This document shows positions 1-64,000 of a stretch of DNA of 64,000 nucleotides, in pieces. Position 1 is the stretch's first letter. Every line of letters begins with the position of its first letter. The translations under genes were made by a program, and so were the position numbers. A model generated the notes under the pieces. The model saw only the letters and a program-made list of their open reading frames with translations, was not told where the DNA came from and made no database searches. Source of the DNA: Alphaproteobacteria bacterium (GTDB lineage: Bacteria; Pseudomonadota; Alphaproteobacteria; UBA9219; RFNS01); NCBI GenBank assembly GCA_037200005.1, contig JBBCGY010000001.1, positions 788,416 through 852,415 on the forward strand, in the 5' to 3' direction.

Positions 1-873
1 CTGAGTTGCGGTTTCGGCAACGCCGGTCAGGAAAAATTTGATCCAGGACTCCCAATCGCCGGTTTCGCGCACGGCCTGCAAATGGTCGTAATAGGCTTGG
101 CGGTTGGCCTTTAGATAAAGGCTGAGATAGAGCAGGGGCGTTTTCAGCACGCCCTCAACGCAGAGAATGAATGTGATCAGCAGCCGCCCCAGACGGCCAT
201 TGCCGTCGAGAAAGGGATGGATGGTCTCGAACTGCACATGCGCCAGTGCTGCTTTGATGAGAGCCGGGAGCGGGGTCTTCTCGTCATGCAAGAATTTCTC
301 GAACTGTCCGAGCGTATCCATCAGCTTTTCTGGCGGCGGCGGCACAAAGCGGGCATTGCCGGGACGCGAGCCGCCAATCCAGTTCTGCGATTTTCGGAAT
401 TCGCCCGGCATTTTATGGCCGCCCCGGGCGTTGCTCATCAGCTTCTCATGGATCTCCCGCATCAGGCGCAGAGACAGCGGAAACTCCTTCAGCCGCTCCA
501 GCCCGTAATTCATCGCCGCGACGTAACAGGAGACTTCCGTCACATCATCCATCGGCACGCCGGGCACCTCATCCGTCTCGAACAGCAGCAGATCGGACAG
601 AGAAGACTGCGTGCCCTCGATCTGCGAAGACAGCACGGCCTCCTTGCGGATATACATATAAAGGAACAAAGCCGGGTCCGGCAGCACCATGCTCATGCCG
701 TCGAGCCGGCCTAGCGCCGTATTCGCTTTGTCGAGCAGCGGATAAAGCTCCTCCATCCGCAGCGGCGGATCGGGCGGCAATTTAGGCGGCAGGTACGCCT
801 TGTAAGGCTCGTTGCCAGCGGCGGAGCATTTAACATAGCGCCCAATGCGCTTATTGATTGGCTTGGCTGACAT
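1..873 (-). CDS. Fic family AMP-transferase-like protein (3' end cut by window edge)
   Basis: Reading leftward from the ATG at 873 there is an open frame of 291 codons that runs off the window. It carries the Fic core motif HPFLDGNGRLGR, in which His is the catalytic base and the Asp/Gly/Asn/Arg residues hold the anion. An N-terminal SSQIEGTQSS segment matches the inhibitory (S/T)xxxE(G/N) helix of class II Fic proteins, which autoinhibit in cis. Members usually transfer AMP from ATP to protein Ser/Thr/Tyr. The N-terminal part resembles the Fic_N domain of stand-alone enzymes of about 370-390 residues, so roughly 80-100 residues are missing. No FicA-type antitoxin gene lies upstream, which fits cis inhibition. 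The target is unknown. Confidence 0.9.
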   Translation of the reverse strand, partial: MSAKPINKRIGRYVKCSAAGNEPYKAYLPPKLPPDPPLRMEELYPLLDKANTALGRLDGMSMVLPDPALFLYMYIRKEAVLSSQIEGTQSSLSDLLLFETDEVPGVPMDDVTEVSCYVAAMNYGLERLKEFPLSLRLMREIHEKLMSNARGGHKMPGEFRKSQNWIGGSRPGNARFVPPPPEKLMDTLGQFEKFLHDEKTPLPALIKAALAHVQFETIHPFLDGNGRLGRLLITFILCVEGVLKTPLLYLSLYLKANRQAYYDHLQAVRETGDWESWIKFFLTGVAETATQ

Positions 874-1558
874 GATCACAAGTAACAAAAATTGCGATTT
901 TCATTAGTTAAGCCAGATTAGCTCTCATGAGCATGAGTTGCAAGGACTCAAATAACGAAAAAGACTATATTTGTTATTTATTTTGACATGCTCTAAGGAC
1001 TCTTTTTAAGCCACACAGGCGGGAAACTGAATATTTATGGTGCATTTCAATATGATAATGACATAATAGATAAGAAGAAAAAACAGTATAGAGGGTTTTT
1101 TCGCCTCATCTCCGCCAGTCATTCTAAACGATGCACAGCCACTTCCGTTTTGCGCCGGAATACCCGTAAAGATCAAAAGGCAAAGCAACGAAAATGCCAG
1201 AACATTCCTGCACACTGCTTGGCTTCTGATCGGTTGGATAGCCTTCATCCTTGTCCTTCCGGTAATATCGATTTCGTTAGACCAGCATTGCTTTCTAGCG
1301 GCTGTCCCCGCAAGCAAAAAACCTTGCTGGGCGTTCGTTGTCGCATTAAGGCCGGAGGCTCGGTTGCGCGATACTTCCTGGTTTTCCCCCATCTCCCATC
1401 ATTTTCCCCATGTGGAAAGCGTTGCGGCGAAAAACCCCCCATGTTGGGGGCTAACGTATCGCAAACTTGTCCACCTTTATGCCTTAATTTAGGTTCATCC
1501 TTCCTATCGGCGCCCTTTGCGGATGCTGGCTAATCCATCTGGGGAACGACCGACCTTC
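874..1558. other. Gap between fic and macA, AT-rich on the left
   Basis: This 685 bp stretch separates two divergently transcribed genes. Bases about 880-1100 are clearly more AT-rich than the surroundings and could hold the fic promoter. One weakly supported small minus-strand gene is listed separately. I see no tRNA, strong hairpin or operator. The remaining open frames here overlap each other on opposite strands and lack convincing protein character. Confidence 0.5.
1006..1248 (-). CDS. Possible 80-residue membrane protein, unrecognised
   Basis: An open frame starts at an ATG at 1248 behind a good ribosome-binding site (AAGGA, five bases upstream). The product has a basic N-terminus, one hydrophobic segment at about residues 16-32 and a second near residues 53-68, so it could be a small two-pass inner membrane protein or a secreted peptide with a tail anchor. 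Several Cys residues are present. I recognise no family. The AT-rich base composition differs from neighbouring genes, so it may be a recent acquisition or simply not a gene. Confidence 0.3.
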   Translation of the reverse strand: MKAIQPIRSQAVCRNVLAFSLLCLLIFTGIPAQNGSGCASFRMTGGDEAKKPSILFFLLIYYVIIILKCTINIQFPACVA

Positions 1559-2758
1559 ATGAAACGCCGATTCTTATCACGTCCCGTTCTGGTTTTCGCG
1601 GCGCTGGCCTTGCTTGGCGCCGGCGGCTTGCTTTATTGGCAGAAACCGGCTGCTGGGGCGGCGGGCGCGGAGATGCGGGCCATACCGGTGCGGCTGGGCG
1701 ATATCGAGGAAACGGTCACGGCGCAGGGCAAGCTGGAGCCAAGAGATTACGTTGATGTCGGCGTGCAAGTCTCTGGACAGCTTAAGAAAATTCATGTCGA
1801 GATCGGCGATCCAGTCAAGAAGGGCGATCTGATCGCCGAGATTGATCCGAGGGTTTATGAGTCGAAAGTCGCCGCCGACGAGGCGCAGCTGAAATCGCTG
1901 CAAGCGCAATTGGCCGAGCAGCAGGCGCAGGAAGCTTTCGCGCAGAAGACCCTCGACCGCAACCGCAGCCTTATCAAAAACAAGGCCATCAGCCAGGAAG
2001 CGCTCGAAGACAGCCAGACGGCCCTCAAGGTCGTGGAGGCCAAGATCGACTCTCTCAAGGCGCAGATGGACCAGCAGCGCTCCTCGCTGGACGGCGACAA
2101 GACGAATCTGAGTTATACGAAAATCTATGCGCCGATGAACGGCACGGTCGTTTCGCAGCCGGTGCGCGAGGGGCAGACGCTGAATGCCAGCCAGACCGCG
2201 CCGGTGGTCGTGCAGGTCGCCGATCTCGATATCATGACCGTGCGCGTCCAGGTCGCCGAAGCCGATGTGATGCGCCTTGCCGCGCAAATGGATGTCTATT
2301 TCACCACGCTCGGCGCGGACGACCGCAAATGGCACGGCAAGGTACGCCAGATTCTGCCGACGCCCGAGACCATCAACGACGTCGTGCTGTATGACGCGTT
2401 GGTGGATGTCGAGAATACCAATTATCTGCTCATGACCGGCATGAGCGCGCAGGTCTTCTTCATCGTCGGTGCGGCGCATAACGTGCCCGTCATTCCCGTG
2501 CGCGCCCTCGGCAAGCCCGCGGACGCGCAGGTAGCGGAGGGCGCCGGCGCGTCCTATCAGGTCAGCGTGGATAATAACGGCCGGCGCGAAGAGCGCACCG
2601 TGACGGTCGGGCTGATGACGCGCACGCTGGCCGAGGTGAAATCGGGCCTGAGCGAAGGCGAAAAAATTCTCGTGCCGGAGCCGGCGAAAAAATCTTCCGG
2701 CGGCGGCGCTCGCCAGGGCGGCATGCCGGGCGGCCCAGGCAGGACGCCGCGCCTATGA
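1559..2758 (+). CDS. macA: MacA-type periplasmic adaptor (membrane fusion protein)
   Basis: This is a HlyD/RND-type adaptor of about 399 residues that links an inner membrane MacB ATPase to an outer membrane channel. After a short N-terminal hydrophobic anchor (residues about 5-20) come a biotinyl-lipoyl-like segment (VGVQVSGQLKKIHVEIGD), a long alpha-helical hairpin rich in Gln, Ala and Lys (about 100-190), the second lipoyl half (YTKIYAPMNGTVVS) and beta-barrel domains. The C-terminus is Gly/Pro-rich. I chose the ATG at 1559 because it precedes the basic anchor; an in-frame ATG at 1523 is possible. Its stop overlaps the macB start (ATGA), so the two are translationally coupled. The substrate could be a macrolide, lipopeptide, siderophore or small peptide. 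Confidence 0.93.
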   Translation: MKRRFLSRPVLVFAALALLGAGGLLYWQKPAAGAAGAEMRAIPVRLGDIEETVTAQGKLEPRDYVDVGVQVSGQLKKIHVEIGDPVKKGDLIAEIDPRVYESKVAADEAQLKSLQAQLAEQQAQEAFAQKTLDRNRSLIKNKAISQEALEDSQTALKVVEAKIDSLKAQMDQQRSSLDGDKTNLSYTKIYAPMNGTVVSQPVREGQTLNASQTAPVVVQVADLDIMTVRVQVAEADVMRLAAQMDVYFTTLGADDRKWHGKVRQILPTPETINDVVLYDALVDVENTNYLLMTGMSAQVFFIVGAAHNVPVIPVRALGKPADAQVAEGAGASYQVSVDNNGRREERTVTVGLMTRTLAEVKSGLSEGEKILVPEPAKKSSGGGARQGGMPGGPGRTPRL

Positions 2759-4725
2759 CGGAGGCCGTCCCGCTTCTCGAACTCGTCGATGTTTCCAGGC
2801 AGTATCAGAGCGGCGACACCGTGGTGCGCGCCCTTGACGGCGTGTCCTTGGTCATCCGCCATGGCGAATTCGTCGCCATTATGGGGCAATCGGGGTCGGG
2901 AAAATCGACGCTGATGAATATCATTGGGTGCCTCGATAAGCCCAGTATAGGCACATACAGCATATTAGGACGCGTCGTGAACGGGCTGGACAGGGACAGC
3001 CTTGCCACGCTCCGGCGCGATACGTTCGGGTTTATTTTCCAGCGTTACAATCTGCTCGCGACGGCCAGCGCCGAGGAGAATGTCGAAATTCCGGCGATCT
3101 ATGCGGGCGCGACGAAGCAAAACCGGATGGAGAAAGCGAAACGCCTGCTCGAGCAATTGGGACTGGGCAGCCGCGTCACCCATCGTCCCGCGGAACTGTC
3201 GGGCGGGCAGCAGCAGCGGGTGGCGATCGCCCGCGCGCTGGTCAACGATCCGGCGGTCATTCTGGCCGATGAGCCGACGGGCGCGCTCGACAGCAAAAGC
3301 GGCAGCGAAGTCATGGCGCTGCTGAAGGCGCTGCATGGGGAAGGGCGGACCGTCATCCTCATCACGCATGACGAGCATGTGGCCAGGAACGCCCGCCGCA
3401 TCGTCCGCCTCGCCGACGGGCGCGTCCTTGATGATGCGCCCGTCGGCGGGCGCAGCGACGACGCGCCGGAGAATGCCGATATCATCGAGGGCGCGCTCAT
3501 CGCGGGAAAACACGACATGCGCGCGGTCAGCGCCATACCGGAGCTTGCCGAAACCGCGAAAATGGCTTTTCGGGCGCTGCGGGTGAATTTTTTCCGCACG
3601 CTGCTCACGTTGCTCGGGATCATCATCGGCGTCGCGTCGGTCGTCGTCATGCTGGCGGTGGGCGACGGCAGCAAGCAGAAAGTGCTCGACCAGATTTCCG
3701 CGATGGGCACCAATCTTTTGTCGATCCGCCCCGGCGCGCCCGGCGTAAGATCGAGCGGCGACAACGCCACGCTGCTGCCGGACGATGCCGTGGCGATCCG
3801 GCGGTTGCCGAACGTCCATAGCCTGGTCGAAGAGCGCAGCAGCCGCCAAACCGTTCGCCATGGCAACATCGATTACGCCACCAGCATTCAGGGCACGGGT
3901 TACGCGCTGCCGGAAACGCGTGACTGGCCGATGGCGGCGGGAAATTTTTTCACGGAACGGGATTTGAAGAGCTATGCGCCGGTGGCCATTCTGGGGCAGA
4001 CGGTGAAGGACAATCTTTTCCCCGGCAGCGCCAATCCGGTCGGCGCCTATATTCTGGTCAAGAACATTCCGTTCGAAATCATCGGCGTGATGGGTGCGAA
4101 AGGCGCGTCCAGCTTCGGCACCGATCAGGACGACATCGTCTTTATTCCCTATACGACCGGCATCATGCGCATCTTCGGCAAGACCTTCCTCAATTCCATC
4201 ACGCTGCGCGTCGACGATGTGAGCAAGATCGACGAGACGCAGGACGCCATCACCGCGCTTCTCATTCGCCGCCACCGCGGCGAGGATTTCAGCATCCGCA
4301 ACATGGCCTCTATCCTGGAAACCGCCACCAATACGCAGAATACGCTCACCATTCTTCTGGGCACGGTCGCGGCCATATCCTTGCTGGTGGGAGGCATCGG
4401 CGTGATGAATATCATGCTGGTCAGCGTGACGGAGCGCACTCGCGAGATCGGCATCCGTATCGCCACCGGCGCGCGGACGCGCGACATCATGCTGCAATTC
4501 AGCACCGAAGCGGCGGTGGTCTGCACGCTCGGCGGCCTGATGGGCGTCTTTACCGGCTTTCTGATCGGCTTTTGCCTCAAGTTTTTCGATGTCGAGGTCG
4601 TGTTTTCGGCGATGCCGGTTTTGCTTGCCTTTACCTGCGCGGTGGGCACCGGATTGCTGTTCGGCTATCTGCCGGCGAAGAAGGCCGCCGCGCTCGACCC
4701 GGTTATCGCTTTGGCCTCGGAATGA
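2755..4725 (+). CDS. macB: MacB-type ABC transporter, fused ATPase and permease
   Basis: The 656-residue protein has an N-terminal ABC ATPase with Walker A GQSGSGKST (about residue 44), signature LSGGQQQR (about 148) and Walker B/D-loop ILADEPTGALD (about 168). A linker leads to the MacB permease: TM1 near residues 282-300, a large periplasmic domain, and three more TM segments after about residue 525, ending with the family motif PAKKAAALDP. This is the usual MacB layout and length. In known systems the dimer drives substrate from the periplasm through MacA and a TolC-like duct by mechanotransmission. Both ends overlap neighbours by ATGA, consistent with one mRNA and fixed stoichiometry. Confidence 0.96.
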   Translation: MTEAVPLLELVDVSRQYQSGDTVVRALDGVSLVIRHGEFVAIMGQSGSGKSTLMNIIGCLDKPSIGTYSILGRVVNGLDRDSLATLRRDTFGFIFQRYNLLATASAEENVEIPAIYAGATKQNRMEKAKRLLEQLGLGSRVTHRPAELSGGQQQRVAIARALVNDPAVILADEPTGALDSKSGSEVMALLKALHGEGRTVILITHDEHVARNARRIVRLADGRVLDDAPVGGRSDDAPENADIIEGALIAGKHDMRAVSAIPELAETAKMAFRALRVNFFRTLLTLLGIIIGVASVVVMLAVGDGSKQKVLDQISAMGTNLLSIRPGAPGVRSSGDNATLLPDDAVAIRRLPNVHSLVEERSSRQTVRHGNIDYATSIQGTGYALPETRDWPMAAGNFFTERDLKSYAPVAILGQTVKDNLFPGSANPVGAYILVKNIPFEIIGVMGAKGASSFGTDQDDIVFIPYTTGIMRIFGKTFLNSITLRVDDVSKIDETQDAITALLIRRHRGEDFSIRNMASILETATNTQNTLTILLGTVAAISLLVGGIGVMNIMLVSVTERTREIGIRIATGARTRDIMLQFSTEAAVVCTLGGLMGVFTGFLIGFCLKFFDVEVVFSAMPVLLAFTCAVGTGLLFGYLPAKKAAALDPVIALASE

Positions 4726-6104
4726 TCATGCGCCGCATCATATTATCCTTTTTCATTCTGTCGCTCTCCGCATGCACTTTGGCGCCGGACTATGAACGGC
4801 CTGCTATCGATGCGGGCGCGAACTGGAAGGATATGGCTGCGCCCGAAGCCTCTGCCAATAACGAACCCCCGGTTTCACCGGCCTGGTGGCAGGACTATCA
4901 GAGCGGCGTGCTGAACCAATTGGTGCCCAAGGCGCTGGCGGGCAATAACGATCTGCTGGCCGGGTTTCAGCGCATCGAGCAGGCTCGCGCCGCCGTGACC
5001 AAAAGCGAAGCCGATCTGTTTCCGCAAGTCAGCGCTTCGGCAAGCCAGACGAAAGACCGCCAGGAAAGAAGCGGCATCGTGACCCGGAGCGACGGCAACA
5101 ATATCGGGTTTTCGGTTTCTTACGAAGTCGATCTGTTCGGCAGGATACGCTCCGGCGCGGCGGCGGCGCAGGCGGATTACGAGGCCAGCCGCTTCGATCA
5201 CGAAAGCCTGAAAATAATTACGGCCGCCGCCGTGGTCGAAGCTTACGCGCAGGCGCTGGCGATGACCGAACGGCTCCGCGTCGCCGACGATAACCTTGCC
5301 ATCGCCAAGGACGTGCTGTCGATCATCGATGCCCGTTCCACAGCGGGAACTGCTTCCGACCTTGAGCTTTCACAACAGAAAGCGGCGGTCGCCAGCGCCC
5401 AGGCCGCCATGGCGGCGCTGGCCGCCAATCATGACGGCTTTCTCAATCAGCTGGCCGTGCTTCTGGGCGAAGCGCCGCAGAATTTCCGCGTCGAGGAAGA
5501 AAATTTCTCCGCGCTGATTGCGCCGAAAATTGTTCCCGGCTTGCCCGCCCGGCTGTTGCAGCAGCGGCCCGACATCAGGCGCGCGGAAGCGAGCCTGATG
5601 GCCGCCAACGCGGATATCGGCGTCGCGCGCGCGGCGTTCTTTCCTTCGCTCACGCTCGATGCGGCGGGAATATTGAGCGGCAATCCGGCTTCTACGCTGC
5701 TCTCGCTCGGCGCGTCGGCGCTCGCGCCTTTGTTCAGGGGCGGGGCGCTGGAAAGCGATCTCGAAATCACCAAGGCACGCAAGGAAGAGCTGGCGGCGAA
5801 TTATCGTCAGACGGTGCTTACGGCATTTCAGGAATCGGGCAACGCGCTTTCCGCGCTGCGCGCCGCCGACAGCCGCGCGGCGCTGCTCGCGGACGCCGCC
5901 GCCGCGTCGCGCAACGCCTATAAGCTGGCGCGCTCCCGTTACGACAGCGGCAGCATCGATTTCCAGACTCTGCTCGATACGCAGCGCACGCTGCTGCAGG
6001 CGGAAGACAGCGCCACGCAAGCTCGCCTGGAACAGATCAGCGCCAGCGTTGATCTTACGAAGGCTCTTGGCGGCGGATGGAATGATCCCGGCCCGGTCGA
6101 TTGA
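4722..6104 (+). CDS. NodT-family outer membrane efflux lipoprotein
   Basis: This is a TolC-like factor of 460 residues from the ATG at 4722, which overlaps the macB stop (ATGA). The N-terminus is a lipoprotein signal peptide with lipobox LSAC followed by TLAPDYERP, a signature start of NodT/OprM lipoproteins. Two OEP repeats follow, with the SYEVDLFGR motif of the first and the LLQQRPDIRRAE motif of the second. The product should form the trimeric outer membrane channel for the MacAB pump encoded upstream. A start further upstream would lie inside macB and would hide the lipobox, so it is rejected. It closes the operon; the next gene is convergent. Confidence 0.95.
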   Translation: MIMRRIILSFFILSLSACTLAPDYERPAIDAGANWKDMAAPEASANNEPPVSPAWWQDYQSGVLNQLVPKALAGNNDLLAGFQRIEQARAAVTKSEADLFPQVSASASQTKDRQERSGIVTRSDGNNIGFSVSYEVDLFGRIRSGAAAAQADYEASRFDHESLKIITAAAVVEAYAQALAMTERLRVADDNLAIAKDVLSIIDARSTAGTASDLELSQQKAAVASAQAAMAALAANHDGFLNQLAVLLGEAPQNFRVEEENFSALIAPKIVPGLPARLLQQRPDIRRAEASLMAANADIGVARAAFFPSLTLDAAGILSGNPASTLLSLGASALAPLFRGGALESDLEITKARKEELAANYRQTVLTAFQESGNALSALRAADSRAALLADAAAASRNAYKLARSRYDSGSIDFQTLLDTQRTLLQAEDSATQARLEQISASVDLTKALGGGWNDPGPVD

Positions 6105-6265
6105 GACGGCACAAATTTCTTCAGACCAGATAATTTTCAGACCAGAATGTCCAGCCTCGTCGGCGGCGTGTTTTGCGATACGGTGTCTTGCGAGCTGGTC
6201 ACCGGATTTTTTTCCGGCGGGCCGGGCGAGGACTGGTCTTTTTTGTTCGATTTCGCCTTCTCGGC

Positions 6266-6469
6266 CTAAATTTTGGCCTCAAGCTGCTGCATCTGCTGCG
6301 TGTATTGCGCGATTTTTTGCTGTTTCGTCTTCTCGTCGTCCTTGGTGCTGGCTTTTTCCTCGGCGATTTTTCTTTCCAAGGCCGCCTTTTGCGCTTCCAG
6401 GCTCGCGACGGAATCATTGCCTCCAGACGGCGGTGGCGGCGGCGAAGCTGAGGCGGATACGATATCCAT
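6266..6469 (-). CDS. Small FlxA-like coiled-coil protein
   Basis: A 67-residue protein starts at the ATG at 6469, seven bases after AGGA. It begins MDIVSASASPPPPP, followed by a charged heptad-like helix with LEAQKAALERKIAEEK and a second helix TQQMQQLEAKI. The pattern (low-complexity head and two short coiled-coil helices rich in Gln/Lys/Glu) resembles FlxA-like proteins, but the match is by eye. It has no signal peptide. It lies between the convergent nodT gene and the end of ndvB on the same strand as ndvB. Function unknown. Confidence 0.55.
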   Translation of the reverse strand: MDIVSASASPPPPPSGGNDSVASLEAQKAALERKIAEEKASTKDDEKTKQQKIAQYTQQMQQLEAKI

Positions 6470-6561
6470 GACGGTTCCTGCGAGAGATAGAATAGCCAAA
6501 CCCGGCCAGCCGCCATTAGAGAGTGAAATTGTTTACAATTGATTAGAGCCGAAACCTAAGC

Positions 6562-9500
6562 TTAAAGCACAACATTAACAATATGTTCCATCCCATCGTC
6601 TTGGAGCGGGATGGCGGCGTCCGGCGGCAAGCTTTGGCCGTCCAGTTCGCAGGCGGTGACGGTGTGGCCCTTGCCGCTCCGATTTTGGACCTTGATGTGG
6701 TAGCGAGCGGATTTATAGCGATAGAGCATCTCGAAACCGGGCCAGCTTTGGGGAATGCAGGGTTCGAGGCGCAAGCTGCCGGCCTCGACCTGCAGACCCA
6801 AAATCGCTTCGATGCCGGCGCGGTACATCCAGCCGGCGGAGCCGGTGTACCAGGTCCAGCCGCCGCGGCCCATATGCTGCGGGTTGGCGTAAACATCCGC
6901 CGCGACGACATAGGGCTCCGCCTTATAGTGGAATACGGACATGCGCGATTCCGTATGCCGGATCGGGTTGAGCATATTGAACAGCGAAAAGGCTTTTTCG
7001 GTTTGCCGCGCCTTTGCCAGGGCGATGACCGACCACAGCGCGGCATGGGTGTATTGGCCGCCATTTTCGCGCACGCCGGGCGGATAGCCCTTAATATAGC
7101 CGGGGTCTTTCGGTGTGTGGTTGAAGGGCGGCTTGAACAGCAGCGCGATGCCCTCGTCCGGCATATGCAGATATTGCTCGACGGCCTGCATGGCGCGGGC
7201 GGCGCGTTCCGGCTGGGCGGCGCCGGAGATCACGGCCCACGACTGCGCGATGGAATCGATGCGGCATTCTTCGCTGGATGCCGATCCCAGCGGCGTGCCG
7301 TCGTCGTAATAGCCGCGCCGGTACCATTCGCCGTCCCAGGCGTTTTGCTCGACGGCTTCGGCCAGCCGGGTGCTGTGCTCCTGCCAGCGGGCGGCGCGTT
7401 CGGGCGCCAGTTTGGCCGCATGGGGCGTGAATTGCTTGATCGTGGCGATCAAGAACCAGCTTAGCCAGACGCTTTCTCCCTGGCCGTGCAGGCCGACGCG
7501 GTTCATGCCGTCGTTCCAGTCGCCGCCGCCGAACAGACTCAGCCCGTGCGCGCCGCTCGTCAGGCTGCGGTCGATGGCGAGCGCGCAATGTTCAAGCAGC
7601 GTGGCGATCCGCGACGACACCGTGGGCAGATAGAATGCCTCATGCTCGGAATCGGCGAGGACGCGGCCATCCAGGAACGGGACTTCTTCGTCGAGAATGG
7701 CGGCATCGCCGGTGACATGGATGTAATAAGCGGTGACGTATGGCAGCCATAGGGCATCGTCGGCGAAACGGGTGCGAATGCCTTGCCCCGCGTCGGCGGC
7801 CGAGGGCAGCCACCAATGCTGCACGTCGCCTTCGGGGAACTGCCGGGCCGCCGCGCGCAGAATGTGCTGACGCGTCCATTGCGGCTGGCAATGCGCGACC
7901 GTCATGACATCCTGAAGCTGGTCGCGGTACCCATACGCGCCGCTGGTCTGATAGAAAGCGGAGCGCGCCCACATGCGGCAGGCGATGGCCTGATAGAGCA
8001 GCCAGCCATTCAGCATGATGTCGGTGGCGCGGTCGGGAGTCTTGACGTGAATCTGGCCGAGCATGCCGGTCCAATAGTCTTTGACCTCGTCCAGCGCGAC
8101 CGCGACATGCTGCGCGTCGTATTTCCGGGCGAGCGCCTGGGCCTCGGCGGGATTCGCCGCCGTGCCGAGCAAGAGAATAAGCTCGACCTCCTGCCGCGGC
8201 TTGAGAACCAGCGTGGTCTGCAGCGCGGCGCAAGGATCAAGTCCGGCGCCGGTTTTGCCGGACAGGGCTTTGCTTTGCATCAACGCGGCGGGATGCTGAT
8301 AGGTGCCGTTGCGGCCGATGAATTCGCGCCGGTCGGCGGTCCAGACGACATGATTGGCGCCGAGATGGGCGAAGGCGATTTCGTCCGCGGCTTTATTCGT
8401 CCAGGCATTGCGGGCGAACATGGTGCCGGTGGTATTGTCCATGGTGGTGATGATGAGGCCTGCCGCGCTGTTGCCGGCGACGCCCAAGACCCAGTCATTA
8501 TAAGACGTGACCGACAGCCGCCGCGTCGCCGACGATCTGTTGACGATGCGAAGCCGCGTGATCTTCACGCTGTCGTTCAAAGGCACGAACTGCGTCGACT
8601 GGGTGAAAATATCGGCGATGGTGGTTTCAAAGACGCTGTAACCCATGCCGTGCCGCGCGATATAGGTCGCGGCTTCCTTGCGGATCGGCGTCGCGGCGGG
8701 AGACCAGATCTCGCCGCTGTCCAGATCGGTCAGGTAAACCGCTTCGCCGCTTTCGTTGCTCACCGGATCGTTCGACCAGGGGGTGAGCTTGTTCTCGCGG
8801 CTGTTGCCCGACCAGGTATAGGCCGCTCCTTCCGCGCATACGTGAAAGCCGAATCCGGGATTGGCGATGACATTGATCCACGGCGTGGGCGTGTGCTGGC
8901 CGGGGGCCAGGATGGTGACATATTCGCGGCCATGGGCGGCGAAACCGCCGATGCCGTTGAAAAATTCCAGAGCGGGGCGCTCGGCGGACGCGGCGGTCAA
9001 TCGCGCGGCGCGGCGCAGGCGCGGCGGATAAAAGACGATGTCCTCGCGGGTATTGATGTCGATTTGTTCCGCGAGGCTGCCGCGATGGCTCATCAGCACG
9101 ACGCGGGCGGCGGCTTGCAGCAGCTTGCGGGTCTCGACGGCGAGCTGGTCGCCGCGCAGCACGTAAATCCTGCCTTTGCCGCCTTCGCCATAGGCGCCGG
9201 GCAAAGCCTGGCGCGTGCGGACGAGCAATTCCATCTCATCCTGCAGCGTCGCCAGATAGGAGGTGGGCTGCTCGTTGATAATCACCAGATCGAACTCGAG
9301 GCCCTTCATCGAAAGATAGCCGTGGGCCTTGACGATCTGGCGCAAGGTTTTCATGTCGGTAGCGACATCGACGCGCAGCAGCAGAATGGGAAGGTCGCCG
9401 GAGATGCCGGCGGGCCATAAGATCGCCTGGGCGCCCGCGCCCGCCTTGATCATTTCCGATTTCGGACGGAAAGCCGGATTGGAATAGATCAGCGGATTGG

Positions 9501-12500
9501 CCAGCTTCTGGAAAAGATGCGCCTCGTCCGGCGTGATGCCGAGATGCTGATATTGCAATTGGGCCAACGTCCAGGCGCGGGCCGCGGTGCGGCTGTACGC
9601 GCCTCGCGAGCGGTATTTGTGGGCGAGGTCCAGCGCTTCCTGGCGCGAGGAGGCGGCGAGAGTCCAGAAAGAGACATAGGTAGATGTGTGCGGCTTGAGA
9701 TGCACGCGGCAGCGCAGGCTGAAAATCGGGTCGAGCACGGAACCGGCGGTATCGCTCAGGGGCCGTCCATCCATGGCGATAGGGCGGCGCGCGGTGTGGC
9801 CGCGCCCGAGAAAGCGCGCGCGATCGGTTTCATACTGCATTTCGCCGATGGTCTCGCCGCCGGTGGAAACCAGATGAACCGCCCAAATCGGGGGATCGTC
9901 GGGACTGCGCGGGCGGCGGGTGGCGAGCAGAGCGCCAAGCTCCGGCAGATATTCGGTTTCGACGAACATTTTAGAGAATGCCGGATGCGCGGCGTCGGTT
10001 GCCGCCGCCGTCAAGACCAGTTCGGCGTATGAGGTAAGCTCGATTTCACGGTCCGTATCGCTGTGGTTGGATATCCTCAGGCGGCGGACTTCGCCATGAT
10101 CTTCGGACGAGACGATGATGTTCAGGATCGTCGTAATATCGCCGTCGCGCCGCTGATACTCGGCGTGATCCTCATGGAAAATGACGGTATAATCGTCCGG
10201 TTCCTTGCCGACGGGCTGATACGTCGCCGACCAGTAGCGGTCGCTGCGCATGTCGCGGATATAGAGGAAGCTGCCCCAGGCGTCGCGCGTCGGGTCTTCG
10301 CGCCAGCGGGTGATGGAGGCGCCGCGCCATTTGCTATAGCCGCCGCCGGCGGCGGTGACCATCAGGCTGTACTGGCCGTTGGCGAGCAGATGCGTTTGCG
10401 GCGTCAGGCTGTGCGGGGATTTGAATCCGCGCGGAATGGTCACCTGGACCTCGCGGATCGGCGCGATGGCTTCGACTTCCTCGGAACGCGGCTCGGCCAG
10501 AGCGACGTGGCGCGGCGGCAATTCCTGCAATAGAAGTTCCGTGGCCTGGATCAGCGGATCGGCATGGAAGCGGTCGCGCATCCGGCCGTTCTGCAGAACA
10601 TTCTGGATCGCAACCAGACTCATGCCTTGATGATGCGCCATGTAATTATGGACGACGGCCCATTGCTCGCCTTCGGGCAGGCGCTTATGGGTGAAGTCGA
10701 TCGCTTCATACCAGCCGTAATAGCCGTGCGCGCCGAGCGCGGCCATGCGCTGGTAGTTCTTAAGCGCGCTGGCGGGATCGACCATGGCGGCAAGGGCGGT
10801 GGCGTAAGGCGCGACGACGATATTTTCGCTCAGGCCGCGCTTCAGGCCCAAGCCCGGCGTGCCGAAGCTGGAATATTGATACGTCATCTCGAAATCGCGG
10901 GCGTTGTAGGCCGATTCCGAATTGCCCCAGGGAATGCCCAGCGTTTCGCCATATTCGATTTGCCGCTTGACGATCAGGCGGTTGGTCTGGCCGATGAGAC
11001 TCGCGTCGGGCTCGTGCATGACCAGCGCGGGCATGAGATATTCGAACATCGATCCCGACCAGGAGACCAGCGCGGGCTTATGGCCGATAGCGGTGACGGT
11101 GCGGCCCAATCTGAACCAGGAATAAGCGTGGATGTCGCCCTTCGCGATCGCGACGATGGTGACCAGGCGCGCTTCGGAGGCCAGCAGATCGTAACAGCTT
11201 GGATCGAGGATATCCTCGGCGACGCGCATGCCGATGGACAGCATCTTGCGCTGGGGGTTGAGCAGGAAACGGAATTCCATGGCGCTGAAAAACGCGGCGG
11301 CTTGCGCGGCGAGGGTTTCGGTCGCCGCAAGCAGGACTTCCGCGGCGACCGCTCCTTGCCGCACGAGGTCAGACAGAGAACCGAAATTGGCATCATGGCC
11401 GGCGACGATCGCGGCGACTTTTTGAGGCAGATGAGATAGTTCTTCCAGCGTGGGGACGGTCTCGGCGAGGATGGCGCGCAGTTCTTTGGGCAGGGCGGCC
11501 ATCAGTTCCGTCTGCGCCAGCCAGGGCATCATGCGCTGCAGGAGCCGAAGATCGGCCTGGATCGCTTCGGCGACAGCGCGGCACCACTGCTTGATGTCGG
11601 TATCGGCGCGGGCGGCTTTATCGCCGCGTTCGACGACATAGAGCGACACGAGATCGTCGTTGGTGAGGGCCATTTCGTTGAGCTTGACCAGCGCATGATA
11701 GGCTTTTTCCGGCGTCTGGGCTTCCAGGGGATATTTTTGCAGGATGGCCTGCATGCTCTGCGCGTTGGTTTGCAGCTGCTGCAAGACGAGATGGGGCGCA
11801 TGCTGAACGGCGCGCTCCAGCACGTCATGAAGAATGGCGAGCGTATCGCCCAGTCCTTCGTGCCAGTTCGCGGCCAGCCATTTTTGTTTCGGCAGCGATT
11901 TGCAGAACTGGACGACGACAAGAAAATAACCGGCGAGATTGCCGCTATCGACGGAGGAAATATAGCGCGGCTCAAGCGGACGCAGATCGGTCGTGTCGTA
12001 CCAATTGAAGAAATGGCCGCGATAGCGCTCCATCCGGTGCAGGGTGGCGAAACTGTTGCTCAGTCTCTCGAGGAGTTCCGCGAGGTGAATCCAGCCGAAA
12101 TCGTAAGCGGCGATCGCCGACAGGAAATACAGGCCGATGTTGGTCGGCGACGTGCGATGCGCGAGGATGGGGGCGGGGTCTTCCTGAAAATTATCGGGCG
12201 GCAGCCAGTTGTCGGCGGCGGTGACGAAATGCTCGAAATAGCGCCAGGTCTCGCGGCCGATCCGGCGCAATTCCAGCTGTTCCGCCGCTTCCAGCCTGAT
12301 TTGATCGGCGGGGGCGGCGGGCAGGCTGGAATAATACGCCAGCGCGGGGGCTGTCAGCCACAGCAGCAGAAACGGCAGCGCCAGAACCCACATCGCCGAT
12401 TGCGCCATGGACAGAACGATGATGGTCATGGCCGTCAGAATCAGGCCGCCATGCATATAGCGGTAAAATCCGGCCAGCGTGCGCAGGCGCCTGACCTTGG

Positions 12501-15273
12501 CTTCGGCGGCGGGTATCCATTCCAGCAGGTTGCGGTGGGAAACATACAGGCGCCAGAGGGTTCGCAGCACCGCGTCCAGCATCAGCCATGCCTGATGCGG
12601 CAGGAAGGCGATGAAGAAGATGATCTGCTGGCCGGTGCGCCAGGCATCCGCGGACAAGGTGGCAAGATGGCTGAGGCGCGGGGTATCCCGGCGCGGCAAT
12701 AGGCCCTCGACCAGGTTGATCAGCAGCGGCATGGTATAGGCGGCGATGATCAAGGTGGTCCAGAAGCTCGCGGCGCCCGGCGGAAAAGTCAGGCCGACCA
12801 GCAGCGCCAGGAAAGTAAAGGGGGCCGTCAAGGTGCGGCGAAGATTGTCCACCATCTTCCAGTGACCCAGCCATGGCATGTCATCGGAATAGGGGCCGAA
12901 TATCCAGGGCAGCAGTTGCCAATCGCCTCGCGCCCAGCGATGCTGGCGGGTCGTGGCGACGTCATAGCGCGAAGGATATTCCTCGACGACTTCGATATCC
13001 GAGGCGAGGCCGGCGCGGGCGAAGATGCCTTCGATCAGGTCGTGGCTCAGGACGGCGTTTTCGGTAATGCGCTTCGTGACCGCGCTTTCAAAAGCGTCGA
13101 TGTCGTATATGCCTTTGCCGGTGAACGAGCCTTCCTCGAACAAATCCTGATAAATATCGGAAATGGCGAAAGCATAGGGGTCGATGCCGCTGGCGCGATA
13201 GAAGACGCGCTGGAAAAGAGAATCCGCATGGCGTTCCGGCAGCGACGAGGAAACGCGGGGCTGCAGGATGCCGTAGCCTTCGATCACGTAACCCTGCTTG
13301 GCGTCGTAATGGGCGCGATTCAGGGGATGGGACATTTTGCCGATCAATCTTCGGACGGCGCCGCGCGGCAAGCGCGTGTCCGCGTCCAGCGTCACGACAT
13401 AGCGGATATTTTCGGGCAGCTGTAACGCCGCATAATCGGCGGAGTCCAGAAAGCTCGTGGCCGCGGAGCCGCGCAGCAGCAGGTTTAATTCATGCAGCTT
13501 GCCGCGCTTGCGCTCCCATCCCATCCATTTCCGCTCCGTCGGATTCCATTGGCGGCGGCGATGAAAAACATGAAAGCGCGGCGTCGCGTCCGGCAGGGGG
13601 TGGCGCTGGTTGAGCGCGGCAATGGCTTGCCGGGTCAGGGCGAGCAAGCGATCGTCGTCCGGCATCGTTTCCTGATCGGCGTCTTTCCAGTCCGTCAGCA
13701 GGGCGAAGCGCAAATTATCGTCGGCATTGCTCAGATAATGCACTTCCAGCCGCTCGGTCAGCGACGCGACATCCGATTCCGAACCGATGAGCGCGGGGAT
13801 GACGATGATGGTGCGCAGATCGTCGGGAATGCCCTCGCGCAACGACATGCCGGGCAGGATGGACGGCGCGAAAATATAGAGGGTGGCGCGATTGACGAGC
13901 GTGATCGCCGCTTCCCATGCCGGGAAAAAAGCGGCGGCGGACAAGGTGAATAAAATCCAGGGCGGGTTTTTCTGCAGGACGGTGCCGGCGAGGCCGAGTT
14001 CGATGATGCCGGTCACCAGCAGAATATTGGTCACCATATACGCGATGAAATTGGCGGCGGGGCGCGCTTCGCGAATCTTGTCCATCCAATTGCGCCGGTA
14101 GCCGATATCGGCGGCCAGCATGGCGCGGCCCGCGTCGATCAGGTAATAGCCCGGATCATGGGCGCGCCGCGCCACCCCCGCCGCTTCATCCTGTTTCTGG
14201 GCGGTCTGGGCGAACCAGAGGGTTCGCTCGGCCACATGCAATTCGGACAGTTTCGAGCGCCGCGCCAGTTTTTCGATAGCGCGGCGGTAAAGGTTGCGCG
14301 TCGGCAGATCCATGGCGCCAAAGCTGCTTTCGGCGCGGAGCATTTTGTCGACATGGCTGACCGTCTCGAAAAAATCGACCCAGTCGAAGGTCGAAATCAG
14401 GCTCATGCTGGTGATGATGTTGCGCACGGTGACGGTTAATGCGCCTTGATTTTGGTGGGCGGCGCTGACGATTTCCTGCGCCGAGCTTCCTTCTTCCTGC
14501 AGGCGGCTGTCGAGATGCTGAAGAAACGGAATGACGCGCGGGTCTTGATCGCGCAGCCGCTGGATGAGCTGCACGGCGAAGGAAGGCGACAGGCGCGCCT
14601 GTCCGATGCTCTTCAGGCCGGCCTCGATGTCTTTGGGGCCGGCCTCCGCCGCTTTCAGCAGCTCATCGGCCAGTTCGTCGGCTTTGGCGCGAGCTTTGCG
14701 GTCGTCGATGATCAGCGTGGCCGTGCGGCAGAGATTTTCCACCAGGGCGGCGCGCAAGCTGACGGCGACCGCCCATAATTCATTGATATTGAGCGACTGT
14801 TTGCGCTGATAGGCGACCACGAATCTTTCGAGCAGCTCCGGATTAAAGAAGCTGTCGGTATGCGCGATATAAGCCAGCGCGATGCCGTAAACCCGTGGAA
14901 AGCCCGCAAGCGGCCCTTGCGCCAGCTTGGGAAGCTCCCGGTAATAACTGGGAGGCAGATTGTTGCGGATAGCGCGTATCTGTTCTTCGGCGATAAAATA
15001 ATTATCGACGACCCAGTCGGCGGCAGGCGGCATTTCAAATTCGTCGCCGATGGCTTTGGAGATGGCCAGATAGGCATGACGCAATTGCTGTTCGTTGTAA
15101 TCCAGCCGCTTTCTGAGCAAGCGGTTATTGGCCGGCGCGCGGCTGATGACTTGCCCGGCGGCCAGGCTTTCCGCAAATTGTTCCAGATGCTCGGGGCTGA
15201 AGACTTCGCGGCGAATCAAATGTTCGTGGCGCGTATCTTCCATGGCGTTGGGGTGGGCGTGGCGATGGGGCAT
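6562..15273 (-). CDS. ndvB: Cyclic beta-1,2-glucan synthase, NdvB type
   Basis: This giant membrane enzyme has about 2903 residues, close to rhizobial NdvB/ChvB (about 2830). It makes cyclic beta-1,2-glucan from UDP-glucose for export to the periplasm, where the product helps osmoadaptation and host contact. Visible parts: two TM segments near residues 413-470; a GT84/GT2-like catalytic region with the Asp motif VTLDADTRLPRG (about 630) and QHRWARGDW (about 778); further TM segments about 825-980; and a long C-terminal glycobiarc/GH94 phosphorylase-like region with GGGDWNDGMNRVG (about 2588), which in NdvB trims chain length. The start is ATG 15273 (TTG 15279 or ATG 15243 are alternatives). 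The gene is intact over 8.7 kb. No exporter ndvA/chvA gene lies next to it. Confidence 0.96.
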   Translation of the reverse strand: MPHRHAHPNAMEDTRHEHLIRREVFSPEHLEQFAESLAAGQVISRAPANNRLLRKRLDYNEQQLRHAYLAISKAIGDEFEMPPAADWVVDNYFIAEEQIRAIRNNLPPSYYRELPKLAQGPLAGFPRVYGIALAYIAHTDSFFNPELLERFVVAYQRKQSLNINELWAVAVSLRAALVENLCRTATLIIDDRKARAKADELADELLKAAEAGPKDIEAGLKSIGQARLSPSFAVQLIQRLRDQDPRVIPFLQHLDSRLQEEGSSAQEIVSAAHQNQGALTVTVRNIITSMSLISTFDWVDFFETVSHVDKMLRAESSFGAMDLPTRNLYRRAIEKLARRSKLSELHVAERTLWFAQTAQKQDEAAGVARRAHDPGYYLIDAGRAMLAADIGYRRNWMDKIREARPAANFIAYMVTNILLVTGIIELGLAGTVLQKNPPWILFTLSAAAFFPAWEAAITLVNRATLYIFAPSILPGMSLREGIPDDLRTIIVIPALIGSESDVASLTERLEVHYLSNADDNLRFALLTDWKDADQETMPDDDRLLALTRQAIAALNQRHPLPDATPRFHVFHRRRQWNPTERKWMGWERKRGKLHELNLLLRGSAATSFLDSADYAALQLPENIRYVVTLDADTRLPRGAVRRLIGKMSHPLNRAHYDAKQGYVIEGYGILQPRVSSSLPERHADSLFQRVFYRASGIDPYAFAISDIYQDLFEEGSFTGKGIYDIDAFESAVTKRITENAVLSHDLIEGIFARAGLASDIEVVEEYPSRYDVATTRQHRWARGDWQLLPWIFGPYSDDMPWLGHWKMVDNLRRTLTAPFTFLALLVGLTFPPGAASFWTTLIIAAYTMPLLINLVEGLLPRRDTPRLSHLATLSADAWRTGQQIIFFIAFLPHQAWLMLDAVLRTLWRLYVSHRNLLEWIPAAEAKVRRLRTLAGFYRYMHGGLILTAMTIIVLSMAQSAMWVLALPFLLLWLTAPALAYYSSLPAAPADQIRLEAAEQLELRRIGRETWRYFEHFVTAADNWLPPDNFQEDPAPILAHRTSPTNIGLYFLSAIAAYDFGWIHLAELLERLSNSFATLHRMERYRGHFFNWYDTTDLRPLEPRYISSVDSGNLAGYFLVVVQFCKSLPKQKWLAANWHEGLGDTLAILHDVLERAVQHAPHLVLQQLQTNAQSMQAILQKYPLEAQTPEKAYHALVKLNEMALTNDDLVSLYVVERGDKAARADTDIKQWCRAVAEAIQADLRLLQRMMPWLAQTELMAALPKELRAILAETVPTLEELSHLPQKVAAIVAGHDANFGSLSDLVRQGAVAAEVLLAATETLAAQAAAFFSAMEFRFLLNPQRKMLSIGMRVAEDILDPSCYDLLASEARLVTIVAIAKGDIHAYSWFRLGRTVTAIGHKPALVSWSGSMFEYLMPALVMHEPDASLIGQTNRLIVKRQIEYGETLGIPWGNSESAYNARDFEMTYQYSSFGTPGLGLKRGLSENIVVAPYATALAAMVDPASALKNYQRMAALGAHGYYGWYEAIDFTHKRLPEGEQWAVVHNYMAHHQGMSLVAIQNVLQNGRMRDRFHADPLIQATELLLQELPPRHVALAEPRSEEVEAIAPIREVQVTIPRGFKSPHSLTPQTHLLANGQYSLMVTAAGGGYSKWRGASITRWREDPTRDAWGSFLYIRDMRSDRYWSATYQPVGKEPDDYTVIFHEDHAEYQRRDGDITTILNIIVSSEDHGEVRRLRISNHSDTDREIELTSYAELVLTAAATDAAHPAFSKMFVETEYLPELGALLATRRPRSPDDPPIWAVHLVSTGGETIGEMQYETDRARFLGRGHTARRPIAMDGRPLSDTAGSVLDPIFSLRCRVHLKPHTSTYVSFWTLAASSRQEALDLAHKYRSRGAYSRTAARAWTLAQLQYQHLGITPDEAHLFQKLANPLIYSNPAFRPKSEMIKAGAGAQAILWPAGISGDLPILLLRVDVATDMKTLRQIVKAHGYLSMKGLEFDLVIINEQPTSYLATLQDEMELLVRTRQALPGAYGEGGKGRIYVLRGDQLAVETRKLLQAAARVVLMSHRGSLAEQIDINTREDIVFYPPRLRRAARLTAASAERPALEFFNGIGGFAAHGREYVTILAPGQHTPTPWINVIANPGFGFHVCAEGAAYTWSGNSRENKLTPWSNDPVSNESGEAVYLTDLDSGEIWSPAATPIRKEAATYIARHGMGYSVFETTIADIFTQSTQFVPLNDSVKITRLRIVNRSSATRRLSVTSYNDWVLGVAGNSAAGLIITTMDNTTGTMFARNAWTNKAADEIAFAHLGANHVVWTADRREFIGRNGTYQHPAALMQSKALSGKTGAGLDPCAALQTTLVLKPRQEVELILLLGTAANPAEAQALARKYDAQHVAVALDEVKDYWTGMLGQIHVKTPDRATDIMLNGWLLYQAIACRMWARSAFYQTSGAYGYRDQLQDVMTVAHCQPQWTRQHILRAAARQFPEGDVQHWWLPSAADAGQGIRTRFADDALWLPYVTAYYIHVTGDAAILDEEVPFLDGRVLADSEHEAFYLPTVSSRIATLLEHCALAIDRSLTSGAHGLSLFGGGDWNDGMNRVGLHGQGESVWLSWFLIATIKQFTPHAAKLAPERAARWQEHSTRLAEAVEQNAWDGEWYRRGYYDDGTPLGSASSEECRIDSIAQSWAVISGAAQPERAARAMQAVEQYLHMPDEGIALLFKPPFNHTPKDPGYIKGYPPGVRENGGQYTHAALWSVIALAKARQTEKAFSLFNMLNPIRHTESRMSVFHYKAEPYVVAADVYANPQHMGRGGWTWYTGSAGWMYRAGIEAILGLQVEAGSLRLEPCIPQSWPGFEMLYRYKSARYHIKVQNRSGKGHTVTACELDGQSLPPDAAIPLQDDGMEHIVNVVL

Positions 15274-15515
15274 ATTCAACCATATTCAAGCGGAGGGCAT
15301 GGGGAACGCAAGCGGACCGAATTTATAAAGGAAAAGCGAGGTTAGCATACCCCGTCAACCGCGTATCATTTAACAAATCGGTCTTTTCGACAGAATGACT
15401 ACGATGGTGTTCGCAACTGCAACAAAGCCTTGATTTTTTCATATTGAATGCCATGAGTGCCGTATCCGGGATTTGTGATGTGATCCTCTCCTTATGCTGC
15501 GCAAGAAGACAATAA

Positions 15516-16652
15516 ATGCGATTGGCTGATTTCATTCGTGAACATAAGGAACGTATTATCAGTGAGTGGGAAGGCTTTGCGCAGACCTTGACTCCTGCCG
15601 CGGCCGATATGACGTCTCTCGCTCTCCGCGACCATATCGCGGAAATACTTATTTTTGTCACAAGGGATATTGAATCCACTCAAACCGCGCCGGAACAAAT
15701 AAAAAAGCCGCAAGGAGAAAAACTCAACGGCCTGCGCCATAGTCCGGCGGAACTGCACGCGGCCTTGCGCCTGGCTGGCGGCTTTAACATCGATCAGGTC
15801 GTTTCGGAATATCGCGCTCTGCGCGCCAGTATCATCAGGCTATGGAACGCGGAAGGAAACGGCCCCGCCTGCCAAGATATTATGGATTTGACCAGTTTCA
15901 ATGAATCCATCGACCAAGCATTGATGGAATCGATCAGCTATTACATGAAGAAAGTCAATCATTCCAAGAATCTGTTTCTGGGCATTTTAAGCCATGATCT
16001 TCGCACGCCCTTGAGCGCGGCGCTGATGTCCGCCCAGCTCATGCCCCAGATAGGCGCGCTTAACGAGCGCCAGGCCATGCTGGGCCTGCAAATCGTCGAG
16101 AGCATATCGCGCGCGAGCCAGATCGTCGCCAATCTGTTCGATCTGACCCGGGCGAGGTTCGGATCGGGGATTCCCGTTCTCAGAGATCATATGGATATGG
16201 GCTTCGTAAGCCGGCAACTTGTCGAGGAAATGCGTACCGTTTATCCCGATCGCATGATCGTTCTCGAAATCTCCGGCGAGCTGAAAGGAGAGTGGGACAA
16301 GGCTCGGGTAGGACAGGTCTTCTCGAATCTGATCGGCAACGCCGTACAGCATGGATTCAAAGAGACGCCCGTCAGCGTGTGCGTCAAAGGCACCCCCACG
16401 GAAGTTGCGCTATCCGTGCATAATGAGGGCGTTCCCATCCCCGGCGCGATGATAGGAAAAATATTCGATTCTCTGACTCGCGGCAGGGAAGGGGATGATG
16501 CGAGGCCGGCGGAGGAAGGGCATCTTGGCCTGGGACTCTACATCACGAAGGAAATCATCGCTTCTCATGGCGGAACGATCTGCGTGGCGTCGTCTGAAAA
16601 ACACGGCACGACTTTTACCGCGCGCCTGCCGCGTGCCTGCTCGATGCAATAA
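15516..16652 (+). CDS. Soluble sensor histidine kinase with RsbRD-like N-terminal domain
   Basis: The 378-residue kinase has no TM segment or signal peptide, so it should act in the cytoplasm. Residues about 1-130 look like the RsbRD N-terminal domain (IREHKERIISEWEGFA at the start, later EYRALRASIIRLW), a globin-like sensor fold. The HisKA H-box is LGILSHDLRTPL; the ATPase region shows the N-box NLIGNAVQHG, a DSLTRG stretch and the G-box GLGLYITKEI. No response regulator gene is adjacent, so it is an orphan kinase. It is divergent from ndvB with about 240 bp between them, so a shared control region is possible but not shown. Confidence 0.9.
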   Translation: MRLADFIREHKERIISEWEGFAQTLTPAAADMTSLALRDHIAEILIFVTRDIESTQTAPEQIKKPQGEKLNGLRHSPAELHAALRLAGGFNIDQVVSEYRALRASIIRLWNAEGNGPACQDIMDLTSFNESIDQALMESISYYMKKVNHSKNLFLGILSHDLRTPLSAALMSAQLMPQIGALNERQAMLGLQIVESISRASQIVANLFDLTRARFGSGIPVLRDHMDMGFVSRQLVEEMRTVYPDRMIVLEISGELKGEWDKARVGQVFSNLIGNAVQHGFKETPVSVCVKGTPTEVALSVHNEGVPIPGAMIGKIFDSLTRGREGDDARPAEEGHLGLGLYITKEIIASHGGTICVASSEKHGTTFTARLPRACSMQ

Positions 16653-16735
16653 CTACCGCCGCGCAGCGGAAATGCTTGACTGGACAGAATGGGGCGCTTG
16701 CGGGCATAATCGGCTCGGTCAGCAGAGGAGTGTCT

Positions 16736-17698
16736 ATGAGAAAGCTTGTTCTTGCCGTTGTCACGATTTTATGGGCGGCAGTCTCGGCTCAAGCGGCGGA
16801 GCCGGCGCCTGCTCCGGCGGCGGCGTCTGAACCGCCCATAAAAACCACCGCGCCGCTTCGGGTTGTCGCCAGCTTCAGCATTCTCGGCGACATGGTGGAA
16901 AATATCGGCGGCGAACTGGTAACCGTAAAAACTTTGGTCGGCCCTGGCGGCGATGCGCATAGCTATCAGCCGACGCCGGCCGATCTGAAGGCGATTGCCG
17001 AAGCCCAGCTTGTGGTTGTCAATGGGCTGGGTTTTGAAGGATGGATGAGCCGGCTGCTGGAATCCGCCGGTTATAAAAAATCCGTGGTTACGGCTTCGAA
17101 AGGCGTAGAGCCTCGTCTGATTTTCCTGAACGAGAGCGGCGATGAGGTTCAGCGGCAGATCACCGATCCGCACGCTTGGCAGAACCTCGAAAACGGGCAA
17201 AGATATGCGGCGAATATCGCCATGGCGCTGGTTGTCGCCATGCCGGATAAGGCATTGGCCCTTCTTAACCGCGCCGATAAATACCAGAGCGAAATCGGCG
17301 AGATGGATAAATATATCCGCGGCGAGATCGAAGCGATTCCGGCGCCGCAGCGAACGATTATCACCAGCCATGACGCGTTCGGGTATTTCGGCGAGGCTTA
17401 TGGGATCAGGTTTCTCGCTCCTTATAGCGCGAACATGGACACCGAGCCTTCGGCGGCCAACATAGGCAGCCTCGTCACGCAAATCAAAAGCGAAGGGGTT
17501 AAAACGGTCTTTATCGAAAATATGACGAACCCTAAATTAATATCGCAGCTTGCCGCCGACGCGGGGGCTAAAATAGGCGGCACGTTATATGCCGACGCCC
17601 TGTCGGGCAAAGAAGGGACGGCGCCGTCCTATCTCGGCATGTTCAAGAACAACGTCCCGCTGCTTAAGGCCGCGATGCTGGAGAATAAGAAGAATTAG
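16736..17698 (+). CDS. Periplasmic zinc/manganese-binding protein (ZnuA/cluster A-I family)
   Basis: The gene starts at ATG 16736 with AGAGGAG seven bases upstream and encodes 320 residues with a clear signal peptide ending in AQAA. Family features are FSILGDMVENIGG after the signal, the metal-site His in GDAHSYQPTPAD, a second in DPHAW, a third in TSHDAFGYF, and the Asp segment YADALSG. This 3-His plus Asp pattern is that of ZnuA/PsaA-like substrate-binding proteins; without the His-rich loop, manganese is as likely as zinc. No permease or ATPase gene is next to it, so it must use a transporter encoded elsewhere, or act as a metal chaperone. Its stop overlaps the end of the convergent small gene by four bases. 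Confidence 0.9.
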   Translation: MRKLVLAVVTILWAAVSAQAAEPAPAPAAASEPPIKTTAPLRVVASFSILGDMVENIGGELVTVKTLVGPGGDAHSYQPTPADLKAIAEAQLVVVNGLGFEGWMSRLLESAGYKKSVVTASKGVEPRLIFLNESGDEVQRQITDPHAWQNLENGQRYAANIAMALVVAMPDKALALLNRADKYQSEIGEMDKYIRGEIEAIPAPQRTIITSHDAFGYFGEAYGIRFLAPYSANMDTEPSAANIGSLVTQIKSEGVKTVFIENMTNPKLISQLAADAGAKIGGTLYADALSGKEGTAPSYLGMFKNNVPLLKAAMLENKKN

Positions 17699-17976
17699 AG
17701 TTCGCTGTCCCCGAGCTTGGGCCTGCCGGGCGGCGGCGCGGGCGATGCGCTCTCTCCGTTATTCTGTTCGATATGGCTGCCGACCGGCAGACCCTGCATG
17801 CCGTTCTTGAATGGTCCGAAAGCGCGGTAGAAAAGGGCGAGGGTCAGGACGATGCCGAGCCATAACGCGGCGTTGCGCAACGCCTTGCCGCGATTAAGGC
17901 GCAAGATTCCCGGCGTCATCATCGCCGCCATCGTCATCATCCAAAGAATGCTGAGCCAAATACTGACTTGATCCAT
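17695..17976 (-). CDS. Small two-pass membrane protein, unrecognised
   Basis: This 93-residue protein has TM segments at about residues 5-23 and 36-52, joined by a short basic loop (RLNRGKALRN), and a soluble Pro-rich tail ending in GRPKLGDSEL. The basic loop predicts both termini on the outer face. I do not recognise a family. The good coding character and the membrane-protein pattern support a real gene although the ribosome-binding site is weak. It overlaps the 3' end of the metal-binding protein gene by four bases in a tail-to-tail arrangement. Confidence 0.65.
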   Translation of the reverse strand: MDQVSIWLSILWMMTMAAMMTPGILRLNRGKALRNAALWLGIVLTLALFYRAFGPFKNGMQGLPVGSHIEQNNGESASPAPPPGRPKLGDSEL

Positions 17977-18061
17977 TTCGCTGTCCCGTCGTTATCGCGT
18001 TGCGACCGTATCAAATTTTTCGGGGAGCGGAAAGGTGGGGCGGAAAGAGGCGGGGCGCGAG

Positions 18062-18751
18062 CTACGATTTCGTGATCCTGACCGACAGCACGCCGAGGCC
18101 GATACTGCCTGCCGGGCTGTTGCCGGGCGCAAAATGGCAAACCGCGCCGTTATTGACATCGAATTTGAAGTTAATGGTCGTGTTGCCGCTGCCGCTGACA
18201 TTGAGCGTTCCGATCTGGCTGTCGCGCACCTTGATCTGTCCGCCGCTCAGGCATTGCTCGACGGCGGCATCAGGCTGGCCCGCCGCGCAGTTCGGCCAGG
18301 CATCGCCGTTCGGCTGGAGCGAGGCGGCGGTGACCGTTCCGGAGCAGGAGCGTCCGTCGCGGGTCGTCGCGTTGCTGACGCCCACGGTTAAATTGCGCGA
18401 AAGCGAGGGGCGCACCGCGACATAGGCGCCCGGCTGCAGATTGGCGCCCGAGATAAAGTTGCCGATATCGGCTCCCGCGCCGACGCTCGCCGCGTCGAAC
18501 ATTCTCGGCGCGCCGAATTCCACCACCGTGCCGTCGCTCTTTTCGAAGCCGACATTATACAGCGTGAATTGATATTGTGCCGCGGGTGCCATGCAATCGC
18601 CGCCGCCGCTCATATCCGTCGTGGCGCAGCATGGCGGCAGCGACCCCGCGCCGCCGCTCGCGGGCGAACAGCCTTGAGCGTGGGCCAGGGCGAATGGAAC
18701 GGCGAGCGTCAGAACAAAGACCGGCAGAAATAATTGAATGCCATTACGCAT
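18062..18751 (-). CDS. Secreted Cys-containing protein, unrecognised
   Basis: The ATG at 18751 follows GGGAG by nine bases and starts a 229-residue protein with a signal peptide (hydrophobic core FLPVFVLTLAVPFALA, cleavage near AHAQG). The mature part has about nine Cys, suggesting periplasmic disulfides, and a beta-rich composition (Gly, Val, Thr, Ser). No known domain is recognised. It lies 20 bases downstream of the inverse-autotransporter-like gene on the same strand, so the two are probably cotranscribed. It may be a partner or exported cargo of that barrel; that link is inference from position only. The TTG at 18775 is a less likely start. Confidence 0.7.
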   Translation of the reverse strand: MRNGIQLFLPVFVLTLAVPFALAHAQGCSPASGGAGSLPPCCATTDMSGGGDCMAPAAQYQFTLYNVGFEKSDGTVVEFGAPRMFDAASVGAGADIGNFISGANLQPGAYVAVRPSLSRNLTVGVSNATTRDGRSCSGTVTAASLQPNGDAWPNCAAGQPDAAVEQCLSGGQIKVRDSQIGTLNVSGSGNTTINFKFDVNNGAVCHFAPGNSPAGSIGLGVLSVRITKS

Positions 18752-18771
18752 GTCGAGGGACTCCCGTTTCG

Positions 18772-19860
18772 TCAATTACCCCTGCTTACCGTCACCGTCA
18801 ATCCGCCTCCGGCGGACATGGGATCGCTGCGTTCCAGGATGATGCGGTTTTCGCGGCGGACCTTGGACAGCATCAGCTTGGACAAATCGCGGTCGGCGAA
18901 AACACGTTTATCGAGGATGGGGCTGTCGAACAGGTTTTGCGCATTCTCCTGGTTCAATTTGATCCGCAGCATCATGAAACCTTCGGCGTCGCGGCCCTGG
19001 TCTTGCCTTGTTCCGGCTTCGACGCTGACCGCGCGATGCACATTGGCTTCGACGGAAAACTGCGCGCCCATGACCTGATGATCGTCGATTTTATGATCCC
19101 AGCGGTAGAATTTTCCGTAAACCCTTGCCCAGGGCATATAGGGCATTTGCGATCCCGCTTCTAGATCGAAGCCGCTCGGCACCTTTTCAACGGTGCCGTC
19201 CGGCGCGGAGCGCGCGGAGAAGCCGAAATAGCCGTTGGCGGTAAAGTCAAACGGGCCGAACTTCATCTCCCCGCCGATTCCGGTCCGGCGGTGTCCGCGC
19301 AGGAATTCGTAGTCGTAAAATACATTGGCGCCCGCCAGCATCCGGTCATGGAGCAGCAATTGGCGGTATCCGACGCCGGCATTGCCCGCGAAGCGCAACA
19401 GGTCGAACATGCGGTAGCTCACGCCGCTGAGCTGCGTGAAGCAGATTTTCTTTTTGTCGTCGCTTTGCCATATGGGCTGAACGGTGACGGCCTCGAAGCC
19501 GCGCCAGCCGGAAAGGTCGAAATTGCCGTTGACCTCGATGCGCTGCATCCAATCCGGCAGCTTGCCGATGAATTTGGCGACGAGATCGCGATTGTTCAGT
19601 TTCTTGGCGGCCATCGCCTGAAGCTGCGCCACCGTCATGCTGGTTATGACGCTGCTGTCATTGGTGCCGAAAGCGTTCTGCAGCGGCGGGACGGGATTGG
19701 CGCTCATATTGTGCGAAAGAGGAGGCAGCGTTTCCGCCCGCAGCTGGCTGGTCATGCTTATCAGGGCCGTGAAGGCCGCCGTCAGCAGCGCGCAGAACGC
19801 CCGGCGGCGGTTGCCGCTTTTAGCCGCTCTATATATTCGTCCCTTGGTTCCAAGACGCAT
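18772..19860 (-). CDS. Inverse-autotransporter beta-barrel protein without passenger
   Basis: A strong ribosome-binding site (GGAGG, five bases before ATG 19860) starts a 362-residue protein. A signal sequence ends near LRAE. The central part matches the inverse autotransporter (intimin/invasin) beta domain: VGYRQLLLHDRMLAGANVF, then YDYEFLRGHRRTGIGGE, then TANGYFGFS. Such domains form 12-strand outer membrane barrels that normally export a C-terminal string of Ig-like domains. Here the protein stops about 60 residues after the barrel region, so no passenger is present. The next gene downstream encodes a secreted protein. Possible roles are an outer membrane pore, an adhesin base, or a two-gene secretion unit. 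Confidence 0.8.
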   Translation of the reverse strand: MRLGTKGRIYRAAKSGNRRRAFCALLTAAFTALISMTSQLRAETLPPLSHNMSANPVPPLQNAFGTNDSSVITSMTVAQLQAMAAKKLNNRDLVAKFIGKLPDWMQRIEVNGNFDLSGWRGFEAVTVQPIWQSDDKKKICFTQLSGVSYRMFDLLRFAGNAGVGYRQLLLHDRMLAGANVFYDYEFLRGHRRTGIGGEMKFGPFDFTANGYFGFSARSAPDGTVEKVPSGFDLEAGSQMPYMPWARVYGKFYRWDHKIDDHQVMGAQFSVEANVHRAVSVEAGTRQDQGRDAEGFMMLRIKLNQENAQNLFDSPILDKRVFADRDLSKLMLSKVRRENRIILERSDPMSAGGGLTVTVSRGN

Positions 19861-20108
19861 GCCGGCCTCCTGCCAGTCAGCGCCGCGCAGCAATTGTTAC
19901 ATATTCGTAATAATATGGGCTGCGCCAGCTATTCGCCCAGAATCCAGTTTAACCAAAGCCATTAACAATACGGTTAAGATTACCCGTCATGGTGGAAAAT
20001 TTTTTATTCTATTGCAATGCGATAGTGAGCATTTGCGCAAATTTTAGACTCCTTAAAATGTTTAAAGGCGGCAACATCCTATTAACGTTCGCGTGACGTG
20101 AAAATCCC

Positions 20109-20136
20109 TTGCCTTTACCGTGATTTGGACTAATAT
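20109..20136 (+). promoter_or_regulatory. Probable promoter of the rimP-nusA-infB operon
   Basis: TTGCCT at 20109-20114 and TAATAT at 20131-20136 are separated by 16 bases, a good sigma-70 type pair. They lie about 30 bases upstream of the leader hairpin and about 80 bases before rimP. Assigned from the consensus only. Confidence 0.55.
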
Positions 20137-20167
20137 TCACTCCAGCATGAAGATTGACGTTTTGGGA

Positions 20168-20194
20168 GGTGGGCCAGAAAAGCCCGCCTTTTTT
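20168..20194 (+). terminator. Intrinsic attenuator in the rimP leader
   Basis: GGTGGGC (20168-20174) pairs with GCCCGCC (20182-20188) around a CAGAAAA loop, followed directly by six T (20189-20194). It lies between the promoter and the rimP start, so it should end some transcripts early. In E. coli the same operon is autoregulated by NusA through leader terminators; the same logic here is inference. Confidence 0.75.
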
Positions 20195-20214
20195 GTTGGG
20201 TTTGCGGGTTGCGG

Positions 20215-20712
20215 ATGGAGCGGGAAGAGGTCGAGGCGCAAGTCGCCGTTCTTGTCGAATCCATGCTGCAGCGTATGGGGTATGAATTAGTTCGAGCGCA
20301 GCTGGCGGGCGCGCGGCAGGGTCTGACGCTTCAGATCATGGCCGAACGGCAGGACGGACAGACCATCCAAGTCGATGATTGCGCCGCGATTGCGAAGGCG
20401 CTCGATCCGCTGCTGGACGAAGCCGATTTGATCCCCGGCGCTTATAGCCTGGAGGTCAGTTCGCCGGGCATCGACCGGCCGCTGACGCGGGAAAAGGATT
20501 TTGCCGTATGGGCAGGGCACGAAGCCAAGATCGAGCTTCGCCATCCCATCGGCGGCAGGAAAAACTACCGGGGGATTCTGGCCGGACTGAAGGATGGAAT
20601 GGCGCTGGTCAATATCGACGGCGAGGATCACGAATTGCCTTTAACGGCGATTGCCAAGGCGAAACTGGTGTTGACGGATAAACTTATCAAGGCCGCCGGG
20701 ACGGCGCGCTGA
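20215..20712 (+). CDS. rimP: Ribosome maturation factor RimP
   Basis: The 165-residue protein acts in assembly of the 30S subunit. The N-terminal domain has LRAQLAGARQGLTLQ-like character (ELVRAQLAGARQGLTLQIMAE in full) and the family core DDCAAIAKALDPLLDEAD; the motif YSLEVSSPGIDRPL is diagnostic of RimP. The C-terminal SH3-like domain carries GRKNYRGILAGLKDG and ends with LPLTAIAKAKLV. I chose the ATG at 20215; a TTG six bases earlier is also in frame. It is the first gene of the operon and lies just after the attenuator hairpin. nusA follows after 24 bases. Confidence 0.95.
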   Translation: MEREEVEAQVAVLVESMLQRMGYELVRAQLAGARQGLTLQIMAERQDGQTIQVDDCAAIAKALDPLLDEADLIPGAYSLEVSSPGIDRPLTREKDFAVWAGHEAKIELRHPIGGRKNYRGILAGLKDGMALVNIDGEDHELPLTAIAKAKLVLTDKLIKAAGTAR

Positions 20713-20736
20713 TCAGGAAGAGACGAGGTAGGGAAA

Positions 20737-22233
<1,497 letters not shown>

Positions 22234-22251
22234 CCATGAGGTACGCCGCTC

Positions 22252-22962
22252 ATGATCGCCGCCGCCGAGGCAGACACTGTCGAACCGGACGATAATTTCG
22301 GCAAAGGCGATCCTTGCCGCCGCTGCATCGTCACGACTGCGATCAGGCCGCGCGAAGAGCTGATACGTTTCGTGGTCGCGCCGGATGGGCGGGTAACGCC
22401 CGATCTGGATGAGAGTCTGCCGGGGCGCGGCCTATGGGTAGGCTGCGACGCCCAGACGCTGAACGAAGCGGCGCGCAAAAACCTTTTCTCCAAAGCCGCG
22501 CGCCGGAAAGTAACGTGCCCGGCCGATCTTGCCATCGAAGTCGCCGGGTTGCTGCGGAGCCGCCTGCTGCAACTTTTGGGCCTTGCCCGGCGCAGCGGGC
22601 TTGTCGTCACCGGCTTTCCGCAGGTCGAGGCCGCCGTCGTCAAAGGCGATATCGCGCTGCTGCTGATCGCCGCCGATGCCGGCGAGGATGGCCCTTCCAA
22701 GCTGCGCCATAAGATTTCCCCGGATCGCATCTGGCGGATTTTAAGCAGCCAGGAACTGGGCCGCGCGCTCGGCCATGAGCAGTTGGTCTATATAGGACTT
22801 AAGCCCCAGGCCCTTACCGGCAAGATCGCGGCGACGTCCCGCAGATTTTCCGGATTTATCGGGCCGGAAAACCAAGGAACTCCCAGAAACCCCCAGGAAC
22901 CCATTGCGTCCGAGCCGGGCTTGGCGCACATTGCCCCTATAATGGATAGAAGCGGATCATGA
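22252..22962 (+). CDS. YlxR (DUF448) and L7Ae-like fusion RNA-binding protein
   Basis: The 236-residue protein joins two nucleic-acid-binding parts. Residues about 20-95 form a YlxR/DUF448 domain ([19 protein letters not shown], then GRGLWVG with an expected Cys nearby). Residues about 105-205 look like a ribosomal L7Ae/L30e domain ([19 protein letters not shown]). This fusion between nusA and infB is typical of alphaproteobacteria. A low-complexity tail follows. YlxR has been reported to bind RNA and, in other bacteria, to affect RNase P or gene expression; the role here is not settled. Its stop overlaps the infB start (ATGA), so the two genes are translationally coupled. Confidence 0.93.
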
Positions 22963-25544
22963 GCGAACAGGAAAACAAGAAAGTTCTATCTCTGGGCGGC
23001 AAGCCCAAGCTGGAATTGAAGAAATCGGCCGATCCCGGCGCGCCCGCGCACGGATCGGTACGGCAGAGCTTTAGCCATGGCCGGTCAAAGACCGTGGCGG
23101 TCGAAGTCAAGCGCAAGCGGGAAGGCGAAGTCGCGCCGCGCGCTCCGGGAGTCGAGACGCCGCAGGCGCCGCCTCGCACGAGCGGAGCGCCGCGCCAGCT
23201 GACCCAGGAAGAACGCAATGCGCGCGTGCGCGCCTTGCGCGGCGCGGTGCTGGACGGCACTGAAACGCGGCGCAATCTGCCGCCGGTCATTCCGACCCAG
23301 GTTCATCGCGAAACGGAAGCGGAGCAGCCGGGAGCGGAACCCGCGGACGGCGACAGTCTGCGCCGCCGCGAGCTTGAAGAACTGCGCCAAATCCAGGAAC
23401 AGGAAAAGATCGCCGGAGTCGTGCGCAGCAAGGAAGACGACGCCCGCCGCCGCGATCTGGTGGAAGGCCGCCGCAGCGACGATGGCCGCATGCGCGCCGC
23501 GACCCGCATCGGCGACGTGGCGCGTCCCGGCGCGGTCGGCCGCCCTCCGGTCGTCGACGAGGAAGAAGAGCAGAACCGCAGGAAGCGCAAGGCGGGGATC
23601 GATGTTCCCACGCGCGCGCGCACCAGCACGCGCCGCCGCGACGGCCACATGACGATTCAGAAGGTTCTGGCGGGCGACGAAGGCGAGCGCACCTACAGCG
23701 TCGCCTCCATGCGCCGCCGCATCCAGCGCGAAAAGCGCCAGCAAACGGCGCAGCAGGAGCAGCAGAAATTCATCCGCGACGTGACGATTCCCGAAGCCAT
23801 CACCGTGCAAGAGCTTGCCAACCGCATGGCCGAGCGCGCGGGCGATGTCATCAAGGCGCTGATGAAACTCGGCATCCTGGCGACGATCACGCAGACCATC
23901 GACGCCGACACGGCGGAACTGGTCGCCGCTGAATTCGGCCATCGGGTGAAGCGCGTGGCGGAATCGGACGTCGAGCAAGTGCTGCAGGATCAGGGCGACA
24001 GCGCCGAAAACCTGCTGCCGCGTCCGCCCGTGGTTACCGTCATGGGCCATGTCGATCACGGCAAGACCTCGCTGCTCGATGCGCTCCGCAAGACCGACGT
24101 GGTCGCGGGCGAAGCGGGCGGCATCACCCAGCATATCGGCGCTTATCAGATCATCCTGCCTCAAGCGCATCACGGTTTCGATCGCGTGACGTTCATCGAC
24201 ACGCCCGGCCACGCCGCTTTCACGGAAATGCGGGCGCGCGGCGCGAATGTCACCGATATCGTCGTGCTGGTCGTGGCCGCCGATGACGGCGTCATGCCGC
24301 AGACGATCGAGGCCATCCGTCACGCCAAGGCGGCCGCCGTGCCGATGATCGTCGCGATCAACAAGTGCGATCTTCCCAATGCCAACCCCATGCGCGTCAA
24401 GCAGGAATTGCTGCAGCATGACGTGCAGGTCGAGGATATGGGCGGCGAAGTGCTGACGGTCGAGATTTCCGCGAAGACCCGGATGGGCCTCGACAAGCTG
24501 CTCGACGCGCTTCTGCTGCAGGCGGAAATCCTGGAACTGAAATCCAATCCCGCGCGCAGCGCGAGCGGCGTGATCATCGAAGCCAAGCTGGAGCGCGGCC
24601 GCGGCTCGGTCGCGACCGTGCTGGTGCAAAAGGGCACGATCAAGGTCGGCGATATTTTCGTCGCCGGCGCGGAGTGGGGCAAGGTTCGGGCGCTGATCGA
24701 CGACCGGGGGCAGAATATCACGGCGGCGGAGCCGGCGAAGCCCGTGGAGGTTTTCGGCCTGACCGCGACGCCGGACGCCGGCGACGATTTCATCGTCGTC
24801 GAGAACGAGGCCAAGGCGCGTGAAATCAGCGAGTTCCGCCAGCGCAAGAAACGCCAGCAGGTCGCGGCATTGACCGCGCGCGGCTCGCTTGAGCAAATGC
24901 TGGAAAACATCAAGGCGGGGCAGGCGAAGGAACTTGCCATCCTCATCAAGGGCGACGTGCACGGCTCGGTCGAAGCGATCAAGGGCGCGCTCGAGAAAAT
25001 CGTCGACGAGCAGAGCGAGGTCAAGGTGCATGTGCTCGACGCCGCCGTCGGCCCGATCACGGAATCCGACGTGACGCTCGCCAACGCCTCGAAGGGCATG
25101 ATCGTCGGCTTCAACGTCCGCGCCAATCCGCAGGCGCGTGAAATGGCGCGTCGCGACGGCATGGAAATCCGCTATTATTCGATCATCTATAACGTGATCG
25201 ACGACGTGAAGCAGGCGCTGACCGGGATGCTCGCGCCCACCTTGCGCGAGAAATTCCTCGGCAATGCGCAGATTCTCCAGGTCTTCAACATCACCAAGGC
25301 CGGCAAGATCGCGGGCTGCAAAGTGGTGGAAGGCATCGTCAAGCGCGGCGCGAAAGTCCGCCTGCTGCGCGACAATGTCGTCATTCACGAAGGCACGCTC
25401 AAAACGCTCAAGCGCATGAAGGACGAAGTCAAGGAAGTGCGCGAAGGCTACGAGTGCGGCATGGCGTTCGAGAATTACGACAATATCGAAGCCGGCGACA
25501 CCATCGAATGTTTCGAGCTGGAAGAAGTCGCGCGGCAGTTATAA
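22959..25544 (+). CDS. infB: Translation initiation factor IF-2
   Basis: The 861-residue GTPase brings fMet-tRNA to the 30S subunit and promotes subunit joining. It has a long charged, disordered N-terminal region with an IF2-associated segment (residues 1-350). The G domain starts near residue 361: G1 [10 protein letters not shown]2 GGITQHIG, G3 DTPGHAAF, G4 NKCD and G5 SAKT. Domains II-IV follow, including [14 protein letters not shown] and the C-terminal fMet-binding domain with [18 protein letters not shown]. It overlaps the upstream gene by ATGA. Unusually for this operon, rbfA, truB, rpsO and pnp do not follow. Confidence 0.98.
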
Positions 25545-25563
25545 TTCTGGTGTAAATCCGGTT

Positions 25564-25953
25564 ATGACAATTGAGTGCGATCCGTCCCTGCAATCCTCGC
25601 CCGGCGATTTCGGCATCGTCGTGGATGGCGCGACATTGCGGGTGCCTCAAGAGCTTTATGGATTTTTGCGGGAAATGAACCTGCATGACCCCGCGGATAT
25701 CGTGTCGTCCATTGAAACCTTTCCCGGCGGTTTTGCCGACGCCCTCGGTTGGAACAACAAACAGGTTAAAGCCGCTTTGCGCCTGCTGACCCCTCAACTC
25801 GAGGGATTGGTGCACCCCGACATCCTCCTGCCGCGTATCCCCTACCAGTATGCCACGGGTGTCGTGCCGCTGGAGGAAGCGCCGCCAGCTCTGCCGGAAA
25901 GGCATCTTAAGCTCGTCAGCGGCGGTGGGTCTAACAAGCCGGGTCCAGCTTAA
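25564..25953 (+). CDS. Unrecognised 129-residue protein after infB
   Basis: The protein is soluble, with no signal peptide or TM segment. Its N-terminal half is acidic and contains VPQELYGFLREMNLHDPADI; a central stretch FADALGWNNKQVKAALRLL looks like a small helix-turn-helix or helical bundle. The tail is Pro-rich. I recognise no family. It begins 19 bases after infB on the same strand without a clear ribosome-binding site and may ride on the infB transcript. In most relatives this position is occupied by rbfA. The codon character looks like the neighbours, so it is probably a real gene. Confidence 0.6.
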   Translation: MTIECDPSLQSSPGDFGIVVDGATLRVPQELYGFLREMNLHDPADIVSSIETFPGGFADALGWNNKQVKAALRLLTPQLEGLVHPDILLPRIPYQYATGVVPLEEAPPALPERHLKLVSGGGSNKPGPA

Positions 25954-25974
25954 ATCACGATAAGGGGGAAATCC

Positions 25975-27085
25975 ATGATCGTTCGTCTGCCTGCTCTCAT
26001 GGCGTTCTTTCTCATGGCGCTATCCGTCCCCGCCCTTGCCGCCGAAGATGCCGTCACGCTTGGCATCGGCGCGCCGCTGAGCGGCGCGGGGGCGATGTAC
26101 GGCCCTGACGTTAAAACCGGCGTGGAACTGGCGGTCGAAGACATCAATGCGCAAGGCGGTGTTCTCGGCAAAAAGCTCAAGCCGGTCTTCGAGGACGATG
26201 TTTGCGATCCCAAAACCGGGGTCGTCGTCGCCAACCGCTTTATCAGCATGGGCATCGACATGGCCGCGCATTTTTGCGGCCCGGCCTGCCTTGCGGCTGC
26301 GCCGGTTTACGCCGAGGAAAACGTGCTGATGCTGACGGCAGCTTGCTCGCCCCCGCAGCTGACCAGTATGGGATTGCAGAACATAGCGCGGGTCTATCTC
26401 GGCAACGAGAAGCAAAGCCCGGCCCTTGCCAAACTTATCGGCGGGCATTTTGCCGGGAAGAAACTGGGATTTGTCTTCTCAACGGACTCATACAGCCAGA
26501 GTCTCGCCGACGGCATTACCGAGGAATTGAAAAAAAACCTATGGGATCGATCCTGACTTCATTGCGGCGCTGAACGGCACGGAATTGGATTTCTCCGCCA
26601 TTATCACGCAGCTCAAGGACAAAAGAATTGACGTCGTCTATCTCGGCGCATGGCCGAAACAGATGTCCATGATGATGCGCCAGGCCTACGAAGCCGGTTA
26701 TAAGCCGCAATTCATCGGCGCGGACGTCGCCCTCACCGACGATATGCCGAAGATCGCTGGCGCCGCCTCGGAGGGGATGATTTTCACCTTCGCGCCGCTG
26801 CCGGAATACACCCCCTCCGCCGCGCCCGTCTTGAAGAAGCTGGCCGAGCGCAACATGGCGGGACGCCCGTTCGCCATCTACAATTACATGATGATTCAGG
26901 TCTATGCCGAGGCGGTGAAAAAAGCGGGCACGACTGAAACCGCTGCCGTCATGAAAGCGATGAAGAGCAATAAATTCGCCACGATCATGGGCGAAGTATC
27001 CTTCGAGGCCGACGGTAGAATGACCGGCCTCGATTTCCAATATTACCAATGGAAAGACGGCAAAGTTAAACCGTGGAAAATGTAA
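25975..27085 (+). pseudogene. LivK-type substrate-binding protein, broken by one +1 frameshift
   Basis: The frame from ATG 25975 (after AAGGGGGAAATCC) encodes a signal peptide and a type 1 periplasmic-binding domain for branched-chain amino acids or similar ligands (VTLGIGAPLSGAGAMYGPD, later VEDINAQGGVLGKKLKP). It ends early at 26556. The homologous sequence continues in another frame (LDFSAIITQLKDKRIDVVYL) to 27085. Removing one base from the run of eight A at 26530-26537 restores one reading frame (EELKKTYGIDPDFIAALNG) of about 369 residues. The break therefore looks like one extra A in a homopolymer, from sequencing or recent mutation. No permease or ATPase genes are adjacent. Confidence 0.85.
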
Positions 27086-27099
27086 TCCCGGAACGCCGT

Positions 27100-27597
27100 T
27101 CAGCTATGTCCATTGGACGTACGCAGCGCCATGCGGGGAGCGGCCGCAGATAAAGAAGGCCGCTGCGGTTGCGGTGCGCTTCTTGCCGCGTCCTGTTCCC
27201 GTGCGATAGCCTCGATTTTTCCGGCCAGCGCTTCATGGCGATATGTTCTTGCGAGGCTTGCGGGAGCGCCGCGCCCCTCTCCTCCCAGATAGATGTTTCT
27301 TTCCTCGAGGAAATCGATGATCGATTCCTGGCCATATTGGGCCGCAATCTGCGCAGTGGTCGTTGGCTGTGATCCGCGCATGGCAACGATAGGCGCGCTT
27401 AAATCCTGTCCCAGAATATCCGTGGCAAATGCCAGCGTAGGAACATTGCCCGCTTCCCCCGCTTCGAGGGCAATGAGTCCGCGTTTTTCCTGCAGTTCGG
27501 TTTCCGTGGGCGCCAGGCCGCGATATTGGCGCATGAAAGCGCCCATAACGCCCTTGGCTATAGTCAAGACTTCAGTTTCCGAATATGTTTTAGCCAT
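27100..27597 (-). CDS. Unrecognised 165-residue soluble protein
   Basis: The gene starts at ATG 27597 with GGAAAGAGAG a few bases upstream. The product is probably helical: an N-terminal segment EVLTIAKGVMGAFMRQYRGL, a middle part with Ala/Gly/Glu-rich helices, TAQIAAQYGQESIIDFLEER, and a disordered C-terminal tail rich in Ala, Pro, Gln and Ser. The AQIAAQYGQESIIDFL stretch could be an ankyrin-like helix pair, but one unit is not enough for a call. No signal peptide or TM segment. It lies downstream of the diguanylate cyclase on the same strand. Confidence 0.6.
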   Translation of the reverse strand: MAKTYSETEVLTIAKGVMGAFMRQYRGLAPTETELQEKRGLIALEAGEAGNVPTLAFATDILGQDLSAPIVAMRGSQPTTTAQIAAQYGQESIIDFLEERNIYLGGEGRGAPASLARTYRHEALAGKIEAIAREQDAARSAPQPQRPSLSAAAPRMALRTSNGHS

Positions 27598-27672
27598 AAA
27601 TTCTCTCTTTCCGTAAATTACATAAATATCGAGGCGACATTAATCCGCATTCCGCCCGCAAGCAATATATTC

Positions 27673-28533
27673 TTAATCGGCCACCACGATTCTGTTCCTG
27701 CCCGCATGCTTGGCGCGATAGAGCGCCTGGTCGGCGTCGTGGAGCAGATCGGCAATAGTGCGATCCGGCTTGGCTTGGATCAGGCCGAACGAGGCCGTGA
27801 CGCGCAGCGGTTCCCGGCCGGGCAGCGGGATCGACCAGTTGGCAAGCGCCTCGCGCAGGCGCTCCACCACCTGCCGCGCGGCGTCGATGCCGGTCTCTTT
27901 CAGGCAAATCAGAAATTCTTCGCCGCCGAGCCGGTAGGCATCGTCGAACGAGCGTATCTGGCGGCTGATGACATCGGCGGCGGCTGCTAGAACCTGATCG
28001 CCCATGTCGTGGCCGTAAGTGTCGTTGACCGACTTGAAATGATCGATGTCGGCGATGGCGAGGCAGAAAGGCTGGTTCGTGCGCTGTAGCCGGTTGATCT
28101 CGCGTTGCAAATCCTCGTCCATGCCGACGCGCGATCTTAGGCCGGTCAGCAGATCGAGGCCGGAGGCGGCGACCGCGAAGGCGCGTTCCAGCCGCCGGAT
28201 GCCGGTGATGAAGGCGTGGAATTTCGCCGCGACCGCGTCATAGTCTTCCGGGGCGAGGCCATGGCCTTCCGGAGCTTTCATCAGGACGAGCCGCGCCAGC
28301 GTATGCATCTGGTCATGCAGCACGGCGAGACGGTCGATCACCGGCTGATCGTGGGGCAGGGCTCTCGCGGCGTAGCGGAACCAGGCGATGAAGCCGGTCG
28401 GCGGCAGGAGGTTTTTGATCTGTTCTTCGCGCCCGACGATCGCGACGAAGGCGAGGCGGTGCCAGGCGACGAACCAGTCGAGATGCTCGTCCACCACGCG
28501 CGCGAGCGAGGATTCACCGGTAAGGATGGCCAT
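27673..28533 (-). CDS. Diguanylate cyclase with CZB-like N-terminal domain
   Basis: The 286-residue protein should make cyclic di-GMP from two GTP. The C-terminal GGDEF domain starts near LDLLTGLRSRVGMDEDL; the active site is RLGGEEF, and an RxxD product-inhibition site (RSFD) sits five residues before it. Residues 1-135 resemble the zinc-sensing CZB domain of E. coli DgcZ: EHLDW and LHDQMH match its His ligands. The Cys ligand seems to be replaced (PPTGFIAWFRY), so zinc sensing may be altered or lost. It starts at ATG 28533 after GGGGAG, 28 bases downstream of rpmB, suggesting cotranscription with that ribosomal gene. Confidence 0.9.
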   Translation of the reverse strand: MAILTGESSLARVVDEHLDWFVAWHRLAFVAIVGREEQIKNLLPPTGFIAWFRYAARALPHDQPVIDRLAVLHDQMHTLARLVLMKAPEGHGLAPEDYDAVAAKFHAFITGIRRLERAFAVAASGLDLLTGLRSRVGMDEDLQREINRLQRTNQPFCLAIADIDHFKSVNDTYGHDMGDQVLAAAADVISRQIRSFDDAYRLGGEEFLICLKETGIDAARQVVERLREALANWSIPLPGREPLRVTASFGLIQAKPDRTIADLLHDADQALYRAKHAGRNRIVVAD

Positions 28534-28561
28534 TATTCTCCCCTTTGCGAATGGGGAAGGC

Positions 28562-28861
28562 TCAGGCTGCTTTGGCTGACTTTTTGGCTTGGGCGCGGAC
28601 GATGCGGCGCTTGAGGGTTTTGACCTCGTCGCTCAGTTCCGACATCTTCGACTTGAGCAGATAGGCGTCGATGCCGCCGCGATGCTCGACGGTGCGGATG
28701 CCGTTCGGCGTCAGGCGCAGCGTCACCATGCCCAGCGTTTCCGACGGGAACGAGCAGACCTGCAGATTCGGCTGCCAGCGGCGGCGGGTCTTGTTGTTGG
28801 CGTGGCTGACATTATTGCCGAAATGGGGCTTCTTGCCGGTAACGGCGCATACACGGGCCAT
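28562..28861 (-). CDS. rpmB: 50S ribosomal protein L28
   Basis: The 99-residue basic protein begins [19 protein letters not shown], the standard L28 N-terminus, followed by [14 protein letters not shown] and the C-terminal helix with [18 protein letters not shown]. Length and motifs match alphaproteobacterial L28. It lies alone rather than beside rpmG, and a diguanylate cyclase gene follows 28 bases downstream. It lacks the CxxC zinc pairs of some L28 forms, so it is a zinc-independent type. Confidence 0.97.
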
Positions 28862-28981
28862 AACGATATTCCTTAACCATTATAATGATGACGCGCCATC
28901 AGCGGCAGCGGAGGCGGTTTTATAGGGGAAACTCACGCCAAAAGTCAAATTATCCGTGAAAACAGCGTTTTCGCGGAAATC

Positions 28982-29560
28982 CTACCCTTTTTTCACCGCG
29001 TAAATCTCGATATCGACGCGCACGTCGAATTTGACCGTGCTGTCGCCCGCCCATGGGCCCTGGCCCACGCCGAAATCGGCGCGGTTGAGCATGATGGAGC
29101 CTTTCGCCTGGGTGATGCCGTTCTGTTCCGCGAGCGAGAAGGGCAAATCTATATCGCGGGCGATTCCCCGGATCGTCAGCGTGGCGTGCGCGAGATACTG
29201 ATCCGGCCCGGTCTGGGTAATGCGCTTGGTCGCGAAAGTCGCTTCGGGAAATTGCCCCACATTGAACCAGTCCTTGCCCGGCAGAGCGTCGTCGCGCTCC
29301 TTCGATCCCGCAAAGGCGCTGCCGGTATCGATGATGGCGACGATCTGGCTGTGTTCGAGATCGTCCGGGCTGAAGACGATGCTGAGCTTGAAGTCATTAA
29401 AGCCGCCGAAAAAGCGCGTGTCGTCCTGGGTCGCGGCGAACACGATTTTGCTGCGCATCGCATCGACCGTGTATTTTTGCGCCGCGGCTTCGGCGGGCGA
29501 GGAGAATGCCGCCAGCAGCAGGGCTGCGACCGCCAGGCGATGGAAACTAAATCTCGTCAT
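28982..29560 (-). CDS. YceI-family periplasmic lipid-binding protein
   Basis: The 192-residue protein has a signal peptide ending near AEAAA and the YceI fold: YTVDAMRSKIVFAA at the start, DWFNVGQFPEATFATKRI in the middle and LTIRGIARDIDLPF plus LNRADFGVGQGPW at the end. YceI proteins are lipocalin-like beta-barrels that bind isoprenoids such as polyprenyl quinone. It is the third gene of an operon with another yceI and a cytochrome b561; its start overlaps the end of the cytochrome gene by 14 bases. The set suggests redox use of a quinone-like ligand in the periplasm. Confidence 0.93.
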   Translation of the reverse strand: MTRFSFHRLAVAALLLAAFSSPAEAAAQKYTVDAMRSKIVFAATQDDTRFFGGFNDFKLSIVFSPDDLEHSQIVAIIDTGSAFAGSKERDDALPGKDWFNVGQFPEATFATKRITQTGPDQYLAHATLTIRGIARDIDLPFSLAEQNGITQAKGSIMLNRADFGVGQGPWAGDSTVKFDVRVDIEIYAVKKG

Positions 29561-30152
29561 GTTGTCCTCTCATGTTTTTAAGTGCTCTGGAAAACGCCGC
29601 GGGCATCATGGCCAGAAGCACGCTGTCTTTGTTGATGAAGTGATGCTTGAGCGCCGCCGCGATATGGAGGATCAGAAGGGCGATGAGCGCATAAGCCATA
29701 TACTCATGCCATTCAAAAAGTTCGCGCGTCGTCTGGCCGGGATTCGGATCGCCATGAAAAAAAGGCAAGTGAGGCAATATGAAAAGACCGAAAATCCGCG
29801 TCGGTATCTTCATCGGCGACGATGAAACGCCGAGCCAGCCCACCAAAGGCATGCCGATCATCAGGCCGTAAAAGGCCCAATGAGCGGCACGCGCGGCGAT
29901 TTTTTCCAGTGCCGGCATTTCGGCGGGCAAGGGCGGCACGGGATGCGCCAGCCGCCAGCCCAGGCGAAACAAGGCCAGCGCCAGGATCGTGAAGCCGAAG
30001 GATTTATGAAGCTGATACAGGACGAACTTATTCGAATCGGAATTGTCCATGCCGCCCATATAGAATCCGGCCGCCAGCATGCCGACGAGCGCGAGCGCCA
30101 TCAGCCAGTGCAGAAAGACCGCAACGGCGCTGTACCGTTCCGCGCCCGCCAC
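29547..30152 (-). CDS. Cytochrome b561
   Basis: The 201-residue integral membrane protein has four TM segments. Conserved His lie in FLHWLMALALVGM (TM1), YQLHKSFGF (start of TM2), the third helix region AHWAFYGLMIGMP, and TM4 EWHEYMAYALIALLILHIA, matching the two b-heme sites of the bacterial b561 family. Such proteins pass electrons between the quinone pool and periplasmic acceptors, or oxidise superoxide. The start is GTG 30152, four bases after the upstream yceI stop. The gene pairs with the YceI genes on both sides, an arrangement seen often in proteobacteria. Confidence 0.93.
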   Translation of the reverse strand: MAGAERYSAVAVFLHWLMALALVGMLAAGFYMGGMDNSDSNKFVLYQLHKSFGFTILALALFRLGWRLAHPVPPLPAEMPALEKIAARAAHWAFYGLMIGMPLVGWLGVSSSPMKIPTRIFGLFILPHLPFFHGDPNPGQTTRELFEWHEYMAYALIALLILHIAAALKHHFINKDSVLLAMMPAAFSRALKNMRGQHDEI

Positions 30153-30155
30153 GGA

Positions 30156-30779
30156 TTACGAACCCTGCTGGAACTCGGTTTCGATATAAAGCTGCACATC
30201 GTCGCCGACCATGGGCAGCCACTTCTTCATGCCGAAATCGGAACGCTTGATGGTTGCCGTGGCGCTGAAGCCGACGCCGGTCTTCTGGCCCATCGGATAC
30301 GGACCCGCGCCGTTCAGCGTCACGGCCAGCGTCACCGGCTTGGTCACGCCGAGGAAGGTCAGATCGCCGGTGACTTCGCCATGCGTCGGGTCTTTTTGCT
30401 CCAGCTTGGTCGATTTGAACGTAATGGCGGGGAATTCCGCGACGTTGAATGCGTCCTTGTCGCGCAATTCTTCCTCCAGCTTGGCGTTGTTCACGTCGAC
30501 GCTGGTGGCTTCGATGGAAATGTCGAGCTTGCTCTTGGTTGGCGCTTTGGGATCGAGATCGAGCGTGCCGCTGATTTTATCGAAGCGGCCCATATAACCG
30601 GAGAAACCGAGATGCGAGAGCCGGAACATCACATTGGTATGGCCGGGATCGAGCTTGTAAACGCCCGCGGAAACGGCTGTCAGGTCGGCCTTGGGCGGCG
30701 CCATCGGTTCGGCAAGAAGGGCCGGGGAGGCCAGGCCAATGCCAGCGGCCAGAACGAGAGCTTTCATAAGATTCTGCAT
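30156..30779 (-). CDS. YceI-family protein, second copy
   Basis: ATG 30779 follows GGAG by six bases and encodes 207 residues with a signal peptide ending near LLAEP. The mature domain shows the YceI pattern more canonically than its paralogue: YKLDPGHTNVMFRLSHLGFS near the start, FNVAEFPAITFKSTKLE, GDLTFLGVTKPVTL and IKRSDFGMKKWLPMVGDDV. It is the first gene of the yceI-cytochrome b561-yceI operon. The two YceI proteins are only distantly alike, which suggests different ligands or partners rather than recent duplication. Confidence 0.94.
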   Translation of the reverse strand: MQNLMKALVLAAGIGLASPALLAEPMAPPKADLTAVSAGVYKLDPGHTNVMFRLSHLGFSGYMGRFDKISGTLDLDPKAPTKSKLDISIEATSVDVNNAKLEEELRDKDAFNVAEFPAITFKSTKLEQKDPTHGEVTGDLTFLGVTKPVTLAVTLNGAGPYPMGQKTGVGFSATATIKRSDFGMKKWLPMVGDDVQLYIETEFQQGS

Positions 30780-30941
30780 AGCGAACTCCATAACGGGCGG
30801 GGGAAGGGGACGTGGCTGGGGCGCATACCCTAAATCATTCGTCGCCCGCGTCAAGTCGGCGGTGCCGGGAGTGCTTGCGTTAGGGGCGGTTCTGGGGCAA
30901 ATTCCGGGCTCTTCGATCATGACGGAAAGGCACGGCCAGAC

Positions 30942-31381
30942 ATGAATATGCTCAATGAATTCAAGGCCTTCATCGCAAGGGGCAGCGTGATCGACCTTGC
31001 CGTCGGCAATGGTCATGGGCGTGGCTTTCACGGCTATCGTCAGCGCGCTGGTCGATTATATCATCATGCCGCCGATCGGGATGATCCTGGGCGGCATCGA
31101 TTTCTCGGATTTCTTCATTCCGCTTGACGGCAAGCACTATGCGAGCCTAAAAACGGCCAAGGACGCGGGCGCCGCCGTTATCGGCTATGGCTTATTTTTG
31201 AACGCGGTCATCAAGTTTTTGATCGTCCGCCGCCGCAGTCTTCATGATCGTTAAGGCGGTCCATCGGCTTCAGGACAGATTAAAGGTGCGTTTGATTGCC
31301 GCGCCGCCTCCCCCGACGCCGACGGAAACATTACTGGCGGAAATCCGCGATTTATTAAAACATAACAAGGAGTCACTATGA
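30942..31381 (+). pseudogene. mscL: Large-conductance mechanosensitive channel, two +1 frameshifts
   Basis: Three frames joined end to end give a complete MscL: MLNEFKAFIARGSVIDLAVG, then VMGVAFTAIVSALVDYIIMP with YGLFLNAVIKFLIV, then FMIVKAVHRLQDRLK and the terminal bundle [15 protein letters not shown]. One extra A at 31008-31009 and one extra C at 31227-31228 separate the frames. Removing both gives about 145 residues with the two TM helices, periplasmic loop and C-terminal helix of this osmotic safety valve. The restored stop overlaps the ATG of the next gene (ATGA). Sequencing error is the simplest reason; a truly broken channel is the alternative. Confidence 0.85.
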
Positions 31382-32797
31382 AAAATACGCATCAGTTTCA
31401 TTCCACCGTGCTGCGCGAATATGACGTGCGCGGCGTGATCGGCAAGACCCTGAGCGCGGCGGATGCCGCCGCGTTGGGACGCGCCTTCGGCACCGTGGTC
31501 GCGCGCCAGGGCGGAAAGAGCGTTGCCTTGGGTTATGGACGGACGGCTCAGCTCGCCGGAACTTTCCGCCGCGCTGGCGGAAGGGCTGATGTCGACCGGG
31601 CTGGCAGTCAAGCGCATCGGCCTCGGCCCGACGCCGATGCTGTATTTCGCCGTCTATCACCTCAAGGCCGATGCCGGAATCATGGTGACGGGTTCGCACA
31701 ACCCGCCCGACTATAACGGTTTCAAGATGATGATCGCGCCGCATCTGCCCGAAGGCGGGCCGGTCTATGGCGCGGCGATCCAGAAATTCGGCGACATGGC
31801 CGCGGCCGGCGATTTCGCCGTCGGCGAAGGCAGCGCATCCGATCACGACGTGCAGGATGATTATGTCGCGCGCATGGTCAAGGATTACATCCCCGGCCGC
31901 GAGTTGAACGTCGTCTGGGACAACGGCAACGGCGCGGGCGGAGAAATTCTCCGCCGCCTCGTCGCCAAGCTGCCGGGCACGCACACGCTGCTGTTCGACG
32001 ATATCGACGGCAAGTTCCCGAACCATCATCCCGATCCGACCGTGGCCGCCAATCTGCGCGATTTGCAGGCAGAAGTGGCCGCGAAGAAGGCGGACTGCGG
32101 CATCGCGTTCGACGGCGACGCGGACCGGATCGGCGCGATCGACGAGCAGGGGCGCATGATCGCGGGAGATCAGCTGCTGGCGATTTATGCGGGCGAAGTG
32201 CTGCGCGACCATCCCGGTGCGACGATCATCGCCGACGTCAAGGCGTCGCAGACCTTGTTCGACGAGATCGCGCGTCTCGGCGGCAAGCCGCTGATGTGGA
32301 AGACCGGCCATTCGCTCATCAAATCGAAGATGAAGGAAACCCGTTCGCCGCTCGCGGGCGAAATGAGCGGCCATATTTTCTTCGCCGACAAGTTCTACGG
32401 CCATGACGACGCGCTGTACTGCGCCGTGCGGCTGTTGAGCCTGCTTGCCCGCGCCGAGGAAACCCTTGGTGCGATGCGCGACCGTATTCCCAGCGTCGTC
32501 AATACGCCGGAACTGCGCTTCCAGGTGGATGAAAGCCGCAAATTCCCCGTCGTGGAAGAGATCAAGGCCCGCCTTAAGCTGAGCGGCGCGCAGGTCAACG
32601 ATATCGACGGCGTGCGGGTGAATACGGCTGACGGCTGGTGGCTGCTGCGCGCTTCGAATACCCAGGACGTTCTGGTGGCGCGCGCGGAGGGTCGCGACGA
32701 AGCGGGCCTTGCGCGGCTGCGCGGCCAGATCGCCAGCGAGCTTGGCAAAAGCGGGCTGGAACTGCCGAGCGACGAGGCGGCATCGGGGGGTCATTAA
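31378..32797 (+). pseudogene. Phosphomannomutase/phosphoglucomutase, one +1 frameshift
   Basis: The frame from ATG 31378 begins [14 protein letters not shown], the N-terminal signature of alpha-D-phosphohexomutases. It shifts at 31537-31538, where one extra G interrupts [11 protein letters not shown]. The rest, to 32797, holds the phosphoserine loop [11 protein letters not shown], the magnesium site [11 protein letters not shown], the sugar specificity loop GEMSGHIFF and the phosphate-binding RASNTQ. The restored protein has about 472 residues, normal for ManB/AlgC, which interconverts hexose 1- and 6-phosphates for surface polysaccharide or nucleotide-sugar synthesis. It is coupled to mscL by ATGA. 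Being an enzyme of central importance, it is probably intact in the cell. Confidence 0.88.
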
Positions 32798-32809
32798 GCG
32801 CAGGGGGCC

Positions 32810-34666
32810 ATGGATACATCGACGGCAGAAGAATCCCCGGAACGCCAGGGACTGGTCTGGAGCGTCGAGGAAGAACAGCGGCTCTATGATGCCTTCGCCG
32901 CCGGCAAGACCATCAAGGAATGCGTGGCCGCTCACCAGCGGGCGCCCGGCGGCATTCGCTCCCGCCTGCGCGTGCTGGGCCTGATCGATGAAGACGGCAA
33001 CACGGTCGAGCCCAGGCCGGAATTCAGCCCCAGCGCGGCATCGCAGAAACGGCACTTAAAGGAGATCGCTTCGCCGAAGCGGAAATCCGTCGTGCGCTCG
33101 GACAGGGAGAATCTCTCGCCCGAACTCAACGAGCGTTTCCGCGAAGCCCTGCGCCTGATGGAGGAAACGGACAGGAATCTGTTCGTCACCGGCAAGGCGG
33201 GCACCGGAAAATCCACGCTGCTGTCCTATTTCTGCCGCGCGACCGGCAAACAGCCCGTGGTGCTGGCGCCCACCGGCGTGGCGGCGCTGAACGTCAAGGG
33301 CCAGACCATCCACCGCTTTTTCAATTTCTATGTCGACGTGACGCCGGAGAAAGTCCGGCGGAAAAAAGCCAAGCCGCGCAACGCCAAGCTCTACAAGAAA
33401 CTCAAGACCATCATCATCGACGAGGTTTCGATGGTGCGCGCCGACTTGCTGGATTGCATCGACGCTTTCCTGCGCTTGTACGGCCCCGATCCTTCCAGGG
33501 TTTTCGGCGGCGTGCAGATGATTTTCGTCGGCGACCTTTATCAGCTGCCGCCGGTGGTCGCGTCGCAGGAAAGGGATATCTTCGCCACGCATTACCAGAC
33601 GCCCTATTTCTTCAGCGCCCATGCGCTGCAGGGCGGCGGTCTTGAAATCGTCGAACTGGAGAAAGTCTACCGCCAGAAGGATCATGACTTTGTCGATCTT
33701 CTGAATAAAATCCGCAATAATTCCGTGGAAGACCATGATATCGCGCGCATCAATAGCCGTCTGGCGAAACCCGGCCTTTCTCCGGATGGTGGTTTTCACA
33801 TTACGCTGGCGACGACCAACGCCGTCGCCGACGCCCTCAACGACGATCATCTCGCCGCGCTGAAGGGCAAGCCTCGCAGCGCCGCCGCCAGGGTGGAGGG
33901 CGAATTCGGCAGGGAATATTTCCCCACCGCCACCGACCTGCAATACAAGACCGGCGCGCAGATCATGCTGCTCAACAACGACAGCAACAAACGGTGGGTC
34001 AATGGCAGCATCGGCGTCATCGAGGCCGTGAAAGAGGACGAGGAGGGCGAGGAATATCTTGCCGTCAAGCTGCAGGATGACGGCGGCACCGTCGAGGTCT
34101 ACCCGTACACATGGGAAGTGTATCGTTTCGGCGTCGAGGATGGCGCGATAGTTTCCGAGCCGGCGGGAACCTTCACGCAATATCCGTTCCGCCTCGCCTG
34201 GGCCATCACCATTCATAAAAGCCAGGGCAAGACTTTCGAGCACGTCGTCATCGATGTCGGGCGCGGCGCGTTCGTTGCCGGGCAGATGTATGTGGCGCTC
34301 AGCCGTTGCACATCGTTCGAGGGGGTCAGCCTTAAAACGCCTATCCGGGCGCAGGATATCCGCACCGATCATCGGATTTTATCCTTCCTCGAGGACGGCC
34401 AATACCTTCAACCGGACGATAAGATGCCCCTGGCGCAAAAAATCGTCTTCATCCAGAAAACCATCGATGAAAACGCGGCGCTCGATATCACCTATCTGAA
34501 AGCCGACGACACTAAAATCTCACGCAAGGTCATTCCGCTGAGAGTCGGTCCCGCCACATATCAGGGCAAAGAATATGACGGCATGAAAGCTTTCTGCACC
34601 ATCGGGGAGGAAGAGCTCATGTTCCGGGTGGACAGGATTTTGGAGATTGCGCGGGCGGCAGGGTGA
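32810..34666 (+). CDS. PIF1-type DNA helicase with SANT-like start and WYL-like C-terminus
   Basis: The 618-residue protein is a superfamily 1B helicase. Residues 15-60 (WSVEEEQRLYDAFAAGKTI, GGIRSRLRVLGL) look like a small DNA-binding helical domain. The motor shows Walker A FVTGKAGTGKSTLL (about 125), Walker B IIDEVSMVRADLLD, FVGDLYQLPPV, and the late motifs ITIHKSQGKTFEHVVID and YVALSRCTSFEGV of PIF1/RecD-like enzymes. The last 60 residues (LDITYLKADDTKISRKVIPL, YDGMKAFCTIGEEELMFRVD) match a WYL-type domain, which binds single-stranded DNA in a Thermotoga PIF1. It starts 13 bases after the mutase gene. Confidence 0.9.
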   Translation: MDTSTAEESPERQGLVWSVEEEQRLYDAFAAGKTIKECVAAHQRAPGGIRSRLRVLGLIDEDGNTVEPRPEFSPSAASQKRHLKEIASPKRKSVVRSDRENLSPELNERFREALRLMEETDRNLFVTGKAGTGKSTLLSYFCRATGKQPVVLAPTGVAALNVKGQTIHRFFNFYVDVTPEKVRRKKAKPRNAKLYKKLKTIIIDEVSMVRADLLDCIDAFLRLYGPDPSRVFGGVQMIFVGDLYQLPPVVASQERDIFATHYQTPYFFSAHALQGGGLEIVELEKVYRQKDHDFVDLLNKIRNNSVEDHDIARINSRLAKPGLSPDGGFHITLATTNAVADALNDDHLAALKGKPRSAAARVEGEFGREYFPTATDLQYKTGAQIMLLNNDSNKRWVNGSIGVIEAVKEDEEGEEYLAVKLQDDGGTVEVYPYTWEVYRFGVEDGAIVSEPAGTFTQYPFRLAWAITIHKSQGKTFEHVVIDVGRGAFVAGQMYVALSRCTSFEGVSLKTPIRAQDIRTDHRILSFLEDGQYLQPDDKMPLAQKIVFIQKTIDENAALDITYLKADDTKISRKVIPLRVGPATYQGKEYDGMKAFCTIGEEELMFRVDRILEIARAAG

Positions 34667-34670
34667 GGGA

Positions 34671-34770
34671 TTGAGTGGGAAAACTCAACCAGTCCGCCGT
34701 CGCTCCGCTTCGCGGAGCTATGGCGGACACTCGGTTTTTCTAAACTCGCTGCGCTCGTTAAGAAAAACCG
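34671..34770. repeat. Three consecutive inverted repeats between helicase and tRNA-Lys
   Basis: Three dyads lie side by side: TTGAGT/ACTCAA (34671-34688); GTCCGCC/GGCGGAC with an inner CTCCGC/GCGGAG (34692-34728); and CGGTTTTTCT/AGAAAAACCG (34732-34770). They lie after the helicase stop and after the 3' end of tRNA-Lys on the other strand, so they may act as a two-way terminator or be a palindromic repeat element. Confidence 0.65.
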
Positions 34771-34771
34771 G

Positions 34772-34847
34772 TGGTGGGCGATCACGGGCTCGAACCGTGG
34801 ACCCGATGATTAAGAGTCATCTGCTCTACCAACTGAGCTAATCGCCC
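34772..34847 (-). tRNA. tRNA-Lys (anticodon CTT)
   Basis: On the minus strand the sequence begins GGGCGATTAGCTCAGTTGG and ends ATCGCCCACCA. The acceptor GGGCGAT pairs with ATCGCCC; the D arm is AGCTC-GAGC; the anticodon stem GATGA/TCATC closes the loop CTCTTAA with anticodon CTT, reading AAG; the T arm CACGG-TTCGAGC-CCGTG is intact. CCA is encoded (34772-34774). 76 nt with CCA. Confidence 0.97.
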
Positions 34848-34997
34848 GCACCATCTTCGGGATTTTACGCCGCCTTGCCGTGGCAGGGGCGGCGCAGGGG
34901 GTTTGATACAAGCATCAGGCGCCGTTTGCAAGCTGTCTCTCAAGCCGTCTCCGCGGGGGCGGTTAACCATGGCGGGACGGCTAATTCCAAGCCGTTT

Positions 34998-35561
34998 CTA
35001 GGCCGCCGAATTCTCGCGCCATTTGATCGAGCAGCCGATGCTTGGAGTCTGGGCCGCGGGAGCCTTGCCGGTTTCGGCCACCTGCTTCATCGCCTCGAAT
35101 AATTCGCGCTTGCCGCCTTCGATGCGTTTCATGCCGGACTCGTCCAGCCTGCCGCGATATTGCAGCGCCAGGTCGGGGCCGAAGCCGAAGAAATCCGGCG
35201 TGCAGACCGCGTCGTAAGCCTTGGCGACTTCCTGGGTCTCATCGATGACATAGGGAAAGGGGAAGCTATGCTTCTCTTTGAACAGGATCATATTGTCGAA
35301 GGAATCATCGGGATAATTTTCGACGTCGTTGGCCATGACGGCGATGCTGCCGATACCGAGAGCGGCCAGCTCTTTCATGTCGCGCGCGAGCTTGTCCGCG
35401 ATCGCCCGCACGAAGGGGCAGTGATTGCAGATGAACATGACGACAAGGCCTTTCGGCCCTTTGGCGTTCGCAAGAGAATAAAATTTACCGTCGGTTCCCT
35501 TGAGCTTGAAATCCGGAGCCTTCCATCCGGCCGTTACCGGAGGCGTTTCGAGCGCGGCCAT
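34998..35561 (-). CDS. Redoxin/AhpC-TSA family thiol protein
   Basis: The 187-residue cytoplasmic protein has the thioredoxin-like redoxin fold: PDFKLKGTDGKFYSLANA, then MFICNHCPFVRAI with a CxxC active site at about residues 45-48, DVENYPDDSFDNM, and PDFFGFGPDLALQYRGRLDE. The CNHCPFV motif defines a subgroup of small thiol-disulfide proteins often annotated as thioredoxin-family or peroxiredoxin-like; the exact reaction is not proven. It starts at ATG 35561 after GGGAGAA. It stands alone between tRNA-Lys and a divergent hybrid kinase. Confidence 0.9.
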   Translation of the reverse strand: MAALETPPVTAGWKAPDFKLKGTDGKFYSLANAKGPKGLVVMFICNHCPFVRAIADKLARDMKELAALGIGSIAVMANDVENYPDDSFDNMILFKEKHSFPFPYVIDETQEVAKAYDAVCTPDFFGFGPDLALQYRGRLDESGMKRIEGGKRELFEAMKQVAETGKAPAAQTPSIGCSIKWRENSAA

Positions 35562-35806
35562 GATCTTCTCCCTGCGGTTAGCGAGATGCCCAGCATAACG
35601 GCAATGGCATAAAATACAAAGAGGGAGTCATACGCGTGAATGCAGCGCATAGGCTTGCATGTCTGGGGAGGCGGAAAAAGCGGAAAAGCCGCGCGGCAGT
35701 CATCGAAAACTGTGTAATTCCGCCGCATTGTGGTGTAGATATAATGAAAGCCTTGAATGACGCCCTTTCCGTCTTGCAATCGGAAATACCGGGAGAATAA
35801 AAAAGC

Positions 35807-37225
35807 ATGGGGCTGGTTGCAAGTTTCCTTATGGTTTTTCTGGCGGGCGGATTGGCGGGATTGCTGATCAATGCCATCCATGCAGAACGGCGGCGCTGCA
35901 AAACAGCCGCTGGTCCCGAGTTTGACGAAGGGCGGAAGGCACAAAAAACCGCCGCAACCGATCTTGCCGTGGCGCAAGAAGCTCAGGCCGAATCCGGCAT
36001 CGCGCAAAAAGCCGTGGAATCGGCTCAGGGCGCGGCAGACAAGCATGCGCGCGTCTCGCAGGACGCCGCCAGCCAAGCCAAGTCGGAATTCCTTGCCAAT
36101 ATGAGCCATGAAATCCGCACGCCGATGAATGCGGTGATAGGCCTCACCGATCTCATGCTGACGACAAAGCTCGATGAAAAGCAGAAGCAATATATCGGCA
36201 TGTTGAAGACCAGCGCGGAAACGCTCATGGCGCTCATCAACGATTTGCTGAATATCGGCAAGATCGAATCCAGGATTATCGCGCTGGAGGAAGCTCCATT
36301 CGATATGAAGGTGCTGCTTGAGCAGGTCGTCAGCGTCATGTCCGTCAAAGCGCAGGAAAAAGGCGTCATCCTGTCGATGGATCGCGATCCGGGCCTGGAT
36401 AGGATATTTCGCGGCGACGGCGCGCGAATCCGGCAAATCATGATGAATCTCGTCGGCAATGCGGTGAAATTCACCGATCATGGACGCATCTCCATCCATA
36501 TCGGAAGCGACGGCCGCGAGGGCGGCAAAGAGAAGATTGCGATTTCCGTCAGCGACACCGGTATCGGCATCCCGCAGGAAAAGCTAAGGCATATCTTTAA
36601 TAAATTCGGCCAGCCGGATACTTCTGCGACGCGCAAATGCGGCGGCATGGGCCTGGGGCTTGCGGTATCCCAGTTGCTGGCGGCATGCATGGGCGGCGCG
36701 ATCGCGGTGGAGAGCGTTCCCGGCAAAGGCTCGACATTTACCTTGCGCCTGTTTCTGCCGGTGGAAAACGACGGCGGCGCGATCGGCTATTTTGACGATA
36801 TGATCGACATGGACGAAGGGGCGAACGCGGAAAGGATGCCCATTCTGCTGGTCGAAGATTATCAGCCTAATATCCTGGTGGCGACGATCATGCTGGAGAA
36901 TATCGGCTACCGTTGCGAAGTGGCCCGCAATGGACCGGAAGCCCTGCAAAAACTTTCTTCGGGCGCTTATTCCGTCATCCTGATGGATGTGGAGATGCAC
37001 GGCATGGATGGATTCGAGACGACCCATCGCATCCGCGCGCTGGAGAAGGCGCGCGGCATGGCGCGTCATCCCATCGTCGCCCTTACCGCGCAGGCTTTGC
37101 TGGATACGAGAAAGAAATGCCTCGACGCCGGCATGGACGATTATCTTTCCAAGCCCTTCACGCCGTACAGCTTGCAGAGAAAATTGGCGGCCTTCGCGCC
37201 GGAAGGGCTGTCGGAAGCGGTTTAG
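35807..37225 (+). CDS. Membrane-anchored hybrid histidine kinase
   Basis: The 472-residue protein has one N-terminal TM segment (residues 2-23) and an Ala/Gln-rich coiled coil (about 45-95) with no periplasmic sensor. The HisKA H-box is [18 protein letters not shown]; the ATPase has [19 protein letters not shown] and [10 protein letters not shown] receiver domain follows ([10 protein letters not shown], phosphoacceptor Asp in [13 protein letters not shown], Lys in YLSKPFTP). Phosphotransfer within the protein or onward to an Hpt protein is expected. The signal could be sensed through the coiled coil or a partner. The gene ends 25 bases before the first 120 bp direct repeat, which contains its terminator. 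Confidence 0.92.
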
Positions 37226-37250
37226 CGTTTCCGGAAATTTTTTGCGATGG

Positions 37251-37370
37251 TGGGAAATATCCCTTGATTTTGTCTTTGTCTTGAGATATTGACAATCCCC
37301 AGAGGGCTTGCGCCCAAAATCTGCCGAGCCGAATAAATCCGCCGCGATGATGCATCCGGCGGATTTTTTT
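37251..37370 (+). repeat. Direct repeat, copy 1 (120 bp, with terminator)
   Basis: It starts TGGGAAATATCCCTTGA and aligns without gaps to 38415-38534 with about seven mismatches. It contains a GGGCTTGCGCCC dyad and ends in an intrinsic terminator. It follows the hybrid kinase gene and precedes the putative toxin gene. Confidence 0.95.
37335..37370 (+). terminator. Intrinsic terminator of the hybrid kinase gene
   Basis: AAATCCGCCG (37335-37344) pairs with CGGCGGATTT (37357-37366) around a 12-base loop, followed by a T run. It forms the right end of repeat copy 1. Confidence 0.85.
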
Positions 37371-37409
37371 ATCGCAGCGAATTTCGTTTCATCCAGCAGG
37401 GGCGTGCTG

Positions 37410-38111
37410 ATGCTCGAAGAGAGTCTCAGAGAGGTGCATAGAAGCGCCGACAATTTGGCTTTCAGCCATTATATCAGAAGCGGTCATGTGCCGCCGATCC
37501 TGCTGGAGATCGTGCAGGCCACGTCTTCTCTCGAAGTCTTCTGCAAATATCGATGCAGGCATAAATTCAAACCTAAGTTCAGCCCCGGCCAGCCGCGCGT
37601 TCCTGCTGGCAGTCCCGATGGTGGGCAATGGACGGATGGGGGCGGCGGAGGTGGCGGGCCGACAGGAGGCGGCAAGCCAGAGGAAGCACCCGCGCCGCCG
37701 GGCCAGGTCTACGATTGGACCAACGAGCCGAATCCTCGCCGCGTCCTGGTGCCGGATGAGCCGGGGTTGGAGCCGGTTTATCCGATAGAAGGGGCCTTGG
37801 CTTTATCGTTAGGAGGGGAAGCCATCGTCACGGCGAGAGAAGCATTGCGCGCTGCCAGAATATTGCAGGCGAGGGAGACAGAAAATTCCATGTTGACAGA
37901 ACATGGTGCAAAAAGATTGGCTCAACGCGGCATTGCCGATAGTCAGATTCAAGAGGCGGTACGAACAGCAAAGCTGCAAAACCAAGTGATTACAAGAACA
38001 GGTAAATATGGTACCCCCGTGCTAATCCACAAAGGTTCGAATGGCGTTACGGTGATTATTGAGACGGTCGGTAGAAATGCGGGTAAAATTATCACAACAT
38101 ATCACCATTAA
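37410..38111 (+). CDS. Putative polymorphic toxin with PRVPAGSPDGGQWT motif
   Basis: The protein is 233 residues from ATG 37410, which follows AGGGGCG; the open frame extends upstream, but that part is the terminator of the repeat. Residues 57-75 read FSPGQPRVPAGSPDGGQWT, a motif I recall from alphaproteobacterial phage-linked proteins with variable C-terminal toxin domains. A Gly/Pro-rich linker follows. The last 75 residues (LTEHGAKRLAQRGIADSQIQ, then NGVTVIIETVGRNAGKIITT, ending YHH) resemble small RNase-fold toxin domains such as DUF4258, with His, Arg and terminal His as possible catalytic residues. A small gene follows after 15 bases, and 120 bp repeats flank both. The toxin role is inference. 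Confidence 0.6.
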   Translation: MLEESLREVHRSADNLAFSHYIRSGHVPPILLEIVQATSSLEVFCKYRCRHKFKPKFSPGQPRVPAGSPDGGQWTDGGGGGGGPTGGGKPEEAPAPPGQVYDWTNEPNPRRVLVPDEPGLEPVYPIEGALALSLGGEAIVTAREALRAARILQARETENSMLTEHGAKRLAQRGIADSQIQEAVRTAKLQNQVITRTGKYGTPVLIHKGSNGVTVIIETVGRNAGKIITTYHH

Positions 38112-38126
38112 GTGGGATTCGCGACT

Positions 38127-38393
38127 ATGACCATATCACTTTCCAATGTAGAATCGGCGCTCTTCGCTGAAGACATCGAGGGGTTGCTTGCGCTTGGTGC
38201 GCCAGATGACGAATATTTTCCTGAAGCAAAGGACATAACGGCGGCTTTGACCACATTGAGCAAGGATCGATTGACCGAGGCCAACGTCATTGCCGTTATT
38301 TCCTTGGTATGGGCAAAATATTTTGAGCTTTCAAACGATGATATCGAAAAGCGTATCCCCGCTTTCCGGCGCATCGCGCAAAATCTTTTGTAG
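38127..38393 (+). CDS. Putative immunity protein
   Basis: The small acidic protein has 88 residues from ATG 38127. The core LLALGAPDDEYFPEAKDITAAL resembles DUF1871-like and other small proteins with a GAPxDEYxxEA motif that occur as immunity proteins beside polymorphic toxins. The rest is helical (VIAVISLVWAKYFEL). Its position 15 bases behind the toxin-like gene, small size and acidic charge fit an immunity partner that blocks the basic C-terminal toxin domain. No function is proven. The second repeat copy, with a terminator, follows 21 bases after its stop and closes the unit. Confidence 0.5.
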   Translation: MTISLSNVESALFAEDIEGLLALGAPDDEYFPEAKDITAALTTLSKDRLTEANVIAVISLVWAKYFELSNDDIEKRIPAFRRIAQNLL

Positions 38394-38414
38394 GACGCAG
38401 AAAAATTCTACATC

Positions 38415-38534
38415 TGGGAAATATCCCTTGACTTTGCCTTCGTCTTGAGATATTGACAATCCCCAGAGGGCTTGCGCCCGAAATCTGCCGAGCCGAATAG
38501 ATCCGCCGCGATGACGCATCCGGCGGATTTTTTA
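38415..38534 (+). repeat. Direct repeat, copy 2 (120 bp, with terminator)
   Basis: It matches copy 1 at 37251-37370 over its full length with about seven mismatches, 1164 bases downstream in the same orientation. It contains the same dyad and terminator hairpin (38499-38534). The portal gene starts 111 bases later. Confidence 0.95.
38499..38534 (+). terminator. Intrinsic terminator after the putative immunity gene
   Basis: GATCCGCCG and CGGCGGATT form the stem, followed by six T (38528-38533). It separates the toxin unit from the phage-like cluster, which therefore needs its own promoter at about 38540-38640. Confidence 0.8.
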
Positions 38535-38645
38535 TTGGCCGATAATTTTCTGAACATAAGTTGTCTTCCCGTAAGGGAGGGATATTTCCTCTGCCTCGTC
38601 GAACCGGGGGCGGAGAGCGATTTCTCACATCCATAAGGATCACAC

Positions 38646-39899
38646 ATGGCATTACGCAATTGGCTCGGCGGGCTTGCGAAGCAACCCGCCGTGAAGTCCA
38701 GCGCGGCCGGACCCCTGATCGCCTGGAGCCAGATCGGCCGGGCGAAATGGACGCCGCGCCGCTATGACGCGCTGGCGGAGGAAGGCTTTCGCAAGAATGT
38801 CGTCGCGTATCGCTGTATCAGCATGGTCGCCGGCGCCGCCGCGCAGATTCCATGGCTGCTATATGACGGCGAGGGGAGGGAACTGACATCGCATCCCCTG
38901 TTGCAGATTTTGGAGCAGCCCAATCCGCTGATGGACGGCGTCAGTTTCCGCGAGAATCTTTTCGCGGCATACCAGATCGCGGGCAATGTGTATATCGAGG
39001 CGGTGCGCCCCGATAGCGGCGCGCCGCGCGAATTATACCCGCTGCGTTCCGACAGGATGCGGGTGGTGCCGGGGCCGACCGGCTTTCCGCAGGGCTATGA
39101 ATATCAGGCCGGGGGCCAGACGATGCGCTGGAACGCCGATCCTCTGACCGGCGCCAGCAATATCCTGCATGTCAGGCATTATCATCCGCTCGACGACTGG
39201 TACGGGCTCGCGCCGCTGGAAGCGGCCTTGCTCGCCATCGATCAGCATAATGCCGCCGGCGGATGGAACCAGGCGCTGCTGAACAATGGCGCGCGTCCTT
39301 CCGGCGCTTTGGTTTTCGCGCCGAAGGAAGGCCCGGCGCATTTGTCCGAGGAGCAGGTGCGGCGGCTGAAAGATCAGCTCGACGAATATTATCAGGGCGC
39401 GCGCAATGCCGGAAAGCCCATGTTGCTCGAAGGCGGCCTAGACTGGCGGCCGATGAGCCTCAGCCCCCAGGATATGGACTGGCTGAAGGGCCGCGACGCC
39501 GCGGCGCGGGATATCGCCCTGGCTTTCGGCGTGCCGTCCCAGCTCGTAGGACTGCCGGACGCGCAGACCTACGCCAATATCAAGGAAGCGCGGCTGGCGT
39601 TCTATGAAGAGACGGTATTGCCGCTCGCGATGCGCTTCGTCGCTTCGTTCAATCACTGGATCGCGCCGATGTTCGGCGACGGTCTGGTTCTCGATCTCGA
39701 TCTCGACGAAGTCAGCGCGCTGGCGCAGCGCCGCGAGGCGGTCTGGGAAAAGCTTCAGCGCGTCGATTTCCTGACCATCAACGAAAAGCGCGACGCCGCC
39801 GGATACGGCCCGCTCGCCGACGGCGACCGTCTGGTATTCAGCGCCGCGCCCCTCTCTGCGCCATCGTCTTCATCGATAACCGAACGAGGTTCCCCATGA
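38646..39899 (+). CDS. Phage portal protein, HK97/GTA type
   Basis: The 417-residue protein is a dodecameric head vertex protein through which DNA enters and leaves the capsid. Features of the HK97-type portal family are VVAYRCISMVAGAAAQIPW near residue 50, HPLLQILEQPNPLMDG, ILHVRHYHPLDDWYGLAP, the clip/stem region with GGLDWRPMSLSPQDMDW, and VPSQLVGLPDAQTYANI. The length is like that of GTA portals. It is the first recognisable particle gene, but no terminase precedes it; the bases before it hold repeat copy 2 and a leader. Its stop overlaps the protease start (ATGA). Confidence 0.95.
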   Translation: MALRNWLGGLAKQPAVKSSAAGPLIAWSQIGRAKWTPRRYDALAEEGFRKNVVAYRCISMVAGAAAQIPWLLYDGEGRELTSHPLLQILEQPNPLMDGVSFRENLFAAYQIAGNVYIEAVRPDSGAPRELYPLRSDRMRVVPGPTGFPQGYEYQAGGQTMRWNADPLTGASNILHVRHYHPLDDWYGLAPLEAALLAIDQHNAAGGWNQALLNNGARPSGALVFAPKEGPAHLSEEQVRRLKDQLDEYYQGARNAGKPMLLEGGLDWRPMSLSPQDMDWLKGRDAAARDIALAFGVPSQLVGLPDAQTYANIKEARLAFYEETVLPLAMRFVASFNHWIAPMFGDGLVLDLDLDEVSALAQRREAVWEKLQRVDFLTINEKRDAAGYGPLADGDRLVFSAAPLSAPSSSSITERGSP

Positions 39900-40447
39900 C
39901 CGTGCGTCATTTCACCACGCCGCTTGAAATCAAGAATTACGGCGCCGACGGCCTTTTTTACGGCTATGCCAGCGTTTTCAATAAAATCGACTCTCATGAC
40001 GAAGCGGTCGCGCCCGGCGCGTTCCGCCGCACGCTCGCGAATTGGCGCGCCGAGGCGCGGATGCCCGCGATGCTGTGGATGCATGACGCGACCTTGCCGG
40101 TCGGCGTCTGGCTCGGCCTGACCGAAGACAAGGAAGGGCTTGCCGTCGAGGGGCGGCTGGCGCTCAGGACGCAGCGGGGATCGGAAGCTTACGAACTGCT
40201 CAAGATGGGGGCGGTGACCGGGCTTTCCATCGGCTATCGCGTGGCGGCGGCGCGGGCCGATGCCAGGCGAAAATTGCGGACATTGCTCGATATCGATCTG
40301 TTCGAAATTTCGCTGGTGACGTTTCCGGCGAACGACGCGGCTCGCGTGACGCGGGTCAAAACGCCGCTGCCCGTATCCGGCAATGCAACCCGCGCCATCG
40401 TCGCGCCGCTCTACCGGGCGGCGGAAGCATTGAGAACCCATATCTAG
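39896..40447 (+). CDS. HK97-family prohead protease
   Basis: The 183-residue serine protease cleaves the scaffold part of the capsid protein during head maturation. It has FYGYASVFNKIDSHDEAVAPGAF at the start (family signature of the U35/HK97 protease), the catalytic His in MLWMHD, the Ser in AVTGLSIGY and an acidic strand LFEISLVTFPANDAARV. It overlaps the portal gene by four bases and precedes the capsid gene, the standard portal-protease-capsid order of HK97 phages and GTAs. Confidence 0.95.
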   Translation: MTVRHFTTPLEIKNYGADGLFYGYASVFNKIDSHDEAVAPGAFRRTLANWRAEARMPAMLWMHDATLPVGVWLGLTEDKEGLAVEGRLALRTQRGSEAYELLKMGAVTGLSIGYRVAAARADARRKLRTLLDIDLFEISLVTFPANDAARVTRVKTPLPVSGNATRAIVAPLYRAAEALRTHI

Positions 40448-40468
40448 AACCACAACAGGAGAATGAAC

Positions 40469-41701
40469 ATGATCGACTCTATGGAAGTAAGAAAAGCGTC
40501 GGAGACGCTCGGCAGCGCCTTCGAGGAATACAAGATGGTGAACGACCAGCGGCTGGCCGAACTGGAACGGCGCGGCAGCAGCGACGTTCTGCTGACCGAC
40601 AAGCTCAGCCGTCTCGACAGCGGCATGACCAAATTGCAAGACGAGGTCAGCCAGGTGAAAACGGCCATGCGGCGTCCCGCGCTCGGCGGCAGCCAGGGCA
40701 AGATCGACGACGGCGCGGACGGCGAATACAAGCAAGGCTTCATGCGCTATATCACCAAGGGCGTCGAGCAGGACATGGCGAGCCTGCAGACCAAGGACCT
40801 CAATGTCATCAGCGATCCCGCCGGCGGTTATATGGTGCCGGCGGAGATGTCGGACCGGATCGTTAAGCGACAGTTCGATACGACGCCGATGCGCAGCCTC
40901 GCCACCGTGATGAGCGTGACCTCGGAAGCGATCGAAATGCTGCGCGATACCAACGAGCCGGACGCCGTGTGGGCGTCGGAGCTCGCGGCGCGCAGCGATA
41001 CCGCCGAAGGAACGCTTGGGCGCATCCGCATCCCGGCGCATGAGCTGTACGCCCAGCCGCGCGCGACGCAGAAACTGCTCGACGACGCCGTCATCAATGT
41101 CGAGGACTGGCTGGTCAACAAGGTGGCGGATAAATTCGCGCGCCGCGAAAGCAACGCTTTCGTCGTCGGCGACGGCGTGACGCAGCCGCGCGGCTTCGCC
41201 AGCTATGCGACGGCGGCGACCGGAGACAACAGCCGCTCATGGGGCGTTCTGGAGCATGTCATCACCGGCGCGGACGGCGCGTTTCCGGCGTCGAACCCGG
41301 CCGATCTGCTCATCACGCTGATGCATAAATTGCGGGTGGGCTATATGCCGGGCGCGGTGTGGCTGATGCCGCGCTCGGTCGCCGAGCAAATCCGCCGCTT
41401 CAAGGAAAATAGCACCAGCGCCTATATCTGGCAGCCGGGACTGCAGGCGGGAACGCCGGCGATGCTGCTCGGCTTTCCGATCATCCTGGCCGAGGATATG
41501 CCCGCCCCGGCGGCAAGCTCGCTGTCGGTCGCGTTCGGCAATTTCGCCGAGGGCTATACCATCGTCGACCGGATGGGCATCCGCATCCTGCGCGATCCCT
41601 ATACCGCGGCGCCTTTCGTCCGCTTCCGCTGCAACAAACGTGTCGGCGGCGACGTGACGAATTTCGAAGCGATCAAGTTCCTACGCTTCTCGGCAACGTA
41701 A
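40469..41701 (+). CDS. HK97-fold major capsid protein
   Basis: The protein is about 410 residues. I prefer ATG 40469, seven bases after AGGAG, to ATG 40463. A coiled-coil N-terminal delta domain of about 110 residues (with RLAELERRGSSDVLLTDKL) acts as scaffold and should be cut off by the protease near the segment before TKDLNVISDPAGGYMVPAEM. The HK97 fold then shows TTPMRSLATVMSV, RIRIPAHELYAQPRATQKLL, FVVGDGVTQPRGFASYA and the P-domain end PFVRFRCNKRVGGDVTNFEA. It is close to GTA capsid proteins in size and layout. Confidence 0.96.
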   Translation: MIDSMEVRKASETLGSAFEEYKMVNDQRLAELERRGSSDVLLTDKLSRLDSGMTKLQDEVSQVKTAMRRPALGGSQGKIDDGADGEYKQGFMRYITKGVEQDMASLQTKDLNVISDPAGGYMVPAEMSDRIVKRQFDTTPMRSLATVMSVTSEAIEMLRDTNEPDAVWASELAARSDTAEGTLGRIRIPAHELYAQPRATQKLLDDAVINVEDWLVNKVADKFARRESNAFVVGDGVTQPRGFASYATAATGDNSRSWGVLEHVITGADGAFPASNPADLLITLMHKLRVGYMPGAVWLMPRSVAEQIRRFKENSTSAYIWQPGLQAGTPAMLLGFPIILAEDMPAPAASSLSVAFGNFAEGYTIVDRMGIRILRDPYTAAPFVRFRCNKRVGGDVTNFEAIKFLRFSAT

Positions 41702-41712
41702 CACTGAACATT

Positions 41713-41750
41713 GTCATTCCGGCCTCACGCTTCGCGTGCTCCGGAATGAC
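41713..41750. repeat. Palindromic REP-like element after the capsid gene
   Basis: GTCATTCCGG (41713-41722) and CCGGAATGAC (41741-41750) form a perfect 10 bp inverted repeat, with an inner ACGC/GCGT. The arms look like the common GTCATTCC...GGAATGAC intergenic repeats of proteobacteria. It may tune the ratio of capsid to downstream products by slowing transcription or protecting mRNA. Confidence 0.7.
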
Positions 41751-41792
41751 AAGCTTCCCGCAACGGATTTATTTCCAACAAGGAGACCATCC

Positions 41793-42191
41793 ATGACCAC
41801 ACGCGATCTTAACGATAACGTCGACGCGGCGCAGAGTCTCGTGCCTGCCGCGCGCACCAACGGCACCCTCAACGGCGCGACGGTCGATTTGCGCGGCTAT
41901 GACAGCGCCATGATCGTCGTCAGCTTCGGCGCCTATACCGATGGCGCTCACACGCCTTCGGTGCAGTATTCCGACGACGGCACGAACTTCACCAATGCGG
42001 CCGCCGCCGATTTGAACGGCAGCTTCACGGCGGTCAGCAGCGGCGCGGGCGCGAATACCATGCAGAGGGCTGGATTCATCGGCGGGCGCCGTTACGTCCG
42101 GGCCGTGATGACGGTCAGCGGCGCGACCAGCGGCGCTCTGAGCGAAGCGCTGGTCCTGCGCGGCAAAGCGCATCGCTCGCCACTCGCATAA
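41793..42191 (+). CDS. Small beta-rich phage head protein
   Basis: The protein has 132 residues from ATG 41793, seven bases after AAGGAG. The sequence is beta-rich (VDLRGYDSAMIVVSFGAYTD, VQYSDDGTNFTNAAAADL, FIGGRRYVRAVMTVSGATSG). The GGRRYVRAVMTVSG pattern followed by a short basic C-terminus is typical of small proteins encoded just after the capsid gene in alphaproteobacterial prophages. The likely role is head decoration or stabilisation; this is from position and pattern, not a known domain. It shares the beta-sandwich character of the next gene product. Confidence 0.65.
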   Translation: MTTRDLNDNVDAAQSLVPAARTNGTLNGATVDLRGYDSAMIVVSFGAYTDGAHTPSVQYSDDGTNFTNAAAADLNGSFTAVSSGAGANTMQRAGFIGGRRYVRAVMTVSGATSGALSEALVLRGKAHRSPLA

Positions 42192-42204
42192 ACAGGAGGA
42201 ACGC

Positions 42205-42603
42205 ATGAGCCGTCACGGTAACTACGCAACAGCGACCATAAGCAGCGGCGCGTCGATCACGGGCGCGCTGAATCTCGACGCGATCTCCGGCGTCGCGGAG
42301 GCGGGCCAGGCCGTCTCGCAAAAACTCGGCATGAGGCTCGGCGGGATCGTCATGCCCGCCGCATGGACCGCCGCCGGCCTCACTTTCCAGGTGAGCGCGG
42401 ACGGGACGAGTTTTTTCGACTTGCGCGACAAGAACGACAATGAAGTGACCATGACGGTTTCGGCGGGCAAAGCCTATCTGCTCGACCTGGCCGATTGGGT
42501 GACGGTTCCGTGGATCAAGATACGCTCCGGCGCGTCGGCATCCGCCGTCAATCAGGGTGCCGACCGCACGCTGACGCTTTTGCTGCGGGCAACGGGAGTA
42601 TGA
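42205..42603 (+). CDS. Small beta-rich phage protein
   Basis: The protein has 132 residues from ATG 42205 behind AGGAGGA. The sequence includes LNLDAISGVAEAGQ, LTFQVSADGTSFFDLRDKN and VPWIKIRSGASASAVNQGA, the same lay-out as the upstream protein (a sandwich with a DGTxF turn and an I/VKIRSG strand). The two could be distant paralogues that decorate the capsid or form a spike base. No known domain is recognised. It ends just before the fibre-like gene and is part of the same tightly packed operon. Confidence 0.6.
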   Translation: MSRHGNYATATISSGASITGALNLDAISGVAEAGQAVSQKLGMRLGGIVMPAAWTAAGLTFQVSADGTSFFDLRDKNDNEVTMTVSAGKAYLLDLADWVTVPWIKIRSGASASAVNQGADRTLTLLLRATGV

Positions 42604-42607
42604 CGAT

Positions 42608-43858
42608 ATGAGCGTGCCCGTGATCTTAAGGCGGCGGCTGCGTCCGGCCTATCAGGCCGTGCTGTTGCAGGGATTGCCTCCGGCATTTTCCTTCACCCGC
42701 GCCAGCGCGGCGAATTATTTCAACGCGTCGGGCGCGCTGCAAAGCGCATCGAGCAATGCGCCGCGCTTCGATTACGATCCGGTATCGGGCGCGGCGCGCG
42801 GCTTGCTGATGGAGGGGCAATCGACCAATGTCATTCGCAACAGTGCGCTGGCGGGCGCGTCGGTGGGCGCGCCGGGATCCATGCCGACGAACATGGCGAA
42901 ATCGGCGCCGGCCGGCGTGACGCATTCCGTCGCCGGAACGGGAACCGAATACGGCATGCCCTATATCGACGTGCGGTTTCAGGGCGCGCCGGGCGCCACC
43001 GGCCAATGTTACCTGTCTTTTGAATTCGCCTCCAGCATAGCGGCCGCCCAAAATGATATATGGACGCTCAGCGCGTATGTGCGTCTGGCCGGGGGCACGC
43101 TGGCGAACATATCATCTCTGTCCGTAAGCATGAACGAATTTAATTCATCGTTGGCTTATGTGACCGGCGGATCGAACGCCTGCGCGCCGACGTCGACGTT
43201 GAAGCGCTATGCCCTGACGAGGACTCTCTCGAACGTGTCGACGGCTTTCCTGCAGCCTTTGATTAATTTCACCGTTACCAGCGGCCAGGCGATCGACGTT
43301 ACGTTCCGCTTCTATCAGCCGCAGCTGGAGAAATCCGCGCTGATGACGAGCGCCATCGTGACGGCCGGCTCGGCGGCGACGCGGGCGGCGGATATTTGCA
43401 CGATGCCGGTATCGGCGCTCGGATACAATGGTGCGTCGGGAGCGATTATTCTTAAAGGATCGATGCAATATGCCGGAACGTCAGGAACGCCGTGGCTTTT
43501 GTCGATGGATGACGGCACCTCCGGCAATCGTTTCGGACTGCATGCGGCGATGGGAAGTCCGCCGCGCATGTACGGAATGCTGAAATCGGGAGGATCGACG
43601 GTGTTCGATACGTCGTTTGGATCGATCAGCGCCGAAGCCGCGGAAACCGATGTCAAATGGGGCATGGGTTTCGCGCCCGGCTCGTTCCTGTCGTCGCGCA
43701 ACGGCCAGTCGGGCGCGAGCGGCGCGAGTTTCGCAAGCCCGGCGGTGACGACGCTGAATCTGGGCGGCGGCGACGCGGCCTGGAACGGCTGGATCAAGCA
43801 ATTCGATTTCTACAACATTCCTCTGACGCAAGCGCAACTCAACGCGAGAACGATTTAA
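42608..43858 (+). CDS. Phage fibre/spike protein with lectin-like fold
   Basis: The 416-residue protein has FSFTRASAANYFNASGALQSA, PRFDYDPVSGAARGLLMEGQ and STNVIRNSALAG in its first 80 residues. This is the known start of many phage tail or head fibre proteins. The remainder is Gly/Ser/Ala-rich beta structure, ending with a LamG/concanavalin-like pattern (GWIKQFDFYNIPLTQAQLNA). Such proteins bind surface glycans. It sits among head genes instead of after the tail tip, which resembles the head-spike genes of GTAs more than a tail fibre. No enzymatic residues are evident. Confidence 0.75.
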   Translation: MSVPVILRRRLRPAYQAVLLQGLPPAFSFTRASAANYFNASGALQSASSNAPRFDYDPVSGAARGLLMEGQSTNVIRNSALAGASVGAPGSMPTNMAKSAPAGVTHSVAGTGTEYGMPYIDVRFQGAPGATGQCYLSFEFASSIAAAQNDIWTLSAYVRLAGGTLANISSLSVSMNEFNSSLAYVTGGSNACAPTSTLKRYALTRTLSNVSTAFLQPLINFTVTSGQAIDVTFRFYQPQLEKSALMTSAIVTAGSAATRAADICTMPVSALGYNGASGAIILKGSMQYAGTSGTPWLLSMDDGTSGNRFGLHAAMGSPPRMYGMLKSGGSTVFDTSFGSISAEAAETDVKWGMGFAPGSFLSSRNGQSGASGASFASPAVTTLNLGGGDAAWNGWIKQFDFYNIPLTQAQLNARTI

Positions 43859-43870
43859 CACGAGGTGCCT

Positions 43871-44140
43871 ATGAGCTATATCGATCATTATTGGAGCGGC
43901 GCGGATAGAGCCGCTTTGGAAGAGAGCATTGCCGCATGCGGAACGGAATGCTCCGTTCTCGGCGTCCGCGAAGGCGGTGTCGCCGAACTGGATGAGGAAG
44001 GTTCTCCGACCGGCGCGGTTTATGGAGACGCGGGCATCTTCTACGCCGCGATCCGAAGTCCTTGCGCATTGCCGTTGCCGCAGGAATGCCAGCCTGCCGA
44101 TGCTTACATGTGCGTGAAGCTGTTCGGCGTTTGGGAATAA
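43871..44140 (+). CDS. Small phage-cluster protein, unrecognised
   Basis: The protein has 89 residues from ATG 43871, with GAGGTG six bases upstream. It is acidic, with MSYIDHYWSGADRAALEESI at the start and five Cys spread over the chain, unusual for this cluster. No known domain is recognised. Because it directly follows the fibre gene it might be a fibre chaperone or a tip cap. The arrangement is conserved only in the sense that small genes after fibres often encode assembly factors; this is a weak inference. Confidence 0.55.
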   Translation: MSYIDHYWSGADRAALEESIAACGTECSVLGVREGGVAELDEEGSPTGAVYGDAGIFYAAIRSPCALPLPQECQPADAYMCVKLFGVWE

Positions 44141-44154
44141 CACAAGGATATATC

Positions 44155-44745
44155 ATGCAATCGCTTGAACTGGCGGCCGCTCCAGCCGCCGAACCCGTCA
44201 CCCTGGCCGAAATCAAGAGCCATGCGCGGATTGAAACCTCTGCCGATGACGCTTTGCTGACGAATTTCATCGCGGCGGCGCGGCAATGGACCGAGCAATT
44301 CACCGGAAGGGCGATGATGACGCAGAGCTGGCGGTTATGGCTCGATGCGTGGCCGATGCGGGAGGATCGTTGCATTCAATGGGTCGAATTGCCGCGCGCG
44401 CCGCTTCAGGCGGTGAGCGAAGTGCGGCTATACAAGCGGGACGGCAGTTTCGACACCTGGTCCGGCGCGAATTACCAGGTCGATGCCGCCGCGCAGCCGG
44501 GACGGCTCGCGCTGCCCTATGATCAGGCATGGCCCGGCACGTCCCGCGCAGTGCAAGCGATCCGGATCGATTTCACGGCGGGCTATGCGAGCGCCGCGCT
44601 GGTGCCGGAGCCGATCAAGGCGGCCATACGCCAGCTCGCGGCTCATTGGTATGAGCATCGCGGCGCGGGCGGCGCGACGCTGCATGAGATTCCCTATGGC
44701 GTGCAGGCGCTGCTGGCTCCCTATGTCGTGCGGTCGCTGTCATGA
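44155..44745 (+). CDS. Head-tail connector protein, phiE125 gp8/HK97 gp6 type
   Basis: The protein has 196 residues from ATG 44155. The first 70 residues (AAEPVTLAEIKSHARIETSA, DDALLTNFIAAARQWTEQFT, GRAMMTQSWRLWLDAWP) match the connector family that docks under the portal and forms the head-tail adaptor ring. The C-terminal part (PEPIKAAIRQLAAHWYEHRG) completes the helical bundle. GTA gene 6 belongs to this family. Its stop overlaps the following start (ATGA). Its presence implies that some tail structure is attached to the head. Confidence 0.88.
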   Translation: MQSLELAAAPAAEPVTLAEIKSHARIETSADDALLTNFIAAARQWTEQFTGRAMMTQSWRLWLDAWPMREDRCIQWVELPRAPLQAVSEVRLYKRDGSFDTWSGANYQVDAAAQPGRLALPYDQAWPGTSRAVQAIRIDFTAGYASAALVPEPIKAAIRQLAAHWYEHRGAGGATLHEIPYGVQALLAPYVVRSLS

Positions 44746-45155
44746 CGGCGGCGAGACCGGGGAGGAATTTACTGCTGCGGGACGGCACGGCTGCGGATGC
44801 GCCGGTCATCGCGGCGATGCGGCAGACCACGCTGAGCGTCATCGCCGCGCCGGTGGATGTGACCGACCGCGACAGCGCGGGCGGCTGGCGAGAATTGCTT
44901 CCCGGCGCGGGTCCGGCGCGGGTGCGGATCGAGGCCGAAGGGCGGCTGGAGGGGGCCGTGCAAGGTTCGACGCTGATGGCGCGCGCCATAGGCCGCACCG
45001 CGGACGCCTATCGCGTCGAATATGATAACGGCGATTATTTGCACGGGTTGTTTCAGATCGCCCGCCTGGAGGCGCAAGGCGGCGCCGAAGGCGAGCAGAG
45101 TTACAGCCTGGTTCTGGAATCCGCCGCGGCGCTGACCCATGGGACGGCCGGATAG
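44742..45155 (+). CDS. Putative head-tail joining (adaptor/stopper) protein
   Basis: The 137-residue protein overlaps the connector gene by four bases. A beta-barrel pattern follows an N-terminal tail: DVTDRDSAGGWRELLPG, PARVRIEAEGRLEGA, YRVEYDNGDYLHGLFQIARL and SYSLVLESAAAL. The GGWxE...VRIEA...GxxYLI-like order recalls the phage head-tail joining family (stopper proteins, GTA gene 7), but it is diverged. Position right after the connector supports the role. An alternative is a small tail terminator or tail protein. Confidence 0.6.
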   Translation: MTAARPGRNLLLRDGTAADAPVIAAMRQTTLSVIAAPVDVTDRDSAGGWRELLPGAGPARVRIEAEGRLEGAVQGSTLMARAIGRTADAYRVEYDNGDYLHGLFQIARLEAQGGAEGEQSYSLVLESAAALTHGTAG

Positions 45156-45166
45156 AAGGATAAATC

Positions 45167-45514
45167 ATGCCAAGCGTTCGATTTTACAAGCCGCCGCGCC
45201 GCAGAGCGCCGCGCGCGCGGATGATGCGTCAGCCGCGCGAGAACGATTCCTGGTCGCAGGTCGACCGCGCATTATTTCCTGCCGCCGATATGCAGAGCAT
45301 CGTCGATCAGCTTGAGCAGAGATTGACGCGCACGTTGCTTGCGAAACTCGCGGTGCAGCCTCTGCAGCAATTCGGCGCGGCGCTGGGCGGCGAAACGGCT
45401 GGCGCGCTCTCCGGACTGTTCGATTCAGGCGGCGCTTACGACTTTCAGCCCAGCCGATCGCAAGTGGCGTCCCTGTTCGGCGATTGGATCGGCCAGGCGG
45501 AAGACCTTTTTTAG
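45167..45514 (+). CDS. Small protein at the usual tail tube/tape measure position
   Basis: The protein has 115 residues from ATG 45167 behind AAGGAT. The N-terminus is strongly basic (PPRRRAPRARMMRQPRE), the rest helical: MQSIVDQLEQRLTRTLLAKL, VQPLQQFGAALGGETAGAL, SGLFDSGG. The helix and Gly-rich turn resemble the last part of small tape measure proteins of GTAs, where a similar ALAPLxxxFGxALGGLFSG stretch occurs, but the match is weak. It fills the only space between the adaptor and DUF2460 genes, where tail tube, chaperone and tape measure genes would be expected. Confidence 0.55.
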   Translation: MPSVRFYKPPRRRAPRARMMRQPRENDSWSQVDRALFPAADMQSIVDQLEQRLTRTLLAKLAVQPLQQFGAALGGETAGALSGLFDSGGAYDFQPSRSQVASLFGDWIGQAEDLF

Positions 45515-45523
45515 GATGAAAAT

Positions 45524-46150
45524 ATGAGTTTCGATGAAACGCAGTTACCGTTGCGCATAGGCTTCGGCGCGCGCGGCGGGCCGTCTTTCGCGACCGAGAT
45601 CGTCGCGATCGACGGCGGCTACGAAAGGCGCAACCAGAATTGGAGCCAGGCGCGCCGCCGTTACGATGCGCGCACGGGATTGCGCTCCGCCGACGATGCC
45701 GCCGCTCTTCTGGCGTTCTTTCATGCCAGAGCCGGGCGCGCACGCGGATTCCGCCTGAAAGACTGGGCGGATTTCACCAGCGCGGCGAACGGCGTCGGCG
45801 CGCCGCTGTGGAGCAATCAGGCGGTTGCCGTTGGCGACGGCGTGGCGACGCAATTCCAGCTCGTTAAAATTTATACGAGCGGCGGGGTGACGCACCGGCG
45901 CTTGATCCGCAAGCCCGTGGCCGGGTCGGTGACGATCGGCGTGAACGGCGCGCAGGTCGTGAGCGGCTGGAGTGTCGATGTCACGACCGGGATCGTCAGT
46001 TTCGCCGTAGCGCCCGCGAACGCCGCGACGATCACCGCGGGCTATGTATTCGACGTGCCGGTGCGGTTCGATACGGACGCCCTTTCGCTTGCCGCCGAGG
46101 ATTTCACGTCTTTCCGCACCGACATTCCCATCATCGAAATCAGAGTCTGA
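45524..46150 (+). CDS. DUF2460 distal tail protein (GTA gene 12 family)
   Basis: The 208-residue protein matches the DUF2460 (TIGR02217) family, the distal tail protein ring at the lower end of GTA tails. It shows LRIGFGARGGPSFATEIVAI, YERRNQNWSQARRRYDARTG, FFHARAGRARGFRLKDWADF and the end RFDTDALSLAAEDFTSFRTD. The N-terminus starts like the family although the usual FPxxIA opening is changed. It starts at ATG 45524 after AGGATG. Its stop overlaps the next start (TGATG). The hub proteins encoded next should sit on this ring. Confidence 0.93.
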   Translation: MSFDETQLPLRIGFGARGGPSFATEIVAIDGGYERRNQNWSQARRRYDARTGLRSADDAAALLAFFHARAGRARGFRLKDWADFTSAANGVGAPLWSNQAVAVGDGVATQFQLVKIYTSGGVTHRRLIRKPVAGSVTIGVNGAQVVSGWSVDVTTGIVSFAVAPANAATITAGYVFDVPVRFDTDALSLAAEDFTSFRTDIPIIEIRV

Positions 46151-46998
46151 TGAAAACCCTTTCTCCTGCCTTGCAAGAGCATCTCGCGGGCGAGCTGGCG
46201 ACGTTGAGCTATCTCGTCAAGATCACGCGCCGCGACGGCACGGTACGCGGCTTCACCAATCACGACCGCGATATCGTTCTCGATGGCGTGACCTATAAGG
46301 CCGACGGCGCGTTCAGCCCCTCGGCCATCGCCAGCACCAGCAAGCTCGCGGCCGATAATCTCGAGATCGGCGGCATCACGGGGAACGACATCACCGCCGC
46401 CGATCTCGCGGCGGGCAGATACGACCATGCGCGGGCCGATGTGTATGTCTGCAATTGGGCCGATCTCGGCCAGGGCGCGCTGCAATTGCGGCGCGGATGG
46501 CTGGGTGAAGTGACGCTGGCGGGCGAGCGTTATACGGCGGAATTGCGCGGGCTGCACGACCTGCTGCCTCGCGAATTCGGCGATTATTATACGGCGGAAT
46601 GCCGTCACGATCTCGGCGACGTGCACTGCGCGGTCGCTCTCGCGCCGCTCACGGTGACAGGGGCCGTGACAACGGTGATTGACACCGCTAATTTCCTCGA
46701 CGCGTCGCGCGCCGAAGCGGACGGTCTTTTCGATCACGGAAAACTGCAATGGACGACCGGCGCGAATAGCGGCCTTGCGGTCGAGGTCAAGAAATGGGAC
46801 GCGACGCTGAGTCAGTTCGTCTTATGGCTTCCGCTGCCGAATCCGATAGCGGTGGGCGACGCCTATACGGTTTATGCGGGTTGCGACAAGCGGCTTGCCA
46901 CCTGCAAGGATAAGTTCGGCAATCTGGCGAATTTCGGCGGTTTTCCGCATATGCCGGGCGTCGATAAAATCCTGCAATATCCCGACGGCAAGCCATGA
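46150..46998 (+). CDS. DUF2163 baseplate hub protein (GTA gene 13 family)
   Basis: The 282-residue protein belongs to the DUF2163 (TIGR02218) family: LATLSYLVKITRRDGTVRGF, TNHDRDIVLDGVTYKADGAF, DNLEIGGI and RRGWLGEVTLAG. Four Cys in two groups (TAEC and VHC; AGC and ATC) at about residues 152, 159, 240 and 247 recall the metal or iron-sulfur site of lambda gpL-like hub proteins. In GTAs this protein forms the hub between the distal tail ring and the tip. Translation is coupled on both sides (TGATG before, ATGA after). Confidence 0.93.
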   Translation: MKTLSPALQEHLAGELATLSYLVKITRRDGTVRGFTNHDRDIVLDGVTYKADGAFSPSAIASTSKLAADNLEIGGITGNDITAADLAAGRYDHARADVYVCNWADLGQGALQLRRGWLGEVTLAGERYTAELRGLHDLLPREFGDYYTAECRHDLGDVHCAVALAPLTVTGAVTTVIDTANFLDASRAEADGLFDHGKLQWTTGANSGLAVEVKKWDATLSQFVLWLPLPNPIAVGDAYTVYAGCDKRLATCKDKFGNLANFGGFPHMPGVDKILQYPDGKP

Positions 46999-47405
46999 CC
47001 GAAGCGCAGGTTACAGCCATGATCGCGGCGGCGCGCGGCTGCATCGGCACGCCGTTTCATCATCAGGGGCGGTTGCCGGGAACGGGACTCGATTGCATCG
47101 GCCTTGTGATCGTCGCGCTGCGGGCGGCGGGCATGACGGTGAATGATCGGCAGGATTATAGCCGCCGTCCCGACGGCGCGAGCCTTGCCGAAGCTTTGGC
47201 CGCGCATGGAGCGTCCGTCGTCGCGGACATCGTGGCGGGCGATGCGCTGCTGTTCGCTTTCGACGGCGCGCCGCAGCATGTCGCGCTGGCCGCTTCGCCG
47301 GACCGGATCATTCACGCTTACGCGCCTGCCGGGAAGGTGATCGAAACTTTTCTGAGCGCGCCATGGCGGCGCCGTCTTATCGCTTCTTATCGTTTCGGCG
47401 GGTAA
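46995..47405 (+). CDS. NlpC/P60 cell wall peptidase (GTA gene 14 family)
   Basis: The 136-residue protein has the catalytic Cys in TGLDCIGLVIVALRAAG, the His in PQHVALAASP and a third polar residue in RIIHAYAPAG. It has no signal peptide, as expected for a particle-borne enzyme. In GTAs and siphophages this peptidase sits in the tail tip and cuts peptidoglycan peptides to let DNA cross the wall. It overlaps the DUF2163 gene by four bases and is followed after three bases by the tip protein gene, matching the GTA order 12-13-14-15. Confidence 0.94.
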   Translation: MTEAQVTAMIAAARGCIGTPFHHQGRLPGTGLDCIGLVIVALRAAGMTVNDRQDYSRRPDGASLAEALAAHGASVVADIVAGDALLFAFDGAPQHVALAASPDRIIHAYAPAGKVIETFLSAPWRRRLIASYRFGG

Positions 47406-47408
47406 ATC

Positions 47409-50400
47409 ATGGCTTCCATCGTTCTCAGCGCCGCGGGCAACGCCGTTTTGCCGGGGGTCGGCGGCATTCTCGGCAAGCTCGCCGGAGGCGCTATCGATCG
47501 GCAATTTGGATTCGGCGCGCGCAAGAGCGAGGGGCCTCGTCTCGAAAACCTCAAAGTGCAGGATTCGCGCTACGGCGCGGGCATTCCCATCATCTATGGC
47601 CGCGCGCGCATCGCCGGGCAAGTCATCTGGTCGAGCGATCTTATCGAAACCGTCCATGAGGAGGATGCCGGCGGCAAAGGTGGAACCGGCGGCGCTTCGT
47701 CCAGGCGCTATAGCTATAGCGTCAATTGCGCCGTGGCGATCGGCAAGGGGCCTATCGGCCAGATTACGGCGGCCTGGGCCGATGGCAAGCAAATCTATGA
47801 CGGGCTGAACTGGAAGGCCGGTCTTGCCGCCAGCGTCAATTTCTATCCCGGCGATCAAATGCAGAATCCCGATCCGGTGATGGAAGCGGCGCTGGGCGCG
47901 GGAAATGTTCCCGCCTATCGCGGCACCGCCGTGATCGTCTTCGAGAATATGCAGCTTGCCGATTTCGGCAGCCGGCTGCCGAATCTAAGCTTCGAGGTGA
48001 CGGCGGGAAGCGCGTCCGCCGCGCCATTGGCCGCCGAGAATGTCGTGCCGGATTTGCAAAATACGCAAACCGGCCTTGCCACGCATGGCGGGACGCCGCC
48101 GCTTGTCATCAGCGGCGATGCGCGGCGCGCGAACCAGGCGATCGTCGCGGGAATGCGCAATGCCACGGCGGCGGGAAGCGATGCCGCCTTCATCGTCACG
48201 ACCTGCGCGCTGGGAGACGAAGCGCCCGGCGAGCTTGCCCGCGTTGTTTCCGCGGATTTCTCCATCGACGCCATCGTCGGCGTCGTAAGCTGGTCATTAT
48301 CTCCCGACGGACGCTACGCCGCGATCATCGCCCTGACCGACATGGTGCCGAATACCCTCGTGTCGCTGGCGATTTACGATACGCAGGCGCGGCAATTCGG
48401 GCCGGTGGCGCAAGTCACGATGAAAAACTTCGTCAAATCCGTCGCCTGGCTAGACGCGCTGCGTTTCGTGGTTTCGGATCATGACGGCAGCCAGCTGGGG
48501 GTGCAGATTTTCGCCCGCGCTGGCCTTACTATCGTATCCCTTGGGTTTCGCGGCGTATGGGGCGCGGGTTCGGCGGGCAGCCGCGCCACAGTCGGTACGG
48601 CGCAATTCATTCTCTTGCAGGGCGGGCTGCTCTATTGCGCCGGCAATACGTGGATAAGCCCATCGACGCTTTATCTTTGCCATATGCGCTGGGGGGCGGG
48701 AGGCCTTGTCTGCGGCGCGCCTTATACGCTCAGCGCTTCGGTGCCCGCCAATAGTTTGAATCACGCGGACATTATTCCGATAGGGCCGGGAGAATTCCTG
48801 TTCTGCTTCGCCAAGACCGACCGCGTGCATGTCATGAGCTTCATGCCCACGGCTTCGGGGGTCGTGGTCACGCGCAACTGGCAGGTCGTGACGTTGGCGG
48901 CGATCAGCACGTATGTCTCGCCTTGCCGGTTCGGAGGGCATATCCTGCTGCTGCAGAAATCGATTTTCGACGGGCAATACCGGCTGTCCGAAATCGCGCT
49001 CGGAGCCGGAAGTTTCACCCTCGCGACCGACAGCGTGCCGGTCGAAGGCGGCGAAGCCTTCGGCAGCACGCACTTCATGCCGATGGTGATCGATTACAAC
49101 CGGATTCTGATTCAAGGCGGAGACAGTTTCGGCCTCGACTTCTCGGAGCTGCGCATCATCAGCCGGTATGCGGGCGGCGATAGCCTGCAGAACATCGTCG
49201 CCGATATCCTGGCGCAAGCCGGTTACGCTCCGGGCGATAGTGCGCTTGACGTTCTCGCGCCCATTCGCGTGACGGGATACGTCCTGCAGCCGCCGCTCAC
49301 GGCGCGCGCGGCGCTGGAGCCGCTCAGGCTTTACGGCGCCTTCGATCTGATCGAAAGCGACGACAGGCTCAAGGCGGTCGCACGACACGGCGATATCGAC
49401 GCGGCGCTGGAGGATGGCGAGCTTGGGGCCGCCAAGGATGCCAGCCGCGCGCCGCCGCCGCTGACGATCACGCGCAAGCAGGAGCTCGACCTTCCGCTTG
49501 AGATATCGGTCGATTATATCGATCCGGCGCGCGATTTCGAGATCGGCAGCGTCCGCTCGCGCCGCATCGCTTCGGCGGCGACCGCGCGCGGCAAGCTCGC
49601 GATGCCGGTCATATGCAGCGCCGACCGGGCCAAGCAAATCGCCGAGGCCCGGCTCTATGCCGCATGGGCGGAGAGGGAACAGGCGCGCATGACGCTCTCG
49701 CGCCGCTATCTGTTTCTCGATCCCGGCGACGTGGTGCAGGCCGGGCAGCGCAGCTTCCGGCTGACCTCCGTGCATCAATCGGGCGGATTGATGCAATGCG
49801 ACGCCATCAATAACTACGCGCCCGCGAATGCCAGCGCGGCGAAAGCCGATATCGGCAATATCAACGCGCCCGCCAGGGAGGCCGCCGACAGCATCCTGTA
49901 TCTTATGGATCTGCCGCCGCTGAACGCGAGCGATCAGCCCGGCATTTACGCCGCCGTCAGCGCCGCGCCGGGCTGGCGCGGCGGATCATTGTGGCGCGCC
50001 GGCGACGGCGTGACTTACGCTTCGGTCGATTCCTTCCAGGTGGCGGCGACGGCGGGAATGGCGCTGACCGCGCTTGCCGCGCAGGCGGCGGATTATATGG
50101 ATCGCGTTGGCAGCGTCGATGTGCAGCTGATCCGCGGGACTCTGGCGAGCTGCGGCGATCCGGAATTGCTGAACGGCGCGAACGCGGCTTTGCTCGGCGG
50201 CGAGATCATCCAATTTCGTACTGCGACTCTGCTGGGGCCGGGCTATTACCGCCTGACCGATTTTTTGCGCGGACGGCGCGGAACCGAAGACGCCATCGCC
50301 GCGCATCAGGTTGGCGAGAATTTCATCATGCTGAATAGCGCCGCGATGCACCTTCTGCCGTTGCGCGCGGAAGACAGGGGGCGGGGCTATCAGTATCGCG

Positions 50401-50804
50401 CGCTGACGGCGGGGCAGAGTCTCGGCGGCGTGCTGGATACGAATTTCACCAGCGATTTGCGCATTTGGCGGCCGTTATCGCCCGCGCAGCTTCAAGGAGC
50501 GCGGGCGTCAGGAACGGGCAGCGATCTTGCGCTCGGCTGGGTGCGCCGCGCCCGGCTGAATGCCGAATGGACGGATTTGATCGACGTGCCGCTCGACGAG
50601 GCTCAGGAATTGTACGATCTGGAAATTTACGACAGCGGCGACATTTTGAAGCGCGCGGTCAGCGGCCTGACGGCGGCAAGCTACGTTTATACCGCCGCGC
50701 AGCAGAGCGCCGACTTCGCCATCGTTCCGGCCAGTTACCGGGTGCGCGTGTATCAGGTCAGTCCGCGCTATGGGCGCGGCGCGGCGGCGCTCGGCGTTAT
50801 TTAA
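47409..50804 (+). CDS. GTA gp15-like tail tip protein with beta-propeller-like insert
   Basis: The protein has 1131 residues. The N-terminal 200 match the GTA gp15 start (YGAGIPIIYGRARIAGQVIW, YSYSVNCAVAIGKGPIGQI, VPAYRGTAVIVFENMQLADF). The part from about 590 on matches the Phage-tail_3 region (SLQNIVADILAQAGYAPGDS, LTARAALEPLRLYGAFDLIE) and later tip domains (PGYYRLTDFLRGRRGTEDAI). Between them, where GTAs carry a TIM-barrel glycosidase domain, residues about 225-580 form repeated beta-strands with SPDGRYAAIIAL and YDTQARQFGPV turns, like a beta-propeller. I see no TIM-barrel catalytic motif. The product is probably the receptor-contact tip or a wall/glycan-binding device. Confidence 0.85.
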   Translation: MASIVLSAAGNAVLPGVGGILGKLAGGAIDRQFGFGARKSEGPRLENLKVQDSRYGAGIPIIYGRARIAGQVIWSSDLIETVHEEDAGGKGGTGGASSRRYSYSVNCAVAIGKGPIGQITAAWADGKQIYDGLNWKAGLAASVNFYPGDQMQNPDPVMEAALGAGNVPAYRGTAVIVFENMQLADFGSRLPNLSFEVTAGSASAAPLAAENVVPDLQNTQTGLATHGGTPPLVISGDARRANQAIVAGMRNATAAGSDAAFIVTTCALGDEAPGELARVVSADFSIDAIVGVVSWSLSPDGRYAAIIALTDMVPNTLVSLAIYDTQARQFGPVAQVTMKNFVKSVAWLDALRFVVSDHDGSQLGVQIFARAGLTIVSLGFRGVWGAGSAGSRATVGTAQFILLQGGLLYCAGNTWISPSTLYLCHMRWGAGGLVCGAPYTLSASVPANSLNHADIIPIGPGEFLFCFAKTDRVHVMSFMPTASGVVVTRNWQVVTLAAISTYVSPCRFGGHILLLQKSIFDGQYRLSEIALGAGSFTLATDSVPVEGGEAFGSTHFMPMVIDYNRILIQGGDSFGLDFSELRIISRYAGGDSLQNIVADILAQAGYAPGDSALDVLAPIRVTGYVLQPPLTARAALEPLRLYGAFDLIESDDRLKAVARHGDIDAALEDGELGAAKDASRAPPPLTITRKQELDLPLEISVDYIDPARDFEIGSVRSRRIASAATARGKLAMPVICSADRAKQIAEARLYAAWAEREQARMTLSRRYLFLDPGDVVQAGQRSFRLTSVHQSGGLMQCDAINNYAPANASAAKADIGNINAPAREAADSILYLMDLPPLNASDQPGIYAAVSAAPGWRGGSLWRAGDGVTYASVDSFQVAATAGMALTALAAQAADYMDRVGSVDVQLIRGTLASCGDPELLNGANAALLGGEIIQFRTATLLGPGYYRLTDFLRGRRGTEDAIAAHQVGENFIMLNSAAMHLLPLRAEDRGRGYQYRALTAGQSLGGVLDTNFTSDLRIWRPLSPAQLQGARASGTGSDLALGWVRRARLNAEWTDLIDVPLDEAQELYDLEIYDSGDILKRAVSGLTAASYVYTAAQQSADFAIVPASYRVRVYQVSPRYGRGAAALGVI

Positions 50805-50818
50805 CAGGAGAAAACACC

Positions 50819-51412
50819 ATGACCAATACCCCCAATCTTGCGATGGCCTACATCGCGGCCGGGCAGGCGCAGAAGGAAGTCACGCATAATGACGCGCTGA
50901 ACGATCTCGACGCGCTGGCGAAATTGTCCGTCATCGACAGGACGACGAACGCGCCGCCGGGTTCGCCCGCCACCGGCGACGCCTATATCATCGGATCGTC
51001 GCCGACGGGAGCCTGGAGCGGATTTGCCGGAAAAGTCGCGGCATGGTACGCGGGCTGGAAGATCAAGACGCCGCTCGCCGGATGGACGGCATGGGTGCGC
51101 GCCGAAAACAGGATGCTGTATCATACCGGCAGCGCATGGAGCAATCTCGCGACGCCGTTTCTCGAGGCGTCGTCGACATGGGATCCCGCCAGCATGGGCG
51201 CGGGAACCGGGCAAACTTCGTCGGGCATTACCGTGACCGGCGCGGCCTTCGGCGATTTCGCCCGCGTCGCCGCGCCTTACGATCTTCAAGGCGTTACTGC
51301 AACCGCTTATGTCAGCGCCGCGAACACCGTCGTCATCCGCCTGCAGAACGGCACCGGCGGCACGATCGACCTGGCTTCTGGAAGCTGGAAAGTCAGAGTC
51401 GTCAAACAATAA
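50819..51412 (+). CDS. DUF2793 phage protein
   Basis: The protein has 197 residues from ATG 50819 after AACAGGAG. The N-terminal DUF2793 domain shows TPNLAMAYIAAGQAQKEVTH, NDALNDLDALAKLSVIDRTT and the AWYAGWKIKTPLAGWTAWVR strand pair, typical of proteins encoded near tail tips in alphaproteobacterial phages and GTAs. The C-terminal 80 residues are a Gly/Thr-rich beta domain ending TIDLASGSWKVRVVKQ, which could bind the tip or a fibre. The function of the family is unknown; a fibre-attachment or receptor-binding role is likely from position. Confidence 0.85.
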   Translation: MTNTPNLAMAYIAAGQAQKEVTHNDALNDLDALAKLSVIDRTTNAPPGSPATGDAYIIGSSPTGAWSGFAGKVAAWYAGWKIKTPLAGWTAWVRAENRMLYHTGSAWSNLATPFLEASSTWDPASMGAGTGQTSSGITVTGAAFGDFARVAAPYDLQGVTATAYVSAANTVVIRLQNGTGGTIDLASGSWKVRVVKQ

Positions 51413-51425
51413 TACGGGAAAAACC

Positions 51426-51698
51426 ATGAAAGCGCGCAACTGGCAGATGGACCGGAGGATTTCGCTCGGCCTGATCGCGGCGCTTTTGCTTCAGGCGGGA
51501 TCGGCGATCTGGTGGGCCGCGGGCAAGGAGCAGCAGGATCGCTTTCAGGACAGCCGCCTGGTTCAGGCCGAGGCCGCGATGATCCGCCAGAGCGGCGATC
51601 AGGCCCTGATCGCCGAACGGCTGGCGCGCATCGAGGCGCGCATGGAAAGCCAGATCGAGATTTTGAAAAATATCGAGAAGCGTCTGGGGCGCGATTGA
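51426..51698 (+). CDS. Small membrane-anchored coiled-coil protein (lysis cassette)
   Basis: The protein has 90 residues from ATG 51426. A basic start (MKARNWQMDRR) is followed by one TM segment (ISLGLIAALLLQAGSAIWWA) and a charged coiled coil (RLARIEARMESQIEILKNIE). This is the layout of i-spanin-like Rz or of DUF2730-type phage proteins. Position just before lysozyme supports a lysis role, but no o-spanin lipoprotein gene is seen. Its stop overlaps the lysozyme start by one base (TGATG). Confidence 0.7.
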   Translation: MKARNWQMDRRISLGLIAALLLQAGSAIWWAAGKEQQDRFQDSRLVQAEAAMIRQSGDQALIAERLARIEARMESQIEILKNIEKRLGRD

Positions 51699-52198
51699 TG
51701 GACGATACGGTTGGAATCGCTTTGGCCCGGCATGCGTTCGGGCCACGGCGGATCAACCAGGCGGGGCTGCGGCTCATCAAGGATTTCGAGGGGCTGCGCC
51801 TCACCGCCTATCTTTGCCCCGCCAAGATATGGACGATCGGCTATGGCCATACGCAGGCGGCGCGGCCGGGCATGACGATCACGGCAGAGCAGGCCGAATT
51901 GCTGCTCGAGGATGATCTGCATCCCATCGAGCAGCATGTCGAAAAATCCGCGCAGGTTCCGCTCGGCGATAACCAGTTTTCCGCGCTGGTGTGTTTTGCC
52001 TTCAATGTGGGAAGGACGAATTTCTCGCAATCGACATTGCTTCGCCTGCTCAATCGCGGCTGGTACGAGCAGGTTCCGGCGCAGCTTTCGCGCTGGAACC
52101 GCGCGCGCGGCGAGGCGCTTGGCGGCCTCGCGCGCCGCCGCGCGGCGGAGGCGAGATTATGGAACAGGCCGGATGACGGAGCGGGGAGGCAATCATGA
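51698..52198 (+). CDS. Phage lysozyme (endolysin), GH24 family
   Basis: The 166-residue muramidase has the GH24 core: catalytic Glu in IKDFEGLRLTAYLCPAKIW, then TIGYGHTQA. The position of the classical Asp is Cys (AYLCPA), giving a Glu-Cys-Thr triad, a variant also seen in other phage endolysins of this family. The second lobe has DNQFSALVCFAFNVGRTNF and RWNRARGEALGGLARRRAAE. There is no signal peptide, so export depends on the holin encoded next. It overlaps both neighbours (TGATG, ATGA), forming a compact lysis cassette. Confidence 0.94.
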   Translation: MDDTVGIALARHAFGPRRINQAGLRLIKDFEGLRLTAYLCPAKIWTIGYGHTQAARPGMTITAEQAELLLEDDLHPIEQHVEKSAQVPLGDNQFSALVCFAFNVGRTNFSQSTLLRLLNRGWYEQVPAQLSRWNRARGEALGGLARRRAAEARLWNRPDDGAGRQS

Positions 52199-52602
52199 TT
52201 ACGGATATTATTTCGGCGGTGGCGTCGATCCTGGACAAGATCATCCCCGATCCCAAGCAGCGCGAGGAAGCCAAGCTCAATCTGCTCAAGGCCGAGAACC
52301 AGCAGGCGCTGGAAGAGGCGAAAGCGGGCATGGCCGCGATCCTGGCCGAGGCGCAGAGCCAGGATAAATGGACGTCCCGCGCCCGGCCGTCGTTTCTCTA
52401 TGTCGTCTATGTGATGCTGCTCAGTGCCATCCCGATGGGCATTGTCTATGCCGTCAGTCCGGCGACGGCGGGCGATATCACCAAGGGCTATCAGGCCTGG
52501 CTCGCGGCGATTCCCGAACCCATTGTCCGGCTATTCGAAATGGTGATGTTGGGATATATTTGTGGGCGAAGCTGGGAGAAAATAAAGACGAAGTCAAAAT
52601 AA
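52195..52602 (+). CDS. GTA-type holin (3TM family)
   Basis: The protein has 135 residues from ATG 52195, which overlaps the lysozyme stop (ATGA). An amphipathic charged helix (PDPKQREEAKLNLLKAENQQ) precedes TM segments LYVVYVMLLSAIPMGIVYAV and IVRLFEMVMLGYICGRSW; the pattern matches the GTA/phage 3TM holin family (PF11351-like) with its RPSFLYVVYVML motif. The product should permit release of the lysozyme. It is the last gene of the one-strand cluster. The acyltransferase gene on the other strand ends 13 bases further on. Confidence 0.9.
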   Translation: MITDIISAVASILDKIIPDPKQREEAKLNLLKAENQQALEEAKAGMAAILAEAQSQDKWTSRARPSFLYVVYVMLLSAIPMGIVYAVSPATAGDITKGYQAWLAAIPEPIVRLFEMVMLGYICGRSWEKIKTKSK

Positions 52603-52615
52603 CATGCACCCCGTT

Positions 52616-53740
52616 TTACAATCTCCGTGCCAGCCTGCGGCCGAAATCATGCGCGGGCTTTTCGATCAGCCGGTGAATCAGTGCCGCTGCCGTCAGCGCC
52701 CAGAGCAGGGCCAGCGGCAGTGCCAGGACTGGCGGGACGCCGGAGAAGCACAGCAGATTGATCGCGGCATAAACATTGATCGCATGAATGACATAGAGCG
52801 GATAGCTGATATCCGCGAGCCATCCCAGCCAGCGATGCCATGATATCCGGTCGCGCAGAACATAGCAGAGCGCGAAGGTAACCCCCGCATACGCGTATAT
52901 CGCCAGATAGGCTTCGATGCCGCGCGACCATGGGCCGATGAGATAGGCCGACGCGAATAGCGCTGCGAGCCACGCAACCAGGCCGCACAGCGTCCGGGAG
53001 GGGATCAGGCCGCGATGATGGAAATTGAACGCGGTGCCGATCAGCATGAAGATGATCAGGCAGGCGCTGCGGCCCACCATCATATGACGCTGCCAGCCCT
53101 CGATATAATCCGCTCCCAGAAATAGCGCGCTTGCGGCCAGCACGGCTCCCAGGAGCGCCACGCCGATAGCATCGCCGCGCCGCAGCAGCGGCGCCGCCAA
53201 GGCGCAGATCAAATAAAATCTCACTTCGATATCCAGCGTCCATGCCACGAGATCGTAGGACTCGCGGAGAAACAAATCATGGGAAAAAATGAGATGCGTG
53301 GCCACCGCCCATAAATTCGGGATGAAGGGGCGCTGCGCCACATGGGAGGTCACCGCGAGCGCGGCGATGACGAGGCCGAGTCCCGCGGCATAGGCGGGCC
53401 ACAGGCGGAAGAAGCGCCCAGCTAGAAATCCGGTGCGCGTGGTTCGGGCGAGCGCGAACGGAATCACGAAGCCGCTGACGAGGAAAAAGAGTCCGACGCC
53501 GAACGCGCCCCAATTGCGCGGATTCAGCAGCAGCGGCGCGAGAGCCATATCGGCGGCGGCCAGCGCATGCGCGAACCAATCGTCCCGCGGCACCGCTGTC
53601 GGCATATTGAGGATGTCCAGCGCCGCTCCGGGGCCGGAATAGAAAAAGATCAGCGCGTGATGCAGCAGCACGAATAAAATCGCGACGCCGCGCAGCATAT
53701 GGGCGAAAACGATTTTGCCGCCGTCCTGCTTTTCCTGCAC
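52616..53740 (-). CDS. Acyltransferase family 3 (OafA/YrhL type) membrane protein
   Basis: The protein has about 374 residues from GTG 53740, three bases after the gltA stop; no good ATG is nearer. Ten or so TM segments and the family start (IVFAHMLRGVAILFVLLHHA) with the conserved His, then GAFGVGLFFLVSGFVIPFAL and FFRLWPAYAAGLGL, identify an integral membrane acyltransferase that O-acetylates or acylates surface sugars, lipids or peptidoglycan. The end shows DISYPLYVIHAINVYAAINL. It is probably cotranscribed with gltA. It could modify a phage or GTA receptor; this is speculation from position. Confidence 0.9.
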   Translation of the reverse strand: MQEKQDGGKIVFAHMLRGVAILFVLLHHALIFFYSGPGAALDILNMPTAVPRDDWFAHALAAADMALAPLLLNPRNWGAFGVGLFFLVSGFVIPFALARTTRTGFLAGRFFRLWPAYAAGLGLVIAALAVTSHVAQRPFIPNLWAVATHLIFSHDLFLRESYDLVAWTLDIEVRFYLICALAAPLLRRGDAIGVALLGAVLAASALFLGADYIEGWQRHMMVGRSACLIIFMLIGTAFNFHHRGLIPSRTLCGLVAWLAALFASAYLIGPWSRGIEAYLAIYAYAGVTFALCYVLRDRISWHRWLGWLADISYPLYVIHAINVYAAINLLCFSGVPPVLALPLALLWALTAAALIHRLIEKPAHDFGRRLARRL

Positions 53741-53742
53741 GT

Positions 53743-55041
53743 CTACCGCTTGTCCACCGGCACGAAATCGCGGGGCGGATGGCCGCTGTAAAGCTGGCGC
53801 GGGCGGCCGATCTTGGCCTGTTCCGCCGATTGCTCCTGCCAGTGCGCGACCCATCCGGCGGTGCGCGCGATGGCGAACAGCACGGTGAACAGGCTGGTCG
53901 GGAATCCCATGGCGCGCAGGATGATGCCGGAATAGAAATCGACGTTCGGATACAGTTTTTTCTGAATGAAATAATCGTCCTGCAGCGCGATGCGCTCCAG
54001 TTCGATGGCGGTCTGCAGCAGCGGATCGTTCTTGATGCCGAGTTCGCCGAGCACTTCATCGCAGGTTTGCTTCATCACCTTGGCGCGCGGGTCGTAGTTT
54101 TTATAGACGCGGTGGCCGAAGCCCATCAGGCGGAAGGAATCGTCCTTGTCCTTGGCGCGCTTGATGATGGTGGGAATTTGGTCGGGGCTGCCGATTTCGG
54201 TCAGCATTTTCAGCACGGCTTCGTTGGCGCCGCCATGTGCCGGACCCCATAGCGAGGCGATCCCGGCGGCGATGCAGGCGAAAGGATTGGCCTGCGACGA
54301 GCTTGCGAGGCGAACGGTGGAGGTCGACGCGTTCTGCTCATGGTCGGCATGGAGGATAAAAATCTTGTCCATCGCCTTCGCCAGGATCGGGTTGATCTTG
54401 TACGGCTCGGCGGGCAGCGAGAAGGTCATATAGAGGAAATTTTCCGCGTAGGACAGGCTGTTCTGCGGATAGACGAAGGGCTGGCCGACGGCGTATTTGT
54501 ATGCCATGGCGGCGAGCGTCGGCATCTTGGCGATCAGGCGGTGGCAGGCGATGTCGCGCTGGGCCGCGTCGTTGATGTCCGTGGAATCGTGATAGAAGGC
54601 CGCCAGCGCGCCGACCACGCCGCACATCACCGCCATCGGGTGCGCGTCGCGGCGGAAGCCGCTGTAGAAGCGGATCAGCTGCTCATGCACCATGGTGTGA
54701 TAGGTGATGTGGCGCACCCAGTCGGATTTCTGCTTGGCGTCCGGCAGCTCGTCATGCTGCAGCAGATAGGCGACTTCGAGAAAATCGCTTTTCTCCGCGA
54801 GCTGCTCGATGGGATAGCCGCGATGGAGCAAGACGCCCTTGTCGCCGTCGATGAAGGTGATCTTGGACTCGCAGCTTCCGGTCGAGGTGAAGCCGGGATC
54901 GAAGGTGAACATCCCCGTATCGCCGTAAAGCTTGCGGATGTCGACGACCTGCGGCCCGACGGTGCCGTCCAGCTTGTCGAGTTTCCAGCTTTTGCCGGTC
55001 TGGTCGTCGGTGAGCGTCACCGTGCCGCTGATCTTGGCCAT
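53743..55041 (-). CDS. gltA: Citrate synthase, type II
   Basis: The 432-residue enzyme condenses oxaloacetate and acetyl-CoA, the first step of the TCA cycle. Catalytic residues appear in [16 protein letters not shown] (His), [18 protein letters not shown] (His and Arg) and [14 protein letters not shown] (Asp). The N-terminal small domain ([38 protein letters not shown]) is typical of the long hexameric Gram-negative form, allosterically inhibited by NADH in some species. It is transcribed towards the phage-like cluster, followed by the acyltransferase gene after two bases. Confidence 0.98.
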
Positions 55042-55202
55042 GATGGAATCCTGTGCGCGGGAGAGACTTCGAGAGCAATGATAACGAATAAGGCGATTAT
55101 GGTTAATATCGCGTAAATATCATATATGCGGCAATTTGGGTTTTTACTTTCGTTTTTTTGGGATAGGTTGCGCCGATACAAGATTTTTGAAGGAGACATA
55201 CC

Positions 55203-55559
55203 ATGAGCGTAACACTCAGAGATCAGAATGAGGCGTTTCAGGGCAAGGCGCTCGCGCCCGATGCGTATTCGCCGGTCATCGTCGAGTCGGTGGAAAATTT
55301 GTTCAAGCTCGCCGCCAGCCAATTCAAGCGGGAAGAAGGTTTTACGATAAGGCCCAGCGGAAATGCCGTGAATGGCATCACATCATTCGACGTTTATCAT
55401 GGCAAGGCGACGCTGCAGGTGGGCAAGCCCTTTGCCGATTCCAACGAGGAATTCTTTGCCGGCTGGTCGGCGGGGCGCATGCCGCAACGCAGACAAATGT
55501 CTTATCTCGGCATTGTTGGCATAATGGGAGATTTCATGAGAAACTTTACTCCCAAGTGA
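55203..55559 (+). CDS. Unrecognised small protein, paralogue A of a tandem pair
   Basis: The protein has 118 residues from ATG 55203 after AGGAGACATACC. It shares with the next gene product the segment AFQGKALAP, SPVIVESVENLFKLA and a C-terminal FAGWSAGRMPQRRQ region, so the two arose by duplication. It looks like a soluble alpha/beta protein without signal peptide: a central hairpin VNGITSFDVYHGKATLQVGK and the end VGIMGDFMRNFTPK. No family is recognised. It lies on the plus strand between gltA and gltX, both minus, so it is an insertion into an otherwise common gene neighbourhood. Confidence 0.7.
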   Translation: MSVTLRDQNEAFQGKALAPDAYSPVIVESVENLFKLAASQFKREEGFTIRPSGNAVNGITSFDVYHGKATLQVGKPFADSNEEFFAGWSAGRMPQRRQMSYLGIVGIMGDFMRNFTPK

Positions 55560-55605
55560 TGGTTTCTCCCGCCGTCCCGCCGATAGAACATTAAGGAGAT
55601 AGGGC

Positions 55606-55980
55606 ATGAGCATAACGGCCAGCGAACAAGAGGCGGCGTTTCAGGGCAAGGCCCTCGCACCCGTTCCGCATTCACCGACGATCATCGAGTCGGTGGATAA
55701 TCTGTTCAAGCTTGCGTCTATCAAATTCGGCCGCACGGGAAGCGGCTTTGAGGTTCTTGCCGATCCTGAGCGCAATGAGCAGAACGAAGTCACGGGCTTT
55801 ATCGTTAGACGAGGCTCGGCGACATTGGAGGTTTCGGAGCTTCCGGTTCGCGGCGACCGGCCTCCCCATATTACGGCGGGCTGGTCTGCGTCCTCGAGTC
55901 CCCGGGTCGAGAGCCGGTCTTACCGGGAAGCCGTGTGCCTTATGGGGCAATTCAGAAAGCTTCGCTTCAGCCCCGCGTGA
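55606..55980 (+). CDS. Unrecognised small protein, paralogue B of a tandem pair
   Basis: The protein has 124 residues from ATG 55606 after AAGGAGATAGGGC. It shares AFQGKALAP, SPTIIESVDNLFKLA and TAGWSASSSPRVESRSY with the upstream protein; the middle (VTGFIVRRGSATLEVSELPV) aligns with its central hairpin. Overall identity is moderate, so the duplication is not recent. Both genes have strong ribosome-binding sites and are probably cotranscribed. The function is unknown. The stop is five bases from the end of gltX on the other strand. Confidence 0.7.
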   Translation: MSITASEQEAAFQGKALAPVPHSPTIIESVDNLFKLASIKFGRTGSGFEVLADPERNEQNEVTGFIVRRGSATLEVSELPVRGDRPPHITAGWSASSSPRVESRSYREAVCLMGQFRKLRFSPA

Positions 55981-55985
55981 CGGCC

Positions 55986-57368
55986 CTATAAAACATCCCC
56001 GATCCGTCCCAGCGTCTCCTCTTTCCCCAGGAATTCCGCCGCGCCGAAAATCGGCGGCGAAGTGGACGAGCCGGTCAGCGCCGCGCGCAGCGGCTGGGCG
56101 AGGGCGCCGAGCTTGATCCCTTTTTCCGCCGCATGGTTGCGGCATAATTCTTCCAGCGCTGCGCCGGTGAAATCCGGCAGCGCCTCGATCTGCGGCGCGA
56201 GCGCGCGCAGATGGTTTTTCCCTTCATCCGCCAAAATTTTCTTGGCGCTGTCGTCCATCGCCAGCGGACGCGGGGTGACATAGAACGCCGCCGCCTGCGC
56301 CAGCTCGGCCAGCGTTTTGGCGCGCGGTTTCAAGTCCGGCATCGCACGCGTGAGAATGGCAAGCGCGGATGTTTCGGTTTTGCCGAGACGCGCCGCGACC
56401 AGGGCCGCGAGTTCCGCGTTATCGCGCAATTTCAGATAATGCGCATTGACCGAATCCAGCTTGGTGAAATCGAACCGCGCGGGCGACTGGCCGATATGCT
56501 CCAGGTCGAACCATTCCAGAGCTTGTTCGCGCGCGATGATCTCGTCGTCGCCGTGACTCCAGCACAGGCGCAGCAGATAATTGCACACCGCTTCGGGCAG
56601 ATAACCCTTGTCGCGGTAGTCCGAAACCGCGGGAGCGCCATGGCGCTTGGAAAGCTTGGCGCCGTCCGGGCCGAGGATCATCGGCAGATGCGCGAAGACG
56701 GGAACGTCCCATCCCATCGCGCGGTAAATCTGCACCTGGCGGAACGTATTGGTGAAATGATCGTCGCCGCGAATGACATGGGTGATGTGCATGTCATGAT
56801 CGTCCACCACGACGGCATGCATGTATGTCGGCCCGCCGTCCGAGCGCAGCAGGATCATGTCGTCGAGTTGCGCGTTCTGCACCGTCACCGCGCCCTTGAC
56901 TTTATCGTCGACGACCGTTTCGCCCTCGGTGGGCGCTTTCAGGCGAATGACCGGCTTGACGCCCGGCGGCGCGGTGGCGGGATCGCGGTCGCGCCAGCGT
57001 CCGTCATAACGCTGCGGCAGGCCCTTGAGCTTTTGCTCCGTGCGCATCTCTTCCAATTCTTCCGGCGTGGCGTAGCAGTAATAGGCCGCGCCGCGCGCCA
57101 CCATCTCCCGCGCCACTTCGGCATGACGCTCGCGCCGCGCATATTGCGAGATCGCGTCGCCGTCCCAATCCAGGCCGAGCCATTTCATGCCGTCCAGGAT
57201 GGTCTGCACCGACGCTTCGGTCGAACGCTCGCGGTCGGTATCCTCGATCCGCAGCAGGAACTGCCCGCCATGCCGCCTTGCGAACAGCCAGTTGAACAGG
57301 GCCGTGCGCGCGCTGCCGATATGCAGGAAGCCGGTGGGGGAGGGGGCGAAACGGACGATGGGTTTCAT
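55986..57368 (-). CDS. gltX: Glutamyl-tRNA synthetase
   Basis: The class I aminoacyl-tRNA synthetase of 460 residues charges tRNA-Glu (and tRNA-Gln in organisms using the amidotransferase route). It has the HIGH motif as [17 protein letters not shown] (about residue 16) and the KMSKS motif as KLSKRHGAP (about 240), with [13 protein letters not shown] between. The C-terminal anticodon-binding helical domain is present and normal in length. Whether it is the GltX1 or GltX2 paralogue cannot be decided from one sequence. It is divergent from comEC with 40 bases between starts. Confidence 0.97.
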
Positions 57369-57408
57369 TTTGCGAAGCCTGGGCTAGAATGCGCGGGGGG
57401 GAGAGAGC

Positions 57409-59574
57409 GTGGAATTTCTTCGCGACAAGATAGCCTGGCTCGCCGCCGAGTTCCAGATGGAACGCGGCAGGTGGCTTCTATGGGCCCCGGTGCTGATCGG
57501 ATGCGGCGCGTGGGCGTATTTTAGCTGGCCGGACGAGCCTTCGCGATGGTGGCTGCCGGCGGCCCCGCTTCTTGCGCTGCTTTGCTTCGCGCCGCCTCTC
57601 AAAGCCGCGCGTCCGGGGCTGGTCGTCCTGCTTCTGCTGGCGATGGGATGGAATGCCGCGCAGCTGGCGACGATGCGGGTGATGCATCCGATGCTGCGCC
57701 ATGAGATAGGGCCGCTGCGTATCGAAGGCCGGGTGGTCGAGATCGAGCCGTCGGTCAGCGGCGTCTCGGTGCGTCTCGACGATGTGAAAATCGACAGGCT
57801 CATGGCCGGAGCGCCGCGCCAGGTTCGGATCCGGCTGCGGGATCAAAGCGCCGAATGGCCGCCGCCCGGCAGCATCGTCGCCATTGATGCCCTGCTGGCC
57901 CCGCCGCAGGAACCCGTCGCGCCGGGAGCTTACGATTTTCGCCGCCATGCGTTTTTCGACGGAATCGGCGCGCAGGGATTCGCGCGCGGCAGTTTGAGCG
58001 TCGTCGCGCCGCCGAAAGAGGATGGCGGCTTCATGCTGTGGGTCGAATCCGTGCGCGAGACGATCGCGGAACGGGTCTTGCGGGTTCTTTCCGGCGATCA
58101 GGCGCAGATCGCCATCGCGCTTCTGAACGGCGCGCAAAGCGGCATTTCCAAGCCGGCGCTGGCGGATATGCGCGCGTCGGGCCTGCAGCATATTCTGTCC
58201 ATTTCGGGCCTGCATCTCGCCATCGTCGCGGCTTTTGTTTATGTCGGGCTGCGCAGTTTGCTCGCCTTGATCCCTTATGTGGCGCTGCGCTGGCCGATCA
58301 AGAAAATCGCCGCCGGATTGTCGCTCGTCAATCTGATCGTCTATACGCTGCTGACCGGGATGCTGGTGCCCGCGATACGCTCGGCGATCATGACCGGCAT
58401 CATCATGATCGCGGTGCTGTTCGACCGGCGCGCTCTGTCGCTGCGCACCGTGGCGATTGCCGGGATCATTCTGCTGCTGGCCGCGCCGCAGGCGCTGCTC
58501 GGCGCGAGCTTTCAGATGTCGTTCGCCGCCGTGCTCGTGATGGTCGCGGGTTTCGAGGAATTGCGGCGCAGGCGGCGGCTGGAGATCGGCCGCGAGCGCG
58601 TCCAGGGACGAGCCATAGGGTTGTGGGGCGCGGCTGTGAAGATCGCGGAGCATATCGCCGCCATAGCCACGACATCGGTGTTGGCCTCGGTGGCGACCGC
58701 GCCGGTCGCGCTTTATAATTTCCAGCAGATCAACTGGTACGGCGTGATCGCCAACATGCTCGGCATTCCGCTCGCGACTTTTTGGATCATGCCCGCCGGA
58801 TTCATTTCCTATTTTCTGATGCCGTTCGGGCTGGAGGCGTGGGCGATCAAGCTGATGGGGTGGGGGATCGACGCGCTGATGGCGATCGCCGCCGCCGTCG
58901 CCGCGTGGCCGGGGGCCTTGATCCTGACGCTCGCGCTGCCGAGTTACGCTTTCGCGCTGGTTTTGGCCGGAGGGCTGTGGTTATGCCTGTGGACGCGGCG
59001 CTGGCGGCTGTTCGGGCTTGCGCCGATCGCGGCGGGACTGGCGCTGTGCCTGTTTCCGTCGGCGCCTGACATTTATATCGCGCCCGATTTCGCCAATTGG
59101 GCGGCGCGCGTGGAGCAACGCAAATTCGTCGCCGCGCGTGGCGGCGAGCGCGATTTTATCCTGAAGCAATGGCGGCAGCGGGAAGGCGGCAGGGAATTCG
59201 TTACATTGAAGGATTACATCGCGGAACCGGCTTCTCCAGCCGCGCCTTCATCCTCTGTTTTGCGATGCGACGATCTCGGCTGCGTCTATGCCGCGAGAAC
59301 CCGCGAGGCGGCTTTCGTGTTCGACGCCGCCGCCCTGGAGGAAGATTGCATGACGGCGGCGGTGATCGTCACGCCGCTATGGCATGTGAATTGCCCGGGT
59401 TCGACGGCCATGATCGTCGATGGAAGATGGGTCAAGCGGCATGGCGCGACATCCATCACGTTGCGCGAGAACGCGCCGCCGGAAATCCTTTCCGCGCGCG
59501 ACCGCTGGGGCGCGAGGCCGTGGAGTCCCGGATGGCGGACGGAGGAAAGGCGATGGATGGCGGACGACAAATGA
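57409..59574 (+). CDS. comEC: ComEC/Rec2-family DNA uptake channel
   Basis: The protein has 721 residues from GTG 57409 behind GGGGGAG. It begins with TM helices and a DUF4131/OB-like domain (about 100-200), followed by the Competence domain: ILSISGLHLAIVAAFVYVG, PAIRSAIMTGIIMIAVLFDR and further TM segments to about residue 540. The metallo-beta-lactamase-like nuclease domain of longer ComEC proteins is absent; a short C-terminal soluble region of unclear fold remains. ComEC moves single-stranded DNA across the inner membrane during transformation and is needed by recipients of RcGTA DNA in Rhodobacter. The presence of a GTA-like locus 5 kb away makes this notable. Confidence 0.93.
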   Translation: MEFLRDKIAWLAAEFQMERGRWLLWAPVLIGCGAWAYFSWPDEPSRWWLPAAPLLALLCFAPPLKAARPGLVVLLLLAMGWNAAQLATMRVMHPMLRHEIGPLRIEGRVVEIEPSVSGVSVRLDDVKIDRLMAGAPRQVRIRLRDQSAEWPPPGSIVAIDALLAPPQEPVAPGAYDFRRHAFFDGIGAQGFARGSLSVVAPPKEDGGFMLWVESVRETIAERVLRVLSGDQAQIAIALLNGAQSGISKPALADMRASGLQHILSISGLHLAIVAAFVYVGLRSLLALIPYVALRWPIKKIAAGLSLVNLIVYTLLTGMLVPAIRSAIMTGIIMIAVLFDRRALSLRTVAIAGIILLLAAPQALLGASFQMSFAAVLVMVAGFEELRRRRRLEIGRERVQGRAIGLWGAAVKIAEHIAAIATTSVLASVATAPVALYNFQQINWYGVIANMLGIPLATFWIMPAGFISYFLMPFGLEAWAIKLMGWGIDALMAIAAAVAAWPGALILTLALPSYAFALVLAGGLWLCLWTRRWRLFGLAPIAAGLALCLFPSAPDIYIAPDFANWAARVEQRKFVAARGGERDFILKQWRQREGGREFVTLKDYIAEPASPAAPSSSVLRCDDLGCVYAARTREAAFVFDAAALEEDCMTAAVIVTPLWHVNCPGSTAMIVDGRWVKRHGATSITLRENAPPEILSARDRWGARPWSPGWRTEERRWMADDK

Positions 59575-59810
59575 GCCGCCGGACGGCCGCTCTCCGCGAC
59601 TGCCCCATTCGCCATGACCGCGGCTTCTTCTTTCCATAGCATTCTCGCATAACGGACAAGGTCAACAGCCAGCAGCACCGGCACCGCCGCCAGCATGGCC
59701 TGCGTGACCGTGACCAGGGCGCTCGGCGCGCCGCCGCTATAGACATGCAGCGTCACCAGCAGATTGCCGCCGATCAGCGCCAGGGCGATTTTGGTCGCTT
59801 GCCAGTTCAT
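59286..59810 (-). CDS. Small membrane protein coupled to lexA (3' part uncertain)
   Basis: An ATG at 59810-59808 overlaps the lexA stop (TGATG), and the first 65 residues form two TM segments (KIALALIGGNLLVTLHVYSG and LVTVTQAMLAAVPVLLAVDL) followed by a charged stretch. After about residue 75 the frame enters the antisense of the comEC 3' end and loses protein character; the stop at 59286 gives 174 residues. I trust the N-terminal part and the coupling, less the full length. It could be an SOS-controlled membrane protein, such as a division inhibitor, but no SulA/SidA similarity is seen. Confidence 0.5.
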   Translation of the reverse strand: MNWQATKIALALIGGNLLVTLHVYSGGAPSALVTVTQAMLAAVPVLLAVDLVRYARMLWKEEAAVMANGAVAESGRPAAHLSSAIHRLSSVRHPGLHGLAPQRSRAERISGGAFSRNVMDVAPCRLTHLPSTIMAVEPGQFTCHSGVTITAAVMQSSSRAAASNTKAASRVLAA

Positions 59811-60466
59811 CAGTAATGCCTCATCAGCCCGACCAGTTTCCCCTGAATCCGCACGCGGTTCGGGTCATAGATCATGGTTTTGTAGTGGCGGTTGGCGGGT
59901 TCGAGCGCGATCATGCCGTTCTGGCGATTGAAGCGCTTCAATGTCGCTTCCTGCTCGTCGATCAGCGCGACGACAGTGTCTCCAAGTTCGGCGCGTTCGG
60001 CGCGGCGGATGATGACAAGGTCGCCGTCCAGAATGCCGTCCTCGATCATGGAATCGCCGTCGACTTCCAGCGCGTAATGATCGCCGGGACGCGCGCGCGC
60101 GCCGATCATGTCCGGCGGAATGGCAATATCCCGCAAGGGATCGCTGATCGCTTCGATGGCGGTGCCCGCCGCGATACGTCCGTAAAGCGGCAGATTGACG
60201 GCATTCATCACGGCGGTCAGCGGAATGTCGGGCATGTCGTTGGCGGCCAGATGCTCCGGAAGCTTCAGGATTTCCAGCGCCCGCGCCTTGTGCGGCAAAC
60301 GGCGGATGAAGCCGCGTTCTTCCAGCCCCATGATCAGGCGGTGAATGCCCGATTTGGAGGCGAGGCCGAGGCTCTCCTTCATTTCGTCGAAAGAAGGCGG
60401 CACGCCGTCGCTGTCGAGCCGCTCTTTAATCAGCAGCAGAAGCCGTTGTTGTTGGCGGGTCAGCAT
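59810..60466 (-). CDS. lexA: LexA repressor
   Basis: The protein has 218 residues from ATG 60466, which follows GAGG by six bases (ATG 60478 is in frame too). The N-terminal winged helix is [20 protein letters not shown]...[15 protein letters not shown]. The self-cleavage Ala-Gly bond lies in [12 protein letters not shown]; the catalytic Ser is in [12 protein letters not shown] and the Lys in EATLKRFN. LexA represses SOS genes and is cleaved with RecA help after DNA damage. A LexA box lies 48-62 bases upstream of the start, so it represses itself. A small membrane protein gene is coupled to its stop. Confidence 0.97.
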
Positions 60467-60492
60467 GAAAGCCCTCATGAGGACAAGTTGTA

Positions 60493-60507
60493 GAACAAAA
60501 CAAGAAT
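60493..60507 (+). promoter_or_regulatory. Imperfect second LexA half-site pair
   Basis: GAAC (60493-60496), seven bases, GAAT (60504-60507): one mismatch from the inverted reading of the box. It is closer to the lexA start and could hold a second dimer at lower affinity. Confidence 0.4.
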
Positions 60508-60513
60508 ATATTC

Positions 60514-60528
60514 GTTCTATTCTTGTTC
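60514..60528 (-). promoter_or_regulatory. LexA box (alphaproteobacterial GTTC-N7-GTTC type)
   Basis: GTTC at 60514-60517 and GTTC at 60525-60528 are separated by seven bases, the direct-repeat LexA site known from Rhizobiales and Rhodobacter. It lies between lexA and the divergent PIG-L gene, in the expected place for lexA autorepression. Confidence 0.88.
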
Positions 60529-60614
60529 TTATTATCTGTCAAGATGGAAATGAGGATGGAAAAACTATAAGATTTATCAAATAATTGTGATCGTATTCAC
60601 GCCAATCCAAGGAG

Positions 60615-61466
60615 ATGCCATTGCCTCTTACCAGCCCTTCGGCCCTGGTAGCCGATTATTTGCGCTTGCTCGGCATGAAGGGTCAGCCTTCCTTGCCGAA
60701 TGTTTCGGGCGCGGGAGGGACATGCGCGATTTTCGCGCCGCATCCCGACGACGAAAGCATCACCACCGGCCTGGCGCTGCGTCTGCGGCGCGAGGCGGGA
60801 ATGAAGGTGGTCAATATTCCCGTGACATTGGGCAGCAATACCGGACGCAGGGAAGAACGGAAGCAGGAACTGCAAAAGGCGTGCGAGCTGCTCGGCTTCG
60901 AGATCGTCGAGCCGGCGGCGCAATGTTTCGATCAAGTCAAGCCGGACACCAAGACGGCGCAGCCGATTTTCTGGGACGGCATGGCGGCAAAACTCGGCGC
61001 GCTGCTGGAGCGGATCAAGCCCGACATCCTGTTCCTGCCGCACCGGGGCGATGCGCACCCGACGCATGTCGGCACGCATGATCTGGTGATGGACGCGCTT
61101 GCCAAGCTGCCGGCCGAGTTCAGCACCATTCTGGTCTTCACGGAATATTGGCAGCCGCAAATCTTGCCGAACCTGATGGTGGAATCGCCCGCGGACGATG
61201 TCGCGCTGTTGATCGAGGCGCTGCAATGCCATGCGGGAGAAATCGCCCGCAATCCCTATCATCGCTCGCTTCCGGCCTGGATGATCGACAATGCGCGGCG
61301 CGGCGCGGAGGTCGTCGGCGGCCTCGGCACCGAGGCGGGCCATATCGCCTTCGCGACTTTATATCAGTTCGGCGTGTGGCGCGGCGGGCGCTATGAAACC
61401 GCGCCCGTGACGATGATCCTGCCCGCGAGTCACTCCGCCGCTTCGCTGATGGCGGCGGCGGCTTGA
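60615..61466 (+). CDS. PIG-L family deacetylase
   Basis: The 283-residue zinc-dependent hydrolase removes acetyl groups from N-acetylated sugars or related compounds. The metal motif is IFAPHPDDES, and the third ligand lies in HPTHVGTHDL; the fold also shows RREERKQELQKACELLG and ILFLPHRGDAHPTH. Substrates in the family range from GlcNAc-lipids to mycothiol precursors. ATG 60615 follows AAGGAG with no spacing, so the TTG at 60621, six bases after AGGAG, may be the true start. The 3' end overlaps the convergent hxlR-type gene by 37 bases. Confidence 0.92.
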   Translation: MPLPLTSPSALVADYLRLLGMKGQPSLPNVSGAGGTCAIFAPHPDDESITTGLALRLRREAGMKVVNIPVTLGSNTGRREERKQELQKACELLGFEIVEPAAQCFDQVKPDTKTAQPIFWDGMAAKLGALLERIKPDILFLPHRGDAHPTHVGTHDLVMDALAKLPAEFSTILVFTEYWQPQILPNLMVESPADDVALLIEALQCHAGEIARNPYHRSLPAWMIDNARRGAEVVGGLGTEAGHIAFATLYQFGVWRGGRYETAPVTMILPASHSAASLMAAAA

Positions 61467-61837
61467 TTGATGACGGCGCGTTTGCCGCCGTTGCGCGATT
61501 TCTTGACCGGCACATCCGCCCATTGCACCGCGACGTCATGCAGCGTGCTGAAGACCTGCCGCAATTCCTGGCCGCGTTCGCTCATGCCATAGGTGACCTG
61601 CGGCGGCACGGTCGGCTCGTACTGGCGGTAGATCACGCCCGCCGCTTCGAGCATGCGCAGACGCTCCGTCAAAACCTTCGATGAGATTTTTCCCATCTTG
61701 CGCTTCAACTCCAGAAAGCGCGTCGGCCCGTTCTGCGACAGGTTCCAGATGATAAGGCAAGTCCAAGGCCCGGATAAAAGCTTGAGCAGATTTTCCATCG
61801 GGCAGGAGTGGGGCGCTTCGGTCATAGGTTTCACCAT
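61430..61837 (-). CDS. HxlR-family transcriptional regulator
   Basis: The winged-helix regulator of about 135 residues is divergent from the flavodoxin gene. Family features are an N-terminal Cys in HSCPMENLLKLLSGPWTCLI, the recognition region TRFLELKRKMGKISSKVLTE and the wing GVIYRQYEPTVPPQVTYGMS. In relatives such as YodB and HypR the N-terminal Cys senses quinones or electrophiles. The C-terminal tail beyond about residue 110 is basic and low in complexity. The start could be ATG 61837 or 61825. A palindrome 37 bases upstream is its probable operator. Confidence 0.9.
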   Translation of the reverse strand: MVKPMTEAPHSCPMENLLKLLSGPWTCLIIWNLSQNGPTRFLELKRKMGKISSKVLTERLRMLEAAGVIYRQYEPTVPPQVTYGMSERGQELRQVFSTLHDVAVQWADVPVKKSRNGGKRAVINQAAAAISEAAE

Positions 61838-61874
61838 AAATAATGAGACGGACAATCCATTTCACAGTCACTAT

Positions 61875-61888
61875 AAAGTACCTACTTT
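61875..61888. promoter_or_regulatory. Palindromic operator for the HxlR regulator
   Basis: AAAGTA (61875-61880) and TACTTT (61883-61888) form a 6 bp inverted repeat with a CC spacer in the 111 bp between the divergent genes. HxlR-type regulators bind short AT-rich palindromes containing GTA/TAC arms. It probably controls both genes. Confidence 0.65.
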
Positions 61889-61948
61889 CTAAAATCAATA
61901 AACTTCCTTATATATCTTTGATATCAACAATAAAGGAAGGATGCAACC

Positions 61949-62515
61949 ATGAGTAAGATCGCCATCGTTTATCACAGCGGGTATGGGCACACCGCCATTT
62001 TGGCTGATTCCGTAGCGAAGGGCGTGAACAGCGTCGCGGGCGCCAGCGCGCACATCATCAAGGCCGAAGATGCCGACAAGCATTGGGACGATCTGGCCGC
62101 CGCCGATGGCATTATCTTCGGCGCGCCGACCTATATGGGCAGCCTTTCCGCGCCGTTTAAGGCTTTCATGGACGCGAGCTCTAAGGTGTGGATGCAACAG
62201 TCTTGGAAAGACAAAATCGCCGCCGGATTCACCAATTCCGCCAGCCAGAGCGGCGATAAGCTGAATTCGCTGATCCAGCTTGCGATTTTCGCCGCGCAGC
62301 ACGGCATGATCTGGGTAAATCTTGGATTGCTGCCGGGGAATAACGCGTCCACGGCTTCGCCTAACGATCTTAACCGGCTGGGCAGCTTCCTCGGCGCCAT
62401 GGCGCAGTCGAACAATGACCAGGGGCCGGATCTCGCGCCTCCGGAAGCCGACCGCAAGACGGCGGAGCATCTGGGACGGCGCGTGGCCGAGATCGCGGCG
62501 CGAATGAAGAAGTGA
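61949..62515 (+). CDS. Flavodoxin/WrbA-type NAD(P)H:quinone oxidoreductase
   Basis: The 188-residue FMN protein has the phosphate loop VYHSGYGHTAILADSVAKGV at the start, the second FMN loop FGAPTYMGSLSAPFKAFMD and the third region GFTNSASQSGDKLNSL. This pattern is that of WrbA-like two-electron quinone reductases, which prevent semiquinone stress, rather than of electron-carrier flavodoxins. It starts at ATG 61949 after AAGGAAGG. The divergent HxlR gene and the palindrome between them suggest induction by quinones or electrophiles. Confidence 0.93.
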   Translation: MSKIAIVYHSGYGHTAILADSVAKGVNSVAGASAHIIKAEDADKHWDDLAAADGIIFGAPTYMGSLSAPFKAFMDASSKVWMQQSWKDKIAAGFTNSASQSGDKLNSLIQLAIFAAQHGMIWVNLGLLPGNNASTASPNDLNRLGSFLGAMAQSNNDQGPDLAPPEADRKTAEHLGRRVAEIAARMKK

Positions 62516-62551
62516 GAAGGCGAGGAACGTTCAGTGCTTAGGGTCCAGACT

Positions 62552-63211
62552 CTAAGGCGCGGGGGATGATTTCTTCGGTTTCATGGCCCTGATGCGGGCT
62601 TCCAGAATGCTTTGGCCGAGTTCCGGTTCAGAAGCGATATCGATTCCTGCGGCTTTGAACTGCGCTTTAATGAGTGTGGTCTTAGCCTTCGTCTCGCTCT
62701 GAGACATATCGGTGGATGTGCCGAGTTTCCATAGCCTGTATGCAGCGGCAGCGAAATTAGCGCGCGCGCCGGCGAAGGCGATAGTTTTTGCGGCGTCTGG
62801 GAGAATCGTGCCGGTTGTTCGGGCGATGCCGGCATAATGCTGATGAAGAAGCATTTGTTGATGGGCAATGGAGGCGGGATCCATCGGCACGATATCGGCC
62901 TGAAGATCGAGCGGCGCTTCCAGTTTTTTTATCCTATAGTCAATGGCCCTGCGATGGGCGCGGGCAATGGCCTTCTTGATCTGCCGGTCGAGATCGGAAT
63001 TGGGAGCGATGACTCTGCCCTCGACCTGGAATTTCTTGCGCAGGTCTTTTTCCTCCGCGTCGATGGCTATAGGATCGAAGATGAGGATTTCCGGACCCTC
63101 AAGGGCCGCGAGCCACGTCATGCCGGTTTTTTGGGCGACGCGAAAAGCGCTTCGGGTCAGAGGATCGGGCGTCAACGCTATATTGATCGCCATATATCGG
63201 CTTCTCTTCAT
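62552..63211 (-). CDS. Unrecognised 219-residue soluble protein
   Basis: The protein shows no signal peptide or TM segment. It begins with INIALTPDPLTRSAFRVAQK and has long charged helices (DLDRQIKKAIARAHRRAIDY, MLLHQHYAGIARTTGTILPD) and a basic C-terminus (EARIRAMKPKKSSPAP). The composition suggests a DNA- or RNA-associated helical protein, but no family is recognised. The start may be ATG 63211 or 63193. It lies between the flavodoxin gene and a divergent aminotransferase. Good coding character supports a real gene. Confidence 0.6.
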   Translation of the reverse strand: MKRSRYMAINIALTPDPLTRSAFRVAQKTGMTWLAALEGPEILIFDPIAIDAEEKDLRKKFQVEGRVIAPNSDLDRQIKKAIARAHRRAIDYRIKKLEAPLDLQADIVPMDPASIAHQQMLLHQHYAGIARTTGTILPDAAKTIAFAGARANFAAAAYRLWKLGTSTDMSQSETKAKTTLIKAQFKAAGIDIASEPELGQSILEARIRAMKPKKSSPAP

Positions 63212-63303
63212 ATTTCTTTTCCCGAGGGCTATATTGCGCCATTCTAATCAAAGAGCGGCGTTACTGGAAGATAAAATCTTTGCTTCAACCCAGGCCAAAT
63301 CTC

Positions 63304-64000
63304 GTGAAACACCTCGTGCCCGATCTGCCAAGCGCGGATGAATTGCTGCCATGGCTGCGGCGGATCGACGCCCAGCGCTGGTATACGAATTACGGGCCGC
63401 TGGCGCTGGAACTCGAACGGGAACTGCTGGGGCTTGCCGGCGGCGAGGGCGTGGCGCTGACGACGTTGGCGACCGGCTATCACGCGCTGGAATTCGGGCT
63501 GCGGGTGCTGGATCTGCCGCCGGGCGGCCATGTGCTGATGCCCGCGGTGACCTTTCCCGCGTGTCCGCTGGCGGCGATCCATGCGGGGCTGATGCCGGTT
63601 CTTGCCGACATCGATTCCGCAAGCTGGATTCTGACGCCCGAGATCGCCCGGAACATCGCCGAAAAGAATGCCATCGCCGCCGTGATGCCGGTGGCGGTGT
63701 ATGGCGTGCCCGTCGATGCGAAGGCGTGGGACGATTTCACGCATGAGACCGGCATTCCCGTGCTGATCGACGCGGCGGCGGCGCTCGGCGCGCAGGAGAT
63801 TCCACAATACGGCTTGGTCGCCTACAGCCTCCATGCGACGAAGCCTTTCGGCATCGGCGAGGGCGGGGCGCTGGCCGGACGCGATGCCGAACGGATCGCA
63901 CGGGCGCGGGAGTTGAGCGGTTTCGGCTGTCGCGAGCGCATTACCCATAGTTTCGGCAGCAACGGCAAACTGTCGGAATACCATGCCGCCGTCGGCCTGG
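63304..64000 (+). CDS. DegT/DnrJ/EryC1-family aminotransferase (cut by window end)
   Basis: From GTG 63304 an open frame of 232 codons continues past the window end. It has the PLP-enzyme fold type I of sugar aminotransferases: WYTNYGPLALELERELLGL, ATGYHALEFGLRVLDLPPGG, PAVTFPACPLAAIHAGLMPV, the cofactor Asp in VLIDAAAALGAQ and the Schiff-base Lys in YSLHATKPFGIGEGG. Relatives make amino sugars for O-antigen, glycoproteins or antibiotics. The GTG start is inferred because the family alignment begins near YTNYG; a longer N-terminus is possible. The rest of the pathway would lie beyond the window. Confidence 0.88.
   Translation, partial: MKHLVPDLPSADELLPWLRRIDAQRWYTNYGPLALELERELLGLAGGEGVALTTLATGYHALEFGLRVLDLPPGGHVLMPAVTFPACPLAAIHAGLMPVLADIDSASWILTPEIARNIAEKNAIAAVMPVAVYGVPVDAKAWDDFTHETGIPVLIDAAAALGAQEIPQYGLVAYSLHATKPFGIGEGGALAGRDAERIARARELSGFGCRERITHSFGSNGKLSEYHAAVGL

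What the first reader, a model, noticed from the sequence alone, without database searches (positions are those of the whole stretch)
38646..52602. Compact GTA-like cluster with no terminase, tail tube or tape measure gene
Seventeen densely packed plus-strand genes run from portal to holin in about 14.0 kb, close to the size of the Rhodobacter GTA cluster. Portal, protease, capsid, connector, DUF2460, DUF2163, NlpC peptidase and gp15 follow GTA order. Yet the space between adaptor and DUF2460 is only 0.37 kb and holds a single 115-residue protein, so no tail tube, tail chaperone or full tape measure is encoded. Terminase, integrase and repressor are also absent. Either these parts are encoded elsewhere (a split GTA), or the particle has a tip mounted almost directly on the head, or the locus is decaying. 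The intact frames and coupled starts argue against decay.
Basis: partly seen in the sequence, partly recalled or inferred. Interest (0 to 1): 0.85.

Follow-up and report, generated by a model that had tools for sequence, protein, structure and literature searches.

The report
Split, short-tailed gene transfer agent
This is a bacterium's own DNA-transfer particle (a gene transfer agent related to that of Rhodobacter) whose genes are scattered over at least three places in the chromosome and whose tail appears cut down to one kind of tube ring; its relatives show the same trend and slot bacterial toxin genes among the particle genes.

Summary
Window 38646-52602 is a real RcGTA-type structural cluster (18 plus-strand genes by my count). 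The key claim "no tail tube" is wrong: 44742-45155, probably the gene read as the adaptor, is the tail tube (PDB match to Rcc01691, 4e-13; Pfam 2e-18), and the true adaptor is 44152-44745. The missing terminase is not lost. An intact orthologous TerL lies about 820 kb away, and a GafZ-like regulator lies in a third place; relatives keep gafZ-terS-terL-portal together. The TerL and portal operons share an exact 27-base leader core (promoter, then intrinsic terminator) found at only five sites in 2.36 Mb, which argues for one co-expressed, split GTA. What is really missing genome-wide is the stopper, the tail terminator and a full tape measure. Related families show the same reduction: 24 genomes of one family lack any convincing tail tube, while G002 in the window's own family keeps stopper and terminator but no tube. 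Best reading: a split GTA making a very short tail, under purifying selection; decay remains the main rival. An unexpected extra: toxin genes with one shared N-terminal module sit almost only in these clusters, and some portals are fused to that module.

The parts
37251..37369 (+). leader repeat copy 1: TTGATT-N17-TATTGA promoter, conserved initial transcribed sequence, intrinsic-terminator hairpin
   Evidence: 95% identical to copy 2 over 119 bp; leader fold z -3.1; core occurs only 5 times in the genome, reversed control 0
37410..38111 (+). polymorphic-toxin-like gene: 'YIRSGHVPP...PRVPAGSPDGGQWTDGG' N-terminal module plus DUF4258-like C-terminus
   Evidence: (PF14076, 23.6 bits, just under the 25-bit cut-off)
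38112..38393 (+). candidate immunity gene (93 aa)
   Evidence: 49% identical homolog downstream of the same toxin type in L037 (G017)
38415..38533 (+). leader repeat copy 2, upstream of the portal operon
   Evidence: z -2.8
38646..39899 (+). portal protein
   Evidence: PF04860 1.2e-87; TIGR01537
39896..40447 (+). prohead protease (S78)
   Evidence: PF04586 1.1e-32
40463..41701 (+). HK97-type major capsid protein
   Evidence: PF05065 1.3e-79
41736..42191 (+). probable capsid decoration protein
   Evidence: phrog_5707 4e-26; weak PDB match 8cjz_B capsid decoration protein E 0.014
42205..42603 (+). 132-aa protein, possible head decoration; homologs in relatives
   Evidence: no PDB match of note
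42608..43858 (+). 416-aa tail/head-fibre-like protein
   Evidence: phrog_5939 1e-36
43865..44140 (+). 91-aa protein of unknown role
   Evidence: open frame only
44152..44745 (+). head-tail adaptor (Rcc01688 type)
   Evidence: PDB 6tba_2A 8.7e-12; TIGR02215 1.3e-42
44742..45155 (+). tail tube protein (Rcc01691 type), start overlaps the adaptor stop
   Evidence: PF06199 2e-18; PDB 6tba_5A 4.2e-13
45167..45514 (+). 115-aa helical protein in the tape-measure position; candidate shortened tape measure
   Evidence: position; similar short proteins in relatives; low-confidence model, helices 39-72 and 97-114
45524..46150 (+). distal tail protein (Rcc01695/DUF2460)
   Evidence: TIGR02217 9.5e-67
46150..46998 (+). 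baseplate hub (Rcc01696 type)
   Evidence: TIGR02218 8.5e-71
46995..47405 (+). NlpC/P60 tail peptidase (Rcc01697 position)
   Evidence: PF00877 9e-8
47409..50804 (+). megatron (Rcc01698 type), central region replaced by a propeller-like segment
   Evidence: PDB 6tba_8A 1.1e-60 over 584-1127, 8gtc_M over 17-201; NF048004 526 bits, below the 800-bit cut-off
50801..51412 (+). DUF2793 tail-fibre-like protein
   Evidence: PF10983 2e-26; PDB 8gtc_S 1.7e-7
51426..51698 (+). 90-aa protein with a TM-like N-terminus (possible spanin/holin partner)
   Evidence: frame and homologs in relatives
51695..52198 (+). phage-type lysozyme
   Evidence: PF00959 2.9e-45
52195..52602 (+). GTA holin (3TM)
   Evidence: PF11351 1.6e-23

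Best explanation
A vertically inherited RcGTA-type gene transfer agent that has been split and tail-reduced. Shown: the structural operon (38646-52602) lacks terS-terL, which lie about 820 kb away, and a GafZ-like regulator lies at a third site; the TerL and portal operons share a leader whose core is found at only five sites in the genome; stopper, terminator and full tape measure are not detected in the genome, while tube, adaptor and baseplate are kept. Inferred: a sigma-70 promoter starts both operons, RNA polymerase normally stops at the leader hairpin, and GafZ-type antitermination lets it through, so the split parts are made together. TerL packages host DNA into the head, and a few (perhaps one) tube rings joined directly to the adaptor, gauged by the 115-aa protein, carry the baseplate. 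The result would be a GTA with a very short tail.
For: TerL: one PF03237 hit over the cut-off in G000, 445 aa open, 53-61% identical to the TerL next to portal in most order relatives. GafZ/DUF6456: G000 C1:502081-502335, and directly upstream of terS-terL in many relatives. Leader: exact 27-base core upstream of the toxin unit, the portal operon and the TerL operon, 5 sites at up to 3 mismatches in 2.36 Mb, reversed control 0; terminator stems keep pairing with different letters. Antitermination of a GTA by GafZ is known in Caulobacter (PMC11150451). No stopper, terminator or full tape measure in G000, against tube plus tape measure between adaptor and DUF2460 in all 73 outside clusters measured. 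Families f2 and f3 are monophyletic in the portal and capsid trees, as for vertical descent. Purifying selection: pN/pS 0.3-0.6 for most genes.
Against: No particle or transfer data. Stopper and terminator are part of the RcGTA tail (PMC7296036), so their loss could mean a dead particle. The small terminase reading frame beside TerL looks interrupted near its start. Some relatives have clearly broken copies (G007 portal-to-megatron deletion, G014 portal with a stop). dS is near saturation, so the selection estimate is rough and does not isolate the G000 branch. The role of the 115-aa protein is unproven (model pLDDT 54). The hairpin/antitermination step is inferred only.
Confidence: 0.52

Rival explanations
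1. A GTA in early decay: rearrangements broke it up, stopper and terminator were lost, and remaining genes are still open because the loss is recent or because lysis or other genes are kept for another use.
For: Stopper, terminator and full tape measure missing; interrupted small-terminase frame; a truncated toxin copy at C1:1818619; relatives G007, G014, G017 with broken or deleted portals.
Against: All 18 frames in the window open and partly overlapping; pN/pS 0.3-0.6 for most genes; branch lengths not raised; TerL and its leader intact 820 kb away; the same reduced states recur in several lineages with intact frames.
Confidence: 0.3
2. A normal-length tail is made: stopper and terminator roles are filled by proteins too diverged to detect or borrowed from another element (for example the 91-aa protein, or another phage's genes).
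For: Rcc stopper, terminator and tube proteins share under 19% identity, so sequence searches can miss them (PMC7296036); PF06199 alone missed G001's tube, which the order's own model found.
Against: Models built from the order's own stoppers and terminators find them in 29 and 22 genomes but not in G000; adaptor and tube genes overlap, leaving no room; the 91-aa protein is not in the usual position and matches no neck family.
Confidence: 0.12
3. An ordinary prophage remnant rather than a GTA.
For: Lysozyme, holin and HK97-type head genes are shared with phages; portal matches phage portals up to 49% identity.
Against: Closest homologs are GTA proteins; orthologous clusters in many species of the order, in two families at one pcnB-linked site with a GafZ gene; trees follow host families; no integrase or replication genes.
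Confidence: 0.04
4. Assembly artefact: the terminase and neck genes really lie next to portal and were misassembled.
For: Genome in 2 contigs of unknown assembly quality.
Against: TerL sits inside a coherent host region of a 1.83-Mb contig; the portal operon has its own leader; separate TerL loci also occur in class-level genomes G037, G045, G049 and G052.
Confidence: 0.02

Closest known systems
RcGTA of Rhodobacter capsulatus (PMC7296036)
   Same: Portal, protease, capsid, adaptor, tube, distal tail, hub, peptidase, megatron; similar cluster size and order; TerL and GafA-type regulator present in the genome
   Different: No stopper, terminator or full tape measure; terS-terL and regulator at separate sites; lysozyme and holin inside the cluster; central megatron region replaced; toxin-immunity-like pair upstream
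CcGTA of Caulobacter crescentus, GafYZ control (PMC11150451)
   Same: GafZ-domain protein and a promoter followed by a terminator before the structural genes, fitting antitermination
   Different: Here the terminator lies in the leader of each operon and the operons are apart; GafZ binding not tested; GafY not sought
MuF-type phage polymorphic toxins (PMC5576092, PMC3482391)
   Same: Toxin domains coupled to head/packaging genes and found beside portal or terminase genes
   Different: The N-terminal module is not a MuF match; carried by GTA clusters; some portals themselves carry the module and, in G051, a colicin E5 domain

Membership tests
RcGTA-type gene transfer agents | Homologs of RcGTA head, tube and baseplate proteins | tested here: met
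RcGTA-type gene transfer agents | RcGTA gene order | tested here: met
   order kept for genes present; compared with relatives and named genomes
RcGTA-type gene transfer agents | Own large terminase | tested here: met
   present but about 820 kb away
RcGTA-type gene transfer agents | Stopper, tail terminator and full tape measure | tested here: not met
   no match in the genome
RcGTA-type gene transfer agents | Vertical inheritance, no integration or replication genes | tested here: met
   no such genes in the cluster
RcGTA-type gene transfer agents | GafA/GafYZ regulator | tested here: met
   DUF6456 (GafZ-type) protein at C1:502081-502335, E 1.1e-7; GafY part not tested
RcGTA-type gene transfer agents | Particles that carry random host DNA and transfer it | not testable with these tools
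   needs culture
MuF polymorphic toxins | MuF domain (PF04233 and relatives) | tested here: not met
   no such Pfam hit for the window toxin or relatives' versions
Polymorphic toxins in general | Constant N-terminus with interchangeable toxin C-termini and a downstream immunity gene | tested here: met
   constant module; Colicin E5 above cut-off in two, DUF4258 and CHAP-like (below cut-off) in others; candidate immunity partner; activity not tested

The most novel reading that the evidence does not exclude
In this alphaproteobacterial order GTAs have become short-tailed particles in which the homologous ring proteins (stopper, terminator, tube) are interchangeable enough that different species keep different ones, and the particles carry polymorphic toxins (free cassettes or portal fusions) along with host DNA.
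Probability: 0.22. Interest if true: 0.9.

Novelty: new variant of a known kind. Interest (0 to 1): 0.72.

Why it matters
RcGTA stopper, terminator, tube and distal tail proteins are thought to come from one ancestral gene (PMC7296036). A lineage in which different species keep different members of that set is a natural experiment on how few ring types a working DNA-injection tail needs. It also suggests that a GTA can stay under selection after its packaging genes move far away, held together by a shared promoter-terminator leader, and it points to a possible coupling of gene transfer with toxin delivery that I did not find described.

Tried and rejected
PF06199 alone undercounts tubes (missed G001); repeated with an order-specific model. 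The leader core is not GTA-exclusive in all relatives: in G020 one copy precedes an rplU-like gene and G026 has several non-GTA copies, so I claim specificity only for G000. The C2:410157 core copy leads to no GTA gene. Rfam finds only tRNA-Lys near the cluster. The toxin has no phage match by tblastn; a viral-contig scan with the toxin module was not possible. The 115-aa fold gave low confidence. The generic promoter/terminator scans do not pick out the leader, so the leader claim rests on repetition, conservation and folding. Prophage remnant and assembly error considered and set low.

Full report
What is there. The window lies at 788416-852415 of the larger contig of a 2.36-Mb alphaproteobacterial genome, two contigs, 95% complete. 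From 38646 to 52602 there are 18 plus-strand genes, several with overlapping starts and stops. Pfam, PHROG and NCBIfam identify portal, prohead protease, capsid, adaptor, tail tube, distal tail protein, hub, NlpC peptidase, megatron, DUF2793, lysozyme and GTA holin.

What is missing, measured. I built models of stopper, terminator and tape measure from relatives and searched 59 genomes. The window's genome has none of the three. Across clusters outside the order (22 named genomes and 51 IMG/VR contigs) the adaptor-to-DUF2460 stretch is at least 1.5 kb and always holds tube and tape measure; here it is 769 bp with tube and a 115-aa protein.

The order-wide pattern. Family f2 (5 genomes) keeps stopper, terminator and tube; in G004 and G008 a 212-213-aa tape measure has moved between hub and peptidase, G006 also has one, and none was found in the fragmentary G010 and G012. 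Family f3 (24 genomes, some incomplete) has no convincing tube even with an order-specific model (two weak hits at E 0.005 and 0.04); 16 have a stopper and 8 a terminator. In clusters L041, L042 and L049 the terminator is followed by one short protein (103-136 aa) and then DUF2460, with toxin cassettes sometimes in between. In the window's own family, G002 keeps stopper and terminator without tube, whereas G000 and G001 keep tube without a stopper or terminator in the cluster (G001 has one weak stopper match on another contig). In RcGTA these rings are homologous hexamers: one stopper, one terminator and five tube rings, with a tape measure whose 113-residue helix lies in the tube (PMC7296036). 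If the 115-aa protein is a shortened tape measure (modelled helix of about 34 residues, low confidence), roughly one tube ring would be spanned; this is inference.

The split. In most relatives TerL lies directly upstream of portal, and in many a GafZ-type DUF6456 gene lies just before it. In G002 and G014, from different families, the same pcnB gene and a divergent XRE/S24-type repressor flank it. In G000 terS-terL is at C1:1.66 Mb and gafZ is beside hrcA at C1:0.50 Mb. The trees keep f2 and f3 together, as for vertical descent. TerL and portal lie on opposite strands, so one large inversion between them could explain that part of the split; not tested.

Shared leader. An approximately 119-bp element precedes both the toxin unit and the portal operon (95% identical), with related copies before the TerL operon and before a truncated toxin copy. 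The 27-base core TTGACAATCCCCAGAGGGCTTGCGCCC occurs at five places in the genome at up to three mismatches and none for the reversed control; three are exact and all head GTA-linked units. By eye it has TTGACT-N17-TATTGA hexamers (TTGATT in one copy) followed by a hairpin with a T run; stems differ in letters but keep pairing. A TATTGACARTCCCACGGCG-type version stands upstream of terS-terL in many f3 genomes. GafZ-mediated antitermination is established in Caulobacter (PMC11150451), so I propose the same here.

Intact or decaying? Frames are open, pN/pS is 0.3-0.6 for most genes against several relatives (0.8 for one fibre-like gene comparison), and branch lengths are not raised. Against: an interrupted small-terminase start, loss of neck genes, and plainly broken copies in a few relatives. 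I give decay 0.3.

Toxin cassettes. The gene at 37410-38111 has a 70-90-aa N-terminal module ending in PRVPAGxPDGGQWTDGG and a DUF4258-like C-terminus, followed by a candidate immunity gene. A model of the module gives 20 matches in 59 genomes, of which 17 lie in GTA clusters or beside separated GTA genes. C-termini differ: Colicin E5 ribonuclease (above cut-off) in G025 and in the portal fusion of G051, and CHAP-like (below cut-off) in G017. Portals of G005 and G051 carry the full motif, and G013 and G016 a variant, at the C-terminus. MuF toxins next to portal genes are the nearest known analogue (PMC5576092, PMC3482391); full-text search found no report of such toxins in GTAs. Delivery by the particle is untested.

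Verdict. An RcGTA-type element, genuinely split, with a reduced tail. Not tailless: the tube is there. Membership in the RcGTA kind holds except for the neck and tape-measure genes, so it is best called a new variant.

Noticed in passing
window 37410-38393; L172:10033-10713; L036, L037, L041, L042, L046, L033: Polymorphic-toxin-like genes with a shared PDGGQWT N-terminal module lie almost only inside GTA clusters of this order; C-termini include Colicin E5, DUF4258-like and CHAP-like domains.
   Followed up: partly
L041:3242-4960, L042:4958-6697, L043, L029/L176: Portal proteins of 570-611 aa carry the same linker motif and variable C-terminal domains; in G051 the domain is a colicin E5 ribonuclease (8.5e-10).
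   Followed up: partly
window 47409-50804, residues about 202-583: The megatron lacks similarity to the central RcGTA region and has a segment weakly matching a designed beta-propeller (5e-5).
   Followed up: no
L172:9133-9540 minus: The small terminase beside TerL has its likely start and its main body in different frames; error, programmed shift or decay not resolved.
   Followed up: partly
L197 (G021:C177): Homologs of the 132-aa and 416-aa head/fibre genes sit away from the main cluster behind the same type of promoter: another dispersed GTA unit.
   Followed up: no
L204 (G020:C48), L199-L203 (G020, G026): The same promoter-like element occurs upstream of an rplU-like gene and other non-GTA genes in two genomes, so it may be a spreading strong promoter.
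   Followed up: no
L183 about 5150 (G000:C2:410157): Orphan copy of the leader core near an insertion-sequence transposase, with no co-directed GTA gene.
   Followed up: yes
L050 (G007), L034 (G014): Clearly broken GTAs: portal fused to a megatron fragment by deletion in G007; portal interrupted by a stop in G014.
   Followed up: partly
L213-L292: Many IMG/VR 'viral' contigs of about 14-17 kb look like GTA clusters rather than viruses.
   Followed up: no

Follow-up and report, generated by a model that had tools for sequence, protein, structure and literature searches.

W115, the 115-residue product of a small gene in the window (the whole 64,000-nucleotide stretch of contig JBBCGY010000001.1 from an alphaproteobacterium analyzed here), is in our reading descended, in reduced form, from the GTA-type tape measure protein (TMP; RcGTA gp11) and serves as a mini tape measure or channel plug for a very short tail, an interpretation to which we assign a probability of roughly 0.75. 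We file it as a reduced homologue rather than a plain gp11 member because it has neither the long helix nor the beta block, and is not accompanied by the chaperone genes. The first-pass annotation had remarked that the product faintly recalls the end of GTA tape measure proteins, and this resemblance is now backed by two disjoint TMP profiles, an in-register C-terminal motif, the position of the gene, and its relatives.

W115 is a real gene within an RcGTA-like head-tail cluster. The cluster runs from portal, protease, and capsid through four more genes to adaptor gp6, tail tube gp9, W115, the distal tail protein (Dit), and hub, and continues past the hub with an NlpC/P60 peptidase, megatron, DUF2793, a small ORF, phage lysozyme, and GTA-type holin. 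The RcGTA-type head-tail gene order from portal to megatron and a PF11351 holin are both present. The assigned features, with the matching family or protein and E value, are as follows.

38646..39899, + strand, portal protein (PF04860, 1.2e-87)
39896..40447, + strand, prohead protease (PF04586, 1.1e-32)
40463..41701, + strand, major capsid protein (PF05065, 1.3e-79)
44155..44745, + strand, head-tail adaptor, gp6-like (TIGR02215, 1.3e-42)
44742..45155, + strand, tail tube protein, gp9-like, 137 aa, directly upstream of W115 (PF06199, 2e-18; RcGTA tail tube Rcc01691, 4e-13)
45167..45514, + strand, W115, resembling a small tape measure protein (an Arg-rich head at residues 1-27, a helix plus an Ala/Gly-rich hinge at ~28-86, and a C-terminal F..S..Q.A helix at ~91-115)
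45524..46150, + strand, distal tail protein (Dit), gp12-like (PF09343, 3e-71; TIGR02217; RcGTA Dit Rcc01695, 8e-58)
46150..46998, + strand, baseplate hub, gp13-like (TIGR02218, 8.5e-71)
46995..47405, + strand, NlpC/P60 tail peptidase, gp14-like (PF00877, 9e-8)
47409..50804, + strand, megatron, gp15-like (PF13550, 4.9e-31; PF23666 Rcc01698_C, 3.4e-26)
51698..52198, + strand, phage lysozyme, endolysin (PF00959, 1.3e-45)
52195..52602, + strand, GTA-type holin (PF11351 GTA_holin_3TM, 1.6e-23)

The tail tube assignment was also recovered with a six-sequence tube alignment. A hybrid histidine kinase flanks the cluster on one side and acyltransferase and citrate synthase genes on the other, and a large terminase gene is separated from the cluster by ~0.82 Mb of the same contig; its product shares 58% identity with the one encoded beside the portal gene in sister genome G002. 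A tRNA gene is found at 34775-34847 (− strand), ~3.8 kb upstream of the portal gene.

The W115 reading frame is an intact ORF of 115 codons, with an AAGGA motif preceding its ATG, that starts 11 bp past the stop of the tail tube gene and ends 9 bp short of the Dit start. Its codon-position GC (0.67/0.49/0.72) follows the pattern of the neighboring genes and differs from that of an overlapping antisense ORF at 45165-45743 (0.66/0.73/0.51). The protein is rich in Ala, Gly, and Arg, and both features that had been picked out at first sight are borne out: the strongly basic head, with a net charge of +7 over the first 30 residues vs. a mean of −2.8 in 25 ordinary TMPs, and the helix with a Gly-rich turn, which corresponds to an Ala/Gly-rich helix-like stretch.

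Between adaptor gp6 and Dit we found no stopper gp7, terminator gp8, chaperones gp10/10.1, or full-length TMP; the 11 bp between tube and W115 hold no chaperone genes. Searches elsewhere in the genome, which is rated 95% complete and offered no positive control for these searches, returned no gp8, only two stop-containing matches to gp7 (E 0.047 and 0.17), and no full TMP, the single TMP match (E 0.02) lying within a 2,268-aa reading frame on the other contig. The first-pass annotation had placed W115 in the position of the whole tail tube/tape measure block; this block is not replaced as a whole, because the tube gene sits directly upstream of W115.

The connection to TMPs was established by sequence-profile comparison. 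The first TMP profile comprised 25 sequences, namely 21 from 80 named genome loci, one from a GTA-like sewage record (L037), and three TMPs of the same order; a sequence entered from the 80 loci if its ORF lay upstream of Dit, was shorter than 320 aa, and carried a GEAG or GEEGPE motif (21/80 passed). This profile scored W115 at 18.6 bits (E 7e-8 for one comparison), compared with a best score of 5.3 bits in 2,000 shuffles of W115, 11.1 bits in 6,000 further shuffles, and only 2.8 bits for the runner-up among the 247 ORFs of the window. Among 8,058 six-frame ORFs, 100 others reached at least 18.6 bits, and all of them are TMPs or pieces of TMPs recognizable either from their end motifs or because they overlap a known TMP. 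We built a second profile from 15 TMPs of further genomes in the class; it has no sequence in common with the first, although its members were picked using the first, and it scored W115 at 19.1 bits, a value attained by none of 6,000 shuffles (highest 15.1), and the next window ORF at 5.4 bits.

The match to TMPs is collinear: residues 32-93 of W115 correspond to the end of the long helix and the hinge, and residues 91-111 to the C-terminal helix, with the alignment starting at profile position 63, so that the first ~60 TMP residues are missing. When 44 TMP ends were turned into a profile of their final 30 residues, W115 scored 13.4 bits with its C terminus in register, and the best of 1,176 background ORFs scored 5.9 bits. 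Aligned with 14 TMPs, W115 retains the F, S, Q, and A that are invariant in the C-terminal motif and lacks two invariant Arg. The long N-terminal helix (113 residues in RcGTA) is not present at full length, as W115 has at most ~59 residues (28-86) before the hinge, and the ~70-residue beta/loop block with GEAGPEAIMPL is absent from both the sequence and the alignment.

The strength of the match depends on the composition of the profile. Removing the same-order TMPs from the first profile lowers the W115 score to 14.2 bits (0/6,000 shuffles), a 20-sequence subset gives 8.8 bits (1/6,000 shuffles), and a profile of the three same-order TMPs gives 2.3 bits, which is not significant (reached by 61/6,000 shuffles). 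In profile-profile comparison, which the first-pass annotation had suggested, hhalign matched W115 to TMPs weakly (probability 2.6%, E 0.018; 2.3% with three family sequences). A search of the whole genome with a 14-row TMP alignment did not list W115 at E<=0.1.

On its own, W115 has no match in Pfam, PHROGs, NCBIfam, or PDB, nor in phage records or viral contigs. Against 96 relatives it finds, besides itself, five weak matches (E 1e-4 to 8e-3), two of which lie in loci (L047 and L048) without a recognized GTA gene; in L048 only the W115-like ORF itself was recognized, and it scores 3.9 bits with the first TMP profile. AlphaFold2 models of W115, predicted from the single sequence and with 14 TMPs, are of low confidence (mean pLDDT 55.4 and 58.6) and place helices at about residues 28-36, 42-72, and 97-114; a Foldseek search with the single-sequence model was uninformative. 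Profiles of tube, terminator, stopper, chaperone, Dit, and hub proteins all gave W115 0.3 bits or less, and we rejected it as a remnant of a tube, terminator, stopper, or chaperone.

The genomic position of W115 agrees with the profile results. W115 occupies the TMP slot directly upstream of Dit, as do RcGTA gp11 (Rcc01694) and GTA-type TMPs, and the slot just before Dit holds a TMP in 14/20 clusters from other families of the class (20 clusters fetched out of 31 DUF2460 places). Unusual arrangements also occur: at L166 (G042, another family of the class), Dit directly follows the tail tube with no recognized TMP or chaperone between them, and at L172 the TMP gene lies out of its usual slot, before the tube. 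Like GTA-type TMPs, W115 has the end of the long helix, the Ala/Gly-rich hinge, and a C-terminal F..S..Q.A helix at the same distance from the C terminus; unlike them, it is about half as long, is without the N-terminal ~60 residues and the ~70-residue GEAGPEAIMPL block, carries an Arg-rich head, and has no chaperone genes beside it. Ordinary GTA-type TMPs in our sample span 167-305 aa, and the suggestion that W115 would be the shortest tape measure known can be made for this sample only. In PMC7296036, the RcGTA TMP is described as a trimer occupying the channel through Dit and the five tube rings, with a helix of 113 residues, strands and loops that add up to 83 residues, and a C-terminal helix of 20 residues; it is thought to retain DNA jointly with the megatron iris, and is likened to the P22 tail needle, to which a relation is proposed. 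Likewise, the R4C paper (PMC10276861) draws a parallel between the C-terminal domain of the TMP and the P22 needle, and infers a position for the peptidase beside that domain. For W115, too, a plug role like that of the podovirus tail needle (P22 gp26) is conceivable; the PDB search with W115 gave no match and hence no sequence link.

Genomes of the same order reveal how variable this part of the cluster is. Twenty-five of the order's 33 genomes contain DUF2460. In G023 the only type present is that of a prophage, with a long TMP; the other 24 carry a GTA-type cluster. In five genomes (family f2), stopper, terminator, and tube are present, together with a chaperone that a profile identified in four of them and visual inspection in G010 (contig stopping just inside Dit), and a 212-224 aa TMP is found behind the hub gene in the three genomes whose contigs show it (L053, L055, L056). 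The genome of W115 and G001 (family f1) have a tube and an ORF of 115 or 128 aa, with no stopper or terminator. In ten further clusters (G002, G005, G011, G013, G016, G021, G027, G028, G029, and G032), a slot ORF of 93-162 aa is found with the tube gene not in view; stopper and terminator are seen in seven of them, and the contig is incomplete in G011, G029, and G032. Five genomes (G014, G020, G025, G026, and G031) have no recognized slot ORF of at least 80 aa, and their stopper adjoins or lies near Dit (333 bp in G020); the clusters of G017 and G024 start at a contig edge. Searched genome-wide, PF06199 finds a tube in 6/33 genomes of the order and the six-sequence tube alignment in 7/33, plus a partial match (E 0.0014) in G022, a genome of family f3. 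We regard the 24 f3 genomes as being without a convincing tube gene (0/24 at E<=1e-3, with that one partial match and several genomes incomplete). A missing tube, as initially claimed for this window, is not the case here, where the tube is present, although none was seen in ten related clusters of the same order.

Other genes interrupt or modify some of these clusters. In some tube-less clusters (e.g., G002, G013, and G029), extra ORFs separate the slot ORF from Dit; at L064 a HicA/HicB-like pair (by eye) is inserted between tail genes 1114-546 bp upstream of Dit, and at L171 a nucleotidyltransferase/HEPN-like pair (by eye) lies between tail genes (2193-2848, reverse-complement coordinates). 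An apparent hub-megatron fusion is found at L060 10482-14378 (G014), where a 1,298-aa frame matches both profiles. In or beside GTA-like clusters we also observe proteins with a common N-terminal part and/or a 'SPDQPRVPAGNPDGGQWTDGG'-type linker and differing C-terminal parts, at these positions.

Window 37308-38111 and 38112-38393; own terminase locus L154 10033-10713 (− strand)
Relatives: L054 1-762, and the portal C terminus at L054 3152-4960; L055 12221-12889
L052 10833-11636, 12801-13427, and 17455-17793
Weaker cases: L066 13580-14149; L059 6027-6653 and 8317-8934

The linker-type protein of the window matches DUF4258 weakly at its C-terminal end (6e-5, slightly below the Pfam cut-off) and is followed by a 93-aa ORF, and at L054 the linker is in frame with the portal. 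They may represent toxin-like, polymorphic cargo carried by GTA-like particles.

Twelve clusters of the order contain slot ORFs of W115-like size, and nine of these ORFs, those of f3, form one clear family. The first TMP profile scores 11/12 of these ORFs above 3.5 bits vs. 13/1,176 background ORFs of 80-180 aa, a set from which a score filter removed nothing. With the disjoint profile, only four of the 12 (W115, L050, L052, and L069) rank above every background ORF (maximum 5.8 bits), and three score close to zero. Against the C-terminal profile, nine align in exact register, one nearly so, and one out of register, and L052 has no match. When all ORFs are ranked by a profile of the nine f3 sequences, TMPs fill 13 of the next 15 places, the remaining two being capsid proteins, and since these TMPs are found mostly via their last 27 residues, it is chiefly the C-terminal helix, together with the slot, that links f3 to TMPs. 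The slot ORF of G002 can be aligned with W115 (12.1 bits, best of 200 shuffles 6.1; BLAST 8e-4), and pairwise alignment fails for that of G001 (0.1 bits). Overall, the same-order slot ORFs (L051, L052, and nine f3; 93-162 aa) share with W115 the slot, the size, the basic character, and the absence of the GEAGPE block, and most have TMP-like C-terminal ends; L052 is alignable with W115, unlike L051 and the f3 proteins. The f3 proteins, in contrast to W115, retain an N-terminal helix-like stretch and have their basic patch in the center, and the L052 and f3 clusters differ from that of W115 in that no tube gene is in view. No f3-type mini-TMP was found outside the order, the one match among 385 class genomes being G005, which belongs to the same order. 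In the literature searched, mostly open-access and including passages of PMC7296036, PMC10276861, PMC10883770, PMC11409702, and PMC6821227, we found neither GTA clusters without a tube nor TMPs as small as W115 described.

Several other explanations for W115 have to be weighed. It is unlikely, but conceivable, that W115 derives from a TMP and no longer measures, being only a channel plug or DNA-end clamp like the podovirus tail needle, with its Arg-rich head DNA-ward and its C-terminal helix in the baseplate. Slot ORFs with a TMP-like C terminus survive in ten clusters whose tube gene is not in view, the Arg-rich head is foreign to TMPs, and the likening of the RcGTA TMP to the P22 needle points the same way; however, a tube gene is present in both the W115 genome and G001, and something must therefore set the length of the tube. 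We think it quite unlikely that W115 is a decaying, functionless TMP remnant in a dying cluster: the absence of gp7, gp8, and gp10 from the cluster and the distance to the terminase would fit such decay, whereas the W115 frame is open and carries coding signals, the translated cluster genes are likewise open, and ORFs of similar size occupy the slot in the 12 clusters described above, nine of them as one clear family.

An unrelated small helical protein in the TMP slot, such as a non-homologous replacement or a lineage-specific assembly factor, would account for the lack of a curated family match, the weak hhalign result, and the Ala/Gly/Arg-rich composition, but we judge it very improbable given that the scores with two disjoint TMP profiles, the collinear blocks, and the C-terminal register all exceed those of shuffles and background ORFs. 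Ordinary clusters carry chaperone, terminator, and stopper genes in this region, and these are missing here; that W115 is a remnant of one of them nevertheless has a negligible chance, as their profiles give it at most 0.3 bits.

As a reduced TMP, W115 would keep the head-distal end of the long helix with the hinge, together with the C-terminal helix. It would have shed the first ~60 residues of the TMP along with the beta/loop block, and acquired the Arg-rich head. Because the lower helix and the C-terminal helix are kept, a short rod docked at the baseplate is to be expected: W115 would form a rod, probably trimeric, in the channel of the tube and Dit, with its C-terminal helix docking at the baseplate. 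It would most likely restrict the tube to a few rings and help to retain DNA until ejection, and its Arg-rich head could face the DNA end. If the RcGTA ratio of 113 helical residues to five rings holds, 55-60 helical residues would correspond to roughly 2-3 rings. In the tube-less relatives the slot protein cannot count rings, which favors a docking or plug role that is separable from the role as a ruler.

Taken across the order, the clusters may preserve a stepwise loss of the siphovirus tail in which the TMP outlives the tube and becomes a podovirus-like plug, a scenario to which we give even odds. Its stages would lead from the full set with a tube and a 212-224 aa TMP (f2), to a tube and mini-TMP without stopper or terminator (this window and G001), then to stopper and terminator with a mini-TMP and no tube (G002 and much of f3), and finally to loss of the TMP as well, Dit coming after the stopper (part of f3). 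If this sequence of events is true, these clusters would supply a naturally occurring intermediate stage in the link that has been proposed between tape measure and tail needle.

Tape measure proteins are usually seen as long rulers, and mini-TMPs that survive without a tube gene would split the ruler function from the docking or plug function. Searches using the usual TMP signature miss mini-TMPs and may label such clusters incomplete. The mini-TMP series would provide a natural test set for how a long tail shortens.
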